A stretch of 64,000 nucleotides of DNA, from contig NZ_JAQOSP010000063.1 of the NCBI RefSeq assembly GCF_030068475.1, forward strand, positions 62,001 through 126,000. The letters run 5' to 3'. The notes below the pieces were generated by a model. That model was not told the DNA's origin and searched no databases. It saw only the letters and a program-made list of their open reading frames with translations. The DNA comes from Roseofilum acuticapitatum BLCC-M154. GTDB lineage: Bacteria; Cyanobacteriota; Cyanobacteriia; Cyanobacteriales; Desertifilaceae. Of this stretch, positions 1 through 64,000 are shown one piece after another. The translations under genes were made by a program, and so were the position numbers. The number at the start of each line of letters is the position of its first letter. Within the stretch, counting starts at the first letter, position 1.

Positions 1-29
1 GACGTTAACGTATTCTACCGAGTAATATA

Positions 30-1592
30 GTGGAGAATTACACGGTTATTCTGAACAGGGCACAACTGAACCCAATTATTGGCGCGATTCAAGGACGACA
101 GTTCCAGGAGGCGCTAAACCGGTGCGGGCAGATTCTCCAGCAAAATCCCCAAAATGGACAGGTTTGGCATCTGTTGGGTGTGACTTACTATAGTGCCGGG
201 GATATTCAAAAGGCGATCGCAGCCTATCAAAATGCCCTTAAGGTTGACCCCAATCAACCGCAAACCCATAATAATCTAGCCACTGCCCTCGCTCAAAGCG
301 ATCGCCCCACGGAAGCGGTAAACCATTATAAACAGGCGATCGCCCTTGCCCCTGACTATACAGAAAGTTACTATAATCTGGCGAAAACCTACAAAACCCT
401 GGGTAACCTGGATTTAGCCCTTGAGAATTACCAAGAAGCCTTAAAACTTAATCCTGACTATACCCAAGCGCGGCAAAATTTAGGCAATCTCTATTTAGAA
501 CAGGGAGACTATGAACCCGCTATTCTTGAGTTAAAACAGGTTATTGATCAAGTTCCCGATCATGCTGGGGTTCACTATAGCCTCGCCTTCTGTTACCATC
601 AACAAAACGAACGCAAAGAAGCGATTTCCCATTACCAAAAAGCGCTAGATCTTAACCCAGACTATACCCAAATTCATGGTCATCTGGCTTCTCTCCTGCA
701 TCAAGAAAACCAGATCGAGCAAGCCATTCCTCACTATGAAACCGCCCTGATTCACGATCCCAACTCGCCCAAATTGCACCACGATCTCGCTGTTGCTCTA
801 AGCGCTCAAAAACAACTGGAAAGGGCAACACAACATTATTATCGCTCCTTAGAACTCGAACCCAATTCACCGGAAGCTCACAATAATTTAGGGGTAACTC
901 TGAGTCAACAGGAAAAATTGGAAGAGGCGATCGCCGAATATCACAGATCCCTAGAACTCAATCCCCATTATGCCGATGCGTATAATAATCTCGCTGTTGC
1001 TCTGGATAAAATTGGAGACTATGATGGGGCGATCGCCGCTTATGAAACTTGTATTCGTCTTAAACCTGACTATGCCGAAGCTCACACGAACCTCGGTATA
1101 GCGCTCTTACTTGCCGGAGATTTTACCAACGGTTGGGCAGAATATGAATGGCGCTATCAATGGCAAACTTCTGGCCATCATAAACCCGTTTATCAGCCCC
1201 GATGGAATGGACATCCATTTAGAGGAAGAACGTTACTCCTCTATTGTGAACAAGGGTTTGGCGACTCCATCCAATTTTTGCGCTATTTGCCTTTGGTGCA
1301 AGAGCTTGGGGGAGAAGTGATTCTCGAATGTCCCCGACTGTTGATCGCATTGTTTGCAGACTTTGTAACAGAACATAGCGCTGATGGATATAAACCCGTT
1401 AGGTTAGTGCCACGGGATCAACCTTTACCCGACTATGATATTTGGGCCCCGTTGATGAGTTTGCCCTATATTTTAGGTACGACTTTAGACACCATTCCCG
1501 CATCTATTCCTTATCTTCGCGCTCCGGTTAGGGCGGGTTTAGGGCATTTACAGCCTTCTGCCTCAGATCCGGTGAGAGGGGGGCGGGTTTAG
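30..1592 (+). CDS. TPR protein with truncated GT9-like domain (5' part of an interrupted gene)
   Basis: About ten consecutive 34-residue TPR units occupy residues ~20-370 (recurring patterns such as NNLG and LNPDYTQA). They run into the start of a GT9/heptosyltransferase-like fold (CEQGFGDSIQFLRYL), which stops abruptly at residue 520. The last ~22 residues are encoded by an inserted GC-rich repeat, and the stop codon lies inside that repeat. The missing half of the fold is found in another frame in the next CDS, so this is probably the 5' part of one broken TPR-glycosyltransferase gene. The GTG start at 30 follows an in-frame stop at 24-26; no strong ribosome site is visible. TPRs normally mediate protein contacts and here probably present the transferase domain. 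The coding assignment is firm. Whether a functional product is made is unknown. Confidence 0.75.
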   Translation: MENYTVILNRAQLNPIIGAIQGRQFQEALNRCGQILQQNPQNGQVWHLLGVTYYSAGDIQKAIAAYQNALKVDPNQPQTHNNLATALAQSDRPTEAVNHYKQAIALAPDYTESYYNLAKTYKTLGNLDLALENYQEALKLNPDYTQARQNLGNLYLEQGDYEPAILELKQVIDQVPDHAGVHYSLAFCYHQQNERKEAISHYQKALDLNPDYTQIHGHLASLLHQENQIEQAIPHYETALIHDPNSPKLHHDLAVALSAQKQLERATQHYYRSLELEPNSPEAHNNLGVTLSQQEKLEEAIAEYHRSLELNPHYADAYNNLAVALDKIGDYDGAIAAYETCIRLKPDYAEAHTNLGIALLLAGDFTNGWAEYEWRYQWQTSGHHKPVYQPRWNGHPFRGRTLLLYCEQGFGDSIQFLRYLPLVQELGGEVILECPRLLIALFADFVTEHSADGYKPVRLVPRDQPLPDYDIWAPLMSLPYILGTTLDTIPASIPYLRAPVRAGLGHLQPSASDPVRGGRV

Positions 1593-1638
1593 AGAGTTTA
1601 TCCTCTTCGTCCTCAGATACGGATAAACCCGCCCCTAC
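1527..1638. repeat. Tandem GC-rich palindromic repeat inserted in a coding sequence
   Basis: Two head-to-tail units begin GGGCGGGTTTAG (1531 and 1581) and share CCTCAGAT[C/A]CGG further in. Only the second unit has the closing arm TAAACCCGCCCCTAC (1624-1638), the reverse complement of the opening arm. The complete unit (1577-1638) is 62 bp. The upstream and downstream coding frames differ by an offset equal to 2 modulo 3, which is what insertion of one 62-bp unit would give. Two more copies lie at 2106-2166 and 2207-2268. Confidence 0.8.
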
Positions 1639-1639
1639 G

Positions 1640-3433
1640 GTGGATGGGGCGATCGCCAAATCGGATAAATTTAAGGTGGGGTTAGCCTGGGGAGGGAATC
1701 CCAACCATGGAAACGATCGCCAACGCTCCTGTAAATTTGCCGAGCTTCTGCCCTTGTTAGACATCGAAGGAATAGACTTTTACAGCTTACAGAAAGGCGA
1801 TCGCACCCAAGAACTAGAAGGGGTAGAAAACATCACTAACCTTGACCCCATAATCCAGGACTTTGCCGACACCGCCAACCTAATTGAGCAACTCGACTTA
1901 ATCATCACCGTCGATACCTCCCTGGTACATCTAGCTGGAGCTATGGGTAAACCCACCTGGCTGTTACTCTCCTTTGTCCCCGACTGGCGCTGGATGCTCG
2001 ATCGCTCCGATAGTCCCTGGTATCCCACCATCCGCATCTTCCGCCAACCCGCACGCAGCGACTGGCATTCTGTCATCAGTGCCGTCAAAACCCAATTAGT
2101 CACCCGTAGGGGCAGGTTCACCCAAGATTTAGAAGATCAACCCAAATTGAAGTTAACCCGCCCCACCATCACCCAGAACACACAATTCATCCCCTCCAGC
2201 GTAAGCGCGGGGGCGGGTTCACGGAGATCTGGGTGGGATAGCGAGGTTATGGGTGAACCCGCCCCTACCGACCCAAATATTACCCAAAATGGTATCGGAA
2301 TTGCTTGGCAACTCGGCAACCACACGGGGTGGGGAATATACGGACTCAATCTAGCCCTGCAATGGGTCAAAAAAACCGAAACTTATCCCCATTTACTGGT
2401 TGCCCCTGGTAATATTAAGAACTTGCACCCCTTGCATCAAATCGCCTTGCGTCAAGTATTTGCAGAAGCCAAAGAAAGGGGCCCCTTACCCAAAGTCAGC
2501 CCCAATATTCCCATCTTACATGGTTTAGGTCATGGGTTTAGAAAATCACCCTTAATGGAGCGTTTACAGGGTAATTCTGCGGTGGGGATTGTGTTTTTTG
2601 AAGATACAGATTTGGACAAGGAGGCGATCGCCAATGCCCAAACCTACGATCGCCTCATTGCCGGTAGCAGTTGGAACACCCAACTGCTCACCAGTGCTGG
2701 ACTCAGCCATGTTGAAACCATCTTACAAGGCATCGATCCTACCCTCTTTCACCCCGCACCTAAACTGGGAATTTGGGGTAAAGAGCGCTTCGTTATCTTT
2801 GCTGGGGGTAAACTCGAATACCGCAAAGGTCAAGATCAGATTGTGGCTGCCTTCAAAGCCTTTCACCAGCGCCATCGGGATGCATTGCTCATCACTGCTT
2901 GGCATAATGGCTGGCCCAGTTTAATGCTCGGCTTAGACACCACTGGCAATGTTACGGGATTACCCCAAGTGAGCCAGAATAAAGAGTTACAGATGATGCA
3001 ATGGTTACAGAAAAATGGTGTACCGGCTGAGGCGGCGATCGCCCTCGGCCCAACCCCCAACTCCCAACTTCCCCCAATTCTCCGGGAAGCTGACGCAGCC
3101 ATATTTACCAGTCGTGCCGAAGGCGGAACCAACCTAGCTGCCATGGAATGTTTAGCCTGTGGCGTTCCTACCATCCTATCGGCGAATACTGGACATTTAG
3201 ACCTACTCAACCGAGGCGCAGGTTACCCCCTAAAAAACCAATCTCCAGTCCCTTCCCATCCCCACTTCCGAGGTACAGAAGGTTGGGGAAACTGCGATAT
3301 TGAAGAAATTCTAGAAACCCTAGAATGGATTTACCAACATCGTAAACAAGCCAAAAAACAAGGTAAGCAATTCGCCAAAATGATGCAAACCTTAACCTGG
3401 GAGAAACAAACTCAGAAATTGCTAAACCAGTAG
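1640..3433 (+). CDS. GT9-like C-terminal half fused to a GT4 glycosyltransferase (3' part of the interrupted gene)
   Basis: Residues ~10-155 complete the heptosyltransferase-like fold begun in the upstream CDS (KVGLAWGGNPNHGNDRQRSC, DTSLVHLAGAMGKPTWLLL). Residues ~215-597 form a GT4-type glycosyltransferase with IFAGGKLEYRKGQDQ at the inter-domain hinge and the donor-site motif SRAEGGTNLAAMECLACG. The ~60-residue linker (about residues 156-210) is mostly translated repeat DNA, with two repeat copies read through in frame. The frame is open from 1532, so GTG 1640 is only the first usable start and the original start was probably the TPR start at 30. Expected role: cytosolic transfer of sugars to a surface glycan or a glycoprotein. 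The substrate cannot be predicted. Confidence 0.75.
   Translation: MDGAIAKSDKFKVGLAWGGNPNHGNDRQRSCKFAELLPLLDIEGIDFYSLQKGDRTQELEGVENITNLDPIIQDFADTANLIEQLDLIITVDTSLVHLAGAMGKPTWLLLSFVPDWRWMLDRSDSPWYPTIRIFRQPARSDWHSVISAVKTQLVTRRGRFTQDLEDQPKLKLTRPTITQNTQFIPSSVSAGAGSRRSGWDSEVMGEPAPTDPNITQNGIGIAWQLGNHTGWGIYGLNLALQWVKKTETYPHLLVAPGNIKNLHPLHQIALRQVFAEAKERGPLPKVSPNIPILHGLGHGFRKSPLMERLQGNSAVGIVFFEDTDLDKEAIANAQTYDRLIAGSSWNTQLLTSAGLSHVETILQGIDPTLFHPAPKLGIWGKERFVIFAGGKLEYRKGQDQIVAAFKAFHQRHRDALLITAWHNGWPSLMLGLDTTGNVTGLPQVSQNKELQMMQWLQKNGVPAEAAIALGPTPNSQLPPILREADAAIFTSRAEGGTNLAAMECLACGVPTILSANTGHLDLLNRGAGYPLKNQSPVPSHPHFRGTEGWGNCDIEEILETLEWIYQHRKQAKKQGKQFAKMMQTLTWEKQTQKLLNQ
2106..2166. repeat. Palindromic repeat copy within coding sequence
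   Basis: The arms GTAGGGGCAGGTTCA (2106-2120) and TTAACCCGCCCCAC (2153-2166) are near-complementary and belong to the same family as the repeat at 1577-1638. The copy is 61 bp and is translated as part of the interdomain linker. Confidence 0.7.
2207..2268. repeat. Palindromic repeat copy within coding sequence
   Basis: The arms GCGGGGGCGGGTTCA (2207-2221) and TGAACCCGCCCCTAC (2254-2268) close a 62-bp unit. Together with the 61-bp copy at 2106 it adds 123 bp, a multiple of three, so the reading frame survives. Confidence 0.8.
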
Positions 3434-3459
3434 GATATTAAAACTTTGTAAACAACCGA

Positions 3460-3489
3460 TTGCCAAGGCTTTCTATATAGCACCATAAT
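3460..3489 (+). promoter_or_regulatory. Candidate sigma-70-type promoter
   Basis: TTGCCA at 3460 and CATAAT at 3484 are separated by 18 bp and lie 36 bp before the ATG of the small exported protein. This is judged by eye only. Confidence 0.3.
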
Positions 3490-3524
3490 GGGAAGTACAA
3501 GTATCTTTAAGCTGAACGTCAAGG

Positions 3525-3893
3525 ATGAAGACTTTATCGTTATGGCCAGTAACTGGGGCGATCGCCTTCAGCGCGATGTTTGCCTTCCTCGGCAACCCCG
3601 CTCTGTCTCAAGAAGAAGAAGGAGTCACCCTAAAAGGGGATTCTTTACAAACCGTAGAGAGTCGTAGCACTCAGGATTTTCCCGGTCTATCTACAGACTC
3701 TTCCATGGGAGTCGATCCGCGCCTATCCAATCAGCGATCGCCTCAAGGGATTCCCCAATTGAGACTCAATGAAAAGGTAGATGTCATGTACAGAGAGAGC
3801 GCCGGATCGGGGGAAGGTCTGGGATTATTTCGCTCTCCTGGTGATGTTCGCCCCTCTGGAACCGTGAATTTGAGATTGCAACTTGAAGAATAA
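3525..3893 (+). CDS. Small exported protein of unknown function
   Basis: 122 residues with a clear Sec signal peptide (MKTL start, hydrophobic stretch to about residue 25, cleavage probably after NPALS). The mature part is polar and acidic, has no cysteines and shows no recognisable domain; it ends in a short amphipathic strand (GTVNLRLQLEE). I do not recognise a family. Its stop codon lies inside the first codons of folC (11-bp overlap), so the two genes are probably co-transcribed and translationally coupled. That says nothing direct about function. A candidate promoter is at 3460-3489. Confidence 0.7.
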   Translation: MKTLSLWPVTGAIAFSAMFAFLGNPALSQEEEGVTLKGDSLQTVESRSTQDFPGLSTDSSMGVDPRLSNQRSPQGIPQLRLNEKVDVMYRESAGSGEGLGLFRSPGDVRPSGTVNLRLQLEE

Positions 3894-5151
3894 AGCATCT
3901 CAATGGGGCCAAGCGATCGCCGATTTGTTACCCCCCCATCAGCATGTGGCGGTTCATCTGGGGTTGGATCGGATTAAGCAACTCTTGGTTGCTTTGGGAA
4001 ACCCCCAAGATCGGGTTCCGGTGATTCATGTAGCTGGAACCAATGGTAAGGGGTCAGTTTGTGCTTATGTCTCCTCGATTTTAACTGCCGCAGGCTATCG
4101 AGTGGGGCGCTATACCTCCCCCCATTTGCGCGATTGGACAGAAAGAATCTGTATTAATGGTGAGAAGATCGCCTTAGAAGACCTCTATCATCTTCTCGTC
4201 CAAGTTTTAGAAGTCGTCAATCCCCAAGATTCTCCCACCCAGTTTGAAGTGTTTACGGCTGCTGCTTGGCTCTATTTTGCCCAAAAAGCTTGTGATGTAG
4301 CCGTGATGGAAGTGGGATTAGGGGGCCGTTTAGATGCGACGAATGTTTGCGATCGCCCCTTAGCTACGGTCATTGTCTCTATTGGTTGGGATCATTGGCA
4401 AGTGTTGGGCCCCACCCTAGGAGATATTGCTAGGGAAAAAGCCGGTATCCTTAAACCCCACTGTCCCGCCATTATTGGTGCTGTTCCTCCAGAAGCGCAA
4501 GCCGTTATCGAGCAACGCATTCAGGAATTAAACTGCCCAGCCATTTATCCCCCACCCGCAGAAGATCTTGGTAACGGAAAAGTCAAGTTTGGCGATCTTG
4601 AGGTTCAACTTCCTTTGGTGGGAGCGCATCAACGGCAAAACTCCGCTTTGGCGATCGCCGCAGTCCAAACCCTACCCCCTTCAGACTGGGTGATTTCTCC
4701 CCAAGCAATCCAACAAGGAATCGCCAATACCCGATGGGCCGGTCGCCTAGAATGGAGTATCTGGAGACACCAGCGCATCCTCATTGATGGGGCCCATAAT
4801 CCCGAATCGGCGATCGTCTTGCGCCAATATCTCGATACCCTAGAATCATCACCCATTCATTGGGTGATGGGAATGCTCTCGACCAAATCCCATACAGAAA
4901 TCTTCCAAATTCTCCTGCGTCCAGGCGATCGCCTCTTCACTGTTCCCATTCCTGATAGCTCTTGTGCCTCCCCCCAAGAGCTATCGGAATTAGCCAAAAG
5001 CCTACAACCGAACTTAAAAAGTAGTGCAGCCTATGACGATCTCTCTAATGCTCTAGATGCGGCCCTGATAGACTCTTCGGGCTTAATTGTACTTTCTGGT
5101 TCCCTATATCTGTTGGGTTATTATTTGTCTCTTGTAGAGGGCAAGGAATAA
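3883..5151 (+). CDS. folC: Folylpolyglutamate synthase / dihydrofolate synthase
   Basis: A Mur-ligase-family ATP-dependent enzyme that adds glutamate to dihydropteroate and to folates in the cytosol. The P-loop (HVAGTNGKGSVCAY) at about residues 49-62 is followed by the folate-family TSPHLRDWTERICI, the VMEVGLGGRLDATN segment, and ILIDGAHNPESA, the start of the C-terminal domain. Length (422 aa) is normal. The start is TTG 3883, overlapping the upstream gene by 11 bp. No ATG lies upstream of the conserved GLDRIKQLL segment, so a rare start codon is needed. Weak coupling to the upstream gene would keep expression low, which suits a vitamin-pathway enzyme (inference). Confidence 0.93.
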   Translation: MKNKASQWGQAIADLLPPHQHVAVHLGLDRIKQLLVALGNPQDRVPVIHVAGTNGKGSVCAYVSSILTAAGYRVGRYTSPHLRDWTERICINGEKIALEDLYHLLVQVLEVVNPQDSPTQFEVFTAAAWLYFAQKACDVAVMEVGLGGRLDATNVCDRPLATVIVSIGWDHWQVLGPTLGDIAREKAGILKPHCPAIIGAVPPEAQAVIEQRIQELNCPAIYPPPAEDLGNGKVKFGDLEVQLPLVGAHQRQNSALAIAAVQTLPPSDWVISPQAIQQGIANTRWAGRLEWSIWRHQRILIDGAHNPESAIVLRQYLDTLESSPIHWVMGMLSTKSHTEIFQILLRPGDRLFTVPIPDSSCASPQELSELAKSLQPNLKSSAAYDDLSNALDAALIDSSGLIVLSGSLYLLGYYLSLVEGKE

Positions 5152-5306
5152 CCCAAAAACGGGCTTTTTTCAGCCATAAATCCCTTCATTGGTAAAGCTT
5201 AATCTCAGCCATAAACTTTACTAAAGAGATAGGGGTGGCTTTTGGTGCAAGCCAGAAAGTTATACTATTGGGTAACCGATCCTTGTATTCTCACCGCCTT
5301 GATCCT

Positions 5307-7040
5307 ATGTCATCCTTAATTAAACCCCGTGATGTCCAAGTCGTTTATCTCGATCATCAAACTACTTTATTGCGATCGCGCACTTGGGATCGTCTCAAAT
5401 TTGAAGTCGAATATTCCCTACAAAAGGGCACAACCGCCAACTCATTCCTGATTAAAAGCGATAAGGTCGCCCTGATCGATCCCCCAGGAGAATCCTTCAC
5501 CGATAACTATATCAAAGCGCTACAAGATCGAGTCGATCTCAAATCCATTGATTATGTGATTGTTCACCACTTTAATCCGAATCGGGGAGCCACCCTGAAA
5601 GCACTGCTCAACTTGGCTCCCCAATTGACTATAGTTTGCTCGAAAGCAGCCAAGTTAGCCCTAGATAAGCTTTGGCAAGAGGAAGATATAGAGGTCAACG
5701 TGCAACTGGTGAACCGGTCAGATCTCGACCTCGACTTGGGTCAAGGTCATCATCTTCAGTTTATCCCCACCCCAACCCCCCGATGGCCTGATGGCATTTG
5801 CACTTACGATCCCCTCTCCCAAATCCTATTTACCGACAAGTTTTTTGGCGCTCATGTCTGTGGGGATCAAGTCTTTGATGAAGGATGGAAACTCTATAGC
5901 GAAGACCGGCGTTATTATTACGACTGTCTCCATGCGACCCAACCTCGACAGGTGCTGACGGCCCTAGAGCGGATGCAGGATAAACCAGCTCGATATTATG
6001 CTCCTGGACACGGGCCCCTATTGCGCTATGGCAAACAGGAGTTAACCCAGCTCTATCGCCATTGGAGTGAGAAGCAAAGCGGACAGGAATTATCGGTGGC
6101 CTTGATTTATGCGTCAGCCTATGGAAATACGGGAACTTTGGCTCAGGCGATCGCCCATGGAATTACCAAATCGAGTGTCGGGGTTGAGTTAATTGATTGC
6201 GAATTGGTCGATCCGGCCGAGATTCAGACCCAGGTAGAAAAGTGTGATGGGTTTATTATTGGTTCTCCAACCTTAGCCGGCCATCCCCCCACCCAAGTGC
6301 AAACTGCTTTGGGAATTGTGCTATCGACGGCGGCAAAAACGAAATTAGCTGGGGTATTTGGGTCGTTTGGTTGGAGTGGAGAGGCGATCGATATTTTGCA
6401 GAGTAAGTTAGAAGATGCAGGGTATCAGTTTGGGTTTGAGCCGATCCGGGTGAAGTTTACCCCCACGGATGGGATTTTACAGCAATGTGAGGAAGCGGGG
6501 ATTGATTTTGCTGGGCAGTTGAAGAAGGATTTGAAACGACGCACCCCCAAGCGATCGGTGAATGTGTCGAGTAGCGATCGCACGGCCCAAGCAGTCGGTC
6601 GGATCGTCGGATCGTTATGTGTGGTTTCGGCCCATCGCGGAGATTTACATAGTGGAATGCTGGCCAGTTGGGTGTCTCAAGCCACGTTTAATCCTCCAGG
6701 GTTAACGGTTGCGGTGGCCAAAGACCGAGCAATGGAGTCTTTAACCCATTCTGGCGATCGGTTTGTGTTGAATATTTTGCCGGAAAATAGTCCCTTAATT
6801 CGCCAGTTTACCCGCAAGTTTGCCCCCGGTGAAGACCGGTTTGCGGGCTTGGAAACAGAAATAGCTGAGAATGGAGGGAAAATTCTCAAAGAGGCTTTAG
6901 CTTATTTGGAGTGTACGGTCGGCGATCGCATGGAATGCGGCGATCATTGGATGGTTTATGCCACCGTTGAGAGCGGTAAAGTCTTCGATCGCACCGGAGT
7001 AACCGCCGTTCACCATCGCAAAACCGGCAGTTATTATTAA
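5307..7040 (+). CDS. flv1: Flavodiiron protein, Flv1-type
   Basis: Cyanobacterial class-C flavodiiron protein: beta-lactamase-like domain (~1-255), flavodoxin-like FMN domain (~260-405, VALIYASAYGNTG) and C-terminal flavin reductase domain (~430-577, GMLASWVSQATFNPPG). This class reduces O2 to water with electrons from photosystem I. The usual iron ligands HxExDH are replaced by HFNPNR, the next His by Arg (TPTPRWPD) and the next Asp by Lys (LFTDKFF). That is the non-canonical pattern of the Flv1/Flv2 subunits, which work with Flv3/Flv4 partners. No partner gene is adjacent, which favours Flv1 over Flv2, since flv2 usually sits in a flv4-flv2 operon. I chose ATG 5307 over the longer GTG 5235 because homology begins at about the DVQVVYLD segment. 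Confidence 0.85.
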   Translation: MSSLIKPRDVQVVYLDHQTTLLRSRTWDRLKFEVEYSLQKGTTANSFLIKSDKVALIDPPGESFTDNYIKALQDRVDLKSIDYVIVHHFNPNRGATLKALLNLAPQLTIVCSKAAKLALDKLWQEEDIEVNVQLVNRSDLDLDLGQGHHLQFIPTPTPRWPDGICTYDPLSQILFTDKFFGAHVCGDQVFDEGWKLYSEDRRYYYDCLHATQPRQVLTALERMQDKPARYYAPGHGPLLRYGKQELTQLYRHWSEKQSGQELSVALIYASAYGNTGTLAQAIAHGITKSSVGVELIDCELVDPAEIQTQVEKCDGFIIGSPTLAGHPPTQVQTALGIVLSTAAKTKLAGVFGSFGWSGEAIDILQSKLEDAGYQFGFEPIRVKFTPTDGILQQCEEAGIDFAGQLKKDLKRRTPKRSVNVSSSDRTAQAVGRIVGSLCVVSAHRGDLHSGMLASWVSQATFNPPGLTVAVAKDRAMESLTHSGDRFVLNILPENSPLIRQFTRKFAPGEDRFAGLETEIAENGGKILKEALAYLECTVGDRMECGDHWMVYATVESGKVFDRTGVTAVHHRKTGSYY

Positions 7041-7046
7041 GGGTTG

Positions 7047-7075
7047 GTAGGGGTAGGTTTGAAACCTATCCCTAC
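7047..7075. repeat. Short palindrome between convergent genes
   Basis: The arms GTAGGGGTAGGTTT and GAAACCTATCCCTAC pair almost perfectly (one mismatch). The palindrome sits 6 bp after the flavodiiron stop and directly touches the stop codon of the next gene on the minus strand. It may act as a bidirectional terminator, although no T-tract follows. It resembles a shortened version of the GTAGGGGCGGGTTTA repeats at 1.5-2.3 kb. Confidence 0.6.
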
Positions 7076-7522
7076 TTATCGGCTCTGTGAGTCGGGGTTA
7101 ATCGGTGCGATATACTCCCTATTGGCGCGAACATAGCAAGTGTAAGTGTTTAAACGCTCATTGGTCTGGCGAGTGTGGATATCCACAAGACCAACAGAAA
7201 CCCTAAGCCAGGGTTTGCCATTCATCAATCTAATGGCATTATCTTGGTTATTGGTAAAAACAGCATCTACCACTGAACCATAGCTAAGAGTGACGACAAC
7301 AGACCCCTGGTCATTGCGACAGTTCAAACCATTGGCATCGGGATCGACCACCAACCATTGTTTATGTGCATAAGTGCCTCGATTTCCCTGCACGCGAGAG
7401 GATTTGAAGTCGCCATTGTTATCGAAATCGGGTACTTCAGTGGCTTGAGCATAGGCGATCGGTGTCCCTGCACTTGACAATAGCAGGAACGAGAGAAGGG
7501 ATAGAATGGGGATTTGCCGCAC
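7076..7522 (-). CDS. Exported SH3-like domain protein, function unknown
   Basis: 148 residues with a Sec signal peptide (MRQIPILSLLSFLLLSS, cleavage near IAYAQA). The mature part contains GLNCRNDQGSVVVTLSYGS, which resembles the start of bacterial SH3 domains (GLNVRSGPGT...) that often bind cell-wall peptides. Two cysteines (in GLNC and YTCYV) could form a disulfide. The ORF is convergent with the flavodiiron gene and lies upstream-to-downstream with the bilin lyase gene on the same strand (34-bp gap), but no functional link is apparent. The SH3 assignment is tentative. Confidence 0.7.
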   Translation of the reverse strand: MRQIPILSLLSFLLLSSAGTPIAYAQATEVPDFDNNGDFKSSRVQGNRGTYAHKQWLVVDPDANGLNCRNDQGSVVVTLSYGSVVDAVFTNNQDNAIRLMNGKPWLRVSVGLVDIHTRQTNERLNTYTCYVRANREYIAPINPDSQSR

Positions 7523-7556
7523 TATAATTTATCTCCTGATCCTTAGATCTTTTAGC

Positions 7557-8108
7557 CTAATCTATCCGTTTTTCCAGATATTGACCAATCATTTGTTCTT
7601 CACCTGCGCGGGAGATAATCGTCTGTCTTGTACGATAGTGTTGGCCGATCAGTTTAATTTCCTCTTCAAATACCGAGCGGTTATATTCGGTGCGTAAGCA
7701 TAGGGTTTGGGGATTGGAGAGAAAATAGGAGGCAGTAACCGGTTTAGAGGTAGCAAAACCGCGATCGCGATACAACAAATTCCCCAAAACTCCAATGATG
7801 GTTTCTCCATCTGACTGTTTTTTCCCCGTAATCGACTCTTGAGAATGCCAACTCACCACAGAACCAAATAAGAGCATGTTTTCATCTTCGAGCTGGTGTA
7901 ACCGTGCTAAATGCCGTAGGGGTTCGCTCCCTTGGGGTAAATAGGTAATTTCAATAATGCTAGAAATTTCTTGGGGGTCTCCATCTGGTAGCGTATAGTA
8001 GCGTCGCTGAGAAGACCAACGTCCTGCTGTTTCTCGGAAAAACCGCTCAGTCTCTTGTTCCTGGGAGGTTTGGAGGGGAGTTGGGGTCAAGTTAGCTGGG
8101 GATATCAT
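7557..8108 (-). CDS. Phycobiliprotein lyase, CpcS/CpeS family
   Basis: The lipocalin-like CpcS/CpeS family attaches bilins to phycobiliprotein cysteines. The characteristic order is visible: FFRETAGRWSSQRRYYTL near residue 25, LLYRDRGFATSKPV in the middle, a late TEYNRSVFEEEIKLIG strand and the family-typical C-terminus RTRQTIISRAGEEQMIGQYLEKRI. Length (183 aa) is typical. ATG 8108 is preferred over the adjacent GTG 8111 because GAGGAG lies eight bases upstream. Within the family it could be CpcS, CpcU or CpeS; sequence inspection cannot separate these. No phycobilisome structural genes are nearby. Confidence 0.85.
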   Translation of the reverse strand: MISPANLTPTPLQTSQEQETERFFRETAGRWSSQRRYYTLPDGDPQEISSIIEITYLPQGSEPLRHLARLHQLEDENMLLFGSVVSWHSQESITGKKQSDGETIIGVLGNLLYRDRGFATSKPVTASYFLSNPQTLCLRTEYNRSVFEEEIKLIGQHYRTRQTIISRAGEEQMIGQYLEKRID

Positions 8109-8245
8109 CACGGTTACTCCTCACGCGAGATTTAAGTTGACGCAATTTCAACCCATATTTGGGGATTTGTGTCAATAACTTTAACTTTTCTTAATATTAT
8201 CGTGGGGTTGGCGATCGTGCAACCTGCTTATCCCCGTCCAAGGGA

Positions 8246-10477
8246 CTACGTTAGAGAACCCACACCAAGCTGGGGTACATCTTGAGATAAAGTCAATCTT
8301 TGATGAGCAGGGATTTCAATATCAAATCTTGCCCCTTGACCAAGTTTTGAATAACATTTCAACATCCCTTGATGATGTTCAACAATAATTTTATAGCTAA
8401 TAGATAACCCTAAACCTGTACCTTTTCCCACCGGTTTAGTCGTGAAAAATGGATCGAAAATCTTTTTTGCAGTTTCAACATCCATTCCCGGCCCATTATC
8501 ACTAATTTGAATTAAAATTTTGTCCGTTTCTATCTGATATTCAGTATGAATGGTTAAGATTCCATCTTCCATACTTGGTCTATCTTCATCCTCTATTACC
8601 CTCGACTCTAAAACTTCTATTCCATTGGCCAGAATATTCATAAAGACTTGATTGAGTTCCCCAGGGTAACATTCAACCAAAGGCAAATCCCCATATTCTT
8701 TTTTGATTTCAATCTTTGTTCCTTGATTATTTGCTCCTTTCAATCGATGCTGTAAAATTGACAAGGTACTTTCAATTCCTTCATGAATATTAGCTTCTTT
8801 TAAGTTAGCTTGATCGATTCTAGAAAAATTCTTTAAAGATAAAACAATTTCATGGATTCTACGAGTTCCCATATGCATAGATTCCACCAATTTAGGTAAG
8901 TCTTCTTTAATATATTCGAGATCAATATCCTCTGCTTTTTCCTGGATTTCGGGATGATTTAGTTGATTCTGTTCATACTCTTGAATCAAATCCAGTAAAT
9001 CTTGACAATAAGCCATTAAAGGAGAAAGATTACATTGAATAAAGCTCACTGGATTATTGATTTCATGGGCAATCCCAGCAACCATCTGCCCCAAGCTCGA
9101 CATTTTTTCCGCTTGAATCAAATGGGATTGAGCTTCTTTGAGATTACTCAAAGTATCTTGTAACTCTTCATTTTTGATTTGGATTTCTTGAGTCCGCTCT
9201 TCTACTAGCAATTCTAGATTTTTACTATAATTCTCTAAGGCCTTAAGAGAGTCTTTGAGAGAATCAGTCATTTCATTCAAAGTTTTAGATAAAATACCAA
9301 TTTCATCTCCTGATTCTACTGAGGCTTTAATATCAAGATTTCCAGCTCTGACTGAACGAGTAACTTCAGTTAATCTCTGAATTGGATCGGATATTGTTCG
9401 CCGCAATATTAGGGTCATCACCATGCCTAAACTTAGGATAAATAGGGAACCGACAAGGGTTTGCAGTTGGGAAGTATTTAAACTAGATACACCAGACTTT
9501 AATTCTGATGTAAATTGTGATTCTTGAGTCTCGACAATATAATTTAATATGATTAGCATTTCTTTGGCGATCGGTTCAGCTTTAATTTGATATACATAAA
9601 GATCCTCTCGATAGCGATCGCCCTCCATAATCAGCAGTATTTTCTCTATGATATCCTCTATTTTCAAGAATTTTTCAGTAACTTCATCTAGATATTCTTG
9701 CTGATCTTGACTGAGTAAATCAGCCCGATCGTTGAGAAAATTTAAACTTGATTGAGTGCGACGGTAATGAGCAACATAATCAAAACGATATTTCTCTTGT
9801 CTGGTGGTAATATAATTTCTGATATCAGCGATCAATAGAGAAAAATTTATTCTTAACTCAATAGATTCTGTAAATAAATCAAGATTAGAACCTGACAAAA
9901 ACTTTTCATTTTGTTCCTGACTGATTTTGTCCACATTATCTAGAATTTGAAGCGCTAAAATTTCGCCTTCTTCTTCCCAAAGGCGAAAAGCAGGTTCACT
10001 CTCAAATCGATTGTCTTTTAAGTCAAATAGATAAGGAGGTAATTCAGACCAAACTTCATAAAACTTACGCAAGTTTTTTAATTGTTCTAGCTGTACAGGT
10101 GCTTGCCATTCTTGAAATAAGACCTCCATTTCTGCTAAATTTTGTTCAAAGTCATGCCGCGATTCTTGATACTGTTGTCGAAAAATAGAATCTCCGGTCA
10201 CTAAATAAGCCCGGACATTAGAGAGCATTTTCAATAAATCACTTTGTGCTTCTGAAGAAGATAAGGCGATCGGCATTCGCAATTCTTGTGTGCGGTTAAT
10301 ATTTAAAGTAGCTTGTACGCTACTCCAATAATTAACTCCCATAATTAAAAAAGTTACCCCAATCAATCCGCCAAAAGCAAAATTGAGTTTGTCTTTAATT
10401 GTAATTTTTTGTCTTCTTATGATCTTCAGGGTTCGAGCGGTCGATAACTGGAACTGCCTAGTAATTTTATTGAACAT
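8246..10477 (-). CDS. Membrane sensor histidine kinase
   Basis: 743 residues: TM1 at ~34-54, a long helical periplasmic sensor region (~55-335, CHASE3/four-helix-bundle-like), TM2 at ~336-356, HAMP (~357-410), a coiled coil, a HisKA dimerisation box with the phospho-accepting His in [17 protein letters not shown], and a HATPase domain with ISDNGPGMD and [14 protein letters not shown]. It should autophosphorylate and pass phosphate to a response regulator, but none is encoded here. The gene lies 33 bp downstream of a TRAP-type solute-binding lipoprotein on the same strand, which suggests the lipoprotein is its ligand-sensing partner (inference). Only one HIP1 site occurs in the 2.2-kb gene. 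Confidence 0.92.
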
Positions 10478-10510
10478 AACTAATAGTTGTCAGAGAAAAT
10501 GAATCCTGAA

Positions 10511-11632
10511 TTAATTGAGATCGGCCATTCTCGATGTAAAACTTGCATAGGTGAGTTCATTCGTTTTATACCATTTGGAAATGGGAGATTTAAATTTTTT
10601 CCATTGTTGATAGAGTGTAGCAAAATCTTCATTATTTGATGCGTACTCGTCATAAAGTTCTAAGGCAATTTGGTAAGTCTGCTCTAAAATATCTTGACTG
10701 TAGGGGAGTAACTCAGTGCCACTTAAAACCATTCGTTCTAAGGCTTCTCCATTGGCTGCATCATATCGACTAGTAGTTAAGAAATAGGCTTCTAGGGCAG
10801 CAGAACGAAAAATTTCTTGGTATGATTTGGGCAGCCGATCCCATTGGCTACGATTAACTAAAGCGACGAGGACGGCAGAGGGTTCCCACCAACCCGGATA
10901 GTAGTAGTAAGGGGCTACACGGTTGAGTCCTAGCTTTTCATCATCATAGGGCCCAATCCACTCAGCAGCATCTATTTTTCCTTGTTCTAAAGCAGGAAAA
11001 ATTTCATCTCCAGGTAACACTTGGACTTCACAGCCGAGTCGTTCTAGTATTTTACCCCCTAAACCAGGAATTCGCATTTTTAAGCCATTGAGATCGTCAA
11101 CGGTATTAATTTTGCGATTAAACCATCCTCCCATTTGTATGCCCGTATTACCGGCAGGAAAGGCATTCACACCGAAACCTTGATAGATTTTTTGCATTGC
11201 CTCTAGTCCTCCCCCGTAAAAAAACCAGGCATGATGCTGTTGAAGGTTCATGCCCAAGGGTAGTCCAGAAATGAGTCCCAGGGCAGGATTACGGTCAAAG
11301 TAAAAGAGAAGACTGCTATGACCACATTCTACGGTTCCAGCCAGTACACCATCAAGGATTTGTAGGGGAGAAATAATTTCATTAGCAGGATAGGGCGTAA
11401 TTGTGAAGCGGCCTTCGGTCATTTGTTCGACGCGCCGACAGAGAATTTCTGCGGCTCCAAAGAGAATGTCTAGGGATTTGGGCCAACTGGTGGCCATGCG
11501 CCAGCGAATGAGGGGTTGGCTGGGGGTGGATTCGGGAGTAGGTTCAGGGGGGTTGGGGGATTGACAGGCGGTGATACTATAGGTTGTGGCTGCACCTAGG
11601 GCGATTTTACGGATCAGGTTTCGACGTTTCAT
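10511..11632 (-). CDS. TRAP-type (DctP family) solute-binding lipoprotein
   Basis: The N-terminus MKRRNLIRKIALGAATTY with the lipobox SITAC (Cys ~23) indicates a lipoprotein; the twin Arg could also allow Tat export. A proline-rich tether follows, then a DctP-type periplasmic binding fold: RWRMATSWPKSLD, VECGHSSLLFYFDRNPALG, MRIPGLGGKILERLG and DAAEWIGPYDDEKLG. These resemble the 2-oxoacid/monocarboxylate-binding TRAP branch. No DctQ or DctM membrane subunit is encoded in the window, so transport would need distant partners. The close downstream histidine kinase suggests a sensory role instead. The start ATG 11632 lies only 11 bp from the divergent holA start. Confidence 0.88.
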   Translation of the reverse strand: MKRRNLIRKIALGAATTYSITACQSPNPPEPTPESTPSQPLIRWRMATSWPKSLDILFGAAEILCRRVEQMTEGRFTITPYPANEIISPLQILDGVLAGTVECGHSSLLFYFDRNPALGLISGLPLGMNLQQHHAWFFYGGGLEAMQKIYQGFGVNAFPAGNTGIQMGGWFNRKINTVDDLNGLKMRIPGLGGKILERLGCEVQVLPGDEIFPALEQGKIDAAEWIGPYDDEKLGLNRVAPYYYYPGWWEPSAVLVALVNRSQWDRLPKSYQEIFRSAALEAYFLTTSRYDAANGEALERMVLSGTELLPYSQDILEQTYQIALELYDEYASNNEDFATLYQQWKKFKSPISKWYKTNELTYASFTSRMADLN

Positions 11633-11643
11633 GGTTTAGGTTG

Positions 11644-12627
11644 ATGCCTATTTATGTATATTGGGGAGATGATGGGTTTGCTATGGAGCAGGCGGTTAAG
11701 CAGTTACGCGATCGCTTGCTTGATCGCAGTTGGATTTCGTTTAATTATACTGAGGTCTTGCCAGATCAGCCAGGTAGTGTGATGGAAGCCTTAAACCAGG
11801 CGATGACTCCCCCTTTTGGCTCAGGAAATCGTTTGGTCTGGTTGGTGAATACATCGTTGTTTCAGCAAACTTCTGGAAGTCTGTTGGCTGAGTTAGAGCG
11901 GACTCTACCGGTTCTTTTAGAATCATCTGTGCTATTACTGACTGTAACCGGAAAACCGGATCAACGGTTAAAAGTGACGAAACTGCTGCAAAAGTATGCT
12001 GAATTTCGTGAATTTGCCTTAATTCCGCCCTGGAAGACGGATTTGCTGTTACAACGGGTTCAGGAGATGGCGAGTCAAGAGGGGGTAAAATTAACTCAGG
12101 GAGGGGCGGAAGTTTTGAGTCAGTCGGTGGGTAATGATACTCGTCGATTGGTGAATGAGTTGCAGAAGTTGGCACTGTATCATGCTGATGGGGGTGTGTT
12201 GAGTCACCAGGATGTGGAGCGGTTGGTGGTCTCGAATACGCAAACGAGTTTAGAATTGGCCCAGGCGATCGCTAAAGGTGAGGTAGATCGCAGTTTAAGT
12301 TTGATTGAGGGTCTACTCCAGAGGAATGAACCGGCTTTAAGGGTTGTGGCTACCCTGGTGGGGCAGTTTCGGACGTGGTTCTGGGTTAAATTGATGGTTG
12401 AGAGTGGGGAAAGAGACGATCGCCAAATTGCCCAAGCTGCTGAGGTCAATAATCCTAAACGGGTCTATTTTCTCAAAAAAGAGGTGCGATCGCTCCCTTT
12501 GACCTCCTTACAACAGACTCTACCCCTTCTACTCTCCCTAGAGTGGGGACTCAAGCAGGGAAAACCCGAACGGGAAATTCTCCAGAGTCACATTATCCAG
12601 ATATGTCAGCTCTATCGGAAGTCTTAA
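11644..12627 (+). CDS. holA: DNA polymerase III delta subunit
   Basis: HolA opens the sliding clamp within the clamp loader. The family start MPIYVYWGDDGFAMEQAV and the central ANDTRRL-like motif (SVGNDTRRLVNELQKL) are present, followed by the C-terminal collar region (SLIEGLLQRNEPALRVVATLVGQFR, in parts). The 327-aa length from ATG 11644 fits; a longer frame back to 11584 would overlap the divergent lipoprotein gene and lacks homology. With just 11 bp between the two divergent starts, the promoter must lie inside the neighbouring coding sequence. A hairpin including the stop codon (12621-12641) may end the transcript. Confidence 0.88.
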   Translation: MPIYVYWGDDGFAMEQAVKQLRDRLLDRSWISFNYTEVLPDQPGSVMEALNQAMTPPFGSGNRLVWLVNTSLFQQTSGSLLAELERTLPVLLESSVLLLTVTGKPDQRLKVTKLLQKYAEFREFALIPPWKTDLLLQRVQEMASQEGVKLTQGGAEVLSQSVGNDTRRLVNELQKLALYHADGGVLSHQDVERLVVSNTQTSLELAQAIAKGEVDRSLSLIEGLLQRNEPALRVVATLVGQFRTWFWVKLMVESGERDDRQIAQAAEVNNPKRVYFLKKEVRSLPLTSLQQTLPLLLSLEWGLKQGKPEREILQSHIIQICQLYRKS

Positions 12628-12641
12628 CGTACAATTAAGAC
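12621..12641 (+). terminator. Hairpin over the holA stop codon
   Basis: GTCTTAA and TTAAGAC form a 7-bp stem with a 7-nt loop. The holA stop TAA is the last part of the left arm. A tandem 12-bp repeat, AAGACTTAATCT twice (12637-12660), overlaps the right arm. There is no strong T-tract, so termination is uncertain. Confidence 0.4.
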
Positions 12642-12665
12642 TTAATCTAAGACTTAATCTGGTGA

Positions 12666-12714
12666 CCAGCCCCCAGCGCTATAGAGGATACCCAGCCATC
12701 TGGGGGAGAGCTGG
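12666..12714 (+). other. Structured intergenic hairpin
   Basis: CCAGCCCCCAG (12666-12676) pairs with CTGGGGG plus GCTGG (12700-12714, with a short bulge), giving a stable 11-12 bp stem with a 23-nt loop between holA and the next gene. No T-tract follows. It could be a processed leader hairpin of the gene at 12776 or a small RNA; it matches no RNA family I recognise. Confidence 0.4.
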
Positions 12715-12775
12715 AACTTCACCCTCCTAAAAGAATTCAAAAGAGTTGATAGTCTTGTGTTTTGAAAGCGCCATC

Positions 12776-13285
12776 ATGAATGATTCCTTTAATTTTCAAT
12801 TGCTACTTCGGTCTTCTGGTCGATTCGGATTTCATCGTCAATCGATCTGCCGGACGTTGCTCGCCACTCTATTATCGGTATGTGGAGGATTGACTGGGGC
12901 CAACACTGCACAAGCTCAATTTAATTCTCCTGTACAAATGTCTAACTTTGTGCAATCGGTTTTGGAGATTGAATTGGCTCGTGAAACGGCTTTGCAGAAT
13001 ACTCAAGCACTGGTCTCAACCGGAAATAGACCTGTTTTTGATTGTAACCTAGAGGCAGGAACGGTGAGTAATACGGCGGGAATTCCTCCAACTATGATTA
13101 GCTATTTACAAAATTTTTGTAGTCAATCACAAACGGTTTTAGAAGAGCATGATTTGTCCCCAGAAGAGTTTCGTCAAATGACTATGATGTATGGGAAAAA
13201 CCCCATGCAGTATCCTCAAATCACGCAAGCTTTTCAGCAATTGTGTCAAAATAGCCGATATTCACAATTACAGATTTGCCGTTAA
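12776..13285 (+). CDS. Exported protein, possibly DUF4168-like
   Basis: 169 residues with a long N-region, a hydrophobic segment (TLLATLLSVCGGLTG) and a probable signal-peptidase site at ANTAQA. The mature part is helical: NFVQSVLEIELARETALQ, four cysteines spread over the domain, and LSPEEFRQMTMMYGKNPMQYPQITQAFQQL. This resembles the DUF4168 pattern of an N-terminal helix and a C-terminal FNQI-type repeat, but I am not certain. ATG 12776 is chosen over an upstream TTG 12746. No partner is evident in the neighbourhood. Confidence 0.65.
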   Translation: MNDSFNFQLLLRSSGRFGFHRQSICRTLLATLLSVCGGLTGANTAQAQFNSPVQMSNFVQSVLEIELARETALQNTQALVSTGNRPVFDCNLEAGTVSNTAGIPPTMISYLQNFCSQSQTVLEEHDLSPEEFRQMTMMYGKNPMQYPQITQAFQQLCQNSRYSQLQICR

Positions 13286-13338
13286 CAGATTGAGAAGGAC
13301 AGATCTTTAAGGGAGTTTGATAGAAAACTAAGGCAACG

Positions 13339-13376
13339 GCAGGAGGCGATCGCGGCTATGCCTAGAGATCGCCTGC
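13339..13376. other. HIP1-containing hairpin
   Basis: GCAGG..CGATC pairs with GATCGCCTGC around a loop (one AGG bulge), 53 bp after the preceding stop codon. It could act as a weak terminator for the exported-protein gene. The stem includes a HIP1 octamer, so the pairing may partly reflect HIP1 palindromy. Confidence 0.35.
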
Positions 13377-13440
13377 TAGAGATTATATTCGAGAGAAATA
13401 AAAAATACCCATAAAATCCCAATTGATTAAAAGGGGAGTG

Positions 13441-13659
13441 TTGACCTTTGGACAACTTATCTTGAGAATGTTAAAATCAACTCTATTCAGAATAGGATTA
13501 GAGATAACTAATATTTCCGGCTGGAAGAGCATCTGAGTCTCAGAGCGCGTCAGGTTGTAGTCGCCATCTACTATCCCCCTGTTTCCTAGCTTGGGAATGG
13601 CTCACATTAGATTTGAGACTCAAGATTCCACCTGCGATCGAGGCAGCCAAGGTTAAACT
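13441..13659 (+). promoter_or_regulatory. Long, possibly structured leader of the first exopolysaccharide gene
   Basis: This is most of the 374-bp gap before the sugar-phosphate transferase gene. TTGACC (13441) and GAGAAT (13464) with 17-bp spacing could be a promoter. The ~185-nt leader holds TGAGTCTCA (13534-13542), exactly complementary to TGAGACTCA (13614-13622), and the first copy can instead fold locally as CTGAG/CTCAG, so two exclusive structures are possible. A smaller TTTCC/GGGAA hairpin lies inside. No known riboswitch consensus is recognised. Confidence 0.4.
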
Positions 13660-15153
13660 ATGTCAGATAATCTGCCCCAGACTCCTTACAAAACCCATCA
13701 ATCACACCGTACTCACGTTGATTTGCGTGTTCCCACCATTGTCGGTTTGCGACGAGGGCTGATCGTTGCTTGGCTGAGAATTATGGCTTTTCTGTGCTTA
13801 GATACGGTGATGATTTCTTTGGCTTGGAAGAGTGCAAAAGTGATTGTAGAACAAGTCCAGTGGTTAGATCATGTTCCCTCCTTTCACTTATTGGCCTACA
13901 CTCCAGAGCAACCCGGCTTTCTATTTCCAATCTTGTGGATTACGGTAGGGATGATTGCCACAGGAGGATTATATGGCGATCGCGGTAGTCGTCGTCAGTT
14001 TGGTCATTTACTTAGAAGTATTACCTTTGCTCAAGGGGTCTTAATCGTCATTGCCTTTATCTATCAACCGGGTCTGATTATTTCTCGGTCGATGTTCTTC
14101 CTATCCTGGTTATTTGTGATTTTATATGTTGGCACAGCACGGTTAATTGCCGAAGCCATGATTACCAATCTTCGTCGCCAGGGTCGAGTGCCTCGTCGGA
14201 TTTTTCTGATCGGTAATTCCAAAGATACCCTAATTGCTAAAATTGCCCTAAAACTCGATAGCAATAAAGAGTTTACGATCGCGGGACAACTGGATCTATC
14301 TCTACAAAGCAATACCAATCAATGGTCTCACGTTCTTGAAGAAATTCAATCTCTGGGTGTGGGAGAAGTATTTTTCTGTTCCTGGAATGTCGTCGGCAAT
14401 ATTATGCCCCTTTACTGGAGTTTGAAAAATGCCGGAATTGCTCTAAGAATTTTGCCCATTGGTCTAGAAGTTCCCCATCATAATCCCAAAATTGAGATGA
14501 TTGGCGGAATGCCCAGTATTCAGTTTCAGCCTCCGGGTTTATTGGGCAGTGATTTTTGGATGAAGCGGACGTTTGATGTCTTGGTATCGTTGCTGATTTT
14601 ACTCTTAGGGAGTCCTCTCTTCATTGCTCTGGCGATCGCCATCAAAATCGATTCCCCAGGGCCGATCTTCTTTAAGCAAACGCGCATGGGACTCAAGGGG
14701 AGACACTTTAAGGTCTGGAAATACCGCACCATGGTCATCAATGCTGATCAGTTGATGAAGGAACTCGAAGCTAAAAATGAAATTAAAGGGGGAGTTCTGT
14801 TCAAAATGAAAGATGACCCGCGAATTACCAGAGTCGGTAAATTTTTACGCCGCTATAGCTTGGATGAATTGCCCCAAATTGTGAATGTTTTGATTGGGGA
14901 AATGAGTCTAGTTGGCCCTCGCCCTTTGCCTTTGCGAGATGTGGAAGGATTTGCCGAACACCACTTTATGCGCCACAATGTTCTGCCGGGAATTACGGGG
15001 CTTTGGCAAGTTTCGGGGCGATCGGATATCAAAAACTTTGAAGATGCCTATAAATTGGATATGTCTTACATTAATAATTGGTCGTTAGCCCTTGATTTTG
15101 AGATTTTATTGAAAACAGTGCAGGTGGTTTTAGGGCGCAGGGGAGCATATTAA
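13660..15153 (+). CDS. Polyprenyl glycosylphosphotransferase (WcaJ/ExoY type)
   Basis: Starts exopolysaccharide synthesis by moving a sugar-1-phosphate from a UDP-sugar to undecaprenyl phosphate at the inner membrane. Four to five TM helices occupy ~35-150, then a nucleotide-binding-like middle domain, then the catalytic bacterial sugar transferase domain from ~300: an amphipathic re-entrant helix (VSLLILLLGSPLFIALAIAI), KVWKYRTMV, YSLDELPQ and EMSLVGPRPLP with its Asp-Glu pair and Pro-Arg-Pro motif. Length (497 aa) is typical of the full WcaJ class. It is the first gene of the 27-kb polysaccharide locus and sits behind a long leader. Confidence 0.92.
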   Translation: MSDNLPQTPYKTHQSHRTHVDLRVPTIVGLRRGLIVAWLRIMAFLCLDTVMISLAWKSAKVIVEQVQWLDHVPSFHLLAYTPEQPGFLFPILWITVGMIATGGLYGDRGSRRQFGHLLRSITFAQGVLIVIAFIYQPGLIISRSMFFLSWLFVILYVGTARLIAEAMITNLRRQGRVPRRIFLIGNSKDTLIAKIALKLDSNKEFTIAGQLDLSLQSNTNQWSHVLEEIQSLGVGEVFFCSWNVVGNIMPLYWSLKNAGIALRILPIGLEVPHHNPKIEMIGGMPSIQFQPPGLLGSDFWMKRTFDVLVSLLILLLGSPLFIALAIAIKIDSPGPIFFKQTRMGLKGRHFKVWKYRTMVINADQLMKELEAKNEIKGGVLFKMKDDPRITRVGKFLRRYSLDELPQIVNVLIGEMSLVGPRPLPLRDVEGFAEHHFMRHNVLPGITGLWQVSGRSDIKNFEDAYKLDMSYINNWSLALDFEILLKTVQVVLGRRGAY

Positions 15154-15187
15154 ATAGAACCACAGAGACACGGAAAACACAAAGAGG

Positions 15188-15994
15188 TTAGCCATAGCGG
15201 AGTTCGTTTTCTGGCGGAGTGGCGCTATCTGGATCGAATTTACGCAAGCCCAAAATCTGTAAGCTTAACAGCCAAACATAGTAGGGATTGAGGAAAACAT
15301 AGCGTTTCCAGAGCCGTTTGGGTTCTTGAATGAGGCGATAGAACCATTCTAATCCCACAGCTTGCAGGGTCGGGGGGGCTTGGGGCAGGAGTCCGGCATG
15401 GAAGTCGAAGGCTGCACCGACGGCTAAAAGGGGCATGGAAAGGCGATCGCGGTATTCATAGGCCCAGACTTCTTGGCGAGGACAGCCTAAACCGACTAGG
15501 GTAATGGCTGCTCCACTGTCTTTGATGGTTTGGCTAATTTCTTGTTGTTCTTCGGCGCTGGTTTGCCGGAAGCGGGAGGGCTGAGACCCGGCGATTTTGA
15601 GCTGAGGGTAGCGATCGCCCAAATTTCGAGAAAAAGCATCTAAAACTTCTTGTCGAGACCCGTACAGGTAAATGGGCAGCCCCTCCTGAGCCGCTCGCTC
15701 GCAGACCCTCAAGGTTAAATTGGGGCCGTATACCCGGTCGGATAATCCCGCTTTATGAAGAAAATTCAGCGCCCAACGCACGGGTTGCCCATCGGGACAA
15801 ATTAAATCCATATGGTTGAGCCGGAAGCGGTGGGTATTATCCAGAACGCCCGTCATTACCCCATGAACAGCAAGGGCAGAAACCGATAGCCCTTTTTTTT
15901 CTTTGGCGGCTTGAATAATTAGCTCTACTGCTCCTTCATAATCAATGATATTGACGAGAACGCCCAGAATATTCCGCTTGCCAGCATCAATCAT
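15188..15994 (-). CDS. WecG/TagA/CpsF family glycosyltransferase
   Basis: 268 residues with the GT26 motifs CPDGQPVRWAL and VGLGCPRQEVWAYEYRDRL and a conserved AVGAAFDFHAGL segment. Family members add N-acetylmannosaminuronic acid or a similar sugar to a lipid-linked intermediate as an early membrane-associated step. The ATG directly abuts the TAA of the upstream epimerase-like gene (no spacer), so the two are translationally coupled. It converges with the initiating transferase gene and probably adds the second sugar (inference). Confidence 0.88.
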   Translation of the reverse strand: MIDAGKRNILGVLVNIIDYEGAVELIIQAAKEKKGLSVSALAVHGVMTGVLDNTHRFRLNHMDLICPDGQPVRWALNFLHKAGLSDRVYGPNLTLRVCERAAQEGLPIYLYGSRQEVLDAFSRNLGDRYPQLKIAGSQPSRFRQTSAEEQQEISQTIKDSGAAITLVGLGCPRQEVWAYEYRDRLSMPLLAVGAAFDFHAGLLPQAPPTLQAVGLEWFYRLIQEPKRLWKRYVFLNPYYVWLLSLQILGLRKFDPDSATPPENELRYG

Positions 15995-17071
15995 TTAGAT
16001 CGTCTCCTTTTCCCAACGTTCTTGATTAAATTCGTAAATTTCCCGCAAGATTTGGGTCACATCATATTGGTGTTTCCAGTTGGGATAATGATTGGCAAAC
16101 TTAGCATTATCACTAATCCACCAGATATGATCGCCAATGCGGTTGGTTTCCGAATACGTCCAATTTAAATCTTTGCCGGTGATTTCCTGACAAATTTTAA
16201 TCGCTTCGAGCATGGAGCAGTTGCTATAGCGCCCGCCCCCGGTATTGTAAACTTCGCCGACTCGCGGCGCTTGGAAGAAGGCATCAAAGGCATTGATTAA
16301 GTCGGCGCTGTGGATATTGTCCCGCACTTGTTTACCCTTGTAGCCAAAGACGGTATAGGGTTTGCCGGTGACGGTGCATTTCATTAAATAGGCGAGAAAC
16401 CCGTGCAGTTGCGTTCCGGAATGATTGGGCCCGGTGAGACATCCGCCGCGAAAACAGGCGGTTGGGATCTGGAAATAGCGACCATATTCTTGCACCAGCA
16501 CATCCGCAGCAACTTTAGACGCGCCGAATAAACTATGGGTGGTTTGGTCTATGGACATATCTTCCCGAATGCCGGTGTTGTAGGTATGTTCGGGGTCAAT
16601 TTCCCATCGGGTTTCTTGTTCGATGAGGGGCAAGCGGTTGGGAGTGTCGCCGTAGACTTTGTTGGTGGAGGTGAAGATAAAGGGAGCTTCGGGGGCAAAG
16701 TCGCGGGTCGCTTGCAGGAGGTTCAGGGTTCCGTTGGCGTTAACGGTGAAGTCCATTTGGGGGTCGCGAGCGGCCCAGTCGTGGGAGGGTTGGGCGGCGG
16801 TATGGACGATGAGGGCGATATCTTTACTGTAGTCTTGGAAGAGTTTGGCGATCGCCTCGCGATCGCGAATATCCAGTTCTAAATGCTTGTATTGTTTGCC
16901 CAAAGAACTCTCTAATCTCTGGCGGTTCCACGTCGTCGAGGCATCATCCCCAAAAAATACCCGCCGCATATCATTGTCAATTCCGACAATTTCTAAGCCC
17001 TTTCCGGCAAAGAATTTGGAGGCTTCGGAGCCAATTAAACCCGCAGAACCAGTGATAATCGCGATACTCAT
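15995..17071 (-). CDS. NAD-dependent sugar epimerase, CDP-tyvelose/paratose 2-epimerase-like
   Basis: Extended short-chain dehydrogenase. The N-terminal [17 protein letters not shown] binds [18 protein letters not shown] and the [16 protein letters not shown] segment line the active site, and [23 protein letters not shown] carries the Tyr/Lys region. The insertion [19 protein letters not shown] is characteristic of CDP-tyvelose-2-epimerase-type enzymes. The true substrate is open, because no CDP-glucose dehydratase or CDP-paratose synthase is in the window. It is the first gene of a coupled two-gene unit with the WecG-like transferase. Confidence 0.85.
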
Positions 17072-17103
17072 AAGTTACTCCTGAAAATCATTCATAATAA
17101 TTT

Positions 17104-18237
17104 TTACCCAGCCATGACTGAGTTTATAGCTTCTACAAATTTTGAGGCCACAAATTCCGGAGTCATGCCCTCAATTCTTTTGCGAGATTCTATTCGCATC
17201 TGCTCTAAGGTTTCTGGGGAAGTCGAGAGCGCTCGGTCGATGGCTTGATACATTTCTGAGGGGCGATCGGGTTGAAAGACCCAACCGGTTTTTCCTTCTG
17301 TACATAATTCTTCGACGGCTTGACTGCCCAAACTACCGAGAATGGGCAATCCAGAAGCCATGGCTTCGTTCACCACTTGCCCCCATTCATCTGCTAAGGT
17401 GGGAAAAACAAACATACCCGCTTGGGCGTAAACGTCTGGAAGTTGGTCATAAGCCATGTTACCGAAGAATTTTAGATGGAGGTTTTCGGGGACGGGTTGG
17501 CTCTCTAGGGGCGATCGCTCCCTACCATCTCCGACTAACCAAAATTCGAGCGATCGCTCCGGATGATTTTCAGCCCACTTCACCAATTCTCCCAGAAATC
17601 GCTGCATATTTTTCCGTTCAATCAACTGACCCACAAATAAAAGTCGATAGGCTTCTTCCTGACTTTTTTCTAGTCGTATTCCAGAAAAATTAGACGTATC
17701 TGTAGACTGAAAGGCGCGAAAAATCTTTTCTGAAGGAATACCAAACCGGCGAATATATCTGGCCCCACTGTCCCCATTGACCACAATAGCATCCGCTTGG
17801 GGGATCAGCCAACGGCGTAACAGCTCCCGCAGTTTTCCCCGTCCTTGTTCGGTAGACTCCGAACATTTAGCCCAGATAATAAATTTGGCTTTTTTATTCC
17901 ATTTACAATACAGCGCTGCTTGCAAAGTTCGCATTCCCAACTCGTGAGAAATGACAATATCTGGCTGAGATTTTCCTAGCACCCAAAAGGTATCATAGGG
18001 GATATGAACATATAAGGTTTCCGCGAATCCTTGGGGATGATTCCAAGTGCGAATTAAGGTAAACTTTCGTTGCACTTGAACGTTTAAATCTCCCCAGTTT
18101 GACTCCCAAGGACGATTGGGTTCCATAGGAGTAGAAACAAAAACTTTGAACTCTTGTAACTCGGCAGCAAGAGACTGGTACAGGGGCAGCCGGTAGGGAG
18201 CGATAAAGTGGGTAAGAAAAGCAACTCGTTGACTCAT
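17104..18237 (-). CDS. GT4-family glycosyltransferase
   Basis: GT-B enzyme of 377 residues. The N-terminal acceptor domain starts RVAFLTHFIAPYRLPLYQSL. The C-terminal donor domain has LLFVGQLIERKNMQRFL, the LVGDGRER segment, and PTLADEWGQVVNEAMASGLP with the conserved Glu that contacts the nucleotide sugar. The start ATG 18237 is preferred to 18267 because the family begins at about MSQRVAFLT. It is preceded on the same strand by a GT2 gene 63 bp away. It should add an internal sugar on the cytosolic face; specificity is unknown. Confidence 0.88.
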   Translation of the reverse strand: MSQRVAFLTHFIAPYRLPLYQSLAAELQEFKVFVSTPMEPNRPWESNWGDLNVQVQRKFTLIRTWNHPQGFAETLYVHIPYDTFWVLGKSQPDIVISHELGMRTLQAALYCKWNKKAKFIIWAKCSESTEQGRGKLRELLRRWLIPQADAIVVNGDSGARYIRRFGIPSEKIFRAFQSTDTSNFSGIRLEKSQEEAYRLLFVGQLIERKNMQRFLGELVKWAENHPERSLEFWLVGDGRERSPLESQPVPENLHLKFFGNMAYDQLPDVYAQAGMFVFPTLADEWGQVVNEAMASGLPILGSLGSQAVEELCTEGKTGWVFQPDRPSEMYQAIDRALSTSPETLEQMRIESRKRIEGMTPEFVASKFVEAINSVMAG

Positions 18238-18300
18238 AATAGCCCTAATCTTAAAACATTCACACAAGCCTTTTTTATTTCTCAGAACAGCACTGAGTAA

Positions 18301-19188
18301 TTATTTTTTGTCAGACTTAAAAACAGAGGATAATAAAAATTTTCGATAGGGCAGAACCGAGTAAATCGGCCATAGAATTCCCCCATGGCGTTTCATTAAC
18401 AATTTCCATTCTTCCCAAGGCTGTAGTGTAACACTTTCTAGAGCCAGTCCTTTGGGTCGATTAATATTTTTTAATCCTTTTTCCCAAGTGGGAGCGCTTC
18501 CGGGAGCAGGTTTGGGGTTGCGAGCGCAGGTTCCTTGGTATCCAGGAGCCACCCAGACGCTACAGCCCTTTTGTTTGGCCCGTAAGCCATAGTCCCAGTC
18601 TCCGGCATAATGGGTTAAGTTAGGGTCTAGATTGCCAACGACCTCAACCACACTTTTAGGAATGAGGACAAAGTTACCACACATTAAATCGCACGGTTGT
18701 GGCTCAGATTGAGGAAGGACTTTTTTGCATTTGAAGGGAGGAGAAAACCAGCCCAGTTGTCGATAACCGCCATAGGTCCATTCTTGACTGTCGGGATCTT
18801 GAGTCGAACCGGTAATAATTGCCTTTTCTTCCTGTTGGGCAGTTAATTTTTGATGAGTGGTTAATAGGGTTTCGAGAGCCGAGGGATATAATACGGTATC
18901 ATCATTAAGCCACAGATAATAATCAGGGTGGTCTTTCATGGCTTCGGTAAAAGCCAGTCTCATCCCACCATTCCAAAATAGACTACCATTTCCCGTAAAG
19001 ATCTTCACTTGCGGATAAGCCCCAGAAATCTCTTCTGAAGTGCCATCCGTGCTGCCATCGTCTACCAAATAGACCTCCAGGGAAAATCCAGGGGGTAGAG
19101 CTTGATTTAATAAGTTTTGCACACTCTCTAAGGTTTTGGCTTTACGATTGTGGCAACTGAGAAGGGCTGCAATGGTTTGATGGCTCAT
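18301..19188 (-). CDS. GT2-family glycosyltransferase
   Basis: GT-A fold of 295 residues: AALLSCHNRKAKTLESVQNL at the N-terminus, VYLVDDGSTDGTSEEI (nucleotide-binding aspartates), YYLWLNDDTVLYPSAL (metal-binding Asp pair) and GDWDYGLRAKQKG (catalytic-base region). It resembles the rhamnosyl-transferase-like GT2 branch by its length and NDD motif. It heads the four-gene minus-strand group down to the WecG-like gene, with short gaps throughout. Confidence 0.88.
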   Translation of the reverse strand: MSHQTIAALLSCHNRKAKTLESVQNLLNQALPPGFSLEVYLVDDGSTDGTSEEISGAYPQVKIFTGNGSLFWNGGMRLAFTEAMKDHPDYYLWLNDDTVLYPSALETLLTTHQKLTAQQEEKAIITGSTQDPDSQEWTYGGYRQLGWFSPPFKCKKVLPQSEPQPCDLMCGNFVLIPKSVVEVVGNLDPNLTHYAGDWDYGLRAKQKGCSVWVAPGYQGTCARNPKPAPGSAPTWEKGLKNINRPKGLALESVTLQPWEEWKLLMKRHGGILWPIYSVLPYRKFLLSSVFKSDKK

Positions 19189-19335
19189 AAATGATTGACC
19201 ACTCCTGTTGCTATTGTTATAGCATTGATGATACCATAAGCGTTAAGCACACTGCCCTGACTTTTTTATACCTCCTTCTATCTGCGGTCATCCTCAAGCC
19301 AACCCTAGGATTTGTGCAATTTGGGAGTGAATTCA

Positions 19336-20286
19336 ATGATCGATGATTTTGGGATTATCATTGCCTGCTGCGATCAAGATTATTATTTATTTAAAGGATG
19401 TTGCGCCTCTATTCGCCATTTTTTAGGGGATGTCCCCATCTGCTTAATCATTGATGGTGATTTTTCAGTAGATTCCCTAAAACAAGCCTACGGAGTCCAG
19501 ACAATTACGCCCAAAACAGTACAGTCTGATGTTTTGAGAAAACGCAGCTTTGGTTGGGGAATCACGAAAATGATTGCCTTCTGGGAAAGTCCTTGGGAAA
19601 GGTTCCTATTTCTCGATTCAGATACCCTAATTTGGGGAGATGTCCTCAAGTATGCAAACTTCGATGATTTTGATCTGATCATCGATCAACCCAATTATAC
19701 TTACTCTGATGAAGCGATCGACCAATTTTTTTTCCATGTCCAAAATTTAGAACAGCACTTCCCTACCTTTGACTGGCAAAAACATCGATCCGATTACTTT
19801 TGTACCGGAACTTATTTTGCCCGACGGAATATTTTCCCTTTAGAGAAATACATTGGGATGTTGGATTTTGTGGAAGAATATCCCAATGTGTTTTCCTTTG
19901 GTGGTGAAATGAGTTTCTTGAATTATATGATTTTTCAGGGTGCAGATAAAGGTCAATTGCGGTTAAATCAAGTGGATATGCAAGTGCTGGGTCAAGACTT
20001 TAGTGCTGAGGAATTAAAAGCTAGATTTCCTATCAGTGAAAGTGGCCCAGTGGTACAAAATGACGATGCTTGTGTGATTCATTGGGCAGGCCCTAAACCT
20101 TGGTTGTTTACCTCAAAAACCTATTCAGAACCGATGACGTTCTTTCGTCAGCAGTTTGCTGGTTTAGAGTATGGTCTTTCAGGGAATCAAGCGAAGGCAT
20201 GGCTCTTTTTAGAAGATCTGTATAGTTTGGCTCTACAATATAACAAGAAGGTTAGGAAAAAGCTGAGAAAGTGGTTCTCTGTTTGA
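19336..20286 (+). CDS. GT8-like nucleotide-sugar transferase
   Basis: 316 residues that read as a GT-A enzyme: start FGIIIACCDQDYYLFKGCCA, the metal-binding FLFLDSDTLIWG (Asp-Ser-Asp), and the late VIHWAGPKPW, which resembles the HxxGxxKPW motif of GT8 transferases. Family assignment is moderate. The ATG 19336 follows an in-frame upstream ATG at 19312, but homology-like sequence begins only at MIDDFG. It starts a plus-strand run of three genes (transferase, flippase-like membrane protein, dolichol-phosphate-type transferase) with 32-bp and 77-bp gaps (the latter to the chosen ATG of the third gene). Confidence 0.75.
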   Translation: MIDDFGIIIACCDQDYYLFKGCCASIRHFLGDVPICLIIDGDFSVDSLKQAYGVQTITPKTVQSDVLRKRSFGWGITKMIAFWESPWERFLFLDSDTLIWGDVLKYANFDDFDLIIDQPNYTYSDEAIDQFFFHVQNLEQHFPTFDWQKHRSDYFCTGTYFARRNIFPLEKYIGMLDFVEEYPNVFSFGGEMSFLNYMIFQGADKGQLRLNQVDMQVLGQDFSAEELKARFPISESGPVVQNDDACVIHWAGPKPWLFTSKTYSEPMTFFRQQFAGLEYGLSGNQAKAWLFLEDLYSLALQYNKKVRKKLRKWFSV

Positions 20287-20318
20287 AGCTTATTTACAAT
20301 AAGTAGGATAACAAAAAA

Positions 20319-21263
20319 ATGAAAAAAATTCTACAGCGTCTAGTTTCAACAGTGAAATCTTACCTAAGATGGTTTATTGTTGGGGCAGCGCTGTTCTTCC
20401 TAGCGAATGCTTTTAAGGATCATTGGCAGGAGGTGCTGTCCGTCCGCATCAGTGGTTGGGGATGGATGTCTTTGACGATCGCCCTCCTGATTACAATTAT
20501 CGCTCATATTTGGTCAGGCTGGATCTGGGGATGGATTTTAGCTGAGTTTAACCAACCGGTTAAAGCCCTTTGGAGCATTCAAACCTATCTGATCACCAAT
20601 ATTGGTAAATATTTGCCCGGTAATGTGTGGCATTTTTATGGTCGCATTCGAGCCGCTCAAAGTGTGGGGGTTCCAGGGGCGATCGCCATCCTCAGCACTC
20701 TAATGGAACCCCTACTGATGGCTGCCTCAGCCCTGATCCTAGCCGCAGGTGCGAGTCCCCAAAGCCGAGGACTGCTGCAAGGAGCGATCCTCGTCATCGT
20801 CTTGATTGGGGTTCATCCTCGGATCTTAAACCCCATCCTCACTTTTCTCTCTAAAAAGAAAATAAAAGGAGAATTAGACGCTCAGGATCGACCCTCAGCA
20901 GAGTTAAAGCGCTATCCCTTAAAACCCTTACTCGGTGAAATGGGATTTCTGTTGATTCGAGGATTGGGATTTTTATTTGCCGTAGCCGCCTTATCTACCA
21001 TAGAAATTGACCAAGTGCCCCAACTCATAAGTGCCTTTAGTTTTGCCTGGTTACTCGGTTTAGTGATTCCTGGCGCACCTGGAGGTCTGGGAGTCTTTGA
21101 AGCCACGGCGATCGCCCTCTTGGATGGAGTCTATGCACCTGCTATTATCCTCAGTGGAGTAGCTTTATATCGGGTGATTAGTGTATTAGCCGAGGCGATC
21201 GGCGCTCTACTTGCCTGGCTTTATCAATCCTTGAATTCGGGTCATTTCCTCAAAGTTGATTGA
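20319..21263 (+). CDS. UPF0104/LPG-synthase-like membrane protein
   Basis: 314 residues with about eight hydrophobic helices; TNIGKYLPGNVWHFYGR and PGAPGGLGVFEATAIALL are signatures of the UPF0104/MprF-transmembrane family. In MprF the domain flips lipids, while stand-alone members occur beside glycosyltransferases and are thought to move a lipid-linked sugar. The next gene is a polyprenyl-phosphate sugar transferase starting close by, which fits a pair that makes and flips a polyprenyl-phosphate sugar for outside use (inference). No aminoacyl-transferase domain is attached. Confidence 0.85.
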   Translation: MKKILQRLVSTVKSYLRWFIVGAALFFLANAFKDHWQEVLSVRISGWGWMSLTIALLITIIAHIWSGWIWGWILAEFNQPVKALWSIQTYLITNIGKYLPGNVWHFYGRIRAAQSVGVPGAIAILSTLMEPLLMAASALILAAGASPQSRGLLQGAILVIVLIGVHPRILNPILTFLSKKKIKGELDAQDRPSAELKRYPLKPLLGEMGFLLIRGLGFLFAVAALSTIEIDQVPQLISAFSFAWLLGLVIPGAPGGLGVFEATAIALLDGVYAPAIILSGVALYRVISVLAEAIGALLAWLYQSLNSGHFLKVD

Positions 21264-21340
21264 ATCAGGTCTCTATTCGGGTCATTTTAGTGCTATTGTC
21301 CTTGAACTGCCCTAAGCTCCCTGAAGAAATCGCTAAATCG

Positions 21341-22327
21341 ATGAACGCCTGCCAACTTCCTGAAGTCCTTGATGTCCCTAAACCGGATATTTCTGTTGTG
21401 GTTCCGATTTACAATGAAGTTGAAAGCTTGCCTTTACTGGTCGAGGCGATCGCCAAAAGCCTCACATCCACCCAATATACCTACGAACTGATCTGTGTTG
21501 ATGATGGTTCAACCGATGGCTCCACAGAACTCCTAACCCAACTCGCCCAGAAAACGCCCCATCTCAAAGGCCTAATCTTACGCCGCAATTATGGCCAAAC
21601 TCCAGCCATGGCCGCTGGATTCAAATATGCCCAAGGTCATGTTGTCATTACCCTTGATGCTGACCTACAAAATGACCCAGCCGATATTCCCCTACTCTTA
21701 GAAACCCTCGAACAAGGCTACGATCTCGTCAGTGGTTGGCGGAAAAATCGCCAAGATCATGCTATAACTCGGCTCTTACCCTCCAAAATTGCTAACTGGA
21801 TCATCGGCAGAGTCACTGGGGTAAAACTCCATGACTATGGTTGCTCCCTGAAAGCCTATCGTGCTGAACTGGTGGCTGATATGAACCTTTATGGGGAACT
21901 CCACCGCTTTTTACCCGCTCTAGCTTTTATTGAAGGAGCCAGAATTACTGAAATACCAGTACGCCATTATTCTCGACAGTATGGTAAGAGTAAGTATGGT
22001 CTGGGACGCACCTTCCGAGTGCTAATGGATTTGCTCACGGTTTGGTTTATGAAGAAATTCCTCACCCGGCCGATGCATATCTTTGGCTCCATGGGCTTGC
22101 TGTCCATGTTTCTGGGATTTCTGTTGGGGATTTATCTGACTATCTTGAAGTTGGGTTTTGGCGAAGATATCGGCGGCCGTCCCCTACTCATTTTAGGGGT
22201 TGTCCTGCTTCTGACTGGAATACAGCTCTTTTGTTTTGGCCTGCTGGGAGAATTACTGATGCGAGTCTACCACGAATCTCAAGACCGGCCCATCTATAGA
22301 GTCCGGGCGATCGTCGGCCAATCCTGA
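21341..22327 (+). CDS. Polyprenyl-phosphate glycosyltransferase (DPM1/GtrB type)
   Basis: GT2 domain followed by two C-terminal TM helices (~245-320), the GtrB layout. Motifs: ISVVVPIYNEVESLPLLVEA, LICVDDGSTDGS, VVITLDADLQNDPADIP (DAD plus the QNDP motif typical of polyprenyl-phosphate transferases) and WRKNRQDHAI. It would load glucose or mannose onto undecaprenyl phosphate, providing a donor for reactions on the far side of the membrane. ATG 21341 is chosen; a TTG at 21260 would overlap the preceding stop codon and add 27 residues without homology. Confidence 0.9.
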   Translation: MNACQLPEVLDVPKPDISVVVPIYNEVESLPLLVEAIAKSLTSTQYTYELICVDDGSTDGSTELLTQLAQKTPHLKGLILRRNYGQTPAMAAGFKYAQGHVVITLDADLQNDPADIPLLLETLEQGYDLVSGWRKNRQDHAITRLLPSKIANWIIGRVTGVKLHDYGCSLKAYRAELVADMNLYGELHRFLPALAFIEGARITEIPVRHYSRQYGKSKYGLGRTFRVLMDLLTVWFMKKFLTRPMHIFGSMGLLSMFLGFLLGIYLTILKLGFGEDIGGRPLLILGVVLLLTGIQLFCFGLLGELLMRVYHESQDRPIYRVRAIVGQS

Positions 22328-22563
22328 CTTCTAGCTATCTTAGTCAAGAGAATCAGACTCTTAGCGCTTTGGACACCCCAGGAGCTTTATCCTATCTTCA
22401 TAAAGCTAACTCCGGGAATCTCCTGAAATCTTACCTCCGTATTTCCTCCGCTTCGCCGAATATTCAAGAAATAATTTAGTAGATCTTCCAATGTCAAAAC
22501 TTCTGGAAAGCCGTAAATTAGGGATATAGACAAACAAAACAGTTCTAGGACAGGAGAGCAGAC

Positions 22564-23385
22564 ATGAACAGCACAGTTAAGGCGATCGCACTCGGAACAG
22601 CAACCACAGTTGCAGGACTCTTTTCCCTAACCACAGCCGCTTCCGCATTCACCTTCAGCGGCCCAGCACCCACCATCAACAGTGACACCACTGGCTTCTA
22701 CGAGCAATTTGCAGGATTCTTCCAAGAAGAAAGAGTCAAACTAGAAGATGCCAACCTATATGAGTTTGACCCTGATAGTCTTTTCCTGAAGTATGACCAC
22801 GAAGTTAAGGTACACTTCATCAATGAAGGGGCGAAATACAGAAACCAACTGTCCTATGAAGCAACAGGTACAACCAATAGAGAAGGGGTTGTCTTCAAGG
22901 ATATCTCCTCAGCAGAAGCGGTCGGTAACTGGGGTGGAGACGCTCTCGACTTGGGTGACTGGGTAAGCCTCGGAACAATTGGAGCAGGTAGCCAACTTGA
23001 TTTCGCTCTTAGAGCTGATGGGTATTGTTTAGATAACCCAGAGGATACCAACTGCCACCAAACGGTTACTAGACGGAATGGCGAAACAGTAGATTTCACC
23101 AACCATGTTTGGGATAGAGATGATGTCTTCAGCACCCGCACCGCAGAAAACTCCGATGGGTTGCAGCATGTTGTCTCCTATGTCCTGGATAACCGCTACA
23201 TCCTGATGGGATGGGAAGATATTATCCGGGGTGGAGATATGGACTACAATGATGTATTCTTCGTCGTAGATATCGGTGAAGGCAATGCAAGGCACATCGC
23301 TGATGTACCTGAGCCTGCTTCTACTCTCGGATTAATGGCTCTTGGTGTTACCGGTTTACTGAGCCTGCGTCGTCGTTCATCCTAG
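22564..23385 (+). CDS. PEP-CTERM surface protein with DUF4114-like domain
   Basis: 273 residues: Sec signal peptide (cleavage near ASA), a beta-rich central domain ending ILMGWEDIIRGGDMDYNDVFF, which matches the DUF4114 end motif (acidic, probably calcium-binding), and the C-terminal sorting signal VPEPASTLGLMALG-hydrophobic-RRR. PEP-CTERM tails are cut by exosortase, and the proteins often go to the cell surface or sheath along with exopolysaccharide. No exosortase gene lies in this window. Its position between the glycosyltransferase run and the Wzc/Wza-like export genes agrees with that known association. A strong terminator hairpin follows at 23461. Confidence 0.9.
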   Translation: MNSTVKAIALGTATTVAGLFSLTTAASAFTFSGPAPTINSDTTGFYEQFAGFFQEERVKLEDANLYEFDPDSLFLKYDHEVKVHFINEGAKYRNQLSYEATGTTNREGVVFKDISSAEAVGNWGGDALDLGDWVSLGTIGAGSQLDFALRADGYCLDNPEDTNCHQTVTRRNGETVDFTNHVWDRDDVFSTRTAENSDGLQHVVSYVLDNRYILMGWEDIIRGGDMDYNDVFFVVDIGEGNARHIADVPEPASTLGLMALGVTGLLSLRRRSS

Positions 23386-23460
23386 TCTCTCCTTCCTTAT
23401 CTTCGGGAGTTAACTACTCCCCTAGAAACTCTAAGTTATAGATTCAATGATCAAGCTACG

Positions 23461-23498
23461 AAAACCTTCTCTAAGTCAGCTATGTTAGAGAAGGTTTT
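23461..23498. terminator. Bidirectional terminator hairpin
   Basis: A perfect 14-bp stem (AAAACCTTCTCTAA / TTAGAGAAGGTTTT) with a 10-nt loop lies between convergent genes. It is followed by a T-rich run on the plus strand and ends in T-rich sequence on the minus strand, so it can serve both. Confidence 0.85.
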
Positions 23499-23502
23499 TG
23501 GT

Positions 23503-25695
23503 TTACTTAGCCATGTTAGCCACAAGACCCAGTATAGAGCTACCAGAAATATTAGACTCTTCTAATGCTTTTTGAATAACAGCTCGATTCGTATTTTTAA
23601 GGCGAACCACTAACAACATCCCATCCGCGTGGTTGCCAATTAGATGAGCATCTGCTAACCCTACTAAAGAAGGCGTGTCATAGATAACTAAATCGAAGAA
23701 GCCGTTGAGCTGACCCATTAAGTAGGGCATTTTCTGGGAAGATAATAATCGAATTGGGTCAGGGGAGAGATGACCGGCACTGAGGAAAAGTAAATTTTCT
23801 TGGGTGGGTGAAGTTTGAATCACTTCGTTGAGACTTAAGTAGTCAGTGATGATATCGCTGAGTCCTCGTCTATTTTCTAAACCGAGCAAGTCATGGAGTT
23901 GTGGCGATCGCAAGTTAGCATCAACTAAGAGTACCCGTTGTCCCATGGAAGCAGCAGTATGGGCAAGATTAAGGGCTACAGTCGATTTCCCATCACTAGA
24001 ACTGGCGGAACTGACAACTAGGGAGCGGATGGGTTGACTTTTGCTCATCAGGGCAATGTTACTGTAGAGCGATCGAAAGGATTCAATGAAGGGAGCGCTA
24101 TACTCGGGTTGGATCACCCTTGGAGGTAGGTCTACCGATAGGGAGCGTTTTAGGGATGGAATTTTTAGCAGATGTCGTTCTTTGTGTTCTAAGGTAGTGG
24201 CTAATGGAATAACTCCCAATAGCTTTAGAGGGACAGATGACTTAATTTCTTCAGGAGTATGAAAAACTGGAATAGAAATTTCGACCAGAAAACCCACCGC
24301 AATACTTAATAGGGTACTGACGACGACCAATAGAGCCAATTTTTTCTTAGTGTCGCTTTCTGCTCTGGAAACTGGCTCTCCATTGGGGTCAGTCATAATT
24401 TTAGGCGGGTCGATGATCTGCCAAGGGCTTTGAATTTGAGCTTCATCAATTTTCAGGGCTTCAAGTTTGGATAATAGCTCTTTGTAGCGATCAATGGCGA
24501 AGGTTAGTTCTCTTTGGAGTTCATCGTATTGTCGTGTTGCTGATGGCCAGACATTGATTTTTTTTTCAATCACTTGTTCTCCCTCAAGGAGAGTCGCTAA
24601 CTTATCTTGCAAACCTTGAACTTGATTTTGTGCATCTATAATGAGGGCTGCTGCTTCTTGGCGAACTTGCTGCATTAACTCTTCCCGCTGCTCTTTGAGG
24701 ATCAGTATGGGAATGCTATTATCATTGAGTCGGCTAGAAGCTATGGCAATATCGGCATCAAGCTGCTGAAGATTTTTGAGCAGAGTAAGATAGATACTTC
24801 CTGAGTTACTGGTATTGAGTAAATAGACATAATTGCCTTGGTCAAATTGATCTTTCATACCTTGAGCGATTGCTTGCTGTTGATTCAATTCAGCTTCCAC
24901 TCTGAGTCGTTCTGCTGTGATATCTCGGTGGGCGATCGCTATTTGTACTCCTTGGGAGGGGGGATCGATTAAATTATAGTCTTCTCTTAGGTCTTGAATC
25001 CGATCTTCGAGCATTTTCACTCTAGCCGCTTGTTCAGGAAGCTGAGATTCAATAAAGTCTATACCTTGCTTAGTATTAGCTCTGCGTTCTTCAATACTAT
25101 AATCAGTGTACCCTTGAGCCAGAATATTCATTACAAACTCTATTTTTTCTACATCTGAACTCAGATAGCTCACTCGAACCAACGACGTACCTTCCGTTTT
25201 CGCATCTTTTTCATAGGTCACCCGTGTGGTCGAGAGATTACTCATTAACCCGTTATAGGTCATGTTGGGATACTTGGTATTTATTTTGTCTAATAGAGGA
25301 TTAATCAGTTTAGGACTCGTCAGCACTCGGATTAAACTTTCATAATCCACCAAGCTAATGTCTAATCGACCTTGTTTAGTAATATCTTCTGGATCTTGGG
25401 AAAGTAGAGAAAGTTGAGCAACCCTAGATTCTGCGGTTACGGGTTCGACGAGCAGACGAAATGAGCCTTCATAAATCGGAATTACTTCACGAGACTGTTG
25501 AATAATCAAGGTTCCCATCACAGCAGTCATCCCAGCAAAAACAATCCCCATGATTGGGGCGCGACGGGTAAATACTGATAGAACCCAGTTAAAATCAAAA
25601 CCGGAATCCTCTTTATCATTGAGATTGGTGTTCAAGACTTTCAGGTCTGAATTGAGGGAGTTAGGGGAATAATCTGATGATTCGGTCAGGTTCAT
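23503..25695 (-). CDS. Wzc/GumC-like polysaccharide co-polymerase with BY-kinase domain
   Basis: 730 residues: TM1 ~48-66, a long periplasmic Wzz/coiled-coil region, TM2 ~448-468, then a cytosolic P-loop domain with Walker A SSASSSDGKSTVALNLA, Walker A' VLLVDANLRSP and Walker B DLVIYDTPS. These proteins control chain length and link the Wzy polymerase to the Wza channel. The protein ends with GLVANMAK and lacks the C-terminal tyrosine cluster that BY-kinases autophosphorylate. The Wza-like gene is 48 bp upstream on the same strand, forming an export pair. Confidence 0.92.
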   Translation of the reverse strand: MNLTESSDYSPNSLNSDLKVLNTNLNDKEDSGFDFNWVLSVFTRRAPIMGIVFAGMTAVMGTLIIQQSREVIPIYEGSFRLLVEPVTAESRVAQLSLLSQDPEDITKQGRLDISLVDYESLIRVLTSPKLINPLLDKINTKYPNMTYNGLMSNLSTTRVTYEKDAKTEGTSLVRVSYLSSDVEKIEFVMNILAQGYTDYSIEERRANTKQGIDFIESQLPEQAARVKMLEDRIQDLREDYNLIDPPSQGVQIAIAHRDITAERLRVEAELNQQQAIAQGMKDQFDQGNYVYLLNTSNSGSIYLTLLKNLQQLDADIAIASSRLNDNSIPILILKEQREELMQQVRQEAAALIIDAQNQVQGLQDKLATLLEGEQVIEKKINVWPSATRQYDELQRELTFAIDRYKELLSKLEALKIDEAQIQSPWQIIDPPKIMTDPNGEPVSRAESDTKKKLALLVVVSTLLSIAVGFLVEISIPVFHTPEEIKSSVPLKLLGVIPLATTLEHKERHLLKIPSLKRSLSVDLPPRVIQPEYSAPFIESFRSLYSNIALMSKSQPIRSLVVSSASSSDGKSTVALNLAHTAASMGQRVLLVDANLRSPQLHDLLGLENRRGLSDIITDYLSLNEVIQTSPTQENLLFLSAGHLSPDPIRLLSSQKMPYLMGQLNGFFDLVIYDTPSLVGLADAHLIGNHADGMLLVVRLKNTNRAVIQKALEESNISGSSILGLVANMAK

Positions 25696-25743
25696 AAACA
25701 GTAGGTCTGAGAAACAACACCAGGATAATGTCTATGGATAAGG

Positions 25744-27291
25744 TTAATTGTCTGGATTTCCAATATATCCCAAGGCTTCTAGAGTATTAAAAATACCACG
25801 AATGGGTTGCGTCAGTTGCAAGACTCCATCGACTGTAGCCACCAAGTCCAGGAATTTAGCCAAGTGAGAACGGCTAACAATAATGATATCTCCATCTTTC
25901 AGAGGAGGGTTAGTCTCATGATTGAGATCAGCCCCTAAGTTCACCGGGATTTGTCGCTTGATCACGCTTCCATCAGGATTAACACTCACTAAGTCAACTG
26001 AGGTCTGGCGTATCCGCCGATCAATAAAGCTATCTGATGAGAGCAAGGCTTGATTCATTGGAGTATTTAAAGAAACTTCTATCTCCTTGACAATGCCAAT
26101 CCTAGTAGATTTTTCGCCAACAATGAACACCCGTATGTTTCTTGGGGCTAAACTACTCTCACCTAGGGCGATCGCTTCCCCCACATCCAAGGTTTCTACT
26201 GATGGGATTCTAATGACATCGCCATGCTGGATAATGGTATTTTGATCGATCTTCTCTCCTTGTAAAAATGCCCAAAGGTCGATATTGAGGATAAGGGGTG
26301 ACCCGCTTTTGGTTTGTCGGTAAATTTCAATTCGACGTAAGTCAGCAGTTTGTTGAATACCTCCAGCTCTGCTAATAGCCCAGCTCACAGTGGGTAGCCC
26401 TCCCGGTTCAAACTCGGAGCGAGTCGCACCGCCGATGAGAACATATTCTCCAGGGTTTACGACTGCTCCAATAATGCTAACGTTACGAGGCTGATCGGGG
26501 GGTGTGGCAAAGCTCAGGGTTGCGAGTTGAGGAATTTCTGAGAGGTTCGTTTCGTTTTGCGTTGGAATAAATATTCGGTCTCCATCTTGCAGAATCATAT
26601 TTCCCCCGCTTCCACCTGTTTCAAGCCAATCTAGGGCATTGACTGTAATGATCTGTTTTTGATTATTGGGGAGGGGACGATGTACCTCAATTTGGCGAAT
26701 ATCAGCGGCCAGAGTGATTCCTCCTGCGGCTTGTAATACTTCTGGGATAGTGGGATAGCGAAATCGAGGAACTGACCCTCGACCGAGATCTAGGTCAATG
26801 GGATAAAGGCCTGGATTATTCACTTCTCCTGTGGCCGCAATAGCCACTGGCCGAACATCTGTCAAAGTCACTGTGGCCACGGGATACTTGAGTACGGGGG
26901 TGTATAGCTCTTCTATTTTTTCTCGAAGTTGCTCTAAACTAAGGTTGAGTACAAAAATAGCCTCCACCCATGGTAGATCTAGAGTGCCATCAGGCCCGAT
27001 CAGATATTCTCCACCATATTCGGGAGATTCTAAAATATCAATTTGAATGCGATCGCCAACTCCCAAACGATACAGAGGTGTATTTGTAGTTAACGGAGAA
27101 GACGAGGGACTCAAGTTTTGGAGAGGTTCTTCAAGCCGCTCGGTTGTATATTCATGGGAGTGGAGATTAGACTCAAATAGATTAACCTGGGCTTGAGCCT
27201 TGATTACAGGTTGTAAAGTTAAAAGAAGAGAGCATCCACCATATTTCAATAATTCTACTACTTTTTTTGTAGCGTATCTTATGATGATCAT
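25744..27291 (-). CDS. Wza-like polysaccharide export protein
   Basis: Outer-membrane or periplasmic export component: poly-export (PES) domain starting YRLGVGDRIQIDILESPEYG, followed by SLBB-type repeats (VAIAATGEVNNPGLYPI; VSIIGAVVNPGEYVLIGG; RNIRVFIVGEKS). 515 residues, signal-like hydrophobic N-terminus (LLLTLQPVIKAQAQ) and no lipobox, as is common in cyanobacterial homologues. Together with the Wzc-like protein it should form the trans-envelope export path. Divergent from the Wzy-like gene, with an 82-bp shared upstream region that must contain both promoters. Confidence 0.9.
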   Translation of the reverse strand: MIIIRYATKKVVELLKYGGCSLLLTLQPVIKAQAQVNLFESNLHSHEYTTERLEEPLQNLSPSSSPLTTNTPLYRLGVGDRIQIDILESPEYGGEYLIGPDGTLDLPWVEAIFVLNLSLEQLREKIEELYTPVLKYPVATVTLTDVRPVAIAATGEVNNPGLYPIDLDLGRGSVPRFRYPTIPEVLQAAGGITLAADIRQIEVHRPLPNNQKQIITVNALDWLETGGSGGNMILQDGDRIFIPTQNETNLSEIPQLATLSFATPPDQPRNVSIIGAVVNPGEYVLIGGATRSEFEPGGLPTVSWAISRAGGIQQTADLRRIEIYRQTKSGSPLILNIDLWAFLQGEKIDQNTIIQHGDVIRIPSVETLDVGEAIALGESSLAPRNIRVFIVGEKSTRIGIVKEIEVSLNTPMNQALLSSDSFIDRRIRQTSVDLVSVNPDGSVIKRQIPVNLGADLNHETNPPLKDGDIIIVSRSHLAKFLDLVATVDGVLQLTQPIRGIFNTLEALGYIGNPDN

Positions 27292-27373
27292 AACTTTTTT
27301 ACTGAATTAGCGATCGATACAGTTCATATCATTGATCCTGATTATAGCTCAATAAAAAGTCATTATGTAAACC

Positions 27374-28705
27374 ATGAAAGAACTGATACTAGATCCTATT
27401 TTTCTTTTTCCCATTTTTATATGTTTTACAATTTATTTTGTATTATTTTTCTACTGGACTGACTACGTTTTTTTTCAAAAAAATATTATTTACTTATTTA
27501 GCTTTATCTTTATTCTTGTATTGTGTGACTTCACTGTTTATCCGGTTTCACTTTTGCGGCCGGTTCAGCTCATGAATGAGAACTTAGGGCCAATTCAATT
27601 GGTTATTAATTTATCTTATTATAGCCTGTCTGTATTATTTCTTAGACATTGGTTTAAAAAAATAAACAACTCTATATTTTCATTGTTTAATAATATATGT
27701 TTGGGATTATTCTTGTGTTTTACCCTGCTATCAATACTGTGGTCTGAAACACCAATTTATGCCCTAAAGTATTCCTTAATGATGATGCAGATAACCCTTC
27801 TTGCAGCTCAAATTGCAACAGAGTACAGTTGGGCTGAAATTATCAGCCTGTTACGATGGAGTACCAGCATGATCTCAGCTCTTAGTTGCTTTTATTCCTT
27901 AACTCAGCCTTCAATTGGAGTAATGTTTAAGGGATGGAAAGGAGTAATGTCACACCCAAATAGATTAGGGGTTGTCTTAGCACTCAATATAACCCTTTGG
28001 TTGTTTCATATCATGCATCATAAGAATCAGCGAGTGATTGCAGTCGGTATTATTGCTCTCTCTCTCTATGTGCGAGAAAATACAAATTCTCAAACCAGTT
28101 TAATCGTCATTATCCTCTTAATGATGTTACTGGGAGCATTAAAAATTTTAAGAACACTGCCATATAAACAAGCTTTTGTTGGTGTGTTAAGTTTCATGCT
28201 CGTAGGAACTTGTTTAGCATTTATTCTTCTCGAAAATTGGAATAATCTTTTAGTTTCATTAGATAAAGATCCAACTTTAACAGGGAGAACTATTGTTTGG
28301 CCACAAATGATTGAACGGGGAATGGATAGACCATTTTTTGGATATGGTACTCACAGTTTTTGGCAAGACTGGCGCGGAGAAGATAACCCAGCTTATGGTA
28401 TTGTTTCTGATAATGGATGGGTTCCTCCTCATGCTCATAATGGTTTTTTAGAACTATTCTTAGAATTCGGATTTTTGGGATTATTATTGTTTTTATTTGC
28501 ACTGTTGATTACAGTATCAATGTCTGTAAAATATATGATATCTAGCTCGGTTCCTGAAGCTTTACTCCCCCCCCTAATACTTACTTGGATGATTATTCCT
28601 AATATTACAGTAAGTAGTCTGTTTTCACCTAGTATAATGTGGTTTATATATATCTTGATTAACGTCAGAGTGAGTCGCGATCTACAAAATACAAAAACGA
28701 ATTAA
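27374..28705 (+). CDS. Wzy/O-antigen ligase-like polymerase
   Basis: 443 residues with 10-12 predicted TM helices and a large loop near the C-terminus. The motif TGRTIVWPQMIERGMDRPFFGYG followed by PHAHNGFLELFLEFG is the PF04932 (Wzy/WaaL) signature, with the catalytic His in HAHN. It would polymerise lipid-linked repeat units on the periplasmic side. Very AT-rich, with no HIP1 site in the gene, unlike the flanking region. Followed by the Wzx-like flippase gene. It could also act as a ligase, but the Wzc/Wza/Wzx context favours polymerase. Confidence 0.85.
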   Translation: MKELILDPIFLFPIFICFTIYFVLFFYWTDYVFFQKNIIYLFSFIFILVLCDFTVYPVSLLRPVQLMNENLGPIQLVINLSYYSLSVLFLRHWFKKINNSIFSLFNNICLGLFLCFTLLSILWSETPIYALKYSLMMMQITLLAAQIATEYSWAEIISLLRWSTSMISALSCFYSLTQPSIGVMFKGWKGVMSHPNRLGVVLALNITLWLFHIMHHKNQRVIAVGIIALSLYVRENTNSQTSLIVIILLMMLLGALKILRTLPYKQAFVGVLSFMLVGTCLAFILLENWNNLLVSLDKDPTLTGRTIVWPQMIERGMDRPFFGYGTHSFWQDWRGEDNPAYGIVSDNGWVPPHAHNGFLELFLEFGFLGLLLFLFALLITVSMSVKYMISSSVPEALLPPLILTWMIIPNITVSSLFSPSIMWFIYILINVRVSRDLQNTKTN

Positions 28706-28842
28706 TATAAAATTAAAACAAAATCAGGTAAAATCAGATAATGTCTATTTAGTTAAACAAAGAAAATTTAGGACTCAATTAAGACTAGCACGATCGCAAA
28801 AAGTATGTTAAAGTCTTATCTGTTATTGTTCTTTGTTAGTTT

Positions 28843-30288
28843 ATGGATTTAAAAAAGAAAACTATCGCAGGTGTGATTTGGTCAGCCATTGAAAAGCTGG
28901 GGAATCAACTTATTTCATTTATTGTTTTTTTTGTATTAGCTAGATTATTAGGGCCAGAATCCTTTGGTTTAATTGCGTTAGCTGATGTATATTTGGTTTT
29001 TCTAGAGGTCTTTACAGATCAAGGCTTTACCCAGGCAATTGTACAACGTCAAGCCTTAGAAGATGAACATTTAGATACAGCATTTTGGATTAATTTAGTT
29101 ATCAGTATTGGCTTGACATTAATCACGTTTATTGGTGCAGGTTGGGTTGCGATTGCTTTGAAAGAACCTAATTTAGAACCGATTATTAAGTGGCTATCTT
29201 TGGCTCTTATTTTTTCTTCATTTAATGGTATACAACAAGCTATTTTTACTCGTCGTCTGGCTTTCAAACAATTATCTTTACGATCCCTAATCGCTCAGTT
29301 ATTAGGTGGAATTGTAGGCGTAACTATGGCATTTATGGGATTTGGAGTTTGGAGTTTAGTCGGTCAGCGATTAGTGAATCAGTGTGTGGGAATTCTAGTT
29401 TTATGGTGGGTTAGTGATTGGAAACCTAAATTGAGAATTTCTAAAAGACATTTTCATGATTTATTTGGGTTTGGAGTAAATATTTTAGGGATCAAGTTAT
29501 TAACTTTCTTTAATAAACGATCCGATGACTTTTTGATTGGTTATTTTTTAGGGCCAGTTCCTTTAGGATATTATGCGATTGCCTATCGTTTATTAAAGAC
29601 AGTTACTGTCTTGATTACTACTATGACTCAGGTAGGATTTCCTGCTTTTTCCCAACTGCAAAATGAACCAGAGAAACTCAAATCAGCCTTTTATAAAGGT
29701 ACTCAATTTACTGCCCTGATTTCATTTCCATTGTTTTTTGGATTATCTAGTTTAGCCCCTGAAATCATTCCAATTATGTTTGGGGAACAATGGCATCCAA
29801 GTATCCCAGTCATGCAAATTTTAATGCTGATTGGCATTGTTCATTCCTTGGGTAGTATTAATACAAGTATTATCTTAGTCATGGGAAAACCCGATTGGGC
29901 ATTAAAAGTCAACATCATTAATGCAGTCACTAATGTTACTGCATTTATTTTGGTTGTTCAATGGGGAATTGTTGCTATTGCTAGTGCTTTCGTAATTCGT
30001 GGCTATTTAATTCCTCTCCCTACATTTATTATCATGGTTAAGAAATTAATCCAAATCAATCTCAAAACTTATATTAATCAATTAGTTCCGGCTTTGGTAG
30101 CTACAGGAGTTATGGTGGTGGCCATCCTAGGGAGTAAGGCAGTTTTAGATCCCTATTTGACATTAAATTGGACTCTAGGTCTCTGTCTGGTTATTGCTCC
30201 TATGGCTTATGGCATAACGATCCGAGTTTTATTTCCTACTTTATTTAATCAAACTTTAGATTTATTCCGATCTCTAAAATCAAGCTAA
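28843..30288 (+). CDS. Wzx-type polysaccharide flippase
   Basis: MOP/MATE-superfamily lipid-linked oligosaccharide flippase: 481 residues with about 14 TM helices. The start GVIWSAIEKLGNQLISFIVFF and RLLGPESFGLIAL are typical of the PST/Wzx group, as is FGVNILGIKLLTFFNKRSDDFLIGYFLG in the middle (quoted in parts). It should flip undecaprenyl-linked repeat units to the periplasm for the Wzy-like protein encoded just upstream. AT-rich and without HIP1 sites. Confidence 0.9.
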   Translation: MDLKKKTIAGVIWSAIEKLGNQLISFIVFFVLARLLGPESFGLIALADVYLVFLEVFTDQGFTQAIVQRQALEDEHLDTAFWINLVISIGLTLITFIGAGWVAIALKEPNLEPIIKWLSLALIFSSFNGIQQAIFTRRLAFKQLSLRSLIAQLLGGIVGVTMAFMGFGVWSLVGQRLVNQCVGILVLWWVSDWKPKLRISKRHFHDLFGFGVNILGIKLLTFFNKRSDDFLIGYFLGPVPLGYYAIAYRLLKTVTVLITTMTQVGFPAFSQLQNEPEKLKSAFYKGTQFTALISFPLFFGLSSLAPEIIPIMFGEQWHPSIPVMQILMLIGIVHSLGSINTSIILVMGKPDWALKVNIINAVTNVTAFILVVQWGIVAIASAFVIRGYLIPLPTFIIMVKKLIQINLKTYINQLVPALVATGVMVVAILGSKAVLDPYLTLNWTLGLCLVIAPMAYGITIRVLFPTLFNQTLDLFRSLKSS

Positions 30289-30344
30289 AGTGATTTTATC
30301 CTACTAAATAAAAATACTCTGCAAGTTATTGAGAGTATGGTACA

Positions 30345-31142
30345 ATGGTTAACAAAGTAAATTTTCAATCAAGTATGTCATCAACTAACTATCTAACAAA
30401 AATCATTCCCTGGTTTTCTCGGAAAATTGCCCTGAATTACCGAAAACTCAGAAATCGTTTTTATCCCACAGAAAAATTATGGGAACGATCTCAAGCCAGT
30501 GAAGTTGACTTTTGGGATGAATATATAGCAACTCAGGGATTGGGTAAGTTTCAAGATAAATATAAGGAAAAACTCGATCCAACCCTGCCTCTGCAACCGG
30601 AGATTGCTAATTGCTTAGATACCCTGGAGTTAAAGGAAGAAGGATTTACCATTCTTGATGTTGGAGCTGGGCCGTTCACACCACTGGGAAAAGTTTATAA
30701 GGATCAAAAACTGAAGATTACAGCTATTGATCCTTTAGCTCGTGAGTATGATGTTATTCTTGACAAACATAATATTACTCCTCCAGTGAGAACTCAGTTT
30801 GGGATTGGAGAAAAACTGTTGGATTTATTTTCTGCTGAAAGCTTTGATATCACATACTCCAGAAATGCTTTAGACCATAGCTACGATCCTTTGTCAGTAG
30901 TCAAAAATATGTTTTCTGTTGTAAAGAAACATGGGTTTGTTGTGCTGATGCATCACAAAAATGAAGCTGAACAAGAGCAATATCAAGGTTTACATCAATG
31001 GAATTTTGATGAGCAAGGCGGAAAGTTTGTGATTTGGAATCAATCCAGCAAGCATAATGTTACTGAATTGTTTAGTCCCCAGGCAGAAGTCAGGTGTTAT
31101 TATGATGGTAATTGGGTAATAGCGACGATCAAAAAACTATAA
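30345..31142 (+). CDS. SAM-dependent methyltransferase
   Basis: 265 residues. The SAM-binding motif I is ILDVGAGPFTPLG (~103-115), followed by ITAIDPLAREYD (motif II acidic end) and FDITYSRNALDHSYDPLSVV (post-I region of the methyltransf_11/25 type). ATG 30345 is used; an in-frame ATG at 30375 is also possible. In a polysaccharide locus the likely target is a sugar hydroxyl or chain end, giving a methylated glycan (inference). Confidence 0.82.
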   Translation: MVNKVNFQSSMSSTNYLTKIIPWFSRKIALNYRKLRNRFYPTEKLWERSQASEVDFWDEYIATQGLGKFQDKYKEKLDPTLPLQPEIANCLDTLELKEEGFTILDVGAGPFTPLGKVYKDQKLKITAIDPLAREYDVILDKHNITPPVRTQFGIGEKLLDLFSAESFDITYSRNALDHSYDPLSVVKNMFSVVKKHGFVVLMHHKNEAEQEQYQGLHQWNFDEQGGKFVIWNQSSKHNVTELFSPQAEVRCYYDGNWVIATIKKL

Positions 31143-31288
31143 GTAATTAAAGTCAGTTTTAGATAAGCTACAACCCTGATTCTATCGTTGTGTGTAATTC
31201 GCATTCCTTTGTAAAATCAGGCGCAAAATTCCCTTAAGCAAAACTGACGTTAATTTAAGTAATAGTGGATAGAATCAGAACTAAATGC

Positions 31289-32161
31289 ATGAATATTTAC
31301 TCTACTCGATCTATTTTCTTGGGGGGATGTCCCCGTTCTGGAACTACTCTTCTCCAGAGTCTTCTTGGAACTCATCCAGAAATTGCCTCCTTTCCTGAGT
31401 CTCATCTCTTCCGGAAATTACGCATTCCTTACTGGAGTCGTTTACTGGGTCTGGCCTCGTTAAAAGGTCAGGAGCAGTTAAACTGGTTTTTAGAGGAAAT
31501 TGGACAAGCTGAATTTAAATCCCGACTTCCAAAAAGACCTTTGTTTATAGCTCAATATGTTAGTGTTTTTAAACAAGCCCTAGACCAAGCAACGCAGAAA
31601 CAAGGAAAATCAATTTGGCTGGAGAAATCTCCAGAAAATATTCGTTACATCCAACTGTTTGAACATTTATTACCTGACGCTAAGTTTATTCATTTAATCC
31701 GTAATGGGGCTGATGTTGTCGCTTCTTTATATGATGTTTCTCGTAAACATAAACGTCGCGATATTTGGGGAGACCCTTGGGATGTTGATAAATGTGTTGC
31801 AACTTGGATTGATTCGGTTAAGTTTTCTAGTTCTCACTTACATAAATCTAATCATATTTTAATTCGCTATGAAAAATTAGTGAATGATCCTCAGCAGACT
31901 TTAATCCAGTTATGTCAGTTTTTAGGGTTAGAATTTGATCCAGTTATGTTAACTGCTTATGGGGAAACAGCTAAACAAGTGGTGCGACCTGATGAAACTT
32001 GGAAAATGGCGGTAGCTGCTCCCATTGAAAATGCTAATGGTAAGAAGTTTTATGAATTCTTTGATGACCAACAGCAAGAGTATATTCTACAATGTCTAGC
32101 TACGGTTAATGTAGATGACTTAGAGTTGAAAAACAAGAATGCTATTGGTTTAGGAAGTTAA
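31289..32161 (+). CDS. Sulfotransferase family protein
   Basis: 290 residues with the PAPS 5'-phosphosulfate loop GGCPRSGTTLLQSLLG near the N-terminus, the 3'-phosphate segment FIHLIRNGADVVASLYDVSR, and a late HILIRYEKLVNDPQQTL. This is the Sulfotransfer_3-like class found in glycan-modifying loci. It should transfer sulfate from PAPS to a sugar, so the exported polysaccharide is probably sulfated. ATG 31289 is chosen over GTG 31265. Its stop overlaps by 4 bp the stop of the convergent GT2 gene. Confidence 0.88.
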   Translation: MNIYSTRSIFLGGCPRSGTTLLQSLLGTHPEIASFPESHLFRKLRIPYWSRLLGLASLKGQEQLNWFLEEIGQAEFKSRLPKRPLFIAQYVSVFKQALDQATQKQGKSIWLEKSPENIRYIQLFEHLLPDAKFIHLIRNGADVVASLYDVSRKHKRRDIWGDPWDVDKCVATWIDSVKFSSSHLHKSNHILIRYEKLVNDPQQTLIQLCQFLGLEFDPVMLTAYGETAKQVVRPDETWKMAVAAPIENANGKKFYEFFDDQQQEYILQCLATVNVDDLELKNKNAIGLGS

Positions 32162-33177
32162 GTTACAAATGGTGTATTTCGGAATCCTTTCGGCCAGTGA
32201 AAAACGACCGCAGAATTTCCGAACTCTCGAATGAGTTTTCGTCCAATTCGCTTTAGTCCTGATGGTAAAGCAGCGATAATTTGTAAATATCTTAATCCTT
32301 GAGTATATAAGAAATCATCTGATAATTGCCGTTCATAACACCGTTGCCATACCTGAAAGGCTTGGTGATTTTCTCCTGCATAAATCCAGCTATCTGCTAA
32401 TCTAAAATAGCGTTTTCTAAGAATTTTTTTTCGCTCCAAAGTTAGTAACCCTGCTGCTTCTAGTCGTTCATGAGCTAACTCTAATAATTTTTCTCGGCAA
32501 GCTAAGTATTCTCTAGCAGCAGATTGAGAACCGATGGTTTGACCATGAGGTTTTCGCCAATAGCAATCGGGGGGTTGAAATCGCTGATAATTTAGATTAA
32601 GAATTAAGGCTCGTAAATGCTGATCCCAATCTTGACCAGTAGTTAAGGTTTCATCCCAAGGGCCAAGTTTATCTAAGGCTTTTTTTCTCCAAATCGGGCT
32701 AGTGGTTTGCCAAGGAACATCATTGGCTAAGAAGCGATTGATATCATCTTCTCCTGTGTCTCCATTCCACAATAGTGGGGTGTCTCCTGGACGATCGCCA
32801 AATAAAATACAGCCAAATACGGCAAAATCCAACTCTGGGTGGGCTTTCATAATCTGGAAGCGGTTATCTAGGGCGTGGGGGGCAAGGCAATCATCAGAAT
32901 CAAGGAAGATAATATATTCTCCTTGAGCAGAGGCTGTACCTTGATTCCGACAAGCTGGGGCCCCTGAATGGTGGCGATCGCGGAGAAGATAATGGATACG
33001 AGTATCTTGGCGATGAAGCTCACTGACATACTCTTTCGTACCATCTGTTGAACCGTCATCAACCACTAAAGCTTCCCAAAATTCAAAAGTTTGTGCCTGG
33101 ACGGAGGCTAAGGTTTGAGTCAATAGCTCTCGTCGATTTAAGGTGGGGATGACAATGGATATTTTTACAGAATGCAT
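32158..33177 (-). CDS. GT2-family glycosyltransferase
   Basis: GT-A enzyme of 339 residues: ISIVIPTLNRRELLTQTLAS, ALVVDDGSTDGTKEYV, GEYIIFLDSDDCLAPHAL (DSD metal site), RFLANDVPWQTTSPIWRKKAL and GPWDETLTTGQDWDQHLRAL (acceptor and base region). The C-terminal ~100 residues are helical and of unknown role. It faces the sulfotransferase gene tail to tail with a 4-bp overlap. It shows normal HIP1 use again (a site at ~32975), marking the right edge of the HIP1-free stretch. Confidence 0.9.
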   Translation of the reverse strand: MHSVKISIVIPTLNRRELLTQTLASVQAQTFEFWEALVVDDGSTDGTKEYVSELHRQDTRIHYLLRDRHHSGAPACRNQGTASAQGEYIIFLDSDDCLAPHALDNRFQIMKAHPELDFAVFGCILFGDRPGDTPLLWNGDTGEDDINRFLANDVPWQTTSPIWRKKALDKLGPWDETLTTGQDWDQHLRALILNLNYQRFQPPDCYWRKPHGQTIGSQSAAREYLACREKLLELAHERLEAAGLLTLERKKILRKRYFRLADSWIYAGENHQAFQVWQRCYERQLSDDFLYTQGLRYLQIIAALPSGLKRIGRKLIREFGNSAVVFHWPKGFRNTPFVT

Positions 33178-33335
33178 ATTTCTTATTGAGATAAATTTAG
33201 AGTAAATGAATAAGAATAGTGAACCATAGAAACTCTTAAGATAATCCTACCATAATTTTAATAAACTCTCTCTAGACGCTACAATATTTTCACAATATAA
33301 TCGTTATCCAAGTGAGCTAATTCCTAGAGGATATC

Positions 33336-34592
33336 ATGAAAGTCACTTTACTCAGTCGGTCTGATGTCGGTGGGGGAGCATCGGTTGCGGTGCGTCGCCT
33401 CTATTATGCCTTGAATGATGCTCGAATTGATGCAACGTTATTAGTGGGAAATAAAAACCGAGAGGAAACTGTTTTAGTTAATGATTCTAAGGTAGGTAAA
33501 GCGAGAGGTTTGGTGACTCGGTTTTTAGATAATTTACCCATTAAAACCTATGATAAGTCTTCTAAGAGTTTATTTTCTGTGCAATGGGTTCCAGATGAAG
33601 TTTCTGGAAAATTGAAGATTTTAAAGCCTGATGTTGTTAATCTTCATTGGATTTCTCAGGGATTTATGCAAGTTGAAACCTTGGCACAACTTCCCTATCC
33701 TCTAGTATGGACAAGTCATGATATGTGGGGATTTACAGGGGGATGTCACTATACTGAAGGGTGTGATCGCTACCTCAAATCTTGTGGCCAATGTCCCCAA
33801 TTAAACAGTAGCAAAGACAACGATTTATCCCGTTGGATTTGGCAACGAAAAGCGAAGGCTTGGTGCAATCTCCCCCTAACTATTGTGACTCCTAGTCATT
33901 GGTTAGCTGACTGCGCTCGAAATAGTTCATTATTCGCCAATAAGCGGATCGAAGTTATTCCGAATGGATTAAATACAAAAATTTATAAACCTATGAATCG
34001 TAGGGCTGCCAGAGAACGATTAAATTTACCTGCTGATAAACATTTAGTCCTTTTTGGTGCTTTAAATCCAACCAGTGACCCTCGTAAAGGCTTTCAATAC
34101 TTAGAACCTGCCTTAAAATCTCTAAGTCAGTCTGACTGGAAAGATAAAATTGAATTGGTTATTTTTGGTGCTTCTCGACCAGAACAAGAACCTGAATTAG
34201 GATTTAAAATTCATTATTTGGGTCAATTTAAAGATGATGTGGCTCTCAGTTTAATTTATGCGAGTGTGGATTTATTTGTTGCGCCATCGGTACAAGATAA
34301 TCTGCCAAATACGATTATGGAATCTATGGCATGTGGAACTCCCGTGGTTGCTTTCAAGATTGGGGGAATTCCTGATATGATTGAACATGAAAATAATGGC
34401 TATTTAGCGCAACCTTTTGAAAGTGAAGATTTAGCTCAGGGGATGGGTTGGATTTTGCAGGATCAAGAACGGTACAATGAGTTGTGCGATCGCGCTCGTC
34501 GGAAAGTCGAACAAGAATTCACCTTAGAGATCCAAGCTAAAAATTACCTTGATCTGTTTACAGAACTGATTGACAACTACCATAAAGAATAG
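33336..34592 (+). CDS. GT4-family glycosyltransferase
   Basis: 418 residues: the GT-B N-terminal SRSDVGGGASVAVRRLYYAL, HWISQGFMQVETLAQL, a Cys-containing segment (GGCHYTEGCDRYLKSCGQC) typical of a GT4 subset, and the donor domain with VAPSVQDNLPNTIMESMACGTP (quoted in parts) carrying the conserved Glu. AGAGGATATC before the ATG gives a good ribosome site. The 3' end overlaps the convergent GH2-like gene by 16 bp. Confidence 0.9.
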   Translation: MKVTLLSRSDVGGGASVAVRRLYYALNDARIDATLLVGNKNREETVLVNDSKVGKARGLVTRFLDNLPIKTYDKSSKSLFSVQWVPDEVSGKLKILKPDVVNLHWISQGFMQVETLAQLPYPLVWTSHDMWGFTGGCHYTEGCDRYLKSCGQCPQLNSSKDNDLSRWIWQRKAKAWCNLPLTIVTPSHWLADCARNSSLFANKRIEVIPNGLNTKIYKPMNRRAARERLNLPADKHLVLFGALNPTSDPRKGFQYLEPALKSLSQSDWKDKIELVIFGASRPEQEPELGFKIHYLGQFKDDVALSLIYASVDLFVAPSVQDNLPNTIMESMACGTPVVAFKIGGIPDMIEHENNGYLAQPFESEDLAQGMGWILQDQERYNELCDRARRKVEQEFTLEIQAKNYLDLFTELIDNYHKE

Positions 34593-37500
34593 CGATAAGG
34601 GTCATCCCCTAATTCAAAATCTGTGCGATAGTCCGGGTGATAAAATTCATTGATAACAGGCTCTGATAAATGCTTTTTTTGGGGTGGTTTCTGGAGATTT
34701 TCAAAAATTAACCGATCGCTCTGGAATCTTGCCCCTAAATTGGCTAAAATCTGGCTCATAGCTCTGGTCTGTCGCCAGCGTGTATAGCGAAAATAGGTCA
34801 ACCGATCGCTATTGAGAGCTGCGGGATTTAATTGGGAAAATAGGGCTACTCCTGTCCCCATTTGAACTCGGCTGAATAACCCATGACTCCCCATGTCTCC
34901 TCCTGACACAATTAAGGAGGTTGGGTAGTCGGTTCGCGATCGCAGATCTGAGGCACTTAAACCTCTTGTTTCTGGCCAGGAGGGCACTTCTAATGACCCA
35001 GAAAAGGGTTGTTGCTTGCTAAAAGTAACCCCTAAAACTGTTGGTGAGTTTTCTGTTCTGGAGAGAAAAAATAACCGTCCCCCTTGACGGAGATACTCCC
35101 GGATCGCTTCATCTGCAAGCTGGACTTGAGAGCCGACGATCGCTAAGTCTGCTTCTGAATTTAAATTGTGCGATCGCCGATAAATAACTCCCAGTTCATC
35201 TAACTGAGTCGCTTCGGCATCACTACCGATAAAAATGACGTTCTCGACTTTGGGAGATAAGGGAGCTGTCGCAGCATAGGCGATCGCCCGATCTAAAAGT
35301 GTTCTAGCGGCTGGCTCAGACTTTCCGCGCTCCTCAAAATCCAAGGTTGTTAGAATGAGCCGACCTTGACCATAATCCAACTCCATCAAAGGAGTATAAG
35401 CTAAATCAAACTCCGATTGCAGAATCGGTCGCCAAGAACTGCGATGGGGTTTTTCTATGGAGACGCTACTGACTACCCCACGGTTTCCCCAATGCCATCC
35501 ATACCAAGGCAACTCACGGGGAGGACTGCGCTTTACCCCACCTCTAGTAGTGTCTGGATAAGCCTCTGTGAGGGTGCTTTCCCCTCTCCAGTCTCGCAGA
35601 TCCAGGCGATCGAGTCCCTGAAGGACAGGATGTTCAGAGTTGACTGGAAATACTCGACGACTCAGATGGGGAGCCACTCGAAACCCCAGAGTTCCCTGTA
35701 TCCACTCTGGATCTTGGGTAAAAATGAGCGCTCTGCCTCCATTTTTGACAAAGGGTTCTAACTGAGCCAATCGTTGTTTGAAGCTTCTGTCTCCCCATCC
35801 CCGTTTTTTGGATAAGGCTTCTCTGGCGATCGCCACTAACCCATCCGTCTGCGATCCATCCCAGGAGGTAATCCGATAACCCATTTCTTCCAGCACTGCC
35901 GTGGTTTTACCCACTGGATCGAGAACCGAAATTGGCGGTAAATTCTGCTCAGTTGGAAAGGGAAACACCCGAAAATCAAAGGAATCTTGATGTTGATTCT
36001 CTCCAATCTGGGCCGTCAGATCAATCACTCCCTCAGTCTTTTGAGTCACAGAAGGCAAGGAAACCTCAATGGGAAAAAAGAGGGTCTGAGCTGGGTCAAT
36101 TTCTCCTTGCCGATCGCCGGTTTGGGCGATCGCTCCATTAATCCTCACCTCCCAGTGAACCGAAAAACCTTCGCTTTCCCGCATATCATTAATCAAGACC
36201 ACCTGTTTATTGAGACTTTCCTTCTCCCAATAACTATGATCTTTCGCCACAAAATTCTCTGATTCTCCAGCAATCCAAGCTAAAGTCGGCCTGTTATTCT
36301 CCAACAGCGCTTTTCCTCCCGGATGAATCCTAAACTCTGGAGCTTGTAAATAATTCAGGAATCTTCGCGGAACCTCCTGCAAATAAACCCCTCGTTGTCC
36401 CGGTTCAAATAAACCCAAAGCAACCCGTTGTTCTCCCTCCTCAGACTCTTGCCATCCATGGCCATCATTCCAAGGAATCATCCCCCCTGTGATTCCCCAA
36501 GTTCGCCAACTGCGCCAAGTTTGCCGACTAAACAAAGATTGCAATTCTTGAAAAGCAGGAGAAAAATTCAACTCTGGAGCAGAATGCCAACTTTCATACT
36601 CTTGGTCTTTAATAAACATTTGCGGAATTTTAGAGCGATAGTCAAGCCTTTCCAATTGGTACGCTTCTTCTCCTAAATAAATAGCTGTATATTCAGTCAT
36701 CAACGGTTCAAACCGGGAGCCTTCCAGCAATCCATATTTTCCCCGCATCATCGCCCCATGTAGAGGAGTGCCAAACTCGACCACCATATAGGGCATATCC
36801 CCCTCTTCTGCCCAGTTAGAAATCCATTCTTCTCGCTCTTGGAGAGGAATTAAATTCAGATAAGAATTCAGAGCATAAACATCACCGATCGCCCCTCCAT
36901 TATGCACCAGAACCGGCCGAGTAGGGTCATAAGCATTAACCGTAGAAACCATATCTTCTCCGGGCTGTTTCCACGATTTCCAGCGCCGATCCCAAACCTC
37001 TCCGAATGTTCCTGTAACTTCTTTTTTTCCAATTCGTCTAGGGTTTTGATCGTCACCTTTAGGAGCAAAAAAGTTAGGAGTAGTTGCCCACATTAAAATT
37101 GAAGGATGATTTCGATATCGCCGTAACTCATTCACCATGCGTGGCTCCCATTTCACTTTCCCTTGGGAGCCATTCCAGCGAAAAATATATCCTTTTCTTC
37201 CAGCATCTAAAGCCGGAGCCATAATCGGAAATCCTTTTAAATCTGCCCGTTCAGCAAACAACTCCCGAAAATGCCAGCGCCCCCGTTCATCATGATTCCA
37301 AGGCCAGAGTTCAGCTATATTATAACCCGCCCACTGATACCCCTCAATCATCCGATCGATGACTTTAGGAATACCCACGGGCCAAGCATTCCACATATCT
37401 TCATGGTACACGGGACGCAAGCGTATTTCTGACCCATTTAAGTAAAACTGTTTATTTTCAATCCAAAATTCCCGAAAGCCAAAAGACTGATCGTAAGTAT

Positions 37501-38449
37501 CTTCAATTCCTTCTCCCTTCACTTGCAATCGAAGGGTATACAAATTGGGTTTTTCTAAATCCCACAATCGAGGATTAGACCAATCCCAGGTTAAATTCAG
37601 AGTTTGAATCCCTTGTGCTTTAATCCTTTTTTGGGCTGTAAATTCTCGCTCAACCTGACCCTGTTCATTGAGCATTGTGGCGATAACTTCCACTGAACCC
37701 GCTTGTGTAATATCCGTAAGTTCAACCTCTACTTCTACTTGTTTCTGACGGGTTGAAGGTTTGACAAAAACATCGCTGATAAACGGGCCTTGAGGAATAC
37801 TGAGTAACCTTACTTCTCCAATTAATCCGCGAGAAGCTAAACGGATTTCCTCTTCAGACTCATTCTCAGCTTCTGGAGTTGCCGTGACTAAAAGGGTTAA
37901 ATTATTTTCTTCTCCAGGATTAACCAATGAAGTGATATCCACAGCACCATAGGGCCAATTCACTTGACCACAAGCTTGCTGATTAACATATAGTTTCGCG
38001 TCTGTACTGACTCGTTCTAAACTCACCAGAATTCTGCGTCCTTCCCACTCCTGGGGAATATTAATCGGGTGTTGATACCAAGCCTGAGATAACGTTTTGC
38101 CGTTATACTCCTCCCATACAGCTCCAGTGCCACGGGAAAGCAAGCTGGGGACTAATTTGGCATTTTCTAGCCGCCAGTCCCCAGGAACGCGAATTTTTCC
38201 CCAATGGTTTTGGGGGGGAGTGGTGGTAGAGGCGATCGCCGGTTGAAAATCCCATACCCCATTCAGGTAGACTTGAGCGCGATCGCCATTTTCCGGAACT
38301 TCAGTCAGTGCTGGATAACTGGTAACCTGGAGCGTTCTACAAGAAAACCCCCCATCCGGTGCTGAGGTATAGCCAAGATCGCCCATACAGCTTAACGTAA
38401 TCCAGCCTATACAAAATAGTCCCAAGAACTGTACTAACCTTTTCTTCAT
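34577..38449 (-). CDS. GH2-like multidomain lipoprotein, acid/base residue apparently missing
   Basis: 1290 residues. Lipobox at TLSC (Cys ~21), so membrane-anchored outside the cytosol. A GH2 sugar-binding jelly roll (LNGVWDFQPAI, IRVPGDWRLEN, ~residues 60-215), an Ig-like domain (~220-330) and a TIM barrel (~340-650) follow, then C-terminal domains including a GATase1/ThuA-like region. At the barrel position where GH2 enzymes have the acid/base Glu (MWSLGNE), this protein has MWATTPNFF. The likely nucleophile is present in MVVEFGTP. It is either a modified hydrolase or a binding protein for the polysaccharide, perhaps trimming or remodelling it (inference). Confidence 0.78.
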   Translation of the reverse strand: MKKRLVQFLGLFCIGWITLSCMGDLGYTSAPDGGFSCRTLQVTSYPALTEVPENGDRAQVYLNGVWDFQPAIASTTTPPQNHWGKIRVPGDWRLENAKLVPSLLSRGTGAVWEEYNGKTLSQAWYQHPINIPQEWEGRRILVSLERVSTDAKLYVNQQACGQVNWPYGAVDITSLVNPGEENNLTLLVTATPEAENESEEEIRLASRGLIGEVRLLSIPQGPFISDVFVKPSTRQKQVEVEVELTDITQAGSVEVIATMLNEQGQVEREFTAQKRIKAQGIQTLNLTWDWSNPRLWDLEKPNLYTLRLQVKGEGIEDTYDQSFGFREFWIENKQFYLNGSEIRLRPVYHEDMWNAWPVGIPKVIDRMIEGYQWAGYNIAELWPWNHDERGRWHFRELFAERADLKGFPIMAPALDAGRKGYIFRWNGSQGKVKWEPRMVNELRRYRNHPSILMWATTPNFFAPKGDDQNPRRIGKKEVTGTFGEVWDRRWKSWKQPGEDMVSTVNAYDPTRPVLVHNGGAIGDVYALNSYLNLIPLQEREEWISNWAEEGDMPYMVVEFGTPLHGAMMRGKYGLLEGSRFEPLMTEYTAIYLGEEAYQLERLDYRSKIPQMFIKDQEYESWHSAPELNFSPAFQELQSLFSRQTWRSWRTWGITGGMIPWNDGHGWQESEEGEQRVALGLFEPGQRGVYLQEVPRRFLNYLQAPEFRIHPGGKALLENNRPTLAWIAGESENFVAKDHSYWEKESLNKQVVLINDMRESEGFSVHWEVRINGAIAQTGDRQGEIDPAQTLFFPIEVSLPSVTQKTEGVIDLTAQIGENQHQDSFDFRVFPFPTEQNLPPISVLDPVGKTTAVLEEMGYRITSWDGSQTDGLVAIAREALSKKRGWGDRSFKQRLAQLEPFVKNGGRALIFTQDPEWIQGTLGFRVAPHLSRRVFPVNSEHPVLQGLDRLDLRDWRGESTLTEAYPDTTRGGVKRSPPRELPWYGWHWGNRGVVSSVSIEKPHRSSWRPILQSEFDLAYTPLMELDYGQGRLILTTLDFEERGKSEPAARTLLDRAIAYAATAPLSPKVENVIFIGSDAEATQLDELGVIYRRSHNLNSEADLAIVGSQVQLADEAIREYLRQGGRLFFLSRTENSPTVLGVTFSKQQPFSGSLEVPSWPETRGLSASDLRSRTDYPTSLIVSGGDMGSHGLFSRVQMGTGVALFSQLNPAALNSDRLTYFRYTRWRQTRAMSQILANLGARFQSDRLIFENLQKPPQKKHLSEPVINEFYHPDYRTDFELGDDPYRYSLW

Positions 38450-38469
38450 AAATCCATTGAGCTGAAGGT

Positions 38470-39372
38470 TTAACCCGAAATCGGATCGAGTAATTGTTCT
38501 CTCAAATAAACAGCATACTCTTGAGCATCACCCTGAGTTAGATGCACCCCATCGCTCGTTTTCCACTCCCTCTGGGGATTCGGTAACCATTCAAAGCGAT
38601 CGCTCGGAAAAAGAGTTTCTATTAGCTCTTCGATTTCCTGTTTTTTGACCGTTGTTTCTAAACCCGGTTCTCCCGGAACATTAAATAAAACAATGCGCGA
38701 CTCCTGACTACTGATGGCCAATAATTGATTTTTGATCACCTGAGCTTGTTCAATAATCAATGCTTTTGTCTCATCAGATAGAGGATTACTGAATTGTTTC
38801 TTCACTCTTTCTATTTCCTGTAACCTCAACGGAGAATCTGGCGCAGTGCCAGATTCTTGATTCCCTTGTGACCACTTCCTCAAACTATCCACCAACACAC
38901 TAACCGGTCTATACTCTTGCTTAAACATAGGAAAATGAGAGCGCATAAAATATAAAAAAGGATTGTACAAAGAATCAATCAAATATACATCCAGTTCCCG
39001 TTGAATCGTCTCATTCACTTCAACCAATATGATTTTAGGTTTTGATGATTTTTTCCTTACAATTTCTAGACCTGTTTGCGTGCAACCTCCCCGCATCGCC
39101 AAATTAAACACATCAGAACCAATCATTTTGGGATCGAGATTAGCCGTTAGCGAACTTCCGACCAAAACCATTTGAGCATGACTCATGGGAGTATAAACAT
39201 ATTCTTCTGCTTTAATGAAATTAGACTGAGCTTGATGAATCCCTTCACTGGGACTAATCAAACCTGAAAAAATCAAAACTTGATACCCAATCATCACTGT
39301 AAAGCATAAGAGTAAACATTGCCCGACAAAATTTATTTTTCTGACTTTAGAATTGAAAATAGATAAACGCAT
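38470..39372 (-). CDS. SGNH-like exported protein paired with MBOAT acyltransferase
   Basis: 300 residues: an N-terminal TM segment (CLLLCFTVMIGYQVLIF), then an exported domain with MVLVGSSLTANL (GSS in the GDS position), an NLAMRGGCTQTG segment, and SDGVHLTQGDAQEYA near the end (Asp-x-x-His). This matches the catalytic Ser and Asp/His blocks of SGNH hydrolases, as in AlgX/DltD-type partners of MBOAT proteins. It would carry an acyl group to the outer polysaccharide. The start region overlaps the MBOAT gene by 26 bp, so the two are translationally coupled. Confidence 0.78.
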   Translation of the reverse strand: MRLSIFNSKVRKINFVGQCLLLCFTVMIGYQVLIFSGLISPSEGIHQAQSNFIKAEEYVYTPMSHAQMVLVGSSLTANLDPKMIGSDVFNLAMRGGCTQTGLEIVRKKSSKPKIILVEVNETIQRELDVYLIDSLYNPFLYFMRSHFPMFKQEYRPVSVLVDSLRKWSQGNQESGTAPDSPLRLQEIERVKKQFSNPLSDETKALIIEQAQVIKNQLLAISSQESRIVLFNVPGEPGLETTVKKQEIEELIETLFPSDRFEWLPNPQREWKTSDGVHLTQGDAQEYAVYLREQLLDPISG

Positions 39373-40843
39373 TAGAACTTCCTTTATTCAGAATTATCAA
39401 TGCCAGCATCAATCCAAAACTTAAGACCTGTAATTTTTTTCCGGTTCCAGATCCAAGAAGTTCCGCCCCTTTGCTTTGCAGATTGGGAAAATGAGGCAAA
39501 TGATACAGTAAGACAGGGAGAGAGAAGAGCAAGACTGGAATAATGCGAATTAGAGCAGGTTTCACCTGAGTATTTCTAGCCAGGGTTACCATGAAGTCAA
39601 CCGCTTGACTAAACTCAGGAAGCTTAAATAAAAGCCAGCCGAAAGAAACAAACGTAAATACCGCTAAGACTCGGATAGTATCGGTCAAGAATGGCTTCCA
39701 TTGGATTCTATCGCGATCGCTAGATTGAGATACACGATCCCATCCCAATAATCGCTCTACCGCTAACCCCATACCATGAAACATCCCCCATACTGCATAA
39801 CTCCAAGCCGCTCCATGCCATAATCCCCCCAGAGTCATGACAATCATTAAATTAAGATAGGTTCGGATTTCACCTTTCCGATTCCCTCCTAGGGGAATGT
39901 AGAGATAATATTTTAACCAAGTTGATAAAGAAATATGCCACCGTCGCCAAAATTCGGCAATGGAGCGGGAAATATAGGGGAAATTGAAGTTTTCGGGTAG
40001 AGTATAGCCAAAGGATGCCGCTAAACCGATCGCGATTAAGGAATATCCGGCAAAATCGGCAAAAATTTGCATGGAATAACCAAATAACAAGACTAGGTTC
40101 GTCAGAGTGCCTTGACTTTGATAATAGGGATAGGTAATCCAGAAGGTATAGTCTTTTATGTTATCCGCGATCACCATTTTCAAGAAATAGCCAGACACCA
40201 GGGCCCGAAAAACCAGTTCCCAAGGGATATCCTGAAAATATTTTCTCGCAATTTGCGGATAAAAATCATTGGCTCTGACAATGGGGCCAGCGACCAGTTG
40301 CGGGAAAAAGGACAGAAAAAAGGAGGTGTTGAGTAAATAGCGAATAGGGGTAAGATGGACAAAATATTTCTCTTGTTGTTTTCTGACTTCCCATTCAGCA
40401 TCTTGCTGACGCAGGACATCGACGACTAAACTAATGCCTTGGAAGGTGTAGAAGGAGATGCCGATGGGGAGAGGTAGATGTAAAAGGGTTTGTATGAGGG
40501 CATCTTCTGGAGTGGGATTAATATTCAAGAAGGTTGTAAATAGGTTGGTGAGCAATGCACCGTACTTAAATAATCCCAACACCCCTAAATTGGCGGCTAC
40601 TCCCAAAACGGCCCAGAGAATCCTAACTTGTCGCTTGTCTGTATGGCAAATTTTGAAGCTGGTTAAAACATTGATGCCAATCGAGATAATGAGTAATAAT
40701 AGCAGAGCTGGAGAACTCCAGGCATAAAAGATAAAACTAGCAGTAACGAGAATTGGAACCTGTATGCCCTTGAAAATGGGTAAGTAATAAAGGATAAACG
40801 TAATGAGAACAAAAACTAAGAAGGTAAAGCTTGTGAATAACAT
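39347..40843 (-). CDS. MBOAT-family O-acyltransferase (AlgI/DltB-like)
   Basis: 498 residues and about 10-12 TM helices. Signature blocks: PIGISFYTFQGISLVVDVLR, LVAGPIVRANDFYPQI, FNFPYISRSIAEFWRRWHISLSTWLKYYLYIPLGGNR (quoted in parts) and MTLGGLWHGAAWSYAVWG with the active-site His. AlgI-type proteins pass acyl groups (usually acetyl) across the membrane to a polysaccharide. Its SGNH-like partner follows with a 26-bp overlap. It closes the polysaccharide locus, pointing to an acylated glycan. Confidence 0.93.
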   Translation of the reverse strand: MLFTSFTFLVFVLITFILYYLPIFKGIQVPILVTASFIFYAWSSPALLLLLIISIGINVLTSFKICHTDKRQVRILWAVLGVAANLGVLGLFKYGALLTNLFTTFLNINPTPEDALIQTLLHLPLPIGISFYTFQGISLVVDVLRQQDAEWEVRKQQEKYFVHLTPIRYLLNTSFFLSFFPQLVAGPIVRANDFYPQIARKYFQDIPWELVFRALVSGYFLKMVIADNIKDYTFWITYPYYQSQGTLTNLVLLFGYSMQIFADFAGYSLIAIGLAASFGYTLPENFNFPYISRSIAEFWRRWHISLSTWLKYYLYIPLGGNRKGEIRTYLNLMIVMTLGGLWHGAAWSYAVWGMFHGMGLAVERLLGWDRVSQSSDRDRIQWKPFLTDTIRVLAVFTFVSFGWLLFKLPEFSQAVDFMVTLARNTQVKPALIRIIPVLLFSLPVLLYHLPHFPNLQSKGAELLGSGTGKKLQVLSFGLMLALIILNKGSSNAFIYFQF

Positions 40844-40923
40844 ACCCTGAAGGCCGGTAAAGGGGAGGGATGGGCGGAGTTTAATCTAACGTAATGAGAT
40901 GCAGTGATTTTTGTCAACAGTCA

Positions 40924-40971
40924 AAAGATGAGAATTTGTTTTAGCGATCGCCAACAAAAATTCTCATCTTT
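40924..40971. terminator. Long hairpin with a HIP1 loop
   Basis: AAAGATGAGAATTT..GTT (40924-40940) pairs with AACAAAAATTCTCATCTTT (40953-40971) with a 2-nt bulge; the loop contains GCGATCGC. On the minus strand it lies 44 bp after the small ORF stop and ends in TTTTG, consistent with termination there. Confidence 0.5.
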
Positions 40972-41014
40972 ATCTATTCCGGGATTTTCAGGGCAAGGGA
41001 GACCCCAGGAGCCA

Positions 41015-41299
41015 TCAAGCCATCAACTCTCCCGAAGGCACATCAACCACCGCGATAGATCGCTGATCCACCTGAATTTTAATCGTATGGGCTAACCTCA
41101 ATTGGATCACCGGCTCGCGAATCAAAGCATAGGCCTTGGCGATCCCCTCCGCCATCTCCCGATTCAAACAGCGAATATGCAACACCCCCCACCGTCTAAA
41201 TACCTGACATCGAGCCAAAGGTAGCAAACACCTTAATTCCCCTTGATTTTCGCGATAAAAATCCCAGATCAACCGCGTGAGTTGTGAAGGTCGTTTCAT
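41015..41299 (-). CDS. Small conserved-looking hypothetical protein
   Basis: 94 residues, basic and hydrophobic, without signal peptide or TM helix. It starts MKRPSQLTRLIWDFYRENQG and contains two central Cys (GELRCLLPLARCQVF) and a beta strand followed by a helix (WGVLHIRCLNREMAEGI). I do not recognise the family. It is believable as a gene because its codon use fits the region and a terminator-like hairpin follows. It is separated from both neighbours by more than 150 bp, so it is probably transcribed alone. Confidence 0.6.
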   Translation of the reverse strand: MKRPSQLTRLIWDFYRENQGELRCLLPLARCQVFRRWGVLHIRCLNREMAEGIAKAYALIREPVIQLRLAHTIKIQVDQRSIAVVDVPSGELMA

Positions 41300-41500
41300 A
41301 GCCTTAAGTCCTTACTTGCAATGGGCCCAATCCTTTATTCATATCAATTCCTTACTACTTCCATTGAACCCTAACCTTCTGAGAGCCGGTATATTCCTGA
41401 AAAAATATTTAATAATTCATCGATAAAACCGTCATGATTCTTGACATTCCCGCTCCTCCCAACACCCTATCCCACCTTAGTGCCGTGACAACCCTAAAAT

Positions 41501-41562
41501 GGTGGGTTACGGCGGATTGATAGATTGCTCTCACAGTCTAGGTTTTAGCCGCCTAACCCACC
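41501..41562. repeat. Palindromic intergenic repeat
   Basis: GGTGGGTTACGGCGG (41501-41515) pairs with CCGCCTAACCCACC (41549-41562) around a 33-nt centre. The outer sequence (TTAGTGC ... GCACTA) is also roughly symmetrical, so the whole element may span about 41478-41578 and would include the antiporter stop codon. Confidence 0.7.
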
Positions 41563-41575
41563 CTACACTAATGCA

Positions 41576-43558
41576 CTATTTTAGCTGTGTCACAGCATTA
41601 GCCTTCGTCTGGGACACCTGATCGGATTTTGATTCAGCCGGAACACCCTCTAAAATCTTTTCCGGTTCTACCTTAGTTAGGGGAATTTCCTCCACTTCCG
41701 GCAACCGTTCCACCGATAACCGAGTCGCCTGAGAAGCCCCCGACAAGCGCTTCAACAGAGCCGGCCGTGGATCGTGGAGCAAATAAATAATCAAATCCCC
41801 ACTGCGCCACTCTTCCGACGCAGGCATCACTTCCAAGCGTCCCTCCCTAGAGACCAAAATCGGAACCAACTCCCCAGCACGAATCAGGGCTTGTAAATGG
41901 GCCTGTTGAAACCCTAACCCCTCCGTCTTCAGCGTCGTTACCCCCAACTTCACCTTACCCTCATCCACATACTGATTCCAGACCTTAATCGGTAGGTGGG
42001 GAATAAACGCTTGGGCAATCTTCTTGGGGCTACCCGAATGTTGCTGCCCTTGGGAATCACGGGGAAAAACCGCGTATACCCTAGGCGGATCGAACTCCTC
42101 TACCGCCCGTTGCGCCAAAACAAAATTCACCTCACCATTATTAGTCATCGCCAAAAATGTCCCCATAGAAGCCAGTCCCGCTTCCTCCAGAACCGCCGTA
42201 TCTAGGGCACTACTCACAAATACCCGCAACCCTTCCGCTTCCGCTTGACGGCACGCTTCCGTATTCGTATCGATCAGAACAACAGATTCCCCTTGTTCCT
42301 CAAACAAACGCGCCATTAACCGACTTAAGGGGCTAATGCCCACAATCACCGCTCCCGTAGCTTTAGTCGAGGTAATTTGCAGCCAGTTGGCGAACCATCC
42401 CGCCGTTAGACCTTGACATAAGACGGTCATAATAATCGTCAAAAACACCAAGGCTTTAATGGCATCTCCCCCACTAATGCCCCGTTGGGTTAATAAAATT
42501 GAGAATAAGGAAGCCACAGAAGCCGAAACAATTCCTCTAGGGCCGATCCAACCCAAAAATAACTTTTGTCGCCAATTCATGTCACTCGGCCAGGTACAGA
42601 CCCAAATATTCAGGGGTCGGATGACGAACATGAGCATCAGGACTGTCCAGACACTACCCCAACCTAAAGCAAAAATACTGGCAATTGATAAATCAGCAGC
42701 TAAGAGAATAAAGAGGACTGAAACTGCCAACATGGTTAATTGGCCCTTAAACCGCCTTAATAACCGCTCCTCCGGTAGTGAAGACCCCCGCAGCACAATT
42801 CCAGAGACAACTGTAGCCATTAATCCCGCTTCTGAGCGGATGGTTTGGGCAATACCAAACAGGCCCAACAAACCAGCCAAGACCACCAAATTTTTTAAAT
42901 CTTCCGATAAAAATTGACTGCGCTTGAGGAACCAACCCAGTATCCAGCCCCCCAAAGCACCGATCGCCCCTCCAATACCCAGACGCAACAACAAGCCGCT
43001 AATGATAGAGATGGGATCGGCATCTCCATTGAGGATAATATCCAGAACGACCACCGCCAAAATCGCCCCCACCGGGTCAATTAAAACCCCTTCCCCCTCC
43101 AAAAGGGTGGCTACCGGTCGCTGCACCTTCACATGCTTGAGGAGGGGAGAAATCACCGTGGGCCCCGTCACAACCACCAACGAAGCATATAAGAAAGCAA
43201 TTCCCCACGGAAACTCAGCCAAATAATGGGCACAGACTCCCCCACCCACTAAGGTAATTAAAGTGCCAACTGTAACCAGATTCCGCAAACTTCCCGATAC
43301 TTTTCCCAGATCCCGCAGCTCTAAATTCAGCCCCCCTTCAAACAAAATCAGGGCAACTGAGAGGGCGACGATGACTTCAATACCAATACCGAGTAATTGA
43401 GGATCGATTAACCCCACGCCATCGGGGCCCAATAAAATCCCAAAGGGCAACAGAAACACGATCGCCGGTACGCGCAGAAAATCCGCCAGCACCTGGGCAC
43501 TAATCCCGGCCATCACCGTGAGGATAATCAAGAGGGTTATTTGAAATGATCCTTCCAT
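41576..43558 (-). CDS. Na+/H+ antiporter (CPA1) with RCK-type C-terminal domain
   Basis: 660 residues. The first ~390 residues carry about 12 TM helices of the NhaP/CPA1 antiporter fold (IVFLLPFGILLGPDGVGL; ALILFEGGLNLELRDL; TGPTVISPLLKHVKVQRP; GVLIDPVGAILAVVV with the ion-binding Asp). Residues ~395-600 form a TrkA-N-like NAD-binding regulatory domain (VIVGISPLSRLMARLFEEQG) and a TrkA-C domain. It would exchange Na+ or K+ for protons across the membrane with cytosolic ligand control. The GTG/ATG start at 43558 begins with MEGSFQIT and no better start is seen. Confidence 0.92.
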   Translation of the reverse strand: MEGSFQITLLIILTVMAGISAQVLADFLRVPAIVFLLPFGILLGPDGVGLIDPQLLGIGIEVIVALSVALILFEGGLNLELRDLGKVSGSLRNLVTVGTLITLVGGGVCAHYLAEFPWGIAFLYASLVVVTGPTVISPLLKHVKVQRPVATLLEGEGVLIDPVGAILAVVVLDIILNGDADPISIISGLLLRLGIGGAIGALGGWILGWFLKRSQFLSEDLKNLVVLAGLLGLFGIAQTIRSEAGLMATVVSGIVLRGSSLPEERLLRRFKGQLTMLAVSVLFILLAADLSIASIFALGWGSVWTVLMLMFVIRPLNIWVCTWPSDMNWRQKLFLGWIGPRGIVSASVASLFSILLTQRGISGGDAIKALVFLTIIMTVLCQGLTAGWFANWLQITSTKATGAVIVGISPLSRLMARLFEEQGESVVLIDTNTEACRQAEAEGLRVFVSSALDTAVLEEAGLASMGTFLAMTNNGEVNFVLAQRAVEEFDPPRVYAVFPRDSQGQQHSGSPKKIAQAFIPHLPIKVWNQYVDEGKVKLGVTTLKTEGLGFQQAHLQALIRAGELVPILVSREGRLEVMPASEEWRSGDLIIYLLHDPRPALLKRLSGASQATRLSVERLPEVEEIPLTKVEPEKILEGVPAESKSDQVSQTKANAVTQLK

Positions 43559-43808
43559 ATGCGAAATCGCGCTGGTTCAGCGTTGGAGACAGATATAACC
43601 TAGCGTGTTCTCTTCACTTTGACCAGATCGGGTCATAGGGGTGGGTTTATCTAAAAATTTAAGGGGAAGACCCAGAATTGAGTAAACTTGCCCTTCTTGG
43701 GAGTTGTGAAATTTTAAGTTATGTTATTAGTATGTTATTAAATATTCATATTTCTCCAATTTTTGTGTTCGGCTCCGATCATCTTCATTTGATACTTTAA
43801 CCCTCTTG

Positions 43809-44204
43809 GTGAAGCAGTTTAGTGATAAAACGTTGGATCATCCTTTCCGTGACCCCCTCTTGAGTAAGCGTTTTTGGGGGGTAGTCGTCCTTATGCTGGT
43901 ATCGGTGGGTCTGATTTGCTTTTCGATTCAGTATCTCGATCAGCCCTCTCCCTACTTAAAGGAGGTTTTGACCTTGAAAGGCGATCGCGTTCAAGGCCAT
44001 GCTATTTTCCAAATGAATTGTGCCGGATGTCATGGTTGGGAAGCTAAGGGCAAAGTCGGGCCAAGCTTGCAAGGAGTATCAGAACATAAGTCTAAGCGCC
44101 GGTTAGTTGAGCAAGTGATCAGTGGCAAAACCCCACCTATGCCCCAGTTTCAGCCCAGTCCCCAAGTGATGGCGGACTTGTTAAGTTACTTAGAGTCGCT
44201 GTAG
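43809..44204 (+). CDS. cytM: Cytochrome cM-like membrane-anchored cytochrome c
   Basis: 131 residues. One uncleaved N-terminal TM anchor (FWGVVVLMLVSVGLICFSI) is followed by a single class-I cytochrome c domain with heme motif CAGCH (in IFQMNCAGCHGWEAKGKVGP) and the axial Met in GKTPPMPQFQPSPQ. Length, anchor and the GHAIFQMNCAGCHGW pattern match cyanobacterial cytochrome cM, a low-abundance protein linked to control of photosynthesis and respiration. GTG 43809 is taken as start (TTG 43806 directly precedes it). No strong ribosome site is seen, in line with low expression. Confidence 0.8.
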   Translation: MKQFSDKTLDHPFRDPLLSKRFWGVVVLMLVSVGLICFSIQYLDQPSPYLKEVLTLKGDRVQGHAIFQMNCAGCHGWEAKGKVGPSLQGVSEHKSKRRLVEQVISGKTPPMPQFQPSPQVMADLLSYLESL

Positions 44205-44249
44205 CAAATAAGTAGAATGTAAAGACTCGATTAGGTTTAGGGGTCATGC

Positions 44250-44384
44250 TAACATTAAATTCTCTGAAGGTGTCAGGAGACGCAAGTAAGACTACTATCG
44301 CCTGCGGCGAGGCTGGGCGGTAGCATTAGTCAGTGAAGCGTCAAGAATCACTGCTCCTTTAGGACGGTGAGTATGTCAACATCT
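44250..44384 (+). mobile_element. IS200/IS605-like right-end relic, omega-RNA-like, no tnpB
   Basis: A stem CTATCGCC/GGCGGTAG (44295-44302 with 44316-44323), extended by ACTA/TAGT, is followed ~17 nt later by the hairpin TCACTGCTCC/GGACGGTGA (44348-44370) and then GTATGTCAAC. That layout resembles the 3' end of cyanobacterial tnpB genes plus the right-end hairpin of IS200/IS605 elements. One frame reads like a short tnpB tail (VSEASRITAPLG) but holds an upstream stop. No transposase gene remains. Confidence 0.5.
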
Positions 44385-44392
44385 CCCCATCC

Positions 44393-45526
44393 TCACACAG
44401 ATTGTTGTAATTCCAACTCTAGGGGCCGATCGCCCTTAATCTCTAAACCTTTAAAATCTTGTTTAATGCTGCCAAACCCCTCTTCTGGAGGCCAAAAGAC
44501 CCAACGACTGCCGACGGGGAGCTGATTGAGGCGATCGCTATTTTGAGTCAGTAAAATTAAAGGTACATTGGGTAAATTCCGCGCAGGTTCCCCAAATGTA
44601 GTTCCCGCCAAGGCTTCTAAGACCACTTGATAACCTTGAATCAGTCCAGTATAAGCCGTCCAGAGTTTCACATTCATTTGCCGACGGGAGGCATGGAAAT
44701 AGAGAGAAGCAGCCGCAATGACCGCTTGTTCAAAAGTTGCGGGATGCCAAGCCAGTTCCGTATCGAGGGCAATCAACACATCATCACCGCCCGCCATAAT
44801 TTCTAATTCTCGTACCCTTAAGTCTCCATAGCGGGCACTGGTGCGCCAGTGAATCAGTCTTAAGGGGTCTCCCACCCGATAAGGGCGCAAGGAGCGAGTT
44901 AAGCCTTCTGTAGAATTTTGGATGCCCTGATGGTCGCGCTTAAATTTAGGGCTTTGGTCTTGACCAAGGTCGTCAATTAGGGGACAACTCCGTAGGGGTA
45001 GCACTTGGGGATAAACGATCGCCGTGGCAGGCGCTTCCCGGCGACGGCGACACCAAAATAAGCCTAGAGGGGCGGCTGTCCTGAGCTGTAGGGTACTCCA
45101 ACGATAAATTCCTCTTTTTTGGGTCGGTTGGTCATAAATCCATTTATAGCTGCTGTAAGGGGGGATATGGGCGATCGCCGTGGTTTGGGGAGGACTGAGG
45201 ACAAAGGGCAGCAGATCCTGAACTTGAAGCAGGGTTTTGGGTTGGTTCGTACAATTTTCGATGTCCAGTTCAAGGGTGAGATGATCGCCAGCGCTGATGG
45301 GGCGAATGCGATGGCGATGAATCTTGAGACCCCGTAGCGATCGCACGGGTAAAATAGCTGCCATAAACAGCAGTGCGGCGAGAATGCCACTAATGACATA
45401 GAGCCATCCGACCATGGTATTGGTGGCTGCTCCAAAGAAAAAGACCATCAGAGCGCCTAGCAACCATCCCGCATAAGCGGGGTTAACCCATTTTCTCTCT
45501 AACCAATCGGCGATCGCTTGTATCAC
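44393..45526 (-). CDS. DUF58 family protein
   Basis: 377 residues: two N-terminal TM helices (~17-60), a beta-rich domain, then the DUF58 signature RPYRVGDPLRLIHWRTSARYGDLRVRELE at ~215-245 (quoted as a position) followed by a vWA-like C-terminal domain. DUF58 proteins usually sit next to MoxR ATPases, but no MoxR gene is adjacent here, so function remains open. The start at 45526 begins MIQAIADWLERKW. Followed on the same strand by the IS-type relic. Confidence 0.88.
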   Translation of the reverse strand: MIQAIADWLERKWVNPAYAGWLLGALMVFFFGAATNTMVGWLYVISGILAALLFMAAILPVRSLRGLKIHRHRIRPISAGDHLTLELDIENCTNQPKTLLQVQDLLPFVLSPPQTTAIAHIPPYSSYKWIYDQPTQKRGIYRWSTLQLRTAAPLGLFWCRRRREAPATAIVYPQVLPLRSCPLIDDLGQDQSPKFKRDHQGIQNSTEGLTRSLRPYRVGDPLRLIHWRTSARYGDLRVRELEIMAGGDDVLIALDTELAWHPATFEQAVIAAASLYFHASRRQMNVKLWTAYTGLIQGYQVVLEALAGTTFGEPARNLPNVPLILLTQNSDRLNQLPVGSRWVFWPPEEGFGSIKQDFKGLEIKGDRPLELELQQSV

Positions 45527-45584
45527 GCTCTTACTCCATATATCATTTCCCCTTCATCTTTTATAGCGCTTCTCGATCGACCCA

Positions 45585-46580
45585 TTAAAATTCAACCAAG
45601 ACTTCGGCAATTCTGCGATTGCGTCGCACGGTGAGCAGCATTGAACGGGGACGGGTTTCTAGGAAACCGATGAGATCGTTGACTCCTCGCAACCGACGGT
45701 GATTAATGGCTAAGAGGCGATCTCCCGGTCGAAAACCGATATCTGCGGCTAAAGAACCCCGTTCAACTTCTAATACGGTTAAGTCTTGATCTACGGTTAC
45801 GCCTAAACGGGGAGGATCGGAAAAGCGATCGCGGTTATTCTGATTATCTTGAGGAAATGTAGGATCGCGTCGAGCCACTGAATCATTGGGAACGCCAGGA
45901 TCGCGCTGATTGCCATTAGCCACAATAAACTCTTGGGCAATTAAAGCATTAGTGGCAAAACCAATGCCGCTATTGGTTCCATTCCGGCTTAAAATGGCTT
46001 TATTGACTCCAATCAGTTCGCCACGGGAGTTGAGTAAGGGGCCGCCGGAGTTCCCAGGATTTAGGGCTGCATCGGTTTGTAGGTCTCCATTTTCCGGATC
46101 AATGCGGCTGAGAATACCGGTGGTAATGGTTCCCGACAGACCAAAGGGACTACCAATAGCATAGACTTGTTGACCGATTTGTACCCCTTGGCGATCGGCG
46201 ATCGGAATGGTAGGTAAACTCTCATTCGTTTGTAGACGCACTAAGGCTAAATCATTGCGGCGATCCACAGCAATCACATAACCTGGATAACGATTGCCTT
46301 GGGCGGTTCTCACCTCTACCTGTCCCCGTCTGGCTTCAGAAACCACATGCTCATTAGTTAAGACTAAACCATCAGAGCGTACAATACTCCCTGAACCTGA
46401 GCCTCGTCCAGCTTTAATCGTAACTACCGCAGGACTGGCTTGGCGATAGACTTGAATCCGCGTTTGTTCTTCCCCACTAAATTGCGCGAGTCGTCCAATT
46501 TCCGGTACACTGAGGGCTGGTGGCGCGATGAATAGTCCCACTGCTAGGGTAGACAGGAATAAGGTTTTTGGTTGGATCAT
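45585..46580 (-). CDS. HtrA/Deg-like serine protease with PDZ domain
   Basis: 331 residues: Sec signal peptide (TLFLSTLAVGLFIAPPALS), trypsin-like domain with the triad His (LTNEHVVSEA), Asp (RRNDLALVRL) and Ser (NPGNSGGPLLNS), then one PDZ domain (~245-325, ADIGFRPGDRLLAINHR). It is short of the usual HtrA LA loop; exported quality control is the expected role. Gene order: 58 bp upstream of the DUF58 gene on the same strand, so they may be co-transcribed. Confidence 0.92.
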   Translation of the reverse strand: MIQPKTLFLSTLAVGLFIAPPALSVPEIGRLAQFSGEEQTRIQVYRQASPAVVTIKAGRGSGSGSIVRSDGLVLTNEHVVSEARRGQVEVRTAQGNRYPGYVIAVDRRNDLALVRLQTNESLPTIPIADRQGVQIGQQVYAIGSPFGLSGTITTGILSRIDPENGDLQTDAALNPGNSGGPLLNSRGELIGVNKAILSRNGTNSGIGFATNALIAQEFIVANGNQRDPGVPNDSVARRDPTFPQDNQNNRDRFSDPPRLGVTVDQDLTVLEVERGSLAADIGFRPGDRLLAINHRRLRGVNDLIGFLETRPRSMLLTVRRNRRIAEVLVEF

Positions 46581-46811
46581 GATTCTTTACCCAGGGTTAG
46601 CAATCCTTCTTTAATGGATGACACAGGATGGTGCTGATAGTTTCCTGATTGTAGAATAGGCACGGGTCATCAATTACTTCAGAGATTTAACCAACCTATA
46701 ACCCAGAATGCCCATCTGGAGCGAGAGATGGATTGGATAGCTTCCGAACATCAAGATTGGGCGATCCGAGTTTAACCTTAGTTTTGTAGTTTCGTTTAAT
46801 TTTATAGATTC

Positions 46812-47765
46812 ATGCTTGATTCTTTATCTTCATCCTTCGTTGGTGAAATGCCCGTTTTTCTTGACCCATTTCAATTGTATACCCTACCCTTGGGAGATTG
46901 GGTGACCGATTTTGTCAATTTCTTGGTCGATCAGTTTCGCCCTTTTTTTCAACTGATTAGAATTCCCTTTGCCTTTGTTCTCAGCACAATTGAAGCGGGT
47001 TTACTGGTTATTCCCCCCACCTTGTTCTTAATTCTCTTAGGGTTGCTGGTGTGGCAATTTTGTAGCGCTGCCATTGCTATCTACAGTCTGGTGGCTATGG
47101 TGGCTATTGGTTTACTGGGAACCTGGGAACCGGCAATGACTACCTTATCTCTGGTCATTTGTGCCGTGACTTTCTGTATGATTATCGGTCTGCCGATTGG
47201 CATTTTAGCTGCCAGAAACGATCGCTTTGACTCTATTTTGCGACCGCTTCTGGATGCGATGCAAACTTTACCTTCGTTTGTTTATTTGGTTCCGGTTGTG
47301 ATGCTCTTTGGGATTGGGGAAGTGCCGGGAGTGATTGTTACTTTGATTTTTGCGGTTCCGCCCTTGATTCGGTTAACGAATTTGGGGATTCGTCAGGTGT
47401 CTAAGGAAGTGGTGGAAGCGGCGATCGCCTTTGGCTCCACTCCCAACCAAGTCCTTTGGGAAGCCCAAATTCCCCTCGCTTTACCGACAATCCTCGCGGG
47501 CGTGAATCAATCTATACTCTTAGCCCTATCCATGGTGGTTGTCGCATCCATGATTTCTGTCGAAGGTCTCGGTCAAATGGTCTTACGGGGCATTGGCCGC
47601 CTGGATGTTGGATTAGCAACGGTTGGCGGGGTCAGTATTGTCTTAGTGGCGATCTTATTAGACCGGATCACCCAGGCTTTAGGGAAACCGAAAAAGGTTT
47701 CCTGGAAAAAGCGCGGCCCCATAGGATTTGTATTTTATTTTACCCAGAAACAAGCACTCCAATAA
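46812..47765 (+). CDS. ProW-like ABC transporter permease (glycine betaine/proline type), orphan
   Basis: 317 residues, 6-7 TM helices. The EAA loop region reads VVEAAIAFGSTPNQVLWEAQIPLALPTILAGVNQSIL (residues ~195-232), with the QTLPSFVYLVPVVMLFGIG segment that is typical of ProW/OpuAB. It should form the membrane pore for import of a compatible solute. The usual ATPase and binding-protein genes are not adjacent; the next gene is on the opposite strand, with 6 bp between the stops. The partner subunits must be encoded elsewhere or be lost. Confidence 0.85.
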   Translation: MLDSLSSSFVGEMPVFLDPFQLYTLPLGDWVTDFVNFLVDQFRPFFQLIRIPFAFVLSTIEAGLLVIPPTLFLILLGLLVWQFCSAAIAIYSLVAMVAIGLLGTWEPAMTTLSLVICAVTFCMIIGLPIGILAARNDRFDSILRPLLDAMQTLPSFVYLVPVVMLFGIGEVPGVIVTLIFAVPPLIRLTNLGIRQVSKEVVEAAIAFGSTPNQVLWEAQIPLALPTILAGVNQSILLALSMVVVASMISVEGLGQMVLRGIGRLDVGLATVGGVSIVLVAILLDRITQALGKPKKVSWKKRGPIGFVFYFTQKQALQ

Positions 47766-47771
47766 ATGGCT

Positions 47772-49268
47772 TTAATCTGCCATTAAAACCTTGGTGGTGG
47801 ATTGCCCTAACTTATTCAACCGAGACATTAAGGTGCTATTCAAGGCTGCGAAAATGGCCCATTGAGCTAAGAGGGAAAAGGCAAAGGGCAAGATTAAGGT
47901 TGGGGCCGTTTGTTCGAGGGCAAACCAACTGCCTCCGAATACGGAGAACATCCACCAACTGGCTGAGGTTTGGGGGTTGATTTCTAAGGTGGCGACAATG
48001 ATTAGGGGTAAGACTAATACTGTAATGACTAAAGATCCGGCGATCGCCGTCCGGTTTTTAGAGCGGTTGAGTAAACTCAGTTGGATGATGACTCCATAAA
48101 TGAGTATCAGATTAGCTGAGAGGATCAAAGAGAAAATTGCCCCCATTTTTTCGGCGTTGGGTAAGCGAGCGATCGCCCAAAAACTCCAAATAGCTGTAAC
48201 GATCAGCACTTGCAGGGCGATCGCCCCCACCGCAGGACTCTTTTCACCCCAGAGCAAATCCCGAATTAACCTTCGATTTTCCCTAGACTGTTGATGGCGA
48301 TATCTCGCCCAATCTAGACAATTTTGCCGCTCTGGAGTCACCATAAAACTGGTGAACAAAATGACTATCAAATTAAACACGCTCAGGGAAAACAGCATGT
48401 GCAATCCTTGCTCAGGGTAATCTAAGCCTATCGGCAGCATAAACCCCAATAACCACACCTGAAGCAGTGCCACCATCCCATAGCTTTGAGCTTTGCTCAT
48501 TCTTGTACCTAGGGGATTTTGGTAAACTCGATTGACAATAGAGGCAATCCCATAAGCGATCGCCACACCCGTGGCGATCGTTAATCCATAACCCACCCAA
48601 GCCGAAGATAGAGGAAACGTAAACCAATACTCCTTAATATATTCTGCACTACCCAAAACATACTGATCCAAGCACCAATTCACCCCCTGCAAATAATAAG
48701 GCATCACCATTAAACTGATGACACTAGAGCTACCTGCACGAGCTTGTTCCCCCATCTTATCGTTACCCATGAGGCCAACCAAGAGGGCAAAGGCGAAACA
48801 CACCCCACATCCCAATCCCCACAGGCTATAGAGAGCTAAAAGGCTCACAAAAGAATACTCCTGTAGAGCAGCGAAAGCATGGAGAGGTAAACACAGCACG
48901 GTAAAGACGTAAACAATAATAGGAACGCCCAACACCTTACCCCATAAGACTTTTTCACTCTCTTGAGGACTGAAGCGAATAAAATTCAGAGTCCCTTTGC
49001 TCACCTCTTTGGCCATATCACTGGTCAATAAAAAGACTCCACATACCCATAAAGTCAAAGGGATAATCCAACCCAGGGAATCAAAAATAACTGACCAGGC
49101 AAACTCCTGACCGATATAATCAGATTCTGCTGCTATCAGGATCAGAAGACCTTGCAAAAGCACGGCTGCTCCCAACGCTAAAAATAGGGGAGCGGGTTTG
49201 AGCCTCCCTTTTAGCTCCCTTAATAATTGGGGATTCCAGTCCCCAATTCGATTAAATACTGAATTCAT
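47772..49268 (-). CDS. ABC-2-like integral membrane protein
   Basis: 498 residues with about 12 TM helices in two halves. Near the N-terminus WNPQLLRELKGRLKPAPLFLAL and LLTSDMAKEVSKGTLNFIRFSPQ resemble ABC-2-type permeases (the amphipathic coupling segment before a TM bundle). No ATPase is adjacent. ATG 49268 is preferred over 49334: the first 22 residues of the longer form lack homology-like character. The function is unknown beyond membrane transport or export. Confidence 0.72.
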   Translation of the reverse strand: MNSVFNRIGDWNPQLLRELKGRLKPAPLFLALGAAVLLQGLLILIAAESDYIGQEFAWSVIFDSLGWIIPLTLWVCGVFLLTSDMAKEVSKGTLNFIRFSPQESEKVLWGKVLGVPIIVYVFTVLCLPLHAFAALQEYSFVSLLALYSLWGLGCGVCFAFALLVGLMGNDKMGEQARAGSSSVISLMVMPYYLQGVNWCLDQYVLGSAEYIKEYWFTFPLSSAWVGYGLTIATGVAIAYGIASIVNRVYQNPLGTRMSKAQSYGMVALLQVWLLGFMLPIGLDYPEQGLHMLFSLSVFNLIVILFTSFMVTPERQNCLDWARYRHQQSRENRRLIRDLLWGEKSPAVGAIALQVLIVTAIWSFWAIARLPNAEKMGAIFSLILSANLILIYGVIIQLSLLNRSKNRTAIAGSLVITVLVLPLIIVATLEINPQTSASWWMFSVFGGSWFALEQTAPTLILPFAFSLLAQWAIFAALNSTLMSRLNKLGQSTTKVLMAD

Positions 49269-49386
49269 AGTTGAAGACGCTCCTAAACGGTCTCTAGGAT
49301 TAATATCTTTGAACCAGTTGAGATATGCTCTCAAGACTACAGGCTACGAAAATGACCATAGCTATACTAGAGCAATGATAACATTC

Positions 49387-50364
49387 TCAATCTTCTCCCA
49401 CCTGATAGCCAAACTGGGACAAACGAGCGCGAGATTGTCGCCATTTCGGTCTAACTTTAACAAATAATTCCAGATAAACTTGGCCTAAAATCAATTTTTG
49501 CATCTGTTCCCGTGCTGCTGTGCCAATGCTTTTGAGCATCGATCCCTTTTTGCCAATCAGAATCGCTTTTTGAGAGTCCCGTTCTACATTAATGGCCGCA
49601 AAAACGCGAGTAATTTTCTCCGTTTCTTCCACCCGCTCAATTTCGACTGCCACGGAATGGGGCACTTCTTGGCGAGTCAGCAGTAAAATTTGTTCCCGGA
49701 TTAATTCGCCCATAATAAAGCGTTCTGGCTGGTCAGTGACCAAATCGGGGGGATAATAGTAGGGGCCAGGGTCGAGATTATCCGCCAGTAGGGTTTGTAG
49801 GGAGTCTAATCCCTCACCGGTGAGGGCAGAAAATTTCAGGGTAGGCCACTGGTGAGCTTGGGCCAGTTGGGCATAGCTTCGATCGATCGCCTCAAAGTCC
49901 TCCGGTTGTTGATCTGCCTTATTGAGTCCGAGAATAATGGGTAGCTTAACGGAGGACAGTAAATCAACAATATAGCGATCGCCCCCTCCCGCAGCCACCC
50001 CACTATCGACCACAAATAACACCACATCTACCGATTTAATGGCCAACTTTGCATTTTCCACCAACACCTTCCCCAACTCATGGTGGGGTTTATGAATTCC
50101 AGGAGTATCTACAAAAATAAATTGAGCCGATGAAGTCGTCAGAATTCCCCGCAAGCGGTTGCGTGTGGTTTGAGCAACCGGTGAAGTAATCGCAATTTTT
50201 TGTCCAACCAACTCATTCATAATGGTGGACTTACCCACATTGGGACGGCCAATAATGCCCACAAACCCAGACTTAAAGCCAGGAGGGGGTTCTGGAATTA
50301 TATTAAAGGATAAAGCAGAAGAATCGTAGAGAGCTTCAGATTGGGGATCAAGAGAATCAGTCAT
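49387..50364 (-). CDS. era: GTPase Era
   Basis: Ribosome-assembly GTPase that binds 16S rRNA. G1 GIIGRPNVGKST, G2/G3 TRNRLRGI and VDTPGIHKPHHELG, G4 LGLNKADQ and G5 FSALTGEG are followed by the C-terminal KH domain (ILIGKKGSMLKSIGTAAREQMQKL in parts, and VKVRPKWRQSRARLSQFGY). 325 residues from ATG 50364; the alternative TTG 50391 would add nine residues. Divergent from the pfkA gene with a 144-bp gap. Confidence 0.95.
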   Translation of the reverse strand: MTDSLDPQSEALYDSSALSFNIIPEPPPGFKSGFVGIIGRPNVGKSTIMNELVGQKIAITSPVAQTTRNRLRGILTTSSAQFIFVDTPGIHKPHHELGKVLVENAKLAIKSVDVVLFVVDSGVAAGGGDRYIVDLLSSVKLPIILGLNKADQQPEDFEAIDRSYAQLAQAHQWPTLKFSALTGEGLDSLQTLLADNLDPGPYYYPPDLVTDQPERFIMGELIREQILLLTRQEVPHSVAVEIERVEETEKITRVFAAINVERDSQKAILIGKKGSMLKSIGTAAREQMQKLILGQVYLELFVKVRPKWRQSRARLSQFGYQVGED

Positions 50365-50508
50365 GGAGGATCGTAAGTCAGGAATTAACAAAGATTAAGT
50401 CAAGTTGACGTTATGGAACTTTCAGAGAATTTAAGTTTAATTTACTCCTGTAAGGGCTAAGTGGCCCTTTGTCTTCATTCACCTTCAAAGCTACGGGAGG
50501 ACAAGGTT

Positions 50509-51585
50509 ATGGGAAAACGCATTGGTATTTTAACCAGTGGCGGGGACTGTGCAGGTCTCAATGCTGCGATTCGAGCTGTCGTCTATCATGCCACAGGAAC
50601 CTATGGTTATGAAGTCTTTGGCATTTATCAAGCCACATTGGGGTTATTAGAACGTCCTCCAAAGGCGATCGAATTAAATCGCACTAACATTCGTGGCTTA
50701 CTGCTCACTGGTGGAACCATACTAGGAACCACCAACAAGGGTGACCCCTTTGCTTATCCGATGCCCGATGGTACATCAATCGATCGCTCAGAAGAAATGA
50801 TCGAAGGATACCACCAATTGGGTCTCGATGCCCTACTGGTGATCGGTGGCGATGGATCTTTAGCCATTCTGCGAAAACTGGCTAAACAAGGCAATATGAA
50901 CATTATTGGTATCCCCAAAACCATTGATAATGATATTGGCATTACTGAACGCTCTATTGGTTTTCAAACAGCCGTCAATATTGCAACAGAAGCCCTAGAC
51001 CGACTCCAGTTTACCGCAGCCAGTCATAATCGGGTCTTAATTCTGGAAGTGATGGGTCGGGATGCCGGTCATATTGCCATTAGTGCCGGAATTGCTGGCG
51101 GTGCGGATGTGATCTTAATTCCCGAAATTCCCTACAACATCAATAAGGTTTGCGACCATATTGTTAAGCGTCGAGATATCGGTAAAAATTATTCTCTGGT
51201 GATTATCTCCGAAGCGGTAAAAACCATTGATGGCGGAGCGATCACTAATGTGGATGTTCTGGGAGAGCGTCGCTATGGAGGTATTGGTCATTATATTGCC
51301 GATAGCATTACCTCTAAAATTGGTGCAGAAACCAGGGTGACGGTGTTAGGTCATACCCAACGAGGAGGTATTCCCGCCGCTACAGACCGCCTGGTGGCTT
51401 CTACCTTTGGTGTGGCAGCCGTTGATTTAGTGGCTGAGGATAAATATGATTACATGGTGACTTGGCAAAATCGCCAGGTGGTGAGTGTACCCATTGAAGA
51501 TGCGATTAAACATTACCAAACGGTTGATGCTGAAGGCACATTAGTCAAAACCGCCAGAGGTTTGGGCATTTGTTTGGGAGATTAA
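50509..51585 (+). CDS. pfkA: 6-phosphofructokinase
   Basis: Phosphorylates fructose 6-phosphate in glycolysis. MGKRIGILTSGGDCAGLNAAI begins the chain (first 20 shown in part), GGDGSLAIL holds the phosphoryl-donor Asp-Gly and PKTIDNDI the catalytic segment. The Gly after GGD indicates ATP use, while Lys in PKT (Gly in E. coli) marks the mixed Gly/Lys clade, usually still ATP-dependent. 358 residues. ATG 50509 is preferred because GGGAGGA lies eight bases before it; the longer GTG form at 50461 adds 16 unlikely residues. Confidence 0.95.
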   Translation: MGKRIGILTSGGDCAGLNAAIRAVVYHATGTYGYEVFGIYQATLGLLERPPKAIELNRTNIRGLLLTGGTILGTTNKGDPFAYPMPDGTSIDRSEEMIEGYHQLGLDALLVIGGDGSLAILRKLAKQGNMNIIGIPKTIDNDIGITERSIGFQTAVNIATEALDRLQFTAASHNRVLILEVMGRDAGHIAISAGIAGGADVILIPEIPYNINKVCDHIVKRRDIGKNYSLVIISEAVKTIDGGAITNVDVLGERRYGGIGHYIADSITSKIGAETRVTVLGHTQRGGIPAATDRLVASTFGVAAVDLVAEDKYDYMVTWQNRQVVSVPIEDAIKHYQTVDAEGTLVKTARGLGICLGD

Positions 51586-51594
51586 CAGGCAAAA

Positions 51595-51615
51595 CAAGGG
51601 GCTTGGGGCCCCTTG
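51595..51615. terminator. Hairpin between convergent pfkA and fabG
   Basis: CAAGGGGC and GCCCCTTG form an 8-bp stem around TTGGG. On the minus strand it is followed by TTTTG, fitting fabG termination; the plus side lacks a T-run. Confidence 0.6.
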
Positions 51616-51644
51616 CTTGATCGATCCGGAAGACTATCAAGGGA

Positions 51645-52406
<762 letters not shown>

Positions 52407-52479
52407 CTATTTCTTAAGTTAGGCTTAGGGCATTTTGCCTTAGAATGGGGTGAATTGCCTCACTTTTGGAGAATTTAAC

Positions 52480-52797
52480 ATGGCCGTTAAAAAGCAATTC
52501 AAAAGTTTTTCTGACCTCCTCGCCCAATCTGATGTCCCTGTGTTGGTCGATTTCTATGCCACTTGGTGCGGCCCTTGCCAAATGATGGTTCCCATTTTGG
52601 AGCAAGTAAGCGCTCAGATGGGTAAAGCCATCCAAGTGGTGAAGATTGACACAGATAAATACCCCCAACTCGCTTCTGAGTACCAGGTAGAAGCCTTGCC
52701 CACCCTGATTCTGTTTAAGCAGGGCAAACCGGTGGATAAAATTGAAGGCGTGATTAAGGCCGAACCCCTGATCGCACGCCTCCAGGCCTTGATTTAA
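52480..52797 (+). CDS. Thioredoxin, y-type
   Basis: 105 residues. The WCGPC active site (VDFYATWCGPCQMMVP), cis-Pro (ALPTLILFKQG) and end IEGVIKAEPLIARLQAL are clear. The FSSF-like start KKQFKSFSDLLAQSDVPVLV and KIDTDKYPQLASEYQ favour the cyanobacterial y-type thioredoxin (TrxQ), which reduces peroxiredoxins rather than Calvin-cycle enzymes. ATG 52480 has no long upstream extension. Transcribed alone, with the tRNA-Gly gene 104 bp downstream. Confidence 0.9.
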   Translation: MAVKKQFKSFSDLLAQSDVPVLVDFYATWCGPCQMMVPILEQVSAQMGKAIQVVKIDTDKYPQLASEYQVEALPTLILFKQGKPVDKIEGVIKAEPLIARLQALI

Positions 52798-52901
52798 GGG
52801 CAGTACAAAAATTTTGCCCAAGGTCTAGCTTTTTTCTAAAAGTTATGTTAGATTGGTGAGAGTGGGTAATAAACGGTTGTGTCCGTCGATTTGCCCAGCT
52901 T

Positions 52902-52972
52902 GCGGGTATAGTTTAGTGGTAAAACCATAGCCTTCCAAGCTATTGATGGGGGTTCGATTCCCCCTACCCGCT
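52902..52972 (+). tRNA. trnG-UCC: tRNA-Gly (anticodon TCC)
   Basis: A cloverleaf of 71 nt can be drawn: acceptor GCGGGTA/TACCCGC, D-arm GTTTAGTGGTAAAAC, anticodon stem ATAGC/GCTAT with loop CTTCCAA (anticodon TCC at 52934-52936), T-arm GGGGG-TTCGATT-CCCCC. No CCA is encoded. No intron is present. Confidence 0.95.
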
Positions 52973-53003
52973 TCTTAAGTATCCTGGGTGTATAGAATTT
53001 TTA

Positions 53004-53037
53004 CCCCCATCAATAGCATGGGAACCGGCTCCCATGC
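53004..53037. repeat. Inverted partial copy of tRNA-Gly followed by a hairpin
   Basis: CCCCCATCAATAGC (53004-53017) is the exact reverse complement of tRNA positions 52939-52952 (anticodon stem 3' side and variable region). It is followed by the perfect hairpin GCATGGGA/TCCCATGC (53016-53037). Together with the tRNA gene it makes a 14-bp inverted repeat across about 50 bp. Confidence 0.65.
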
Positions 53038-53159
53038 CTAAAATCTGCCTAAATTCACCATAGCACTCCCCATTGAGGGGGGCAAGTAATAGGCCATGGG
53101 GACAGTAGCTCAACTCTGTCGCTGTTGGTCAGTTTGATAGAAACGGTTTTGATATCTCG

Positions 53160-53285
53160 CTTTCATTACTTGCGCTAGAATTGGTCTGTCAATGCTATTG
53201 GGTTAGCTCCATTGGAGGTGCGCCAATAGCAGTTCTAATGCAGTACATTAAAGAACAAGAAAAGCCGTCCTTCTAGGATGGGGTT
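53160..53285 (+). mobile_element. Second IS200/IS605-like right-end relic, omega-RNA-like, no tnpB
   Basis: This occupies much of the 372-bp gap between tRNA-Gly and dapL. The nested stems TGCTATTGG/CCAATAGCA (53193-53201 with 53223-53231) and CTCC/GGAG are followed by a spacer and the hairpin CCGTCC-TTCTA-GGATGG (53265-53281). One frame reads like a degraded tnpB tail (VNAIGLAPLEVRQ) with stop codons. No intact transposase gene is present. Confidence 0.5.
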
Positions 53286-53309
53286 TTAGACCCATTCTTC
53301 TGATAATTC

Positions 53310-53343
53310 TTCTGTTGGGTCACTGGGTGACCCAACTCAGAAG
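53310..53343. terminator. Hairpin at the dapL 3' end
   Basis: GTTGGGTCAC/GTGACCCAAC is a perfect 10-bp stem with a 3-nt loop, extended by TTCTG/CAGAA after a bulge. It starts 2 bp after the dapL stop codon on the minus strand. There is no T-tract. Confidence 0.6.
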
Positions 53344-53344
53344 C

Positions 53345-54580
53345 TTAAACCTTGAAATTGGCGATAATCCGACTCATGGCTTCTTCGACATTTTCCCGAC
53401 TGTTGAAGGCGGAGATGCGGAAGTAGCCTTCTCCCGCAGCGCCGAATCCCGATCCGGGAGTGCCAACGACGTAGCATAAGTTGAGTAATTTGTCAAAGAA
53501 ATCCCAACTGGACAATCCTTGGGGCGTTTTCACCCAAATATAGGGGGCATGAACCCCACCATAAACGGTTAATCCAGCCTCGGAGAGCTTTTGACGGATA
53601 ATTTGGGCATTTTCCAGGTAAAACTGGATTAAGTCTTTAATTTGGCTTTGTCCTTCTGGGGAATAAACCGCTTCTGCGCCACGCTGGACAATGTAGGAAA
53701 CGCCGTTAAATTTGGTAGATTGGCGACGATTCCAGAGTTGATGGAGGGTGACTTCTGCTCCATCGGCAGTTTTGGATTTGAGGCTCTTGGGAACGACGGT
53801 ATAGGCACATCGAGTGCCGGTAAATCCTGCATTTTTGGAGAAGGAACGAAACTCGATCGCACATTCCCTTGCGCCTTCAATTTCATAGATAGAATGGGGC
53901 AGTTCCGGGTCGGTAATAAAAGCTTCATAGGCTGCATCAAAGAGAATGACGGAACCATTGGCTTTAGCGTAGTCTACCCAAGCTTTGAGGTCAGCCTTCG
54001 ATGCAGTTGCCCCTGTGGGATTATTGGGGAAACAGAGATAAATGAGATCTACGGGTTGATCCGGTATTTTAGCGGTAAAGTTATTCTCGGCTGTAATCGG
54101 CAGATAGAATAAGCCTCCATATTCGCCTTTATCATTCACTGGCCCCGTATGGCCGGCCATGACATTAGTATCGACATACACGGGATAAACGGGATCGGTG
54201 ACGGCAATGGTGTTATCCTTACCAAAAATATCGAGAATATTGCCGGTGTCGCATTTCCCGCCATCAGAAACAAAAATTTCCGAGGCATCAATGTCGCATC
54301 CCCGTGCTTGGAAATCTTGGCTGGCAATCTTTTCCCGTAACCAACCATACCCCTGTTCTGGGCCATATCCCTTAAATGTAGCGCGATCGCCCATTTCTTC
54401 CACCGCCTTAATCATCGCCGTGCGGCAAGCTTCCGGTAGAGGTTCCGTCACATCCCCAATTCCGAGCTTAATAATGGGAGCATCCGGATTAGACTCGGCA
54501 AACACCTTCACCCGTCGGGCAATCTCCGGGAACAAATAGCCCGCTTTCAATTTGAGATAATTTTCGTTAATCGTGACCAT
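53345..54580 (-). CDS. dapL: LL-diaminopimelate aminotransferase
   Basis: PLP enzyme that makes LL-diaminopimelate straight from tetrahydrodipicolinate (lysine and peptidoglycan precursor), the usual route in cyanobacteria and plants. 411 residues with the start [48 protein letters not shown] (substrate Asn) and the PLP-binding Lys in [16 protein letters not shown]. The first ten codons and the leader are duplicated at 55385-55472, where they form a false start in front of xisH. TATGAT near 54630 may be its -10 element. Confidence 0.96.
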
Positions 54581-54638
54581 TGCGGCTCTTCTTAAGACTC
54601 TTTCTATCAGCTTAGGCGTAAACCGGTATCATAGGAAG
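54551..54638. repeat. 88-bp direct repeat, dapL-proximal copy
   Basis: This copy spans the first ten codons of dapL and 58 bp upstream. It matches the copy at 55385-55472 at 86 of 88 positions with no gaps. The differences are at 54588 and 54594, both in the leader. The copies are 834 bp apart and enclose xisI-xisH. Confidence 0.95.
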
Positions 54639-54643
54639 ACCAT

Positions 54644-54964
54644 TTATCCAGCCAGAACCAGGGGTTGTTCTGGCAAGAAAGCCAGGACAATTTGCTCAGA
54701 AGGCACACCTAGATCGAGCAAATCTTGGGTAATACCCTGTTCTAGCCCATCATATTCGACATAAATACGCTCATTTTCCAGGGTAATGTAGATCAAGTTA
54801 CCCCGCACTCTACAGCCCTGACTCCAGCCCGTTTGCATCAGGGCATAGCGGTCTTGAGTTTCATCAAACACTGTATCTAGGCGAATTTGCCCGTGAGAAG
54901 GGGTTAAGCGCCCATACTGACTAATTACCTGCTTGACTTTATCTCTCAGAGTCGCGGTATCCAT
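54644..54964 (-). CDS. xisI: XisI-like protein
   Basis: 106 residues. Recognisable XisI features: the start MDTATLRDKVKQVISQYG, VFDETQDRYALMQTGWSQ, RVRGNLIYITLENERIYVEYDG (quoted in part) and the LLDLGVPSEQIVLAFLPEQ C-terminal region. XisI was named for control of excision of the Nostoc fdxN element and normally occurs with XisH; homologues are common in cyanobacteria without that element, where their function is unknown. The start overlaps xisH by 19 bp. The stop is 5 bp from the dapL-side 88-bp repeat. Confidence 0.93.
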   Translation of the reverse strand: MDTATLRDKVKQVISQYGRLTPSHGQIRLDTVFDETQDRYALMQTGWSQGCRVRGNLIYITLENERIYVEYDGLEQGITQDLLDLGVPSEQIVLAFLPEQPLVLAG

Positions 54965-55371
54965 TGTTTCACCTCTACAGTTTCTACATCCACAACCAAT
55001 AGATTGAGCGGCAGGTCTCGGATAACCAATTGGCCAATCGGCTCTTGGAATAGCTCATTGTACACCTGGGTACTCACCGCTAGATAGAGCTGTCTCTCTG
55101 GATCAACCTGTGCTAAAAGTAGTCGATACAGCGTATATTGGCCCATAGCTTGTTCAAGTTCAGCAATGGGGGATTTGCCTCGTAGTTCCTTAATCTCGAT
55201 GGCAATGCGGTACTTATCACGCTCGGCTCCGATAAACTGTCCGGTTATTCCTAAGTCTACAAACAAAAATCGCTCCCCATAGGAGATCACATAGGGATCA
55301 TCGGTAATTATCCACCCCTCTTTTTGTAGAGCAGCTTTAACCTGAGCGTGAATGGCATCTCTAGAGGGCAT
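54946..55371 (-). CDS. xisH: XisH-like protein, restriction-endonuclease-like fold
   Basis: 141 residues of the XisH family: DAIHAQVKAALQKEGWIITDDPY, a DLGITGQFIGAERD segment and IAIEIKEL. The Asp followed by Glu-x-Lys is the PD-(D/E)xK nuclease layout, so it could cleave or bind nucleic acid; catalysis is not shown. It pairs with xisI (19-bp overlap). The ATG lies inside a 17-codon chimeric frame made from the first ten dapL codons. The 13 bp between the repeat and ATG hold no good ribosome site, so translation probably depends on the overlapping frame. Confidence 0.93.
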   Translation of the reverse strand: MPSRDAIHAQVKAALQKEGWIITDDPYVISYGERFLFVDLGITGQFIGAERDKYRIAIEIKELRGKSPIAELEQAMGQYTLYRLLLAQVDPERQLYLAVSTQVYNELFQEPIGQLVIRDLPLNLLVVDVETVEVKQWIPRL

Positions 55372-55414
55372 TACCTGAAATAACTTTGAGATAATTTTCG
55401 TTAATCGTGACCAT
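55361..55414 (-). CDS. Chimeric 17-codon leader frame overlapping xisH
   Basis: Begins with the duplicated dapL ATG and reads [17 protein letters not shown] before TAG at 55361-55363. The first ten codons equal dapL, and the last seven come from inserted DNA. It overlaps the xisH start by 11 bp in another frame. The dapL leader supplies its start signals, so ribosomes finishing here could restart at xisH. Frame and stop are read from sequence; translation is an inference. Confidence 0.55.
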   Translation of the reverse strand: MVTINENYLKVISGNAL

Positions 55415-55472
55415 TGCGGCTTTTCTTGAGACTCTTTCTATCAGCTTAGGCGTAAACCGGTATCATAGGAAG
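55385..55472. repeat. 88-bp direct repeat, xisH-proximal copy
   Basis: The second copy of the dapL 5' region (partner at 54551-54638, 86/88 identical). It begins exactly at the end of dapL codon 10 and ends 58 bp before the start codon equivalent. Confidence 0.95.
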
Positions 55473-55510
55473 TGCTGTAATCAGAGTGTTGGGTTAAATT
55501 ACCAGAGCCG

Positions 55511-56026
55511 ATGAATTATCTAGTTGCCGTATTGCGCGATCGCATTCAAGCCGAAGGAGTCTACTGTGCCTTAGAAAAAGGAGGCTTACCCACAAACCAA
55601 GTGAACATCTTAGGCAAAGGTTACAAAAGTGCCGATGAGTTTGGCCTAATCAACCCTAACCAAGCTGCTCAAAAACAAGCCCAACTGATGGCGACTTGGT
55701 TAGTCCCCTTTGGTTTTTTTGGTGGCGTTACCTTTAGTGTTATTTCTGGCCTCAATACTTTTGCCTGGGCTGGCGAAATCGGCAATCATATTGTGGGCGG
55801 ACTTTTAGGTGCTGCTTCCGGTGGCTTAGGAGCCTTATTTGTGGGCGGTGGTGTAGGTTTAATTAGTGGTAGTGGCGATGCACTGCCCTATCGCAACCGC
55901 TTACAAGAAGGCAAGTATTTAATTGTGGTACAAGGTTCTAGTAGTCTGATTGAACAAGCGACGATTATTATTCGTCCCTTTGAACCAGAAAGTTTACAAG
56001 GCTATACTGCGCCTAATCCTTCCTAA
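55511..56026 (+). CDS. Glycine-rich membrane protein, function unknown
   Basis: 171 residues. An N-terminal alpha/beta module (NYLVAVLRDRIQAEGVYCALE) resembles the general-stress-protein 17M/DUF1269 type; then two hydrophobic, Gly-rich segments (LVPFGFFGGVTFSVISGL and GGLLGAASGGLGALFVGGG) probably form a membrane hairpin; a further small strand-rich end follows. It starts 38 bp from the xisH-side repeat and reads away from it. The GNAT gene follows with only 3 bp between stop and start, so the two form an operon. Confidence 0.75.
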   Translation: MNYLVAVLRDRIQAEGVYCALEKGGLPTNQVNILGKGYKSADEFGLINPNQAAQKQAQLMATWLVPFGFFGGVTFSVISGLNTFAWAGEIGNHIVGGLLGAASGGLGALFVGGGVGLISGSGDALPYRNRLQEGKYLIVVQGSSSLIEQATIIIRPFEPESLQGYTAPNPS

Positions 56027-56029
56027 AAT

Positions 56030-56479
56030 ATGAGAATGCTGAAAGTTATTGCAGCCCATGAAGCACAAGAGCTAATCGCAGAACTGGATATCTATCTCCA
56101 GGGGTTTTATCCTGATGAAAGTAATCATTTAGATTCTGTGGATGTTCTCTCTCAAGAGAATGTCCACATGATTGGAGCTTTTGTGGAGGGTGAATTAGCG
56201 GGAATTGGTGCAGTTAAAGTATTAGATGATTATGGCGAGATGAAGCGCTTGTATGTTAAGCCGGAGTTTAGAGGTCAAGGGTTAGCTCGGATGCTCATGG
56301 GTGAGTTGGAAAAGCATCTGATTAACTTGGGAATGGGTGAGGCAAAGTTAGAAACGGGTATTTATCAAACTGAAGCGATTGCCCTATATCGTAAATTGGG
56401 TTATGTGAATTGTCTTCCTTTTGGAGATTATGGCCCAGATCCTTACAGTGTGTATATGGTTAAAAGAATATATCGCTAG
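56030..56479 (+). CDS. GNAT-family N-acetyltransferase
   Basis: 149 residues. The acetyl-CoA-binding motif A is in MKRLYVKPEFRGQGLARMLM (R/Q-x-x-G-x-G/A), preceded by GAFVEGELAGIGAVKV and followed by AIALYRKLGYVNCLPFG, a classic GNAT pattern. The substrate is not predictable. Co-transcribed with the preceding membrane-protein gene (3-bp spacer). Confidence 0.9.
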   Translation: MRMLKVIAAHEAQELIAELDIYLQGFYPDESNHLDSVDVLSQENVHMIGAFVEGELAGIGAVKVLDDYGEMKRLYVKPEFRGQGLARMLMGELEKHLINLGMGEAKLETGIYQTEAIALYRKLGYVNCLPFGDYGPDPYSVYMVKRIYR

Positions 56480-56543
56480 TCTAAATGATAGTCATTCCAA
56501 TTGATTTCTGTACATTGAGATGATTGCATCTAGAGTTATATTC

Positions 56544-56705
56544 TGTAGGGGTTTTAAGACGCAGATGAATTTAGAGTTGAAGGAGTGCGTAGCGCAGCGT
56601 GTTCGCAGGACAAACATCTTGCTCGCTGCCTTTCTGTAGCGAGCGAGACGCTCGCACTCCTTACAGCCGTTAAATACCCGATCGTAGTTCAATGAAACCC
56701 CTACA
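56544..56705. repeat. Composite palindromic repeat element
   Basis: TGTAGGGGTTT (56544-56554) and AAACCCCTACA (56695-56705) are perfect 11-bp inverted ends around ~140 bp. Inside lies GGAGTGCG...CGCACTCC material (56582-56661) related to the repeat at 59904-60004. No coding sequence is credible here. This and the hairpin at 56735 account for most of the 321-bp gap between the GNAT and AraC genes. Confidence 0.7.
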
Positions 56706-56734
56706 AGATTAGCACTCCGAGAGGGACTTCTGCT

Positions 56735-56758
56735 CCCCTTCTCCTGCGGGAGAAGGGG
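56735..56758. repeat. Short CCCCTTCTCC palindrome
   Basis: CCCCTTCTCC-TGCG-GGAGAAGGGG is a perfect 10-bp hairpin with a 4-nt loop, located 43 bp before the 3' end of the AraC-type gene on the minus strand. It may stop that transcript. Confidence 0.7.
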
Positions 56759-56800
56759 CTGGGGGATGAGGGGCAGCCATTGCATAATTCATTATAAATC

Positions 56801-57655
56801 CTAACTATTCCGATAGGCTTTGGGAGTCATCCCGGTGACTTGTCGGAACTGTTTGCTGAGATGACTATGGCTGCTGAAGCCACAATCTAAGGCAATTTCG
56901 ATAATGGATCGATCGCCGGATTTGAGGATCTGTTTGGCTCGTTCAATCCGTTGCTGAATTACATATTGATGGGGGGATAGGCCGATGGATTGCTTGAATA
57001 AACGGCTAAAATGGAATGGACTCATGTTGAGTAATTGAGCTAGATTTTTCAGTTGAATGGGTTGATCGAGATGGGCATCAATGTAATCTAAAATTCGTTG
57101 CAGTTGGCGAGGGGGTAACCCTCCCTCATAAACGGGTAATTGGGGTTGAATAGTGGCATGATGGCGAAGAAAATTGATGGCTAAAACATGGGTCAGGGAA
57201 TCTAGATACAGGGGGCTGGTTAATTCGGGTTGTTGGGATTCAGCAAGCAGCATTTTGGCGATCGCCTCTAGGGGAGAATGGCGTACCTGAAACTGCGGTA
57301 TAATTTGCAGGCGATCGCTATCTTGACTCAGAGTTTCCCTCGCCACATCGCGCAAAAAGCGATCGCTCACCTGAAGGCACAAGCAATCTTCCTCCCCTTC
57401 CCATCGCACAAACAAAGGGGTATTCGCAGGCGTAATTAACAGATCTCCGGCACGATACAGCCCCCGGTAAGTCTTGCCATCTTGGGACTGCATATACTCA
57501 ATGGGACGGGGCGAAAGAGAGATAAATAAGCTATGCTCATCCCGGAAATGACAACTCCCTTCCCCAGTAGGGTTCTGGAGTCGGGTAACTTGAACCCTCT
57601 CCTGATGCTCAGACCAGTCATGATTTTCAACAGGTGATAGAGCATGATTTTGCAT
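56801..57655 (-). CDS. AraC-family transcriptional regulator
   Basis: 284 residues: an N-terminal cupin-like ligand domain (~20-150) and a C-terminal pair of helix-turn-helix motifs (LKNLAQLLNMSPFHFSRLFKQ and IIEIALDCGFSSHSHLSKQF with the conserved FRQVTGMTPKAYR end). Divergent from the MHS-type transporter gene with a 138-bp shared upstream region, which is the expected arrangement for a local regulator of that transporter. The ligand is unknown. Confidence 0.92.
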   Translation of the reverse strand: MQNHALSPVENHDWSEHQERVQVTRLQNPTGEGSCHFRDEHSLFISLSPRPIEYMQSQDGKTYRGLYRAGDLLITPANTPLFVRWEGEEDCLCLQVSDRFLRDVARETLSQDSDRLQIIPQFQVRHSPLEAIAKMLLAESQQPELTSPLYLDSLTHVLAINFLRHHATIQPQLPVYEGGLPPRQLQRILDYIDAHLDQPIQLKNLAQLLNMSPFHFSRLFKQSIGLSPHQYVIQQRIERAKQILKSGDRSIIEIALDCGFSSHSHLSKQFRQVTGMTPKAYRNS

Positions 57656-57793
57656 CTTGACGAACCCAGTAAGCGTTGTGTCGATATTATAGTCTACTCG
57701 ACTGAATTGGCTTCCCGGTTAATCCCCTGCTTCCCTGTACCGACTTTACCCTTTAGCTTTGAGTTAAAATAGGGATCAAGTCGTTAACCCCCT

Positions 57794-59119
57794 ATGCGAG
57801 TGACCCCCCTATCCCCCATTGAAGCCGCCCAAGATCGGCAAGCTCATCCAACAATTTCTAGCGTAAATAATACCAAAACCGTGATTCTGGCCGGTGTGGT
57901 AGGTAATGCAATTGAATGGTATGACTTTGCCCTTTATGGCTATTTAGCCCCCATTATTTCCCTACTCTTTTTCCCCCATAGTAATGAACTGGTCTCTCTG
58001 CTAGAAACCTATGGTGTATTTGCAGCCGGGTTTATTATGCGACCTATTGGGGCAGGAGTTTTCGGTTATATCGGCGATCGCGTCAGTCGCCGTACTGAAC
58101 TCTTTATTTCCGTCATCTTAATGGCAATTCCCACATTCTGCTTAGGTCTCTTACCCACCTATAACCAGATCGGCATTGCCGCCCCAATCATTTTAATTTT
58201 ACTCAGATTAGTACAAGGATTATCCGTCGGCGGAGAATTCACTGGATCGATCACCTATTTAGCTGAAACTGCACCCCAAACTCGGCGCGGGTTCACCACC
58301 AGCTTTGTCAGTGTTGGGGCTACCACCGGTTTCTTGTTAGGCTTAGGGATAGTGACGCTCCTCACCCATCTCCTCTCTGACACCACCCTATATACCTGGG
58401 GGTGGCGCTTACCCTTCTTATTTGGCGGTATCTTAGGATTAATGGGACTCTACATTCGGACCAATCTCCCTGATTCACAAATCTTCGAGGAACACCAGGA
58501 AGAAAGGCAAGTTCCCCTACTCAATGCCCTGAGAAAATCCCTATTACCCATGTTGCAAGCCATGTGTTATGCCGGAGGCTATAATTCGGTTTATTACATT
58601 ATCATCATCTATCTTCCGACCTACTTGGATCGGTTTACGGATATGCCCCGTAGTAGTGTTTTAGCCGTCAATGTAGTTGCCCTGAGTATCATGATCGCCC
58701 TGATTCCGCTCTTGGGTTGGGTATCCGATAGTGCCCTACGGCGTAAATCCTTATTATTGTTGGCAATCCTGGGTATGGGATTATTGAGTGTTCCTGGATT
58801 TTGGCTGTTGTTGCAACCCAATCATTATGAAGTAGGGTTGGCTCAGATGTTATTGGCGATCGCCATTTCCCCCTTATTGGCTACCTCTCCAGCGATGATG
58901 GTAGAACTCTTTCCCACAGAGACTCGCCTGAGTGCCTATTCTATTTCGTATAATCTAGGCGCAAGTATTATGGGGGGAACTTCTCTATTGGTGTGTACCT
59001 GGCTGATTAATATCAGTGGGAATATTTATGCCCCTGCCCTTTATTTAATGATCAGTGCTGCGATCGCTGCGATCGCCTTGGCATTTATGAGCGATCGCAG
59101 CCGCGAACCCTTACTCTAA
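57794..59119 (+). CDS. MFS transporter, metabolite:H+ symporter (ProP/KgtP-like)
   Basis: 441 residues, 12 TM helices. GNAIEWYDFALYGYLAPIIS and GAGVFGYIGDRVSRRTELF (loop 2-3 motif of the MFS) are typical of the MHS subfamily (ProP, KgtP, ShiA). Substrates of that group are organic acids or betaine-like solutes; the specific one here is unknown. The divergent AraC gene probably controls it. Confidence 0.88.
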   Translation: MRVTPLSPIEAAQDRQAHPTISSVNNTKTVILAGVVGNAIEWYDFALYGYLAPIISLLFFPHSNELVSLLETYGVFAAGFIMRPIGAGVFGYIGDRVSRRTELFISVILMAIPTFCLGLLPTYNQIGIAAPIILILLRLVQGLSVGGEFTGSITYLAETAPQTRRGFTTSFVSVGATTGFLLGLGIVTLLTHLLSDTTLYTWGWRLPFLFGGILGLMGLYIRTNLPDSQIFEEHQEERQVPLLNALRKSLLPMLQAMCYAGGYNSVYYIIIIYLPTYLDRFTDMPRSSVLAVNVVALSIMIALIPLLGWVSDSALRRKSLLLLAILGMGLLSVPGFWLLLQPNHYEVGLAQMLLAIAISPLLATSPAMMVELFPTETRLSAYSISYNLGASIMGGTSLLVCTWLINISGNIYAPALYLMISAAIAAIALAFMSDRSREPLL

Positions 59120-59251
59120 TAAACCTCATAACGTCCAATTTCCAGCAACCATTCAATTAACCGCAAGATTGTACAAGTATCGCAAGAATAGCAGAGTAGA
59201 AACTCCATTGCTTTCCTAAGCTAGAGATGTTGGTATTCAGAGCAAACAATC

Positions 59252-59884
59252 ATGAAACTGGTTATTTTTGGAGCAACGGGTAGTGTCGGTCAGCACGTGG
59301 TAAAACAATCTCTAGAAGCAGGATACAGCGTTACCGCCTTTGCTCGCAATCCTAATAAACTGAATATTAAGCACCCTAATCTTAGATTATTTCCCGGAGA
59401 TGTGATGGATCGGGGAGCCGTCGAACAAGCTGTGCAAGGACAAGATGCCGTCATCTGCACCCTAGGTTCCGGGCAAAAACTCACGGGAACCGTGCGATCG
59501 CAGGGAACTCGGCACATTTTGCAAGCCATGAAAAAAACGGGAGTACGACGGTTGATCTGTCAGACGACTCTAGGAGTAGGAGATAGCTGGGGAAGTCTTG
59601 ATTTTTACTGGAAGTACATCATGTTTGGATTGATCTTGCGGAATGTATTTGCCGATCATGAACGGCAAGAGGAGGATGTGCTACAAAGTGATTTAGATTG
59701 GACGATTGTGCGTCCCGGTGCTTTTGTCGAGGGCGATCGCACGGGTGATTATCGTCATGGGTTCCCTGGTACAGATCGGAGTTCAAAATTGCAAATTTCA
59801 CGGGCAGATGTAGCCGATTTTATCCTCAAGCAAGTCAATGATTCTAACCTCTATCTCCATCAAACCCCCAGCTTATCTTACTAA
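59252..59884 (+). CDS. NAD(P)-binding atypical SDR (NmrA/YwnB-like)
   Basis: 210 residues. The N-terminal LVIFGATGSVGQHVVKQSL is a GxxGxxG dinucleotide-binding motif; it continues with VTAFARNPNKL, AVICTLGSG and LDWTIVRPGAFVEGDRTGDY. This is the atypical SDR_a5 class, often linked to redox sensing or small-molecule reduction. No catalytic Tyr-Lys motif is obvious. It is followed by a tandem repeat. Confidence 0.82.
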   Translation: MKLVIFGATGSVGQHVVKQSLEAGYSVTAFARNPNKLNIKHPNLRLFPGDVMDRGAVEQAVQGQDAVICTLGSGQKLTGTVRSQGTRHILQAMKKTGVRRLICQTTLGVGDSWGSLDFYWKYIMFGLILRNVFADHERQEEDVLQSDLDWTIVRPGAFVEGDRTGDYRHGFPGTDRSSKLQISRADVADFILKQVNDSNLYLHQTPSLSY

Positions 59885-59903
59885 AATAGTGCATTAGGTT
59901 TTC

Positions 59904-60004
59904 GGGAGTGCGAGCGTCTCGCTCGCTAGGGTACACAACAGCGAGCAAGATGCTCGCACTCCTGTTTGGACAACAGCGAGCAAGATGCTCGCACTCCTGT
60001 TTGG
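59904..60004. repeat. Tandem palindromic repeat (35-bp units)
   Basis: The 35-bp unit at 59935-59969 is repeated exactly at 59970-60004 without spacer. Each holds AGCGAGCAAGATGCTCGC-type inverted halves ending GCACTCC. A related inverse unit (GGGAGTGCGAGCG, 59904-59927) precedes them. The array ends only 43 bp before the ATG of the methyltransferase gene, with a TATAAT at 60018-60023 between. Confidence 0.85.
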
Positions 60005-60017
60005 TTTTGTAGTAGTG

Positions 60018-60023
60018 TATAAT
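60018..60023 (+). promoter_or_regulatory. Candidate -10 element for the methyltransferase gene
   Basis: TATAAT at 60018-60023, 24 bp before the ATG at 60048. No good -35 box is visible at the right distance, because that position falls in the tandem repeat. Confidence 0.4.
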
Positions 60024-60047
60024 TATTACACACCAAAGAGATTTACT

Positions 60048-60671
60048 ATGGCACAATCAACCCAATTTTGGGACAAGATCGCCGAAGGTTATGCCCAACA
60101 ACCGATCGCCGATGAAGCATCCTACCAGAAGAAACTAGAAGTTACTCGTGGCTATTTTCGCCCCGATATGGAAGTGCTGGAAATTGGCTGCGGTACGGGT
60201 TCAACCGCTCTCATCCATGCTCCCTATGTCAAACAGATTCGCGCTATTGACTTTTCTGCTCAGATGATTGCGATCGCCCAAGAAAAAGCCGCCAATCAAA
60301 ACATTACCAATGTCACCTTTGAACAAGCCAGCATTGAGGACTTAAATATTCCCCCCCAAACCTTGGATATGGTCTTGGGTTTAAGTATTTTACATCTCCT
60401 AGAAGATAAAGAAGCTACTATTGCCCAAGTTTATCAGATGCTTAAACCTGGCGGACTGTTTGTCACCAGCACAAGTTGCCTCGGAGATTCCATGTTCTGG
60501 TTTAAGCTCATTGTTCCCCTATGCAGAATGTTGGGCTTTTTGCCTTTAGTTAAAATTTTTACAATTAAAGAGTTAACAGAAAGCTTAACGAATGCTGGAT
60601 TAACTATCGATTACCAATGGCAACCCAGCAAAAATAAAGCGGTTTTTATAGTCGCTAAAAAACCCAATTAG
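60048..60671 (+). CDS. SAM-dependent methyltransferase, class I
   Basis: 207 residues. Motif I is VLEIGCGTGSTAL (~40-52), motif II RAIDFSAQMIAIA, and post-motif LDMVLGLSILHLLEDK, of the methyltransf_11/25 kind. The ATG at 60048 is favoured over 59985, because the longer frame would start inside the tandem repeat and add a hydrophobic stretch with no homology. The substrate is unknown. pyrC follows 21 bp later and may share the transcript. Confidence 0.85.
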   Translation: MAQSTQFWDKIAEGYAQQPIADEASYQKKLEVTRGYFRPDMEVLEIGCGTGSTALIHAPYVKQIRAIDFSAQMIAIAQEKAANQNITNVTFEQASIEDLNIPPQTLDMVLGLSILHLLEDKEATIAQVYQMLKPGGLFVTSTSCLGDSMFWFKLIVPLCRMLGFLPLVKIFTIKELTESLTNAGLTIDYQWQPSKNKAVFIVAKKPN

Positions 60672-60692
60672 GATTCATTTCTAGACAACCTG

Positions 60693-61727
60693 ATGCAACA
60701 CCTTACCCTCACTCGACCTGATGATTGGCATCTCCATCTGCGCGATGGTGATGCGCTCAAAGCCGTTTTACCTCATACGGTGCGACAGTTTGCCCGTGGG
60801 ATTATTATGCCCAATTTGAAGCCCCCGGTGCGATCGCTCGCCGATGCTGCGGCTTATCGCGATCGCATTCTAGCAGCCATTCCAGAGGGCAAACAGTTTG
60901 AGCCACTCATGACCCTTTATCTCACCGATAATACTCGGCCAGAAGAGATCCTGAAAGCAAAGGATTCGGGGTTTGTAAAAGCCGTCAAATACTACCCCTC
61001 CGGTGCAACAACCCATTCAGAATTAGGGGTTACAGATATTGCTAAGTGCGATCGCGTCTTTGAAACCATGGAACAAGTCAACCTCCCCCTACTACTCCAC
61101 GGAGAAGTCACCGATCCAGACGTAGACATATTCGATCGCGAAAAAGTCTTCATCGAAAAACATTTAATGCCCCTCAGACAGCGCTTTCCCCAACTGCCCG
61201 TCGTCCTCGAACACATCACCACCTCTGATGCCGTTGAATATGTCCTCAACACTGACAACATCGGCGCAACTCTTACGCCCCAACATCTCCTCTTTAACCG
61301 CAATCGTATCTTCAAAGGCGGTATTAATCCCCACTTTTATTGCTTGCCCATCTTAAAACGAGAAATTCATCGTCAGGCTCTCCTCAAAGCCGCCACCTCC
61401 GGCAATCCCAAATTTTTCCTCGGCACAGATAGCGCCCCCCATACCCGCACCAGTAAAGAAAGTTCTTGTGGTTGTGCCGGCTGCTTTTCTGCTCTACATG
61501 CTATGGAATTATACGCAGAAGCTTTTGAAAGTGTGAATGCCCTGGATAAACTCGAAGCCTTTGCCAGTTTCTACGGGCCAGATTTTTATCAACTCCCCCG
61601 CAATACCGAACAAATTACCTTAACTCAAACTACCTGGACAATTCCCGATGAAGTCCCCTTTACCGAATCAGGATTAGTTCCCTTAAGGGCAGGGCAAAAG
61701 ATGACCTGGAAAATGCAGCAAAGTTAA
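60693..61727 (+). CDS. pyrC: Dihydroorotase (PyrC type I)
   Basis: Zinc enzyme of pyrimidine synthesis, converting carbamoyl aspartate to dihydroorotate. 344 residues with the metal-binding DDWHLHLRDGD, MPNLKPPV, the carboxylated Lys in VKAVKYYPSGATTHSELG, HGEVTD, LEHITT and the catalytic Asp in FLGTDSAPHTRTSKESSCGCAGCF (in parts). The short E. coli PyrC type. GC content and codons fit the region. Confidence 0.95.
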   Translation: MQHLTLTRPDDWHLHLRDGDALKAVLPHTVRQFARGIIMPNLKPPVRSLADAAAYRDRILAAIPEGKQFEPLMTLYLTDNTRPEEILKAKDSGFVKAVKYYPSGATTHSELGVTDIAKCDRVFETMEQVNLPLLLHGEVTDPDVDIFDREKVFIEKHLMPLRQRFPQLPVVLEHITTSDAVEYVLNTDNIGATLTPQHLLFNRNRIFKGGINPHFYCLPILKREIHRQALLKAATSGNPKFFLGTDSAPHTRTSKESSCGCAGCFSALHAMELYAEAFESVNALDKLEAFASFYGPDFYQLPRNTEQITLTQTTWTIPDEVPFTESGLVPLRAGQKMTWKMQQS

Positions 61728-61902
61728 AGATCTAGATCGGGCTTTGAGTAGAAATACCAGAAATGATAGAAGCGCGATCGCCATTTGTAGACCTAGATAC
61801 AGTTATCTTCTCTAGACCAAGTTAAGGTCTACGGAAGCTAATCTTACCGAAAATTTCAGAATTGCATCTTGTTAGTTTTGTTTAATATGAGGATATTAAA
61901 CC

Positions 61903-63339
61903 ATGTTGAGTTTTTTAAATGACTTAATTTGGGGCAAAATTTTAGTCTTTGTCCTCGTTCCCGTAGGTCTGTATTTCTCCATCCGATCGCGCTTTGTCCA
62001 ATTTCGCTATTTTGGGCAAATGTTGGGCAATCTTCAAGATACATTTGCCAAAGAAGAAGGCCATCTCAGTTCCTTTCAAGCCCTGGCCTTGAGTGTAGCT
62101 GGACGGGTTGGAGGGGGCAATATTGCCGGGGTAGCCGTGGCCATTACCCTAGGGGGCCCTGGGGCTATTTTTTGGATGTGGATCATTGGCATAGTCGGCA
62201 TGGCTACCAGTTTTTTTGAATGCATGATTGCCCAAGTCTTCAAAACTTCTGAACCTGACGGTTCCTATCGGGGTGGGCCAGCCTATTATATGGAGCGAGG
62301 CTTAAAACAACGTTGGATGGCAAGCCTATTTTCGATCCTCTTACTCGCCACATTTGGCTTTGGCTTCAATGCGGTTCAGTCCTATACCGTAGCCACCTCT
62401 TTTCAAGAGACCTTTGGGTTAAGTCCCAATATTACCGGTTTTGCCCTGATGGTGGTTCTCGGAGTAATTATTTTTGGGGGAGTCAAGCGCATTGCAGAAG
62501 TTGCAGAATACGTTGTTCCATTTATGGCTATGGGGTATTTTCTTCTCGCCTTTTTTGTGATCGTCACCAACTTGGGTGAAATTCCGGCGGTATTTGCCAG
62601 CATTATCCAAAGTGCCTTTGGGGTGAAAACGGCGATCGCCGGAGGAGTGGGAAGTACCATTATGTATGGTATCAAACGCGGCTTATTCTCCAATGAAGCC
62701 GGTTTAGGGAGCGCTCCCAATGTAGCGGCGATCGCCTATGTCAAACATCCCGTAGAACAGGGCATTATCCAAGCTCTCAGTGTCTTCATCGATACCCTTA
62801 TCCTCTGTTCCTGCACAGCCTCAGTGATCTTACTCTCTTCTGTCTATGAACCCGGTAACGACGCATTAGGCGGTGTCACCCTTACCCAACAAGCCATGGC
62901 TGAACATATGGGTTGGTGGGGTCAAGCCTTTATCACCATTGCCCTCTTCCTGTTTGCCTTTACCTCGATTATTTATAACTACTACTTAGGCGAAAATAGT
63001 CTCAACTTCTTCAGCAACGAAAATAAAGTTCTCTTCAATGGGTTTAGAATTCTCACCCTCGCCCTAGTGATCTGGGGTGCAGTCCAAGATCTGGGAACCG
63101 TCTTTGGCTTTGCTGATGTCACCATGGGACTCTTAGCCCTGGTGAATTTAGCCGCCTTGTTAATGCTCTCTAATGTAGGGTTTGCTGTCCTCGATGATTA
63201 TGATCAGCAAATCGAGAATGGAGAAACGCCGGTTTTTGTCGGCAGTCGTTTTGCTAGTCTGGCGATCGATCCTCAAGCCTGGGTTTCTGAAGCCATGAAT
63301 TCTGGGGGTCTAGAAGCCGCCGATCCAGAGCTTTTATAA
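61903..63339 (+). CDS. Alanine/glycine:sodium symporter (AGCS family)
   Basis: 478 residues with about 10-11 TM helices. Signature segments: LSVAGRVGGGNIAGVAVAIT, GPGAIFWMWIIGIVGMATSFFECMIAQ (in parts), YRGGPAYYMERGL, GIKRGLFSNEAGLGSAPN (the AGCS family signature) and YNYYLGENSL. It imports alanine or glycine with Na+. No regulatory feature is visible. A strong palindrome follows 2 bp after the stop. Confidence 0.95.
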   Translation: MLSFLNDLIWGKILVFVLVPVGLYFSIRSRFVQFRYFGQMLGNLQDTFAKEEGHLSSFQALALSVAGRVGGGNIAGVAVAITLGGPGAIFWMWIIGIVGMATSFFECMIAQVFKTSEPDGSYRGGPAYYMERGLKQRWMASLFSILLLATFGFGFNAVQSYTVATSFQETFGLSPNITGFALMVVLGVIIFGGVKRIAEVAEYVVPFMAMGYFLLAFFVIVTNLGEIPAVFASIIQSAFGVKTAIAGGVGSTIMYGIKRGLFSNEAGLGSAPNVAAIAYVKHPVEQGIIQALSVFIDTLILCSCTASVILLSSVYEPGNDALGGVTLTQQAMAEHMGWWGQAFITIALFLFAFTSIIYNYYLGENSLNFFSNENKVLFNGFRILTLALVIWGAVQDLGTVFGFADVTMGLLALVNLAALLMLSNVGFAVLDDYDQQIENGETPVFVGSRFASLAIDPQAWVSEAMNSGGLEAADPELL

Positions 63340-63340
63340 C

Positions 63341-63375
63341 TGAGTAATGAGTCATGAGTCATGACTCATTACTCA
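63341..63375. repeat. Near-perfect palindrome after the symporter gene
   Basis: TGAGTAATGAGTCATGA and TCATGACTCATTACTCA are exact reverse complements separated by one base. The element occupies most of the gap between convergent genes. It lacks a T-tract on either strand, so it is a repeat or a hairpin rather than a certain terminator. Confidence 0.75.
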
Positions 63376-63407
63376 AAAAACATGCTTTTTACCCATTACC
63401 CATTTCC

Positions 63408-64000
63408 TTACTTGGGTAATGCCCCTTTCGGATAAGCAATCCGCTTATGATTAAACTGTTGCCAAACCCGGACAAAGGTATCGGCAATCACGCCCATTTC
63501 CTCGCGTTTCAAGCCCGAATCCACCAACTGATTATCTTGCCATCTGGCTCTGAGGATTTTATTGACCATGGCTAAGGCTTCTTCGTAGGTGGCTTCTTTG
63601 AGCGATCGCAACGCTGCCTCACAAGAGTCGGCCAACATCACAATTCCGGTCTCCCGTGACTGGGGAATCGGCCCCGGATAGCGGAAATCCTCCTCATGCA
63701 CCCTTAAATCCGGGTCACTCTCCGCCATTTGTTTAGCCTGGTAATAGAAAAAGGCAATCAGCATCGAGCCTTGATGTTCGGGAATAAACGCCCGCACGGC
63801 CTTGGGTAGGCGATACTGTTTGGCCAACACCAAACCTTCACTCACATGCTTCTTAATAATTTCGGCACTTTTCCAGGGGTCTTGAATTTCATCATGCTTA
63901 TTGGGGCCACCCATTTGATTTTCAATAAAGCCTAGGGGGTCATGCATCTTACCAATATCATGGTAAAGGGTTCCAGCGCGGACTAACTCACAATTGCCGC
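63408..64000 (-). CDS. HD-domain phosphohydrolase, PgpH/7TM-HD type (partial, 5' end outside)
   Basis: Only the C-terminal ~195 codons are present; the frame is open to the window edge and continues upstream. It includes LYHDIGKMHDP (HD motif), FIPEHQGSMLIAFFYYQAK (second His) and MLADSCEAALRSLKEA (Asp), the catalytic HD pattern of 7TM-HD (PgpH-type) c-di-AMP phosphodiesterases. The C-terminal end FVRVWQQFNHKRIAYPKG resembles that family. The transmembrane and extracellular parts must lie beyond 64000, so the identity relies on the HD domain. Confidence 0.85.
   Translation of the reverse strand, partial: GNCELVRAGTLYHDIGKMHDPLGFIENQMGGPNKHDEIQDPWKSAEIIKKHVSEGLVLAKQYRLPKAVRAFIPEHQGSMLIAFFYYQAKQMAESDPDLRVHEEDFRYPGPIPQSRETGIVMLADSCEAALRSLKEATYEEALAMVNKILRARWQDNQLVDSGLKREEMGVIADTFVRVWQQFNHKRIAYPKGALPK

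Follow-up and report, generated by a model that had tools for sequence, protein, structure and literature searches.

A probable left-end remnant of an IS605-type insertion sequence and a neighbouring attL-like strip with an inverted tRNA-Gly copy in Roseofilum acuticapitatum BLCC-M154

What are the hairpins at positions 53160-53285, between a tRNA-Gly gene and dapL, in the 64,000-nucleotide stretch of the Roseofilum acuticapitatum BLCC-M154 genome analysed here (the window)? The first-pass annotation took them for the right-end RNA of an IS200/IS605-like element, assigned them to a family distinct from that of a similar relic at 44250, and considered the persistence of structured ends without a transposase to be notable. 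We read the segment 53107-53302 on the minus strand as what is left of an IS605-type insertion sequence, a dead fragment with its left end, and we regard this as nearly certain. Below, G000 is the genome of the window and G001 is its sister genome; the features are collected in Table 1.

Table 1. Positions of the features discussed (window coordinates unless a locus is named)
Feature	Position	Strand	Basis or remark
Contig C63 of genome G000			contains the whole window
First relic: right end (omega-RNA side), same IS605-type family	44277-44379	+	opposite strand to the 53160 relic
tRNA-Gly (TCC)	52902-52972	+	ARAGORN; Rfam RF00005
attL-side remnant of a tRNA-integrating element, distinct from the IS relic	52973-53102	+	dispersed family next to tRNA genes
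Inverted tRNA-Gly copy, 19 nt (18/19 match)	53003-53021	-	3' side of the anticodon arm and variable region
Direct repeats CCTAAAATCTG/CCTAAA	53037-53053	+	candidate arm-type recombinase sites
tnpB remnant, first 18 codons MKARYQNRFYQTDQQRQS, then stop	53110-53166	-	homologous to the starts of the 373-aa tnpB in L059/L060
Divergent tnpA/tnpB intergenic remnant	53167-53189	strand-neutral	sequence comparison
tnpA remnant, last 28 codons and stop, QCYWVSSIGGAPIAVLMQYIKEQEKPSF*	53190-53276	+	aligned to tnpA copies
Internal tnpA deletion junction, about 346 bp absent relative to two full copies	53193-53194		common to G001:C51
Nested stems of the first-pass annotation	53193-53231	+	within tnpA codons, without covariation
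Subterminal hairpin of the IS605 left end, CCGTCC/GGATGG	53265-53281	strand-neutral	hairpin kept across left-end copies
Left-end terminus CAGAAG...	from 53302	-	boundary putative; TTAT (53306-53303), the target tetranucleotide, stands before it
dapL	53345-54580	-	open frame; gene name from the first-pass annotation
Recombinase-family loci	L233 12788-14371 (G004:C75); L240; L244; L286 1408-2802; L289 17343-18629		

The stems named in the annotation are present where it placed them: TGCTATTGG (53193-53201) is complementary to CCAATAGCA (53223-53231), and CTCC/GGAG is nested within. The sequence 53155-53290 folds at -41.1 kcal/mol (z -2.3), and 5 of 200 shuffles are equally stable. A perfect 9-bp stem with a loop of 3-25 nt is mildly unusual in frequency: 21 of the 507 tiles (126 nt each) cut from the window contain one, as do 17 of 2000 shuffles of the flagged stretch. 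The tRNA was the sole match to pass the threshold in the Rfam search; CbSR12 (E 1.2, 15.4 bits versus a gathering score of 195) was discarded.

The genome search with 53150-53310 gave 14 matches, self included. On contig C17 of G000 the halves of the query stand about 350 bp apart with tnpA between them (an open frame of 138 aa, Pfam Y1_Tnp), and a complete element is found at G001:C55, consisting of a left end, a tnpA of 133 aa, a divergent tnpB of 373 aa and a right end. Its tnpA matches Y1_Tnp (PF01797) at 126.7 bits and belongs to the Y1 (HUH) TnpA proteins; the 373-aa TnpB has the RuvC/Zn domains of an accessory TnpB (PF01385 OrfB_IS605, 101.8 bits; PF07282 Cas12f1-like_TNB, 68.6; PF12323 HTH_OrfB_IS605, 59.5), and the subterminal left-end hairpin of the IS605 group is seen in 14 distinct copies. 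The full element in G001, together with the gene stubs in the window, bears out the view that an IS200/IS605-family relic without a transposase lies between tRNA-Gly and dapL. We take the nearest system to be the IS605 group of that family (tnpA plus tnpB, e.g., ISDra2 and IS608). The parent element resembles it in the Y1 TnpA, the divergent tnpB, the left-end hairpin and the insertion at TTAT without duplication; the window copy differs in that it retains only the left end, 18 codons of tnpB and 28 codons of tnpA.

The window copy is no active element: tnpA, tnpB and the pair of ends are incomplete, only the left end and the gene stubs are present, and no right end was found beside it. The boundary of its left end is putative, being placed from the sister copy. 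The first codon or two of the tnpA remnant may be junction sequence; searched alone against PF01797, the 28 codons align to positions 101-121 with 14.2 bits, below the cut-off. The distance between the same two motifs is 350 nt in two tnpA copies, 349 nt in one and 4 nt in the window. The copy at G001:C51 has the deletion junction of the window, yet it keeps an intact 373-aa tnpB and a right end; the two are identical at 178 of 193 nt across the junction (92%), without gaps. The empty site for the G001:C51 copy was found in G003:C125, where the two flanks adjoin and only 4 nt separate their matches; the insertion is 3' of TTAT and has no target duplication at this one site examined. As the window copy and G001:C51 have unlike flanks, the deletion derivative probably moved at least once after the loss of tnpA, judging from the sequences of these two copies. 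Derivatives with tnpB only are presumably what is called IS1341-like; G001:C51, with an intact tnpB and a tnpA stub, and G000:C116, with tnpB near a left end and about nine tnpA codons (by eye), resemble them, whereas the window copy lacks tnpB too.

The history is most likely as follows. The parent element carried tnpA and tnpB back to back. An internal deletion removed most of tnpA at the first step and spared the promoter region, the left-end hairpin and the 28 terminal codons; the derivative retained an intact tnpB and right end, as in G001:C51, and reached the dapL flank, presumably mobilised in trans by the TnpA of another copy. Both the right end and the remainder of tnpB after codon 18 were lost later. 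Of little weight in itself, the relic shows a stepwise decay, tnpA first and tnpB later, with the deletion derivative at two loci. The outer hairpin is the folded site in single-stranded DNA to which a Y1 transposase binds, and the inner stem is a part of the transposase coding sequence. According to PMC6006769, both ends carry small subterminal hairpins that TnpA(IS200) binds on single-stranded DNA. The window fragment should be immobile, because it has neither an enzyme nor a right end; it is most likely inert, and no present function is indicated for it.

Left ends are common in these genomes (21 rows, the window included, one of them read in a shifted register), and at least two of the copies, L050 and the one in G000:C62, are mini-forms. 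In L050 (G003:C136) the right end is joined, by eye, almost directly to the last tnpA codons and the left end. The existence of such forms, and the same deletion derivative at two loci, would agree with a two-ended non-autonomous miniature element at 53160 that is still mobile in trans; we consider this very improbable, as no right end was found beside this copy and the similarity to the IS605-type element stops near 53107, beyond which a different repeat follows. The persistence of structured ends does not appear notable against so many left ends: with numerous copies, mini-forms among them, structured ends that outlive their genes need no special explanation. The flagged relic is ordinary IS605 left-end scrap.

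The question of a second IS family is decided by the other relic. The window sequence 44277-44381 is 92-93% identical to the right ends of G001:C55 and G001:C51, and in both the match begins within the last tnpB codons. The annotation would have a right-end (omega) RNA remnant of another IS200/IS605 family at 53160, and the order of the hairpins does resemble that at 44250; however, the true right end, just after tnpB, is the 44250 sequence itself, while the flagged end lies beyond the tnpA stop, and the inner stem shows no covariation. Omega RNA belongs 3' of tnpB, at the right end, and the flagged end is on the tnpA side; thus 53160-53285 consists of the left end with coding remnants of tnpA and tnpB, and we give the right-end reading practically no credence. 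The relics at 53160 and 44250 represent opposite ends of one element type, hence their unlike sequences. The absence from relatives of any complete element with such an end was to count against the annotation; G001:C55 is complete. Its proposal of a second, distinct family falls, since this complete element has the 44250 sequence as its right end, and the two relics present one IS family from two ends. They are about 9 kb apart in opposite orientation; a single element split between them was rejected, as the orientation demands an inversion that is unsupported.

The two stems differ in conservation. The outer hairpin is paired in 96.9% of 98 cells from 14 distinct copies, and in at most 58% upon sliding; this count drew on the 21 left-end rows, with L087 and the shifted L048 omitted and with L091 duplicating another row. 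(The omitted L087 also has a perfect outer stem, judged by eye.) The search for compensatory changes that the annotation proposed gave a partial answer here: there is one two-sided change, in addition to GU changes, but the covariation is weak, because shuffles equal the observed value in 139 of 500 cases. For the nested stem the answer is negative. It lies within tnpA codons, and no two-sided change occurs among the 5 copies; of the 65 inner-stem cells 78.5% are paired, which equals the shuffles, and 73.8% still when the stems are slid by +3. The CTCC/GGAG pairing is maintained in 95% of cells in the 5 copies; of the 9 pairs in the long stem, 4 fail to form in 3 or 4 of these copies. A change of TT to GG, present among the five aligned copies in the two deletion copies only, lengthens the inner stem; of the five, the window copy has the longest inner stem and the other deletion copy the second longest. 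This stem belongs to the tnpA coding sequence and is incompletely conserved.

The position of the relic between two 3' ends, and an inner stem that is longest in the window copy, would suit hairpins recruited as a terminator or 3'-UTR structure of dapL or tRNA-Gly. This is improbable in our opinion: a separate palindrome (about 53314-53336) directly adjoins dapL, the relic is absent at each flanking gene in the four relatives read per gene, and the longer stem occurs in 2 copies only. In these relatives the similarity runs out at the end of tRNA-Gly (4 of 4) and no more than a few bases from the dapL stop (also 4 of 4); an empty site for the window copy is not demonstrable in them. Compared with G001-G005, the gene order of 42000-58000 is scrambled every few kb, and adjacent blocks lie on different contigs of the relatives. 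A rearrangement breakpoint was rejected as a sign of IS-driven inversion, since gene order breaks every few kb within the 16 kb searched.

The different repeat at 52973-53102 carries more weight than the relic. It is the attL-side remnant of a family of tRNA-integrating elements whose unannotated recombinase is probably Cre-like. The strip contains a trailer, an inverted partial copy of tRNA-Gly, 11-bp direct repeats and a small hairpin; no recombinase gene and no attR were found between tRNA-Gly and the IS relic, where there is only the attL-side remnant. All of its 12 other aligned copies are at tRNA-gene loci, 11 of them directly after the tRNA, and most contain an inverted partial copy of the adjacent tRNA. 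In the remaining one (L079) an IS605 mini-element stands between the tRNA and the repeat. This mini-element (G000:C62, about 1830-2241) has a right and a left end, with tnpB mostly gone and its tail remaining; it separates tRNA-Trp from the inverted copy of that tRNA, which matches at 22 of 22 nt. A contig of Roseofilum halophilum has the same tRNA-linked repeat.

An inverted copy within 110 nt downstream was found for 31 of 110 distinct tRNA contexts with 0.05 expected from shuffles, where 31/110 is not to be read as a frequency, as many loci were collected via the repeat itself. The controls gave 1 of 110 for direct copies downstream, 0 of 80 for inverted copies upstream and 1 of 80 for direct copies upstream. 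In 32 units, chosen by the flanking 11-bp repeats with a motif written after examples had been seen, the best of 75 tRNAs had the amino acid of the neighbour in 30 cases (permutation mean 4.5; none of 2000 as high), the exceptions being L074 and L075; the neighbouring tRNA itself ranks first in 25 of the 32. Loci with inverted copies are L072, L073, L076-L078, L081-L083, L139, L145, L167, L190, L195, L200, L226 and L228-L231. The copies match the neighbouring tRNA or an isoacceptor, and the 11-bp direct repeats follow them. Local copying is unlikely to be the sole source of the inverted copy (the mirror), since L231, L229 and L080 clearly favour an isoacceptor over the neighbour; L155 favours one only slightly, and L191 (tRNA-Ala) is Val-like by eye. 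For the anticodon arm of the mirror, the 160 stem positions in the 32 units comprise 78 that are the same, 9 changed on one side and paired, 4 changed on both sides and paired, 14 broken and 55 not aligned. Outward from the repeats, the G000 attL ends at Thr-TGT and at Pro-CGG show no difference over the approximately 140 nt available, but their inverted segments differ; Thr-GGT and Phe-GAA are a second such pair, with nearly identical outer sequence.

Within the genus, such strips are ends of integrative elements. At G004:C75, about 6 kb lie between two identical 37-bp copies of the tRNA-Gln 3' end; this element contains pieces of a primase frame (a 932-aa relative at G004:C100 has DUF3854, DUF5906, D5_N and Pox_D5 domains), and a 527-aa protein adjoins its attR (L233). 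Matches to the 527-aa protein, fragments included, number 16 in G004, 18 in G005, 4 in G000 and 4 in G002; there are none in G001 and G003. All of 9 close rows share R297, H424, R427, H450 and Y458, residues that we read by R..HxxR..H..Y, presumably the tyrosine-recombinase motif. The family has no Pfam integrase match, and no Pfam, NCBIfam or PHROG family is assigned to it at E < 0.001 (the best, PHROG 3590 of unknown function, has E 0.0097); no relatives were found in the phages, plasmids or viral contigs searched.

A nearly complete tRNA 3' end of 24 nt lies beside the recombinase start in 18 of 27 rows (16 distinct sites), and the other 9 rows have no clear match in the tRNA library used. 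Eleven kinds are represented: Gln, Gly, Leu-GAG, Leu-TAG, Thr-CGT, Thr-TGT, Pro-GGG, Pro-CGG/TGG, Ala, Arg-CCG and Ser-CGA. The recombinases beside a Thr-TGT and a Pro-CGG/TGG end share 275 of 342 residues. The proteins thus differ too, the attL ends compared may pair with other attR ends, and the target may be chosen by the recombinase protein itself.

The profile search matched 6 of 291 genomes of the class, namely that of the window and 5 of the same order, from three families. In G186, G144 and G233, from two genera of one family, the recombinase gene has a tRNA and an inverted copy of it nearby, and the arrangement thus recurs in another family of the order; no tRNA was found in the DNA examined from G131 and G206. 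The G186 element is about 1.9 kb long, its 465-aa gene is the sole frame of at least 100 aa, and its borders carry a 30-nt repeat with one mismatch; that of G233 is 1.65 kb with an exact repeat core of 27 nt, and no border repeat was found in G144 before the contig end. Direct repeats of the tRNA 3' end at both borders are thus present in G004:C75, G186 and G233. In the G186 recombinase the first H of HxxR is Y. The G233 element is probably dead, because its recombinase frame stops before the catalytic tyrosine. The predicted model of the G186 protein (pLDDT 70.6) has Cre or its variants as its top 23 PDB matches (E 7e-4 to 2e-2), and BFVD gives 7 matches at E up to 0.001, all 4 named ones being integrases. 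A Cre-like, tyrosine-recombinase fold is probable; it is not certain, because the TM values to these PDB entries are below 0.4.

The nearest system for the 52973-53102 family is, we assume, the tRNA-integrating tyrosine-recombinase elements or tycheposons. The likeness includes direct repeats of the tRNA 3' end at both borders, a recombinase gene at one of them and a D5-type primase in some elements. The differences are a piece of the target tRNA carried in inverted orientation just inside attL, the occurrence of one recombinase family at eleven kinds of tRNA, and a recombinase without a Pfam, NCBIfam or PHROG match at E < 0.001. An element family carrying inverted copies of its target tRNA is apparently undescribed; no report of such copies in integrative elements was found in the open-licence literature searched.

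Tyrosine recombinases are normally bound to one site through their protein. It is tempting to propose that the strip is what remains of a novel class of tRNA-targeting mobile elements, in which one recombinase family serves many tRNA 3' ends and the mirror, exchanged against a constant remainder of the element end, is the nucleic-acid determinant of targeting; we put this forward as a possibility that we ourselves doubt. The mirror would fold attL and the tRNA into a long hairpin, or would pair with the target, and one enzyme would be redirected via a changed sequence and not via its protein. If the inverted tRNA copies do direct recombination, they would amount to a swappable targeting device for a tyrosine recombinase. 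As a separate observation, the inverted tRNA copies at L145, L167, L170 and L161 have beside them a conserved protein of about 180 aa (RTTLTLSDPTKTLLQKIGNGSMSDG...), a broken piece of which is present in L081.

Follow-up and report, generated by a model that had tools for sequence, protein, structure and literature searches.

In the Roseofilum genome analysed here, a bare xisH-xisI gene pair most probably inserted between a dapL-like gene and a divergent gene for a 171-aa protein, duplicating 88 bp of its target; the short chimeric peptide frame found at the junction would be incidental to this insertion. Four observations carry this conclusion: the repeats that bracket the pair, an empty site in a congener, the same pattern at other xisHI loci, and the disappearance of the peptide from a congener whose xisH is intact. 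That insertion and duplication were a single event is what we infer from them, and any promoter activity of the copied DNA is likewise put forward conditionally.

The xisHI cassette between dapL and the 171-aa gene

In the window, the whole 64,000-nucleotide stretch of DNA that was analysed, two direct repeats of 88 bp each, 98% identical (54551-54638 and 55385-55472), bracket xisHI. The locus comprises the following features.

53345-54580, minus strand: dapL-like aminotransferase gene, 411 aa, an intact open reading frame (Pfam PF00155)
54551-54638, minus strand: leader copy 1, the first 10 codons of dapL and a 58-bp leader; native, serves dapL, single-copy counterpart in G004
54628-54633, minus strand: TATGAT of leader copy 1, a candidate -10 element; conserved in six of six genus genomes, absent outside the genus
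54639-55384, minus strand: inserted unit of 746 bp between the leader copies, extending scarcely beyond the xisH and xisI reading frames; empty site in G004
54644-54964, minus strand: xisI, 106 aa (Pfam PF08869; PDB 2nwv/3d7q)
54946-55371, minus strand: xisH, 141 aa (Pfam PF08814; PDB 2okf/2inb), with conserved D39 and E59-x-K61 and a PD-(D/E)XK-like fold
55361-55414, minus strand: chimeric 17-codon frame, ten dapL codons followed by seven insert codons; not conserved in congeners
55385-55472, minus strand: leader copy 2, read as the target duplication; it precedes both xisH and the divergent 171-aa gene
55462-55467, minus strand: TATGAT of leader copy 2, a candidate -10 element for xisHI; not called by the sigma-70 consensus scan
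55511-56026, plus strand: 171-aa gene, without a Pfam family, divergent from dapL in the empty site

The name dapL, that of a lysine-synthesis gene, is taken from the sequence-only reading, and its Pfam support is the PF00155 match. xisH and xisI lie in tandem, PF08814 and PF08869 being matched across the whole proteins, and the annotated xisH start is correct, since the Pfam match begins at residue 1. The xisI stop codon lies 5 bp from leader copy 1. Flanking repeats of at least 50 bp and at least 85% identity were found at only 7 of 991 random 740-bp placements in the genus, which sets the 88-bp repeat far above chance. A transposase-borne insertion sequence was rejected: the unit consists of xisH and xisI only, and the duplications, here and elsewhere, are 75-185 bp long and of unequal lengths. 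Elsewhere in the window, positions 56719-56772 hold one copy of a dispersed 'ccccttctcc...gggagaaggggctgggggatgagg' repeat, present at many loci of the genome.

We compared this genome (G000) with the congeners G001-G005, all of these relatives being draft genomes. G004, the most diverged of them (79%), has a single leader copy and no xisHI: its matches to dapL (to query position 1295) and to the 171-aa gene (from query position 2041) share 87 bp on a single contig, which makes this the empty site. The cassette of G000 is also present in G003 and G005, at the same position. Within each of these three genomes (the window, L067 and L069), the two leader copies have species-specific bases in common, which points to gene conversion; because the copies change in concert, their ages cannot be read from their identity. 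G001 and G002 show a different layout, with one leader copy at dapL and one at the 171-aa gene, the two genes lying apart and xisHI being absent. In both, dapL sits beside ilvC, and the 171-aa gene sits beside a glycosyltransferase gene found only in these two genomes. Their leader copies (L063/L064 in G001, L065/L066 in G002) resemble a rearrangement with a duplicated breakpoint, and would most simply be read as the result of a rearrangement after insertion.

Flanking duplications at other xisHI loci

The same signature was found at other loci. At L078, in the same genome, 75 bp of the 3' end of a cheB-like gene lie on either side of xisHI, and G003 provides the empty counterpart, with those 75 bp present once. 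At L131, in G005, a 185-bp repeat of the radA 3' end begins exactly at the xisI stop. The length of the duplication thus varies between loci (88 bp at dapL, 75 bp at the cheB-like gene, 185 bp at radA), and nothing promoter-like was captured in the cheB-like or radA duplications. For many sister pairs at different loci, the alignment starts roughly 50 to 0 bp before the xisH ATG and ends roughly 0 to 25 bp past the xisI stop (in one example, 92% over 795 bp), so that such pairs often have little in common beyond the genes.

In the genus, flanking repeats occur at 4 of 57 solitary cassettes, compared with 7 of 991 placements (p=0.002); these four include L131, for which a third local radA copy was allowed (3/57, p=0.014 without it), and L154, a possible array remnant with a repeat that includes the xisI tail. 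Across many phyla, direct repeats flank 9 of 80 xisH loci and 3 of 306 controls (p=6e-5). A few of the repeats were called on BLAST thresholds, and controls placed next to one another are not fully independent. Most xisHI copies today have no flanking duplication, and the pattern is therefore one of a minority and of an enrichment. It is not exclusive to xisHI either: these genomes have further local gene pairs that lie within long repeats.

Several candidates were set aside. The repeats flanking L073 and L124 are dispersed genome repeats, and those of the L072-type clusters belong to tandem xisHI arrays; at L154 and L134 the repeats include the xisI tail, which makes an array remnant equally likely. 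The repeat at L070 was left uncounted because other DNA lies between it and xisHI.

Some of these loci have features of their own. At L070 (G000 contig C41, 573-867 and 2144-2438), a 295-bp nucleotidyltransferase (MNT) segment, 98% identical, stands on either side of an xisHI pair. L072 (G000 contig C141, 4600-9800) holds four xisHI pairs arrayed in tandem, their GGAGG ribosome sites being strong, and related arrays are present in G001, G002, G003 and G005. The cassette at L141 appears, by eye, to have an 8-bp inverted repeat at its ends. This genome encodes 22 near-full-length XisH copies, and the xisHI families have 11-28 matches per genome in the genus. L131 itself (G005 contig C96, 3070-6151) is a nested island in which three radA 3'-end copies and two copies of a vapB segment (98%) lie between xisHI, a VapBC-like pair and a BrnTA-like pair. 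Toxin-antitoxin-like pairs other than xisHI may also insert with long duplications.

Probable origin of the repeats and possible role of the copied leader

In the scenario that we favour, a bare xisHI pair of about 0.75 kb would have entered the short intergenic region from which dapL and the 171-aa gene diverge, copying 88 bp of the target as it did so. Since this region serves two divergent genes, a duplication of this kind would leave each of the flanking host genes with its full upstream region. Either of two routes would give the structure: two offset nicks that are filled in, or the joining of incoming DNA through homology at one end and illegitimately at the other, an equally simple route. 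In its full form, this second route would have the incoming DNA come from a relative in which xisHI already lay beside the leader, so that the second copy is the donor's. It would account for variable lengths without a dedicated enzyme, and at L131 the radA tail copy is 88.6% identical to native radA, less similar than the radA genes of other species (92-94%). However, it requires that xisHI already occupied the same site in the donor, and the dapL copies bear host-specific bases, although gene conversion could cause these. We regard this origin as possible but rather doubtful.

Another reading holds that the leader was duplicated, or the region rearranged, first, and that an unrelated recombination later placed xisHI between the copies. 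G001 and G002, with two leader copies, different neighbours and no xisHI, are what such a history would produce, but the most diverged congener is single-copy, and a lucky prior duplication would not account for the recurrence of the filled and empty pattern at cheB. These data make the duplication-first order unlikely.

The sequence-only reading had assigned a function to the copied leader, proposing that it supplies both the promoter and the translation start of xisHI. The promoter half of this proposal stands as a possibility. The TATGAT block before dapL shows little or no variation across the six genus genomes and does not occur beyond the genus, where a search for dispersal of the dapL leader block found none, and it is retained in leader copy 2 of every cassette-bearing species. 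The copied dapL promoter could therefore possibly transcribe xisHI; equally, the conservation of TATGAT could be explained by the same block fronting the 171-aa gene. The sigma-70 consensus scan called no promoter on the leader strand. The broader suggestion, that the cassette takes expression signals from the gene beside which it lands, is not borne out: the other duplicated segments derive from radA or from a convergent cheB-like gene, in both cases from the 3' end. Since the copied DNA elsewhere is a gene 3' end, antisense to xisH in the cheB case, signal capture is not the common factor. Furthermore, 25 of 54 xisH genes have a co-directional upstream neighbour, versus 169 of 271 background genes, indicating that xisHI does not select sites where a neighbour's promoter could drive it.

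The translational half fared less well. The chimeric frame exists as described, running from 55414 to 55361 on the minus strand through ten dapL and seven insert codons, and overlaps xisH by 11 nt in a different frame, its TAG ending at 55361 and xisH beginning at 55371. xisH indeed has no strong ribosome site, but the same is true of 61 of the 67 xisH genes of the genus that are not part of tandem arrays, AGGA, GGAG or GAGG being found upstream in just 6 of the 67. The frame itself varies: it has 17 codons in G000 and 10 codons in G003, where it ends in TAATG across the ATG of an xisH that is frameshifted, and it is absent in G005, whose leader copy 2 no longer has the segment carrying the dapL ATG while xisH remains intact. 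Between G005 and G000, dN/dS is near 0.1 for xisH (about 0.11) and for xisI; the G005 xisH is under purifying selection. Because such an intact relative should keep anything that xisH translation needs, coupling through the chimeric peptide is unsupported. A duplicated start codon must give rise to a short frame of one kind or another, whether or not it matches the xisH frame, and the 17-codon frame is probably a by-product of this copying that matters little; coupling is unnecessary for the explanation.

That the leader is a captured expression device, from whose 17-codon peptide ribosomes reinitiate at the overlapping xisH ATG, is thus very improbable: the peptide stop 11 nt beyond the xisH start suits termination-reinitiation, and the TAATG overlap in G003, the lack of a strong ribosome site and the retained TATGAT block all point the same way, but G005 keeps a selected xisH without the duplicated ATG, the neat overlap of G003 precedes a broken gene, solitary xisH genes generally do without a Shine-Dalgarno sequence, the DNA duplicated elsewhere comes from gene 3' ends, and in Lyngbya majuscula a transcript start has been mapped 33 bp before xisH, which there has a putative ribosome site as well as promoter boxes (PMC2674450).

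xisHI among mobile gene pairs

An alignment shows D39 and E59-x-K61 of XisH to be invariant, and the protein matches the XisH structures PDB 2okf and 2inb, with a PD-(D/E)XK-like nuclease fold. Beyond XisH structures and one uncharacterised archaeal protein, the nicking endonuclease N.BspD6I and the R2 retrotransposon protein are among the best matches to the XisH model, both weak (E 0.007-0.04). XisH has been described as a likely endonuclease and XisI as a directionality factor (PMC4853749). The xisHI pair might then be a minimal self-mobile unit of ~750 bp, in which XisH would nick or cut the target at offset positions and overhang fill-in would yield the 75-185 bp duplications; we attach little confidence to this idea.

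Nobusato et al. reportedly described, in 2000, insertion with long target duplication for restriction-modification genes of Helicobacter pylori. The structure reported here matches that type of insertion, with xisHI as the carrier. As in the Helicobacter case (PMC1643837, PMC3031569), a small transposase-free gene unit lies between long direct repeats whose length varies, and a sibling genome has the target in single copy, here G004 for dapL and G003 for the cheB-like gene. By contrast, the cargo is xisHI and not a methylase/nuclease pair, the host is a cyanobacterium, and both insertions are known from sequence. The insert has no methylase and is therefore not a restriction-modification unit, although XisH has a PD-(D/E)XK-like fold. 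We conclude that restriction-modification cargo is a feature of the first examples and not of the duplication structure.

The two protein families are those of xisH and xisI in the Anabaena fdxN element, as judged by Pfam and PDB matches, but there is no fdxN element here, and the one large serine recombinase of the genome (PF07508) is on another contig, unlinked to the window. Like selfish toxin-antitoxin and restriction-modification genes, xisHI is a patchily distributed two-gene unit, and at L131 it lies with VapBC- and BrnTA-like pairs in nested repeats. To our knowledge, no toxin or antitoxin activity has been assigned to XisHI, and a PADLOC search returned no match.

The xisHI families are abundant and scattered across phyla, and we know of no role for them outside the fdxN element. 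The filled and empty pairs with long duplications offer a concrete account of how xisHI spreads without a transposase while leaving neighbouring genes unbroken, and the long target duplications link xisHI, by its behaviour, to restriction-modification genes.
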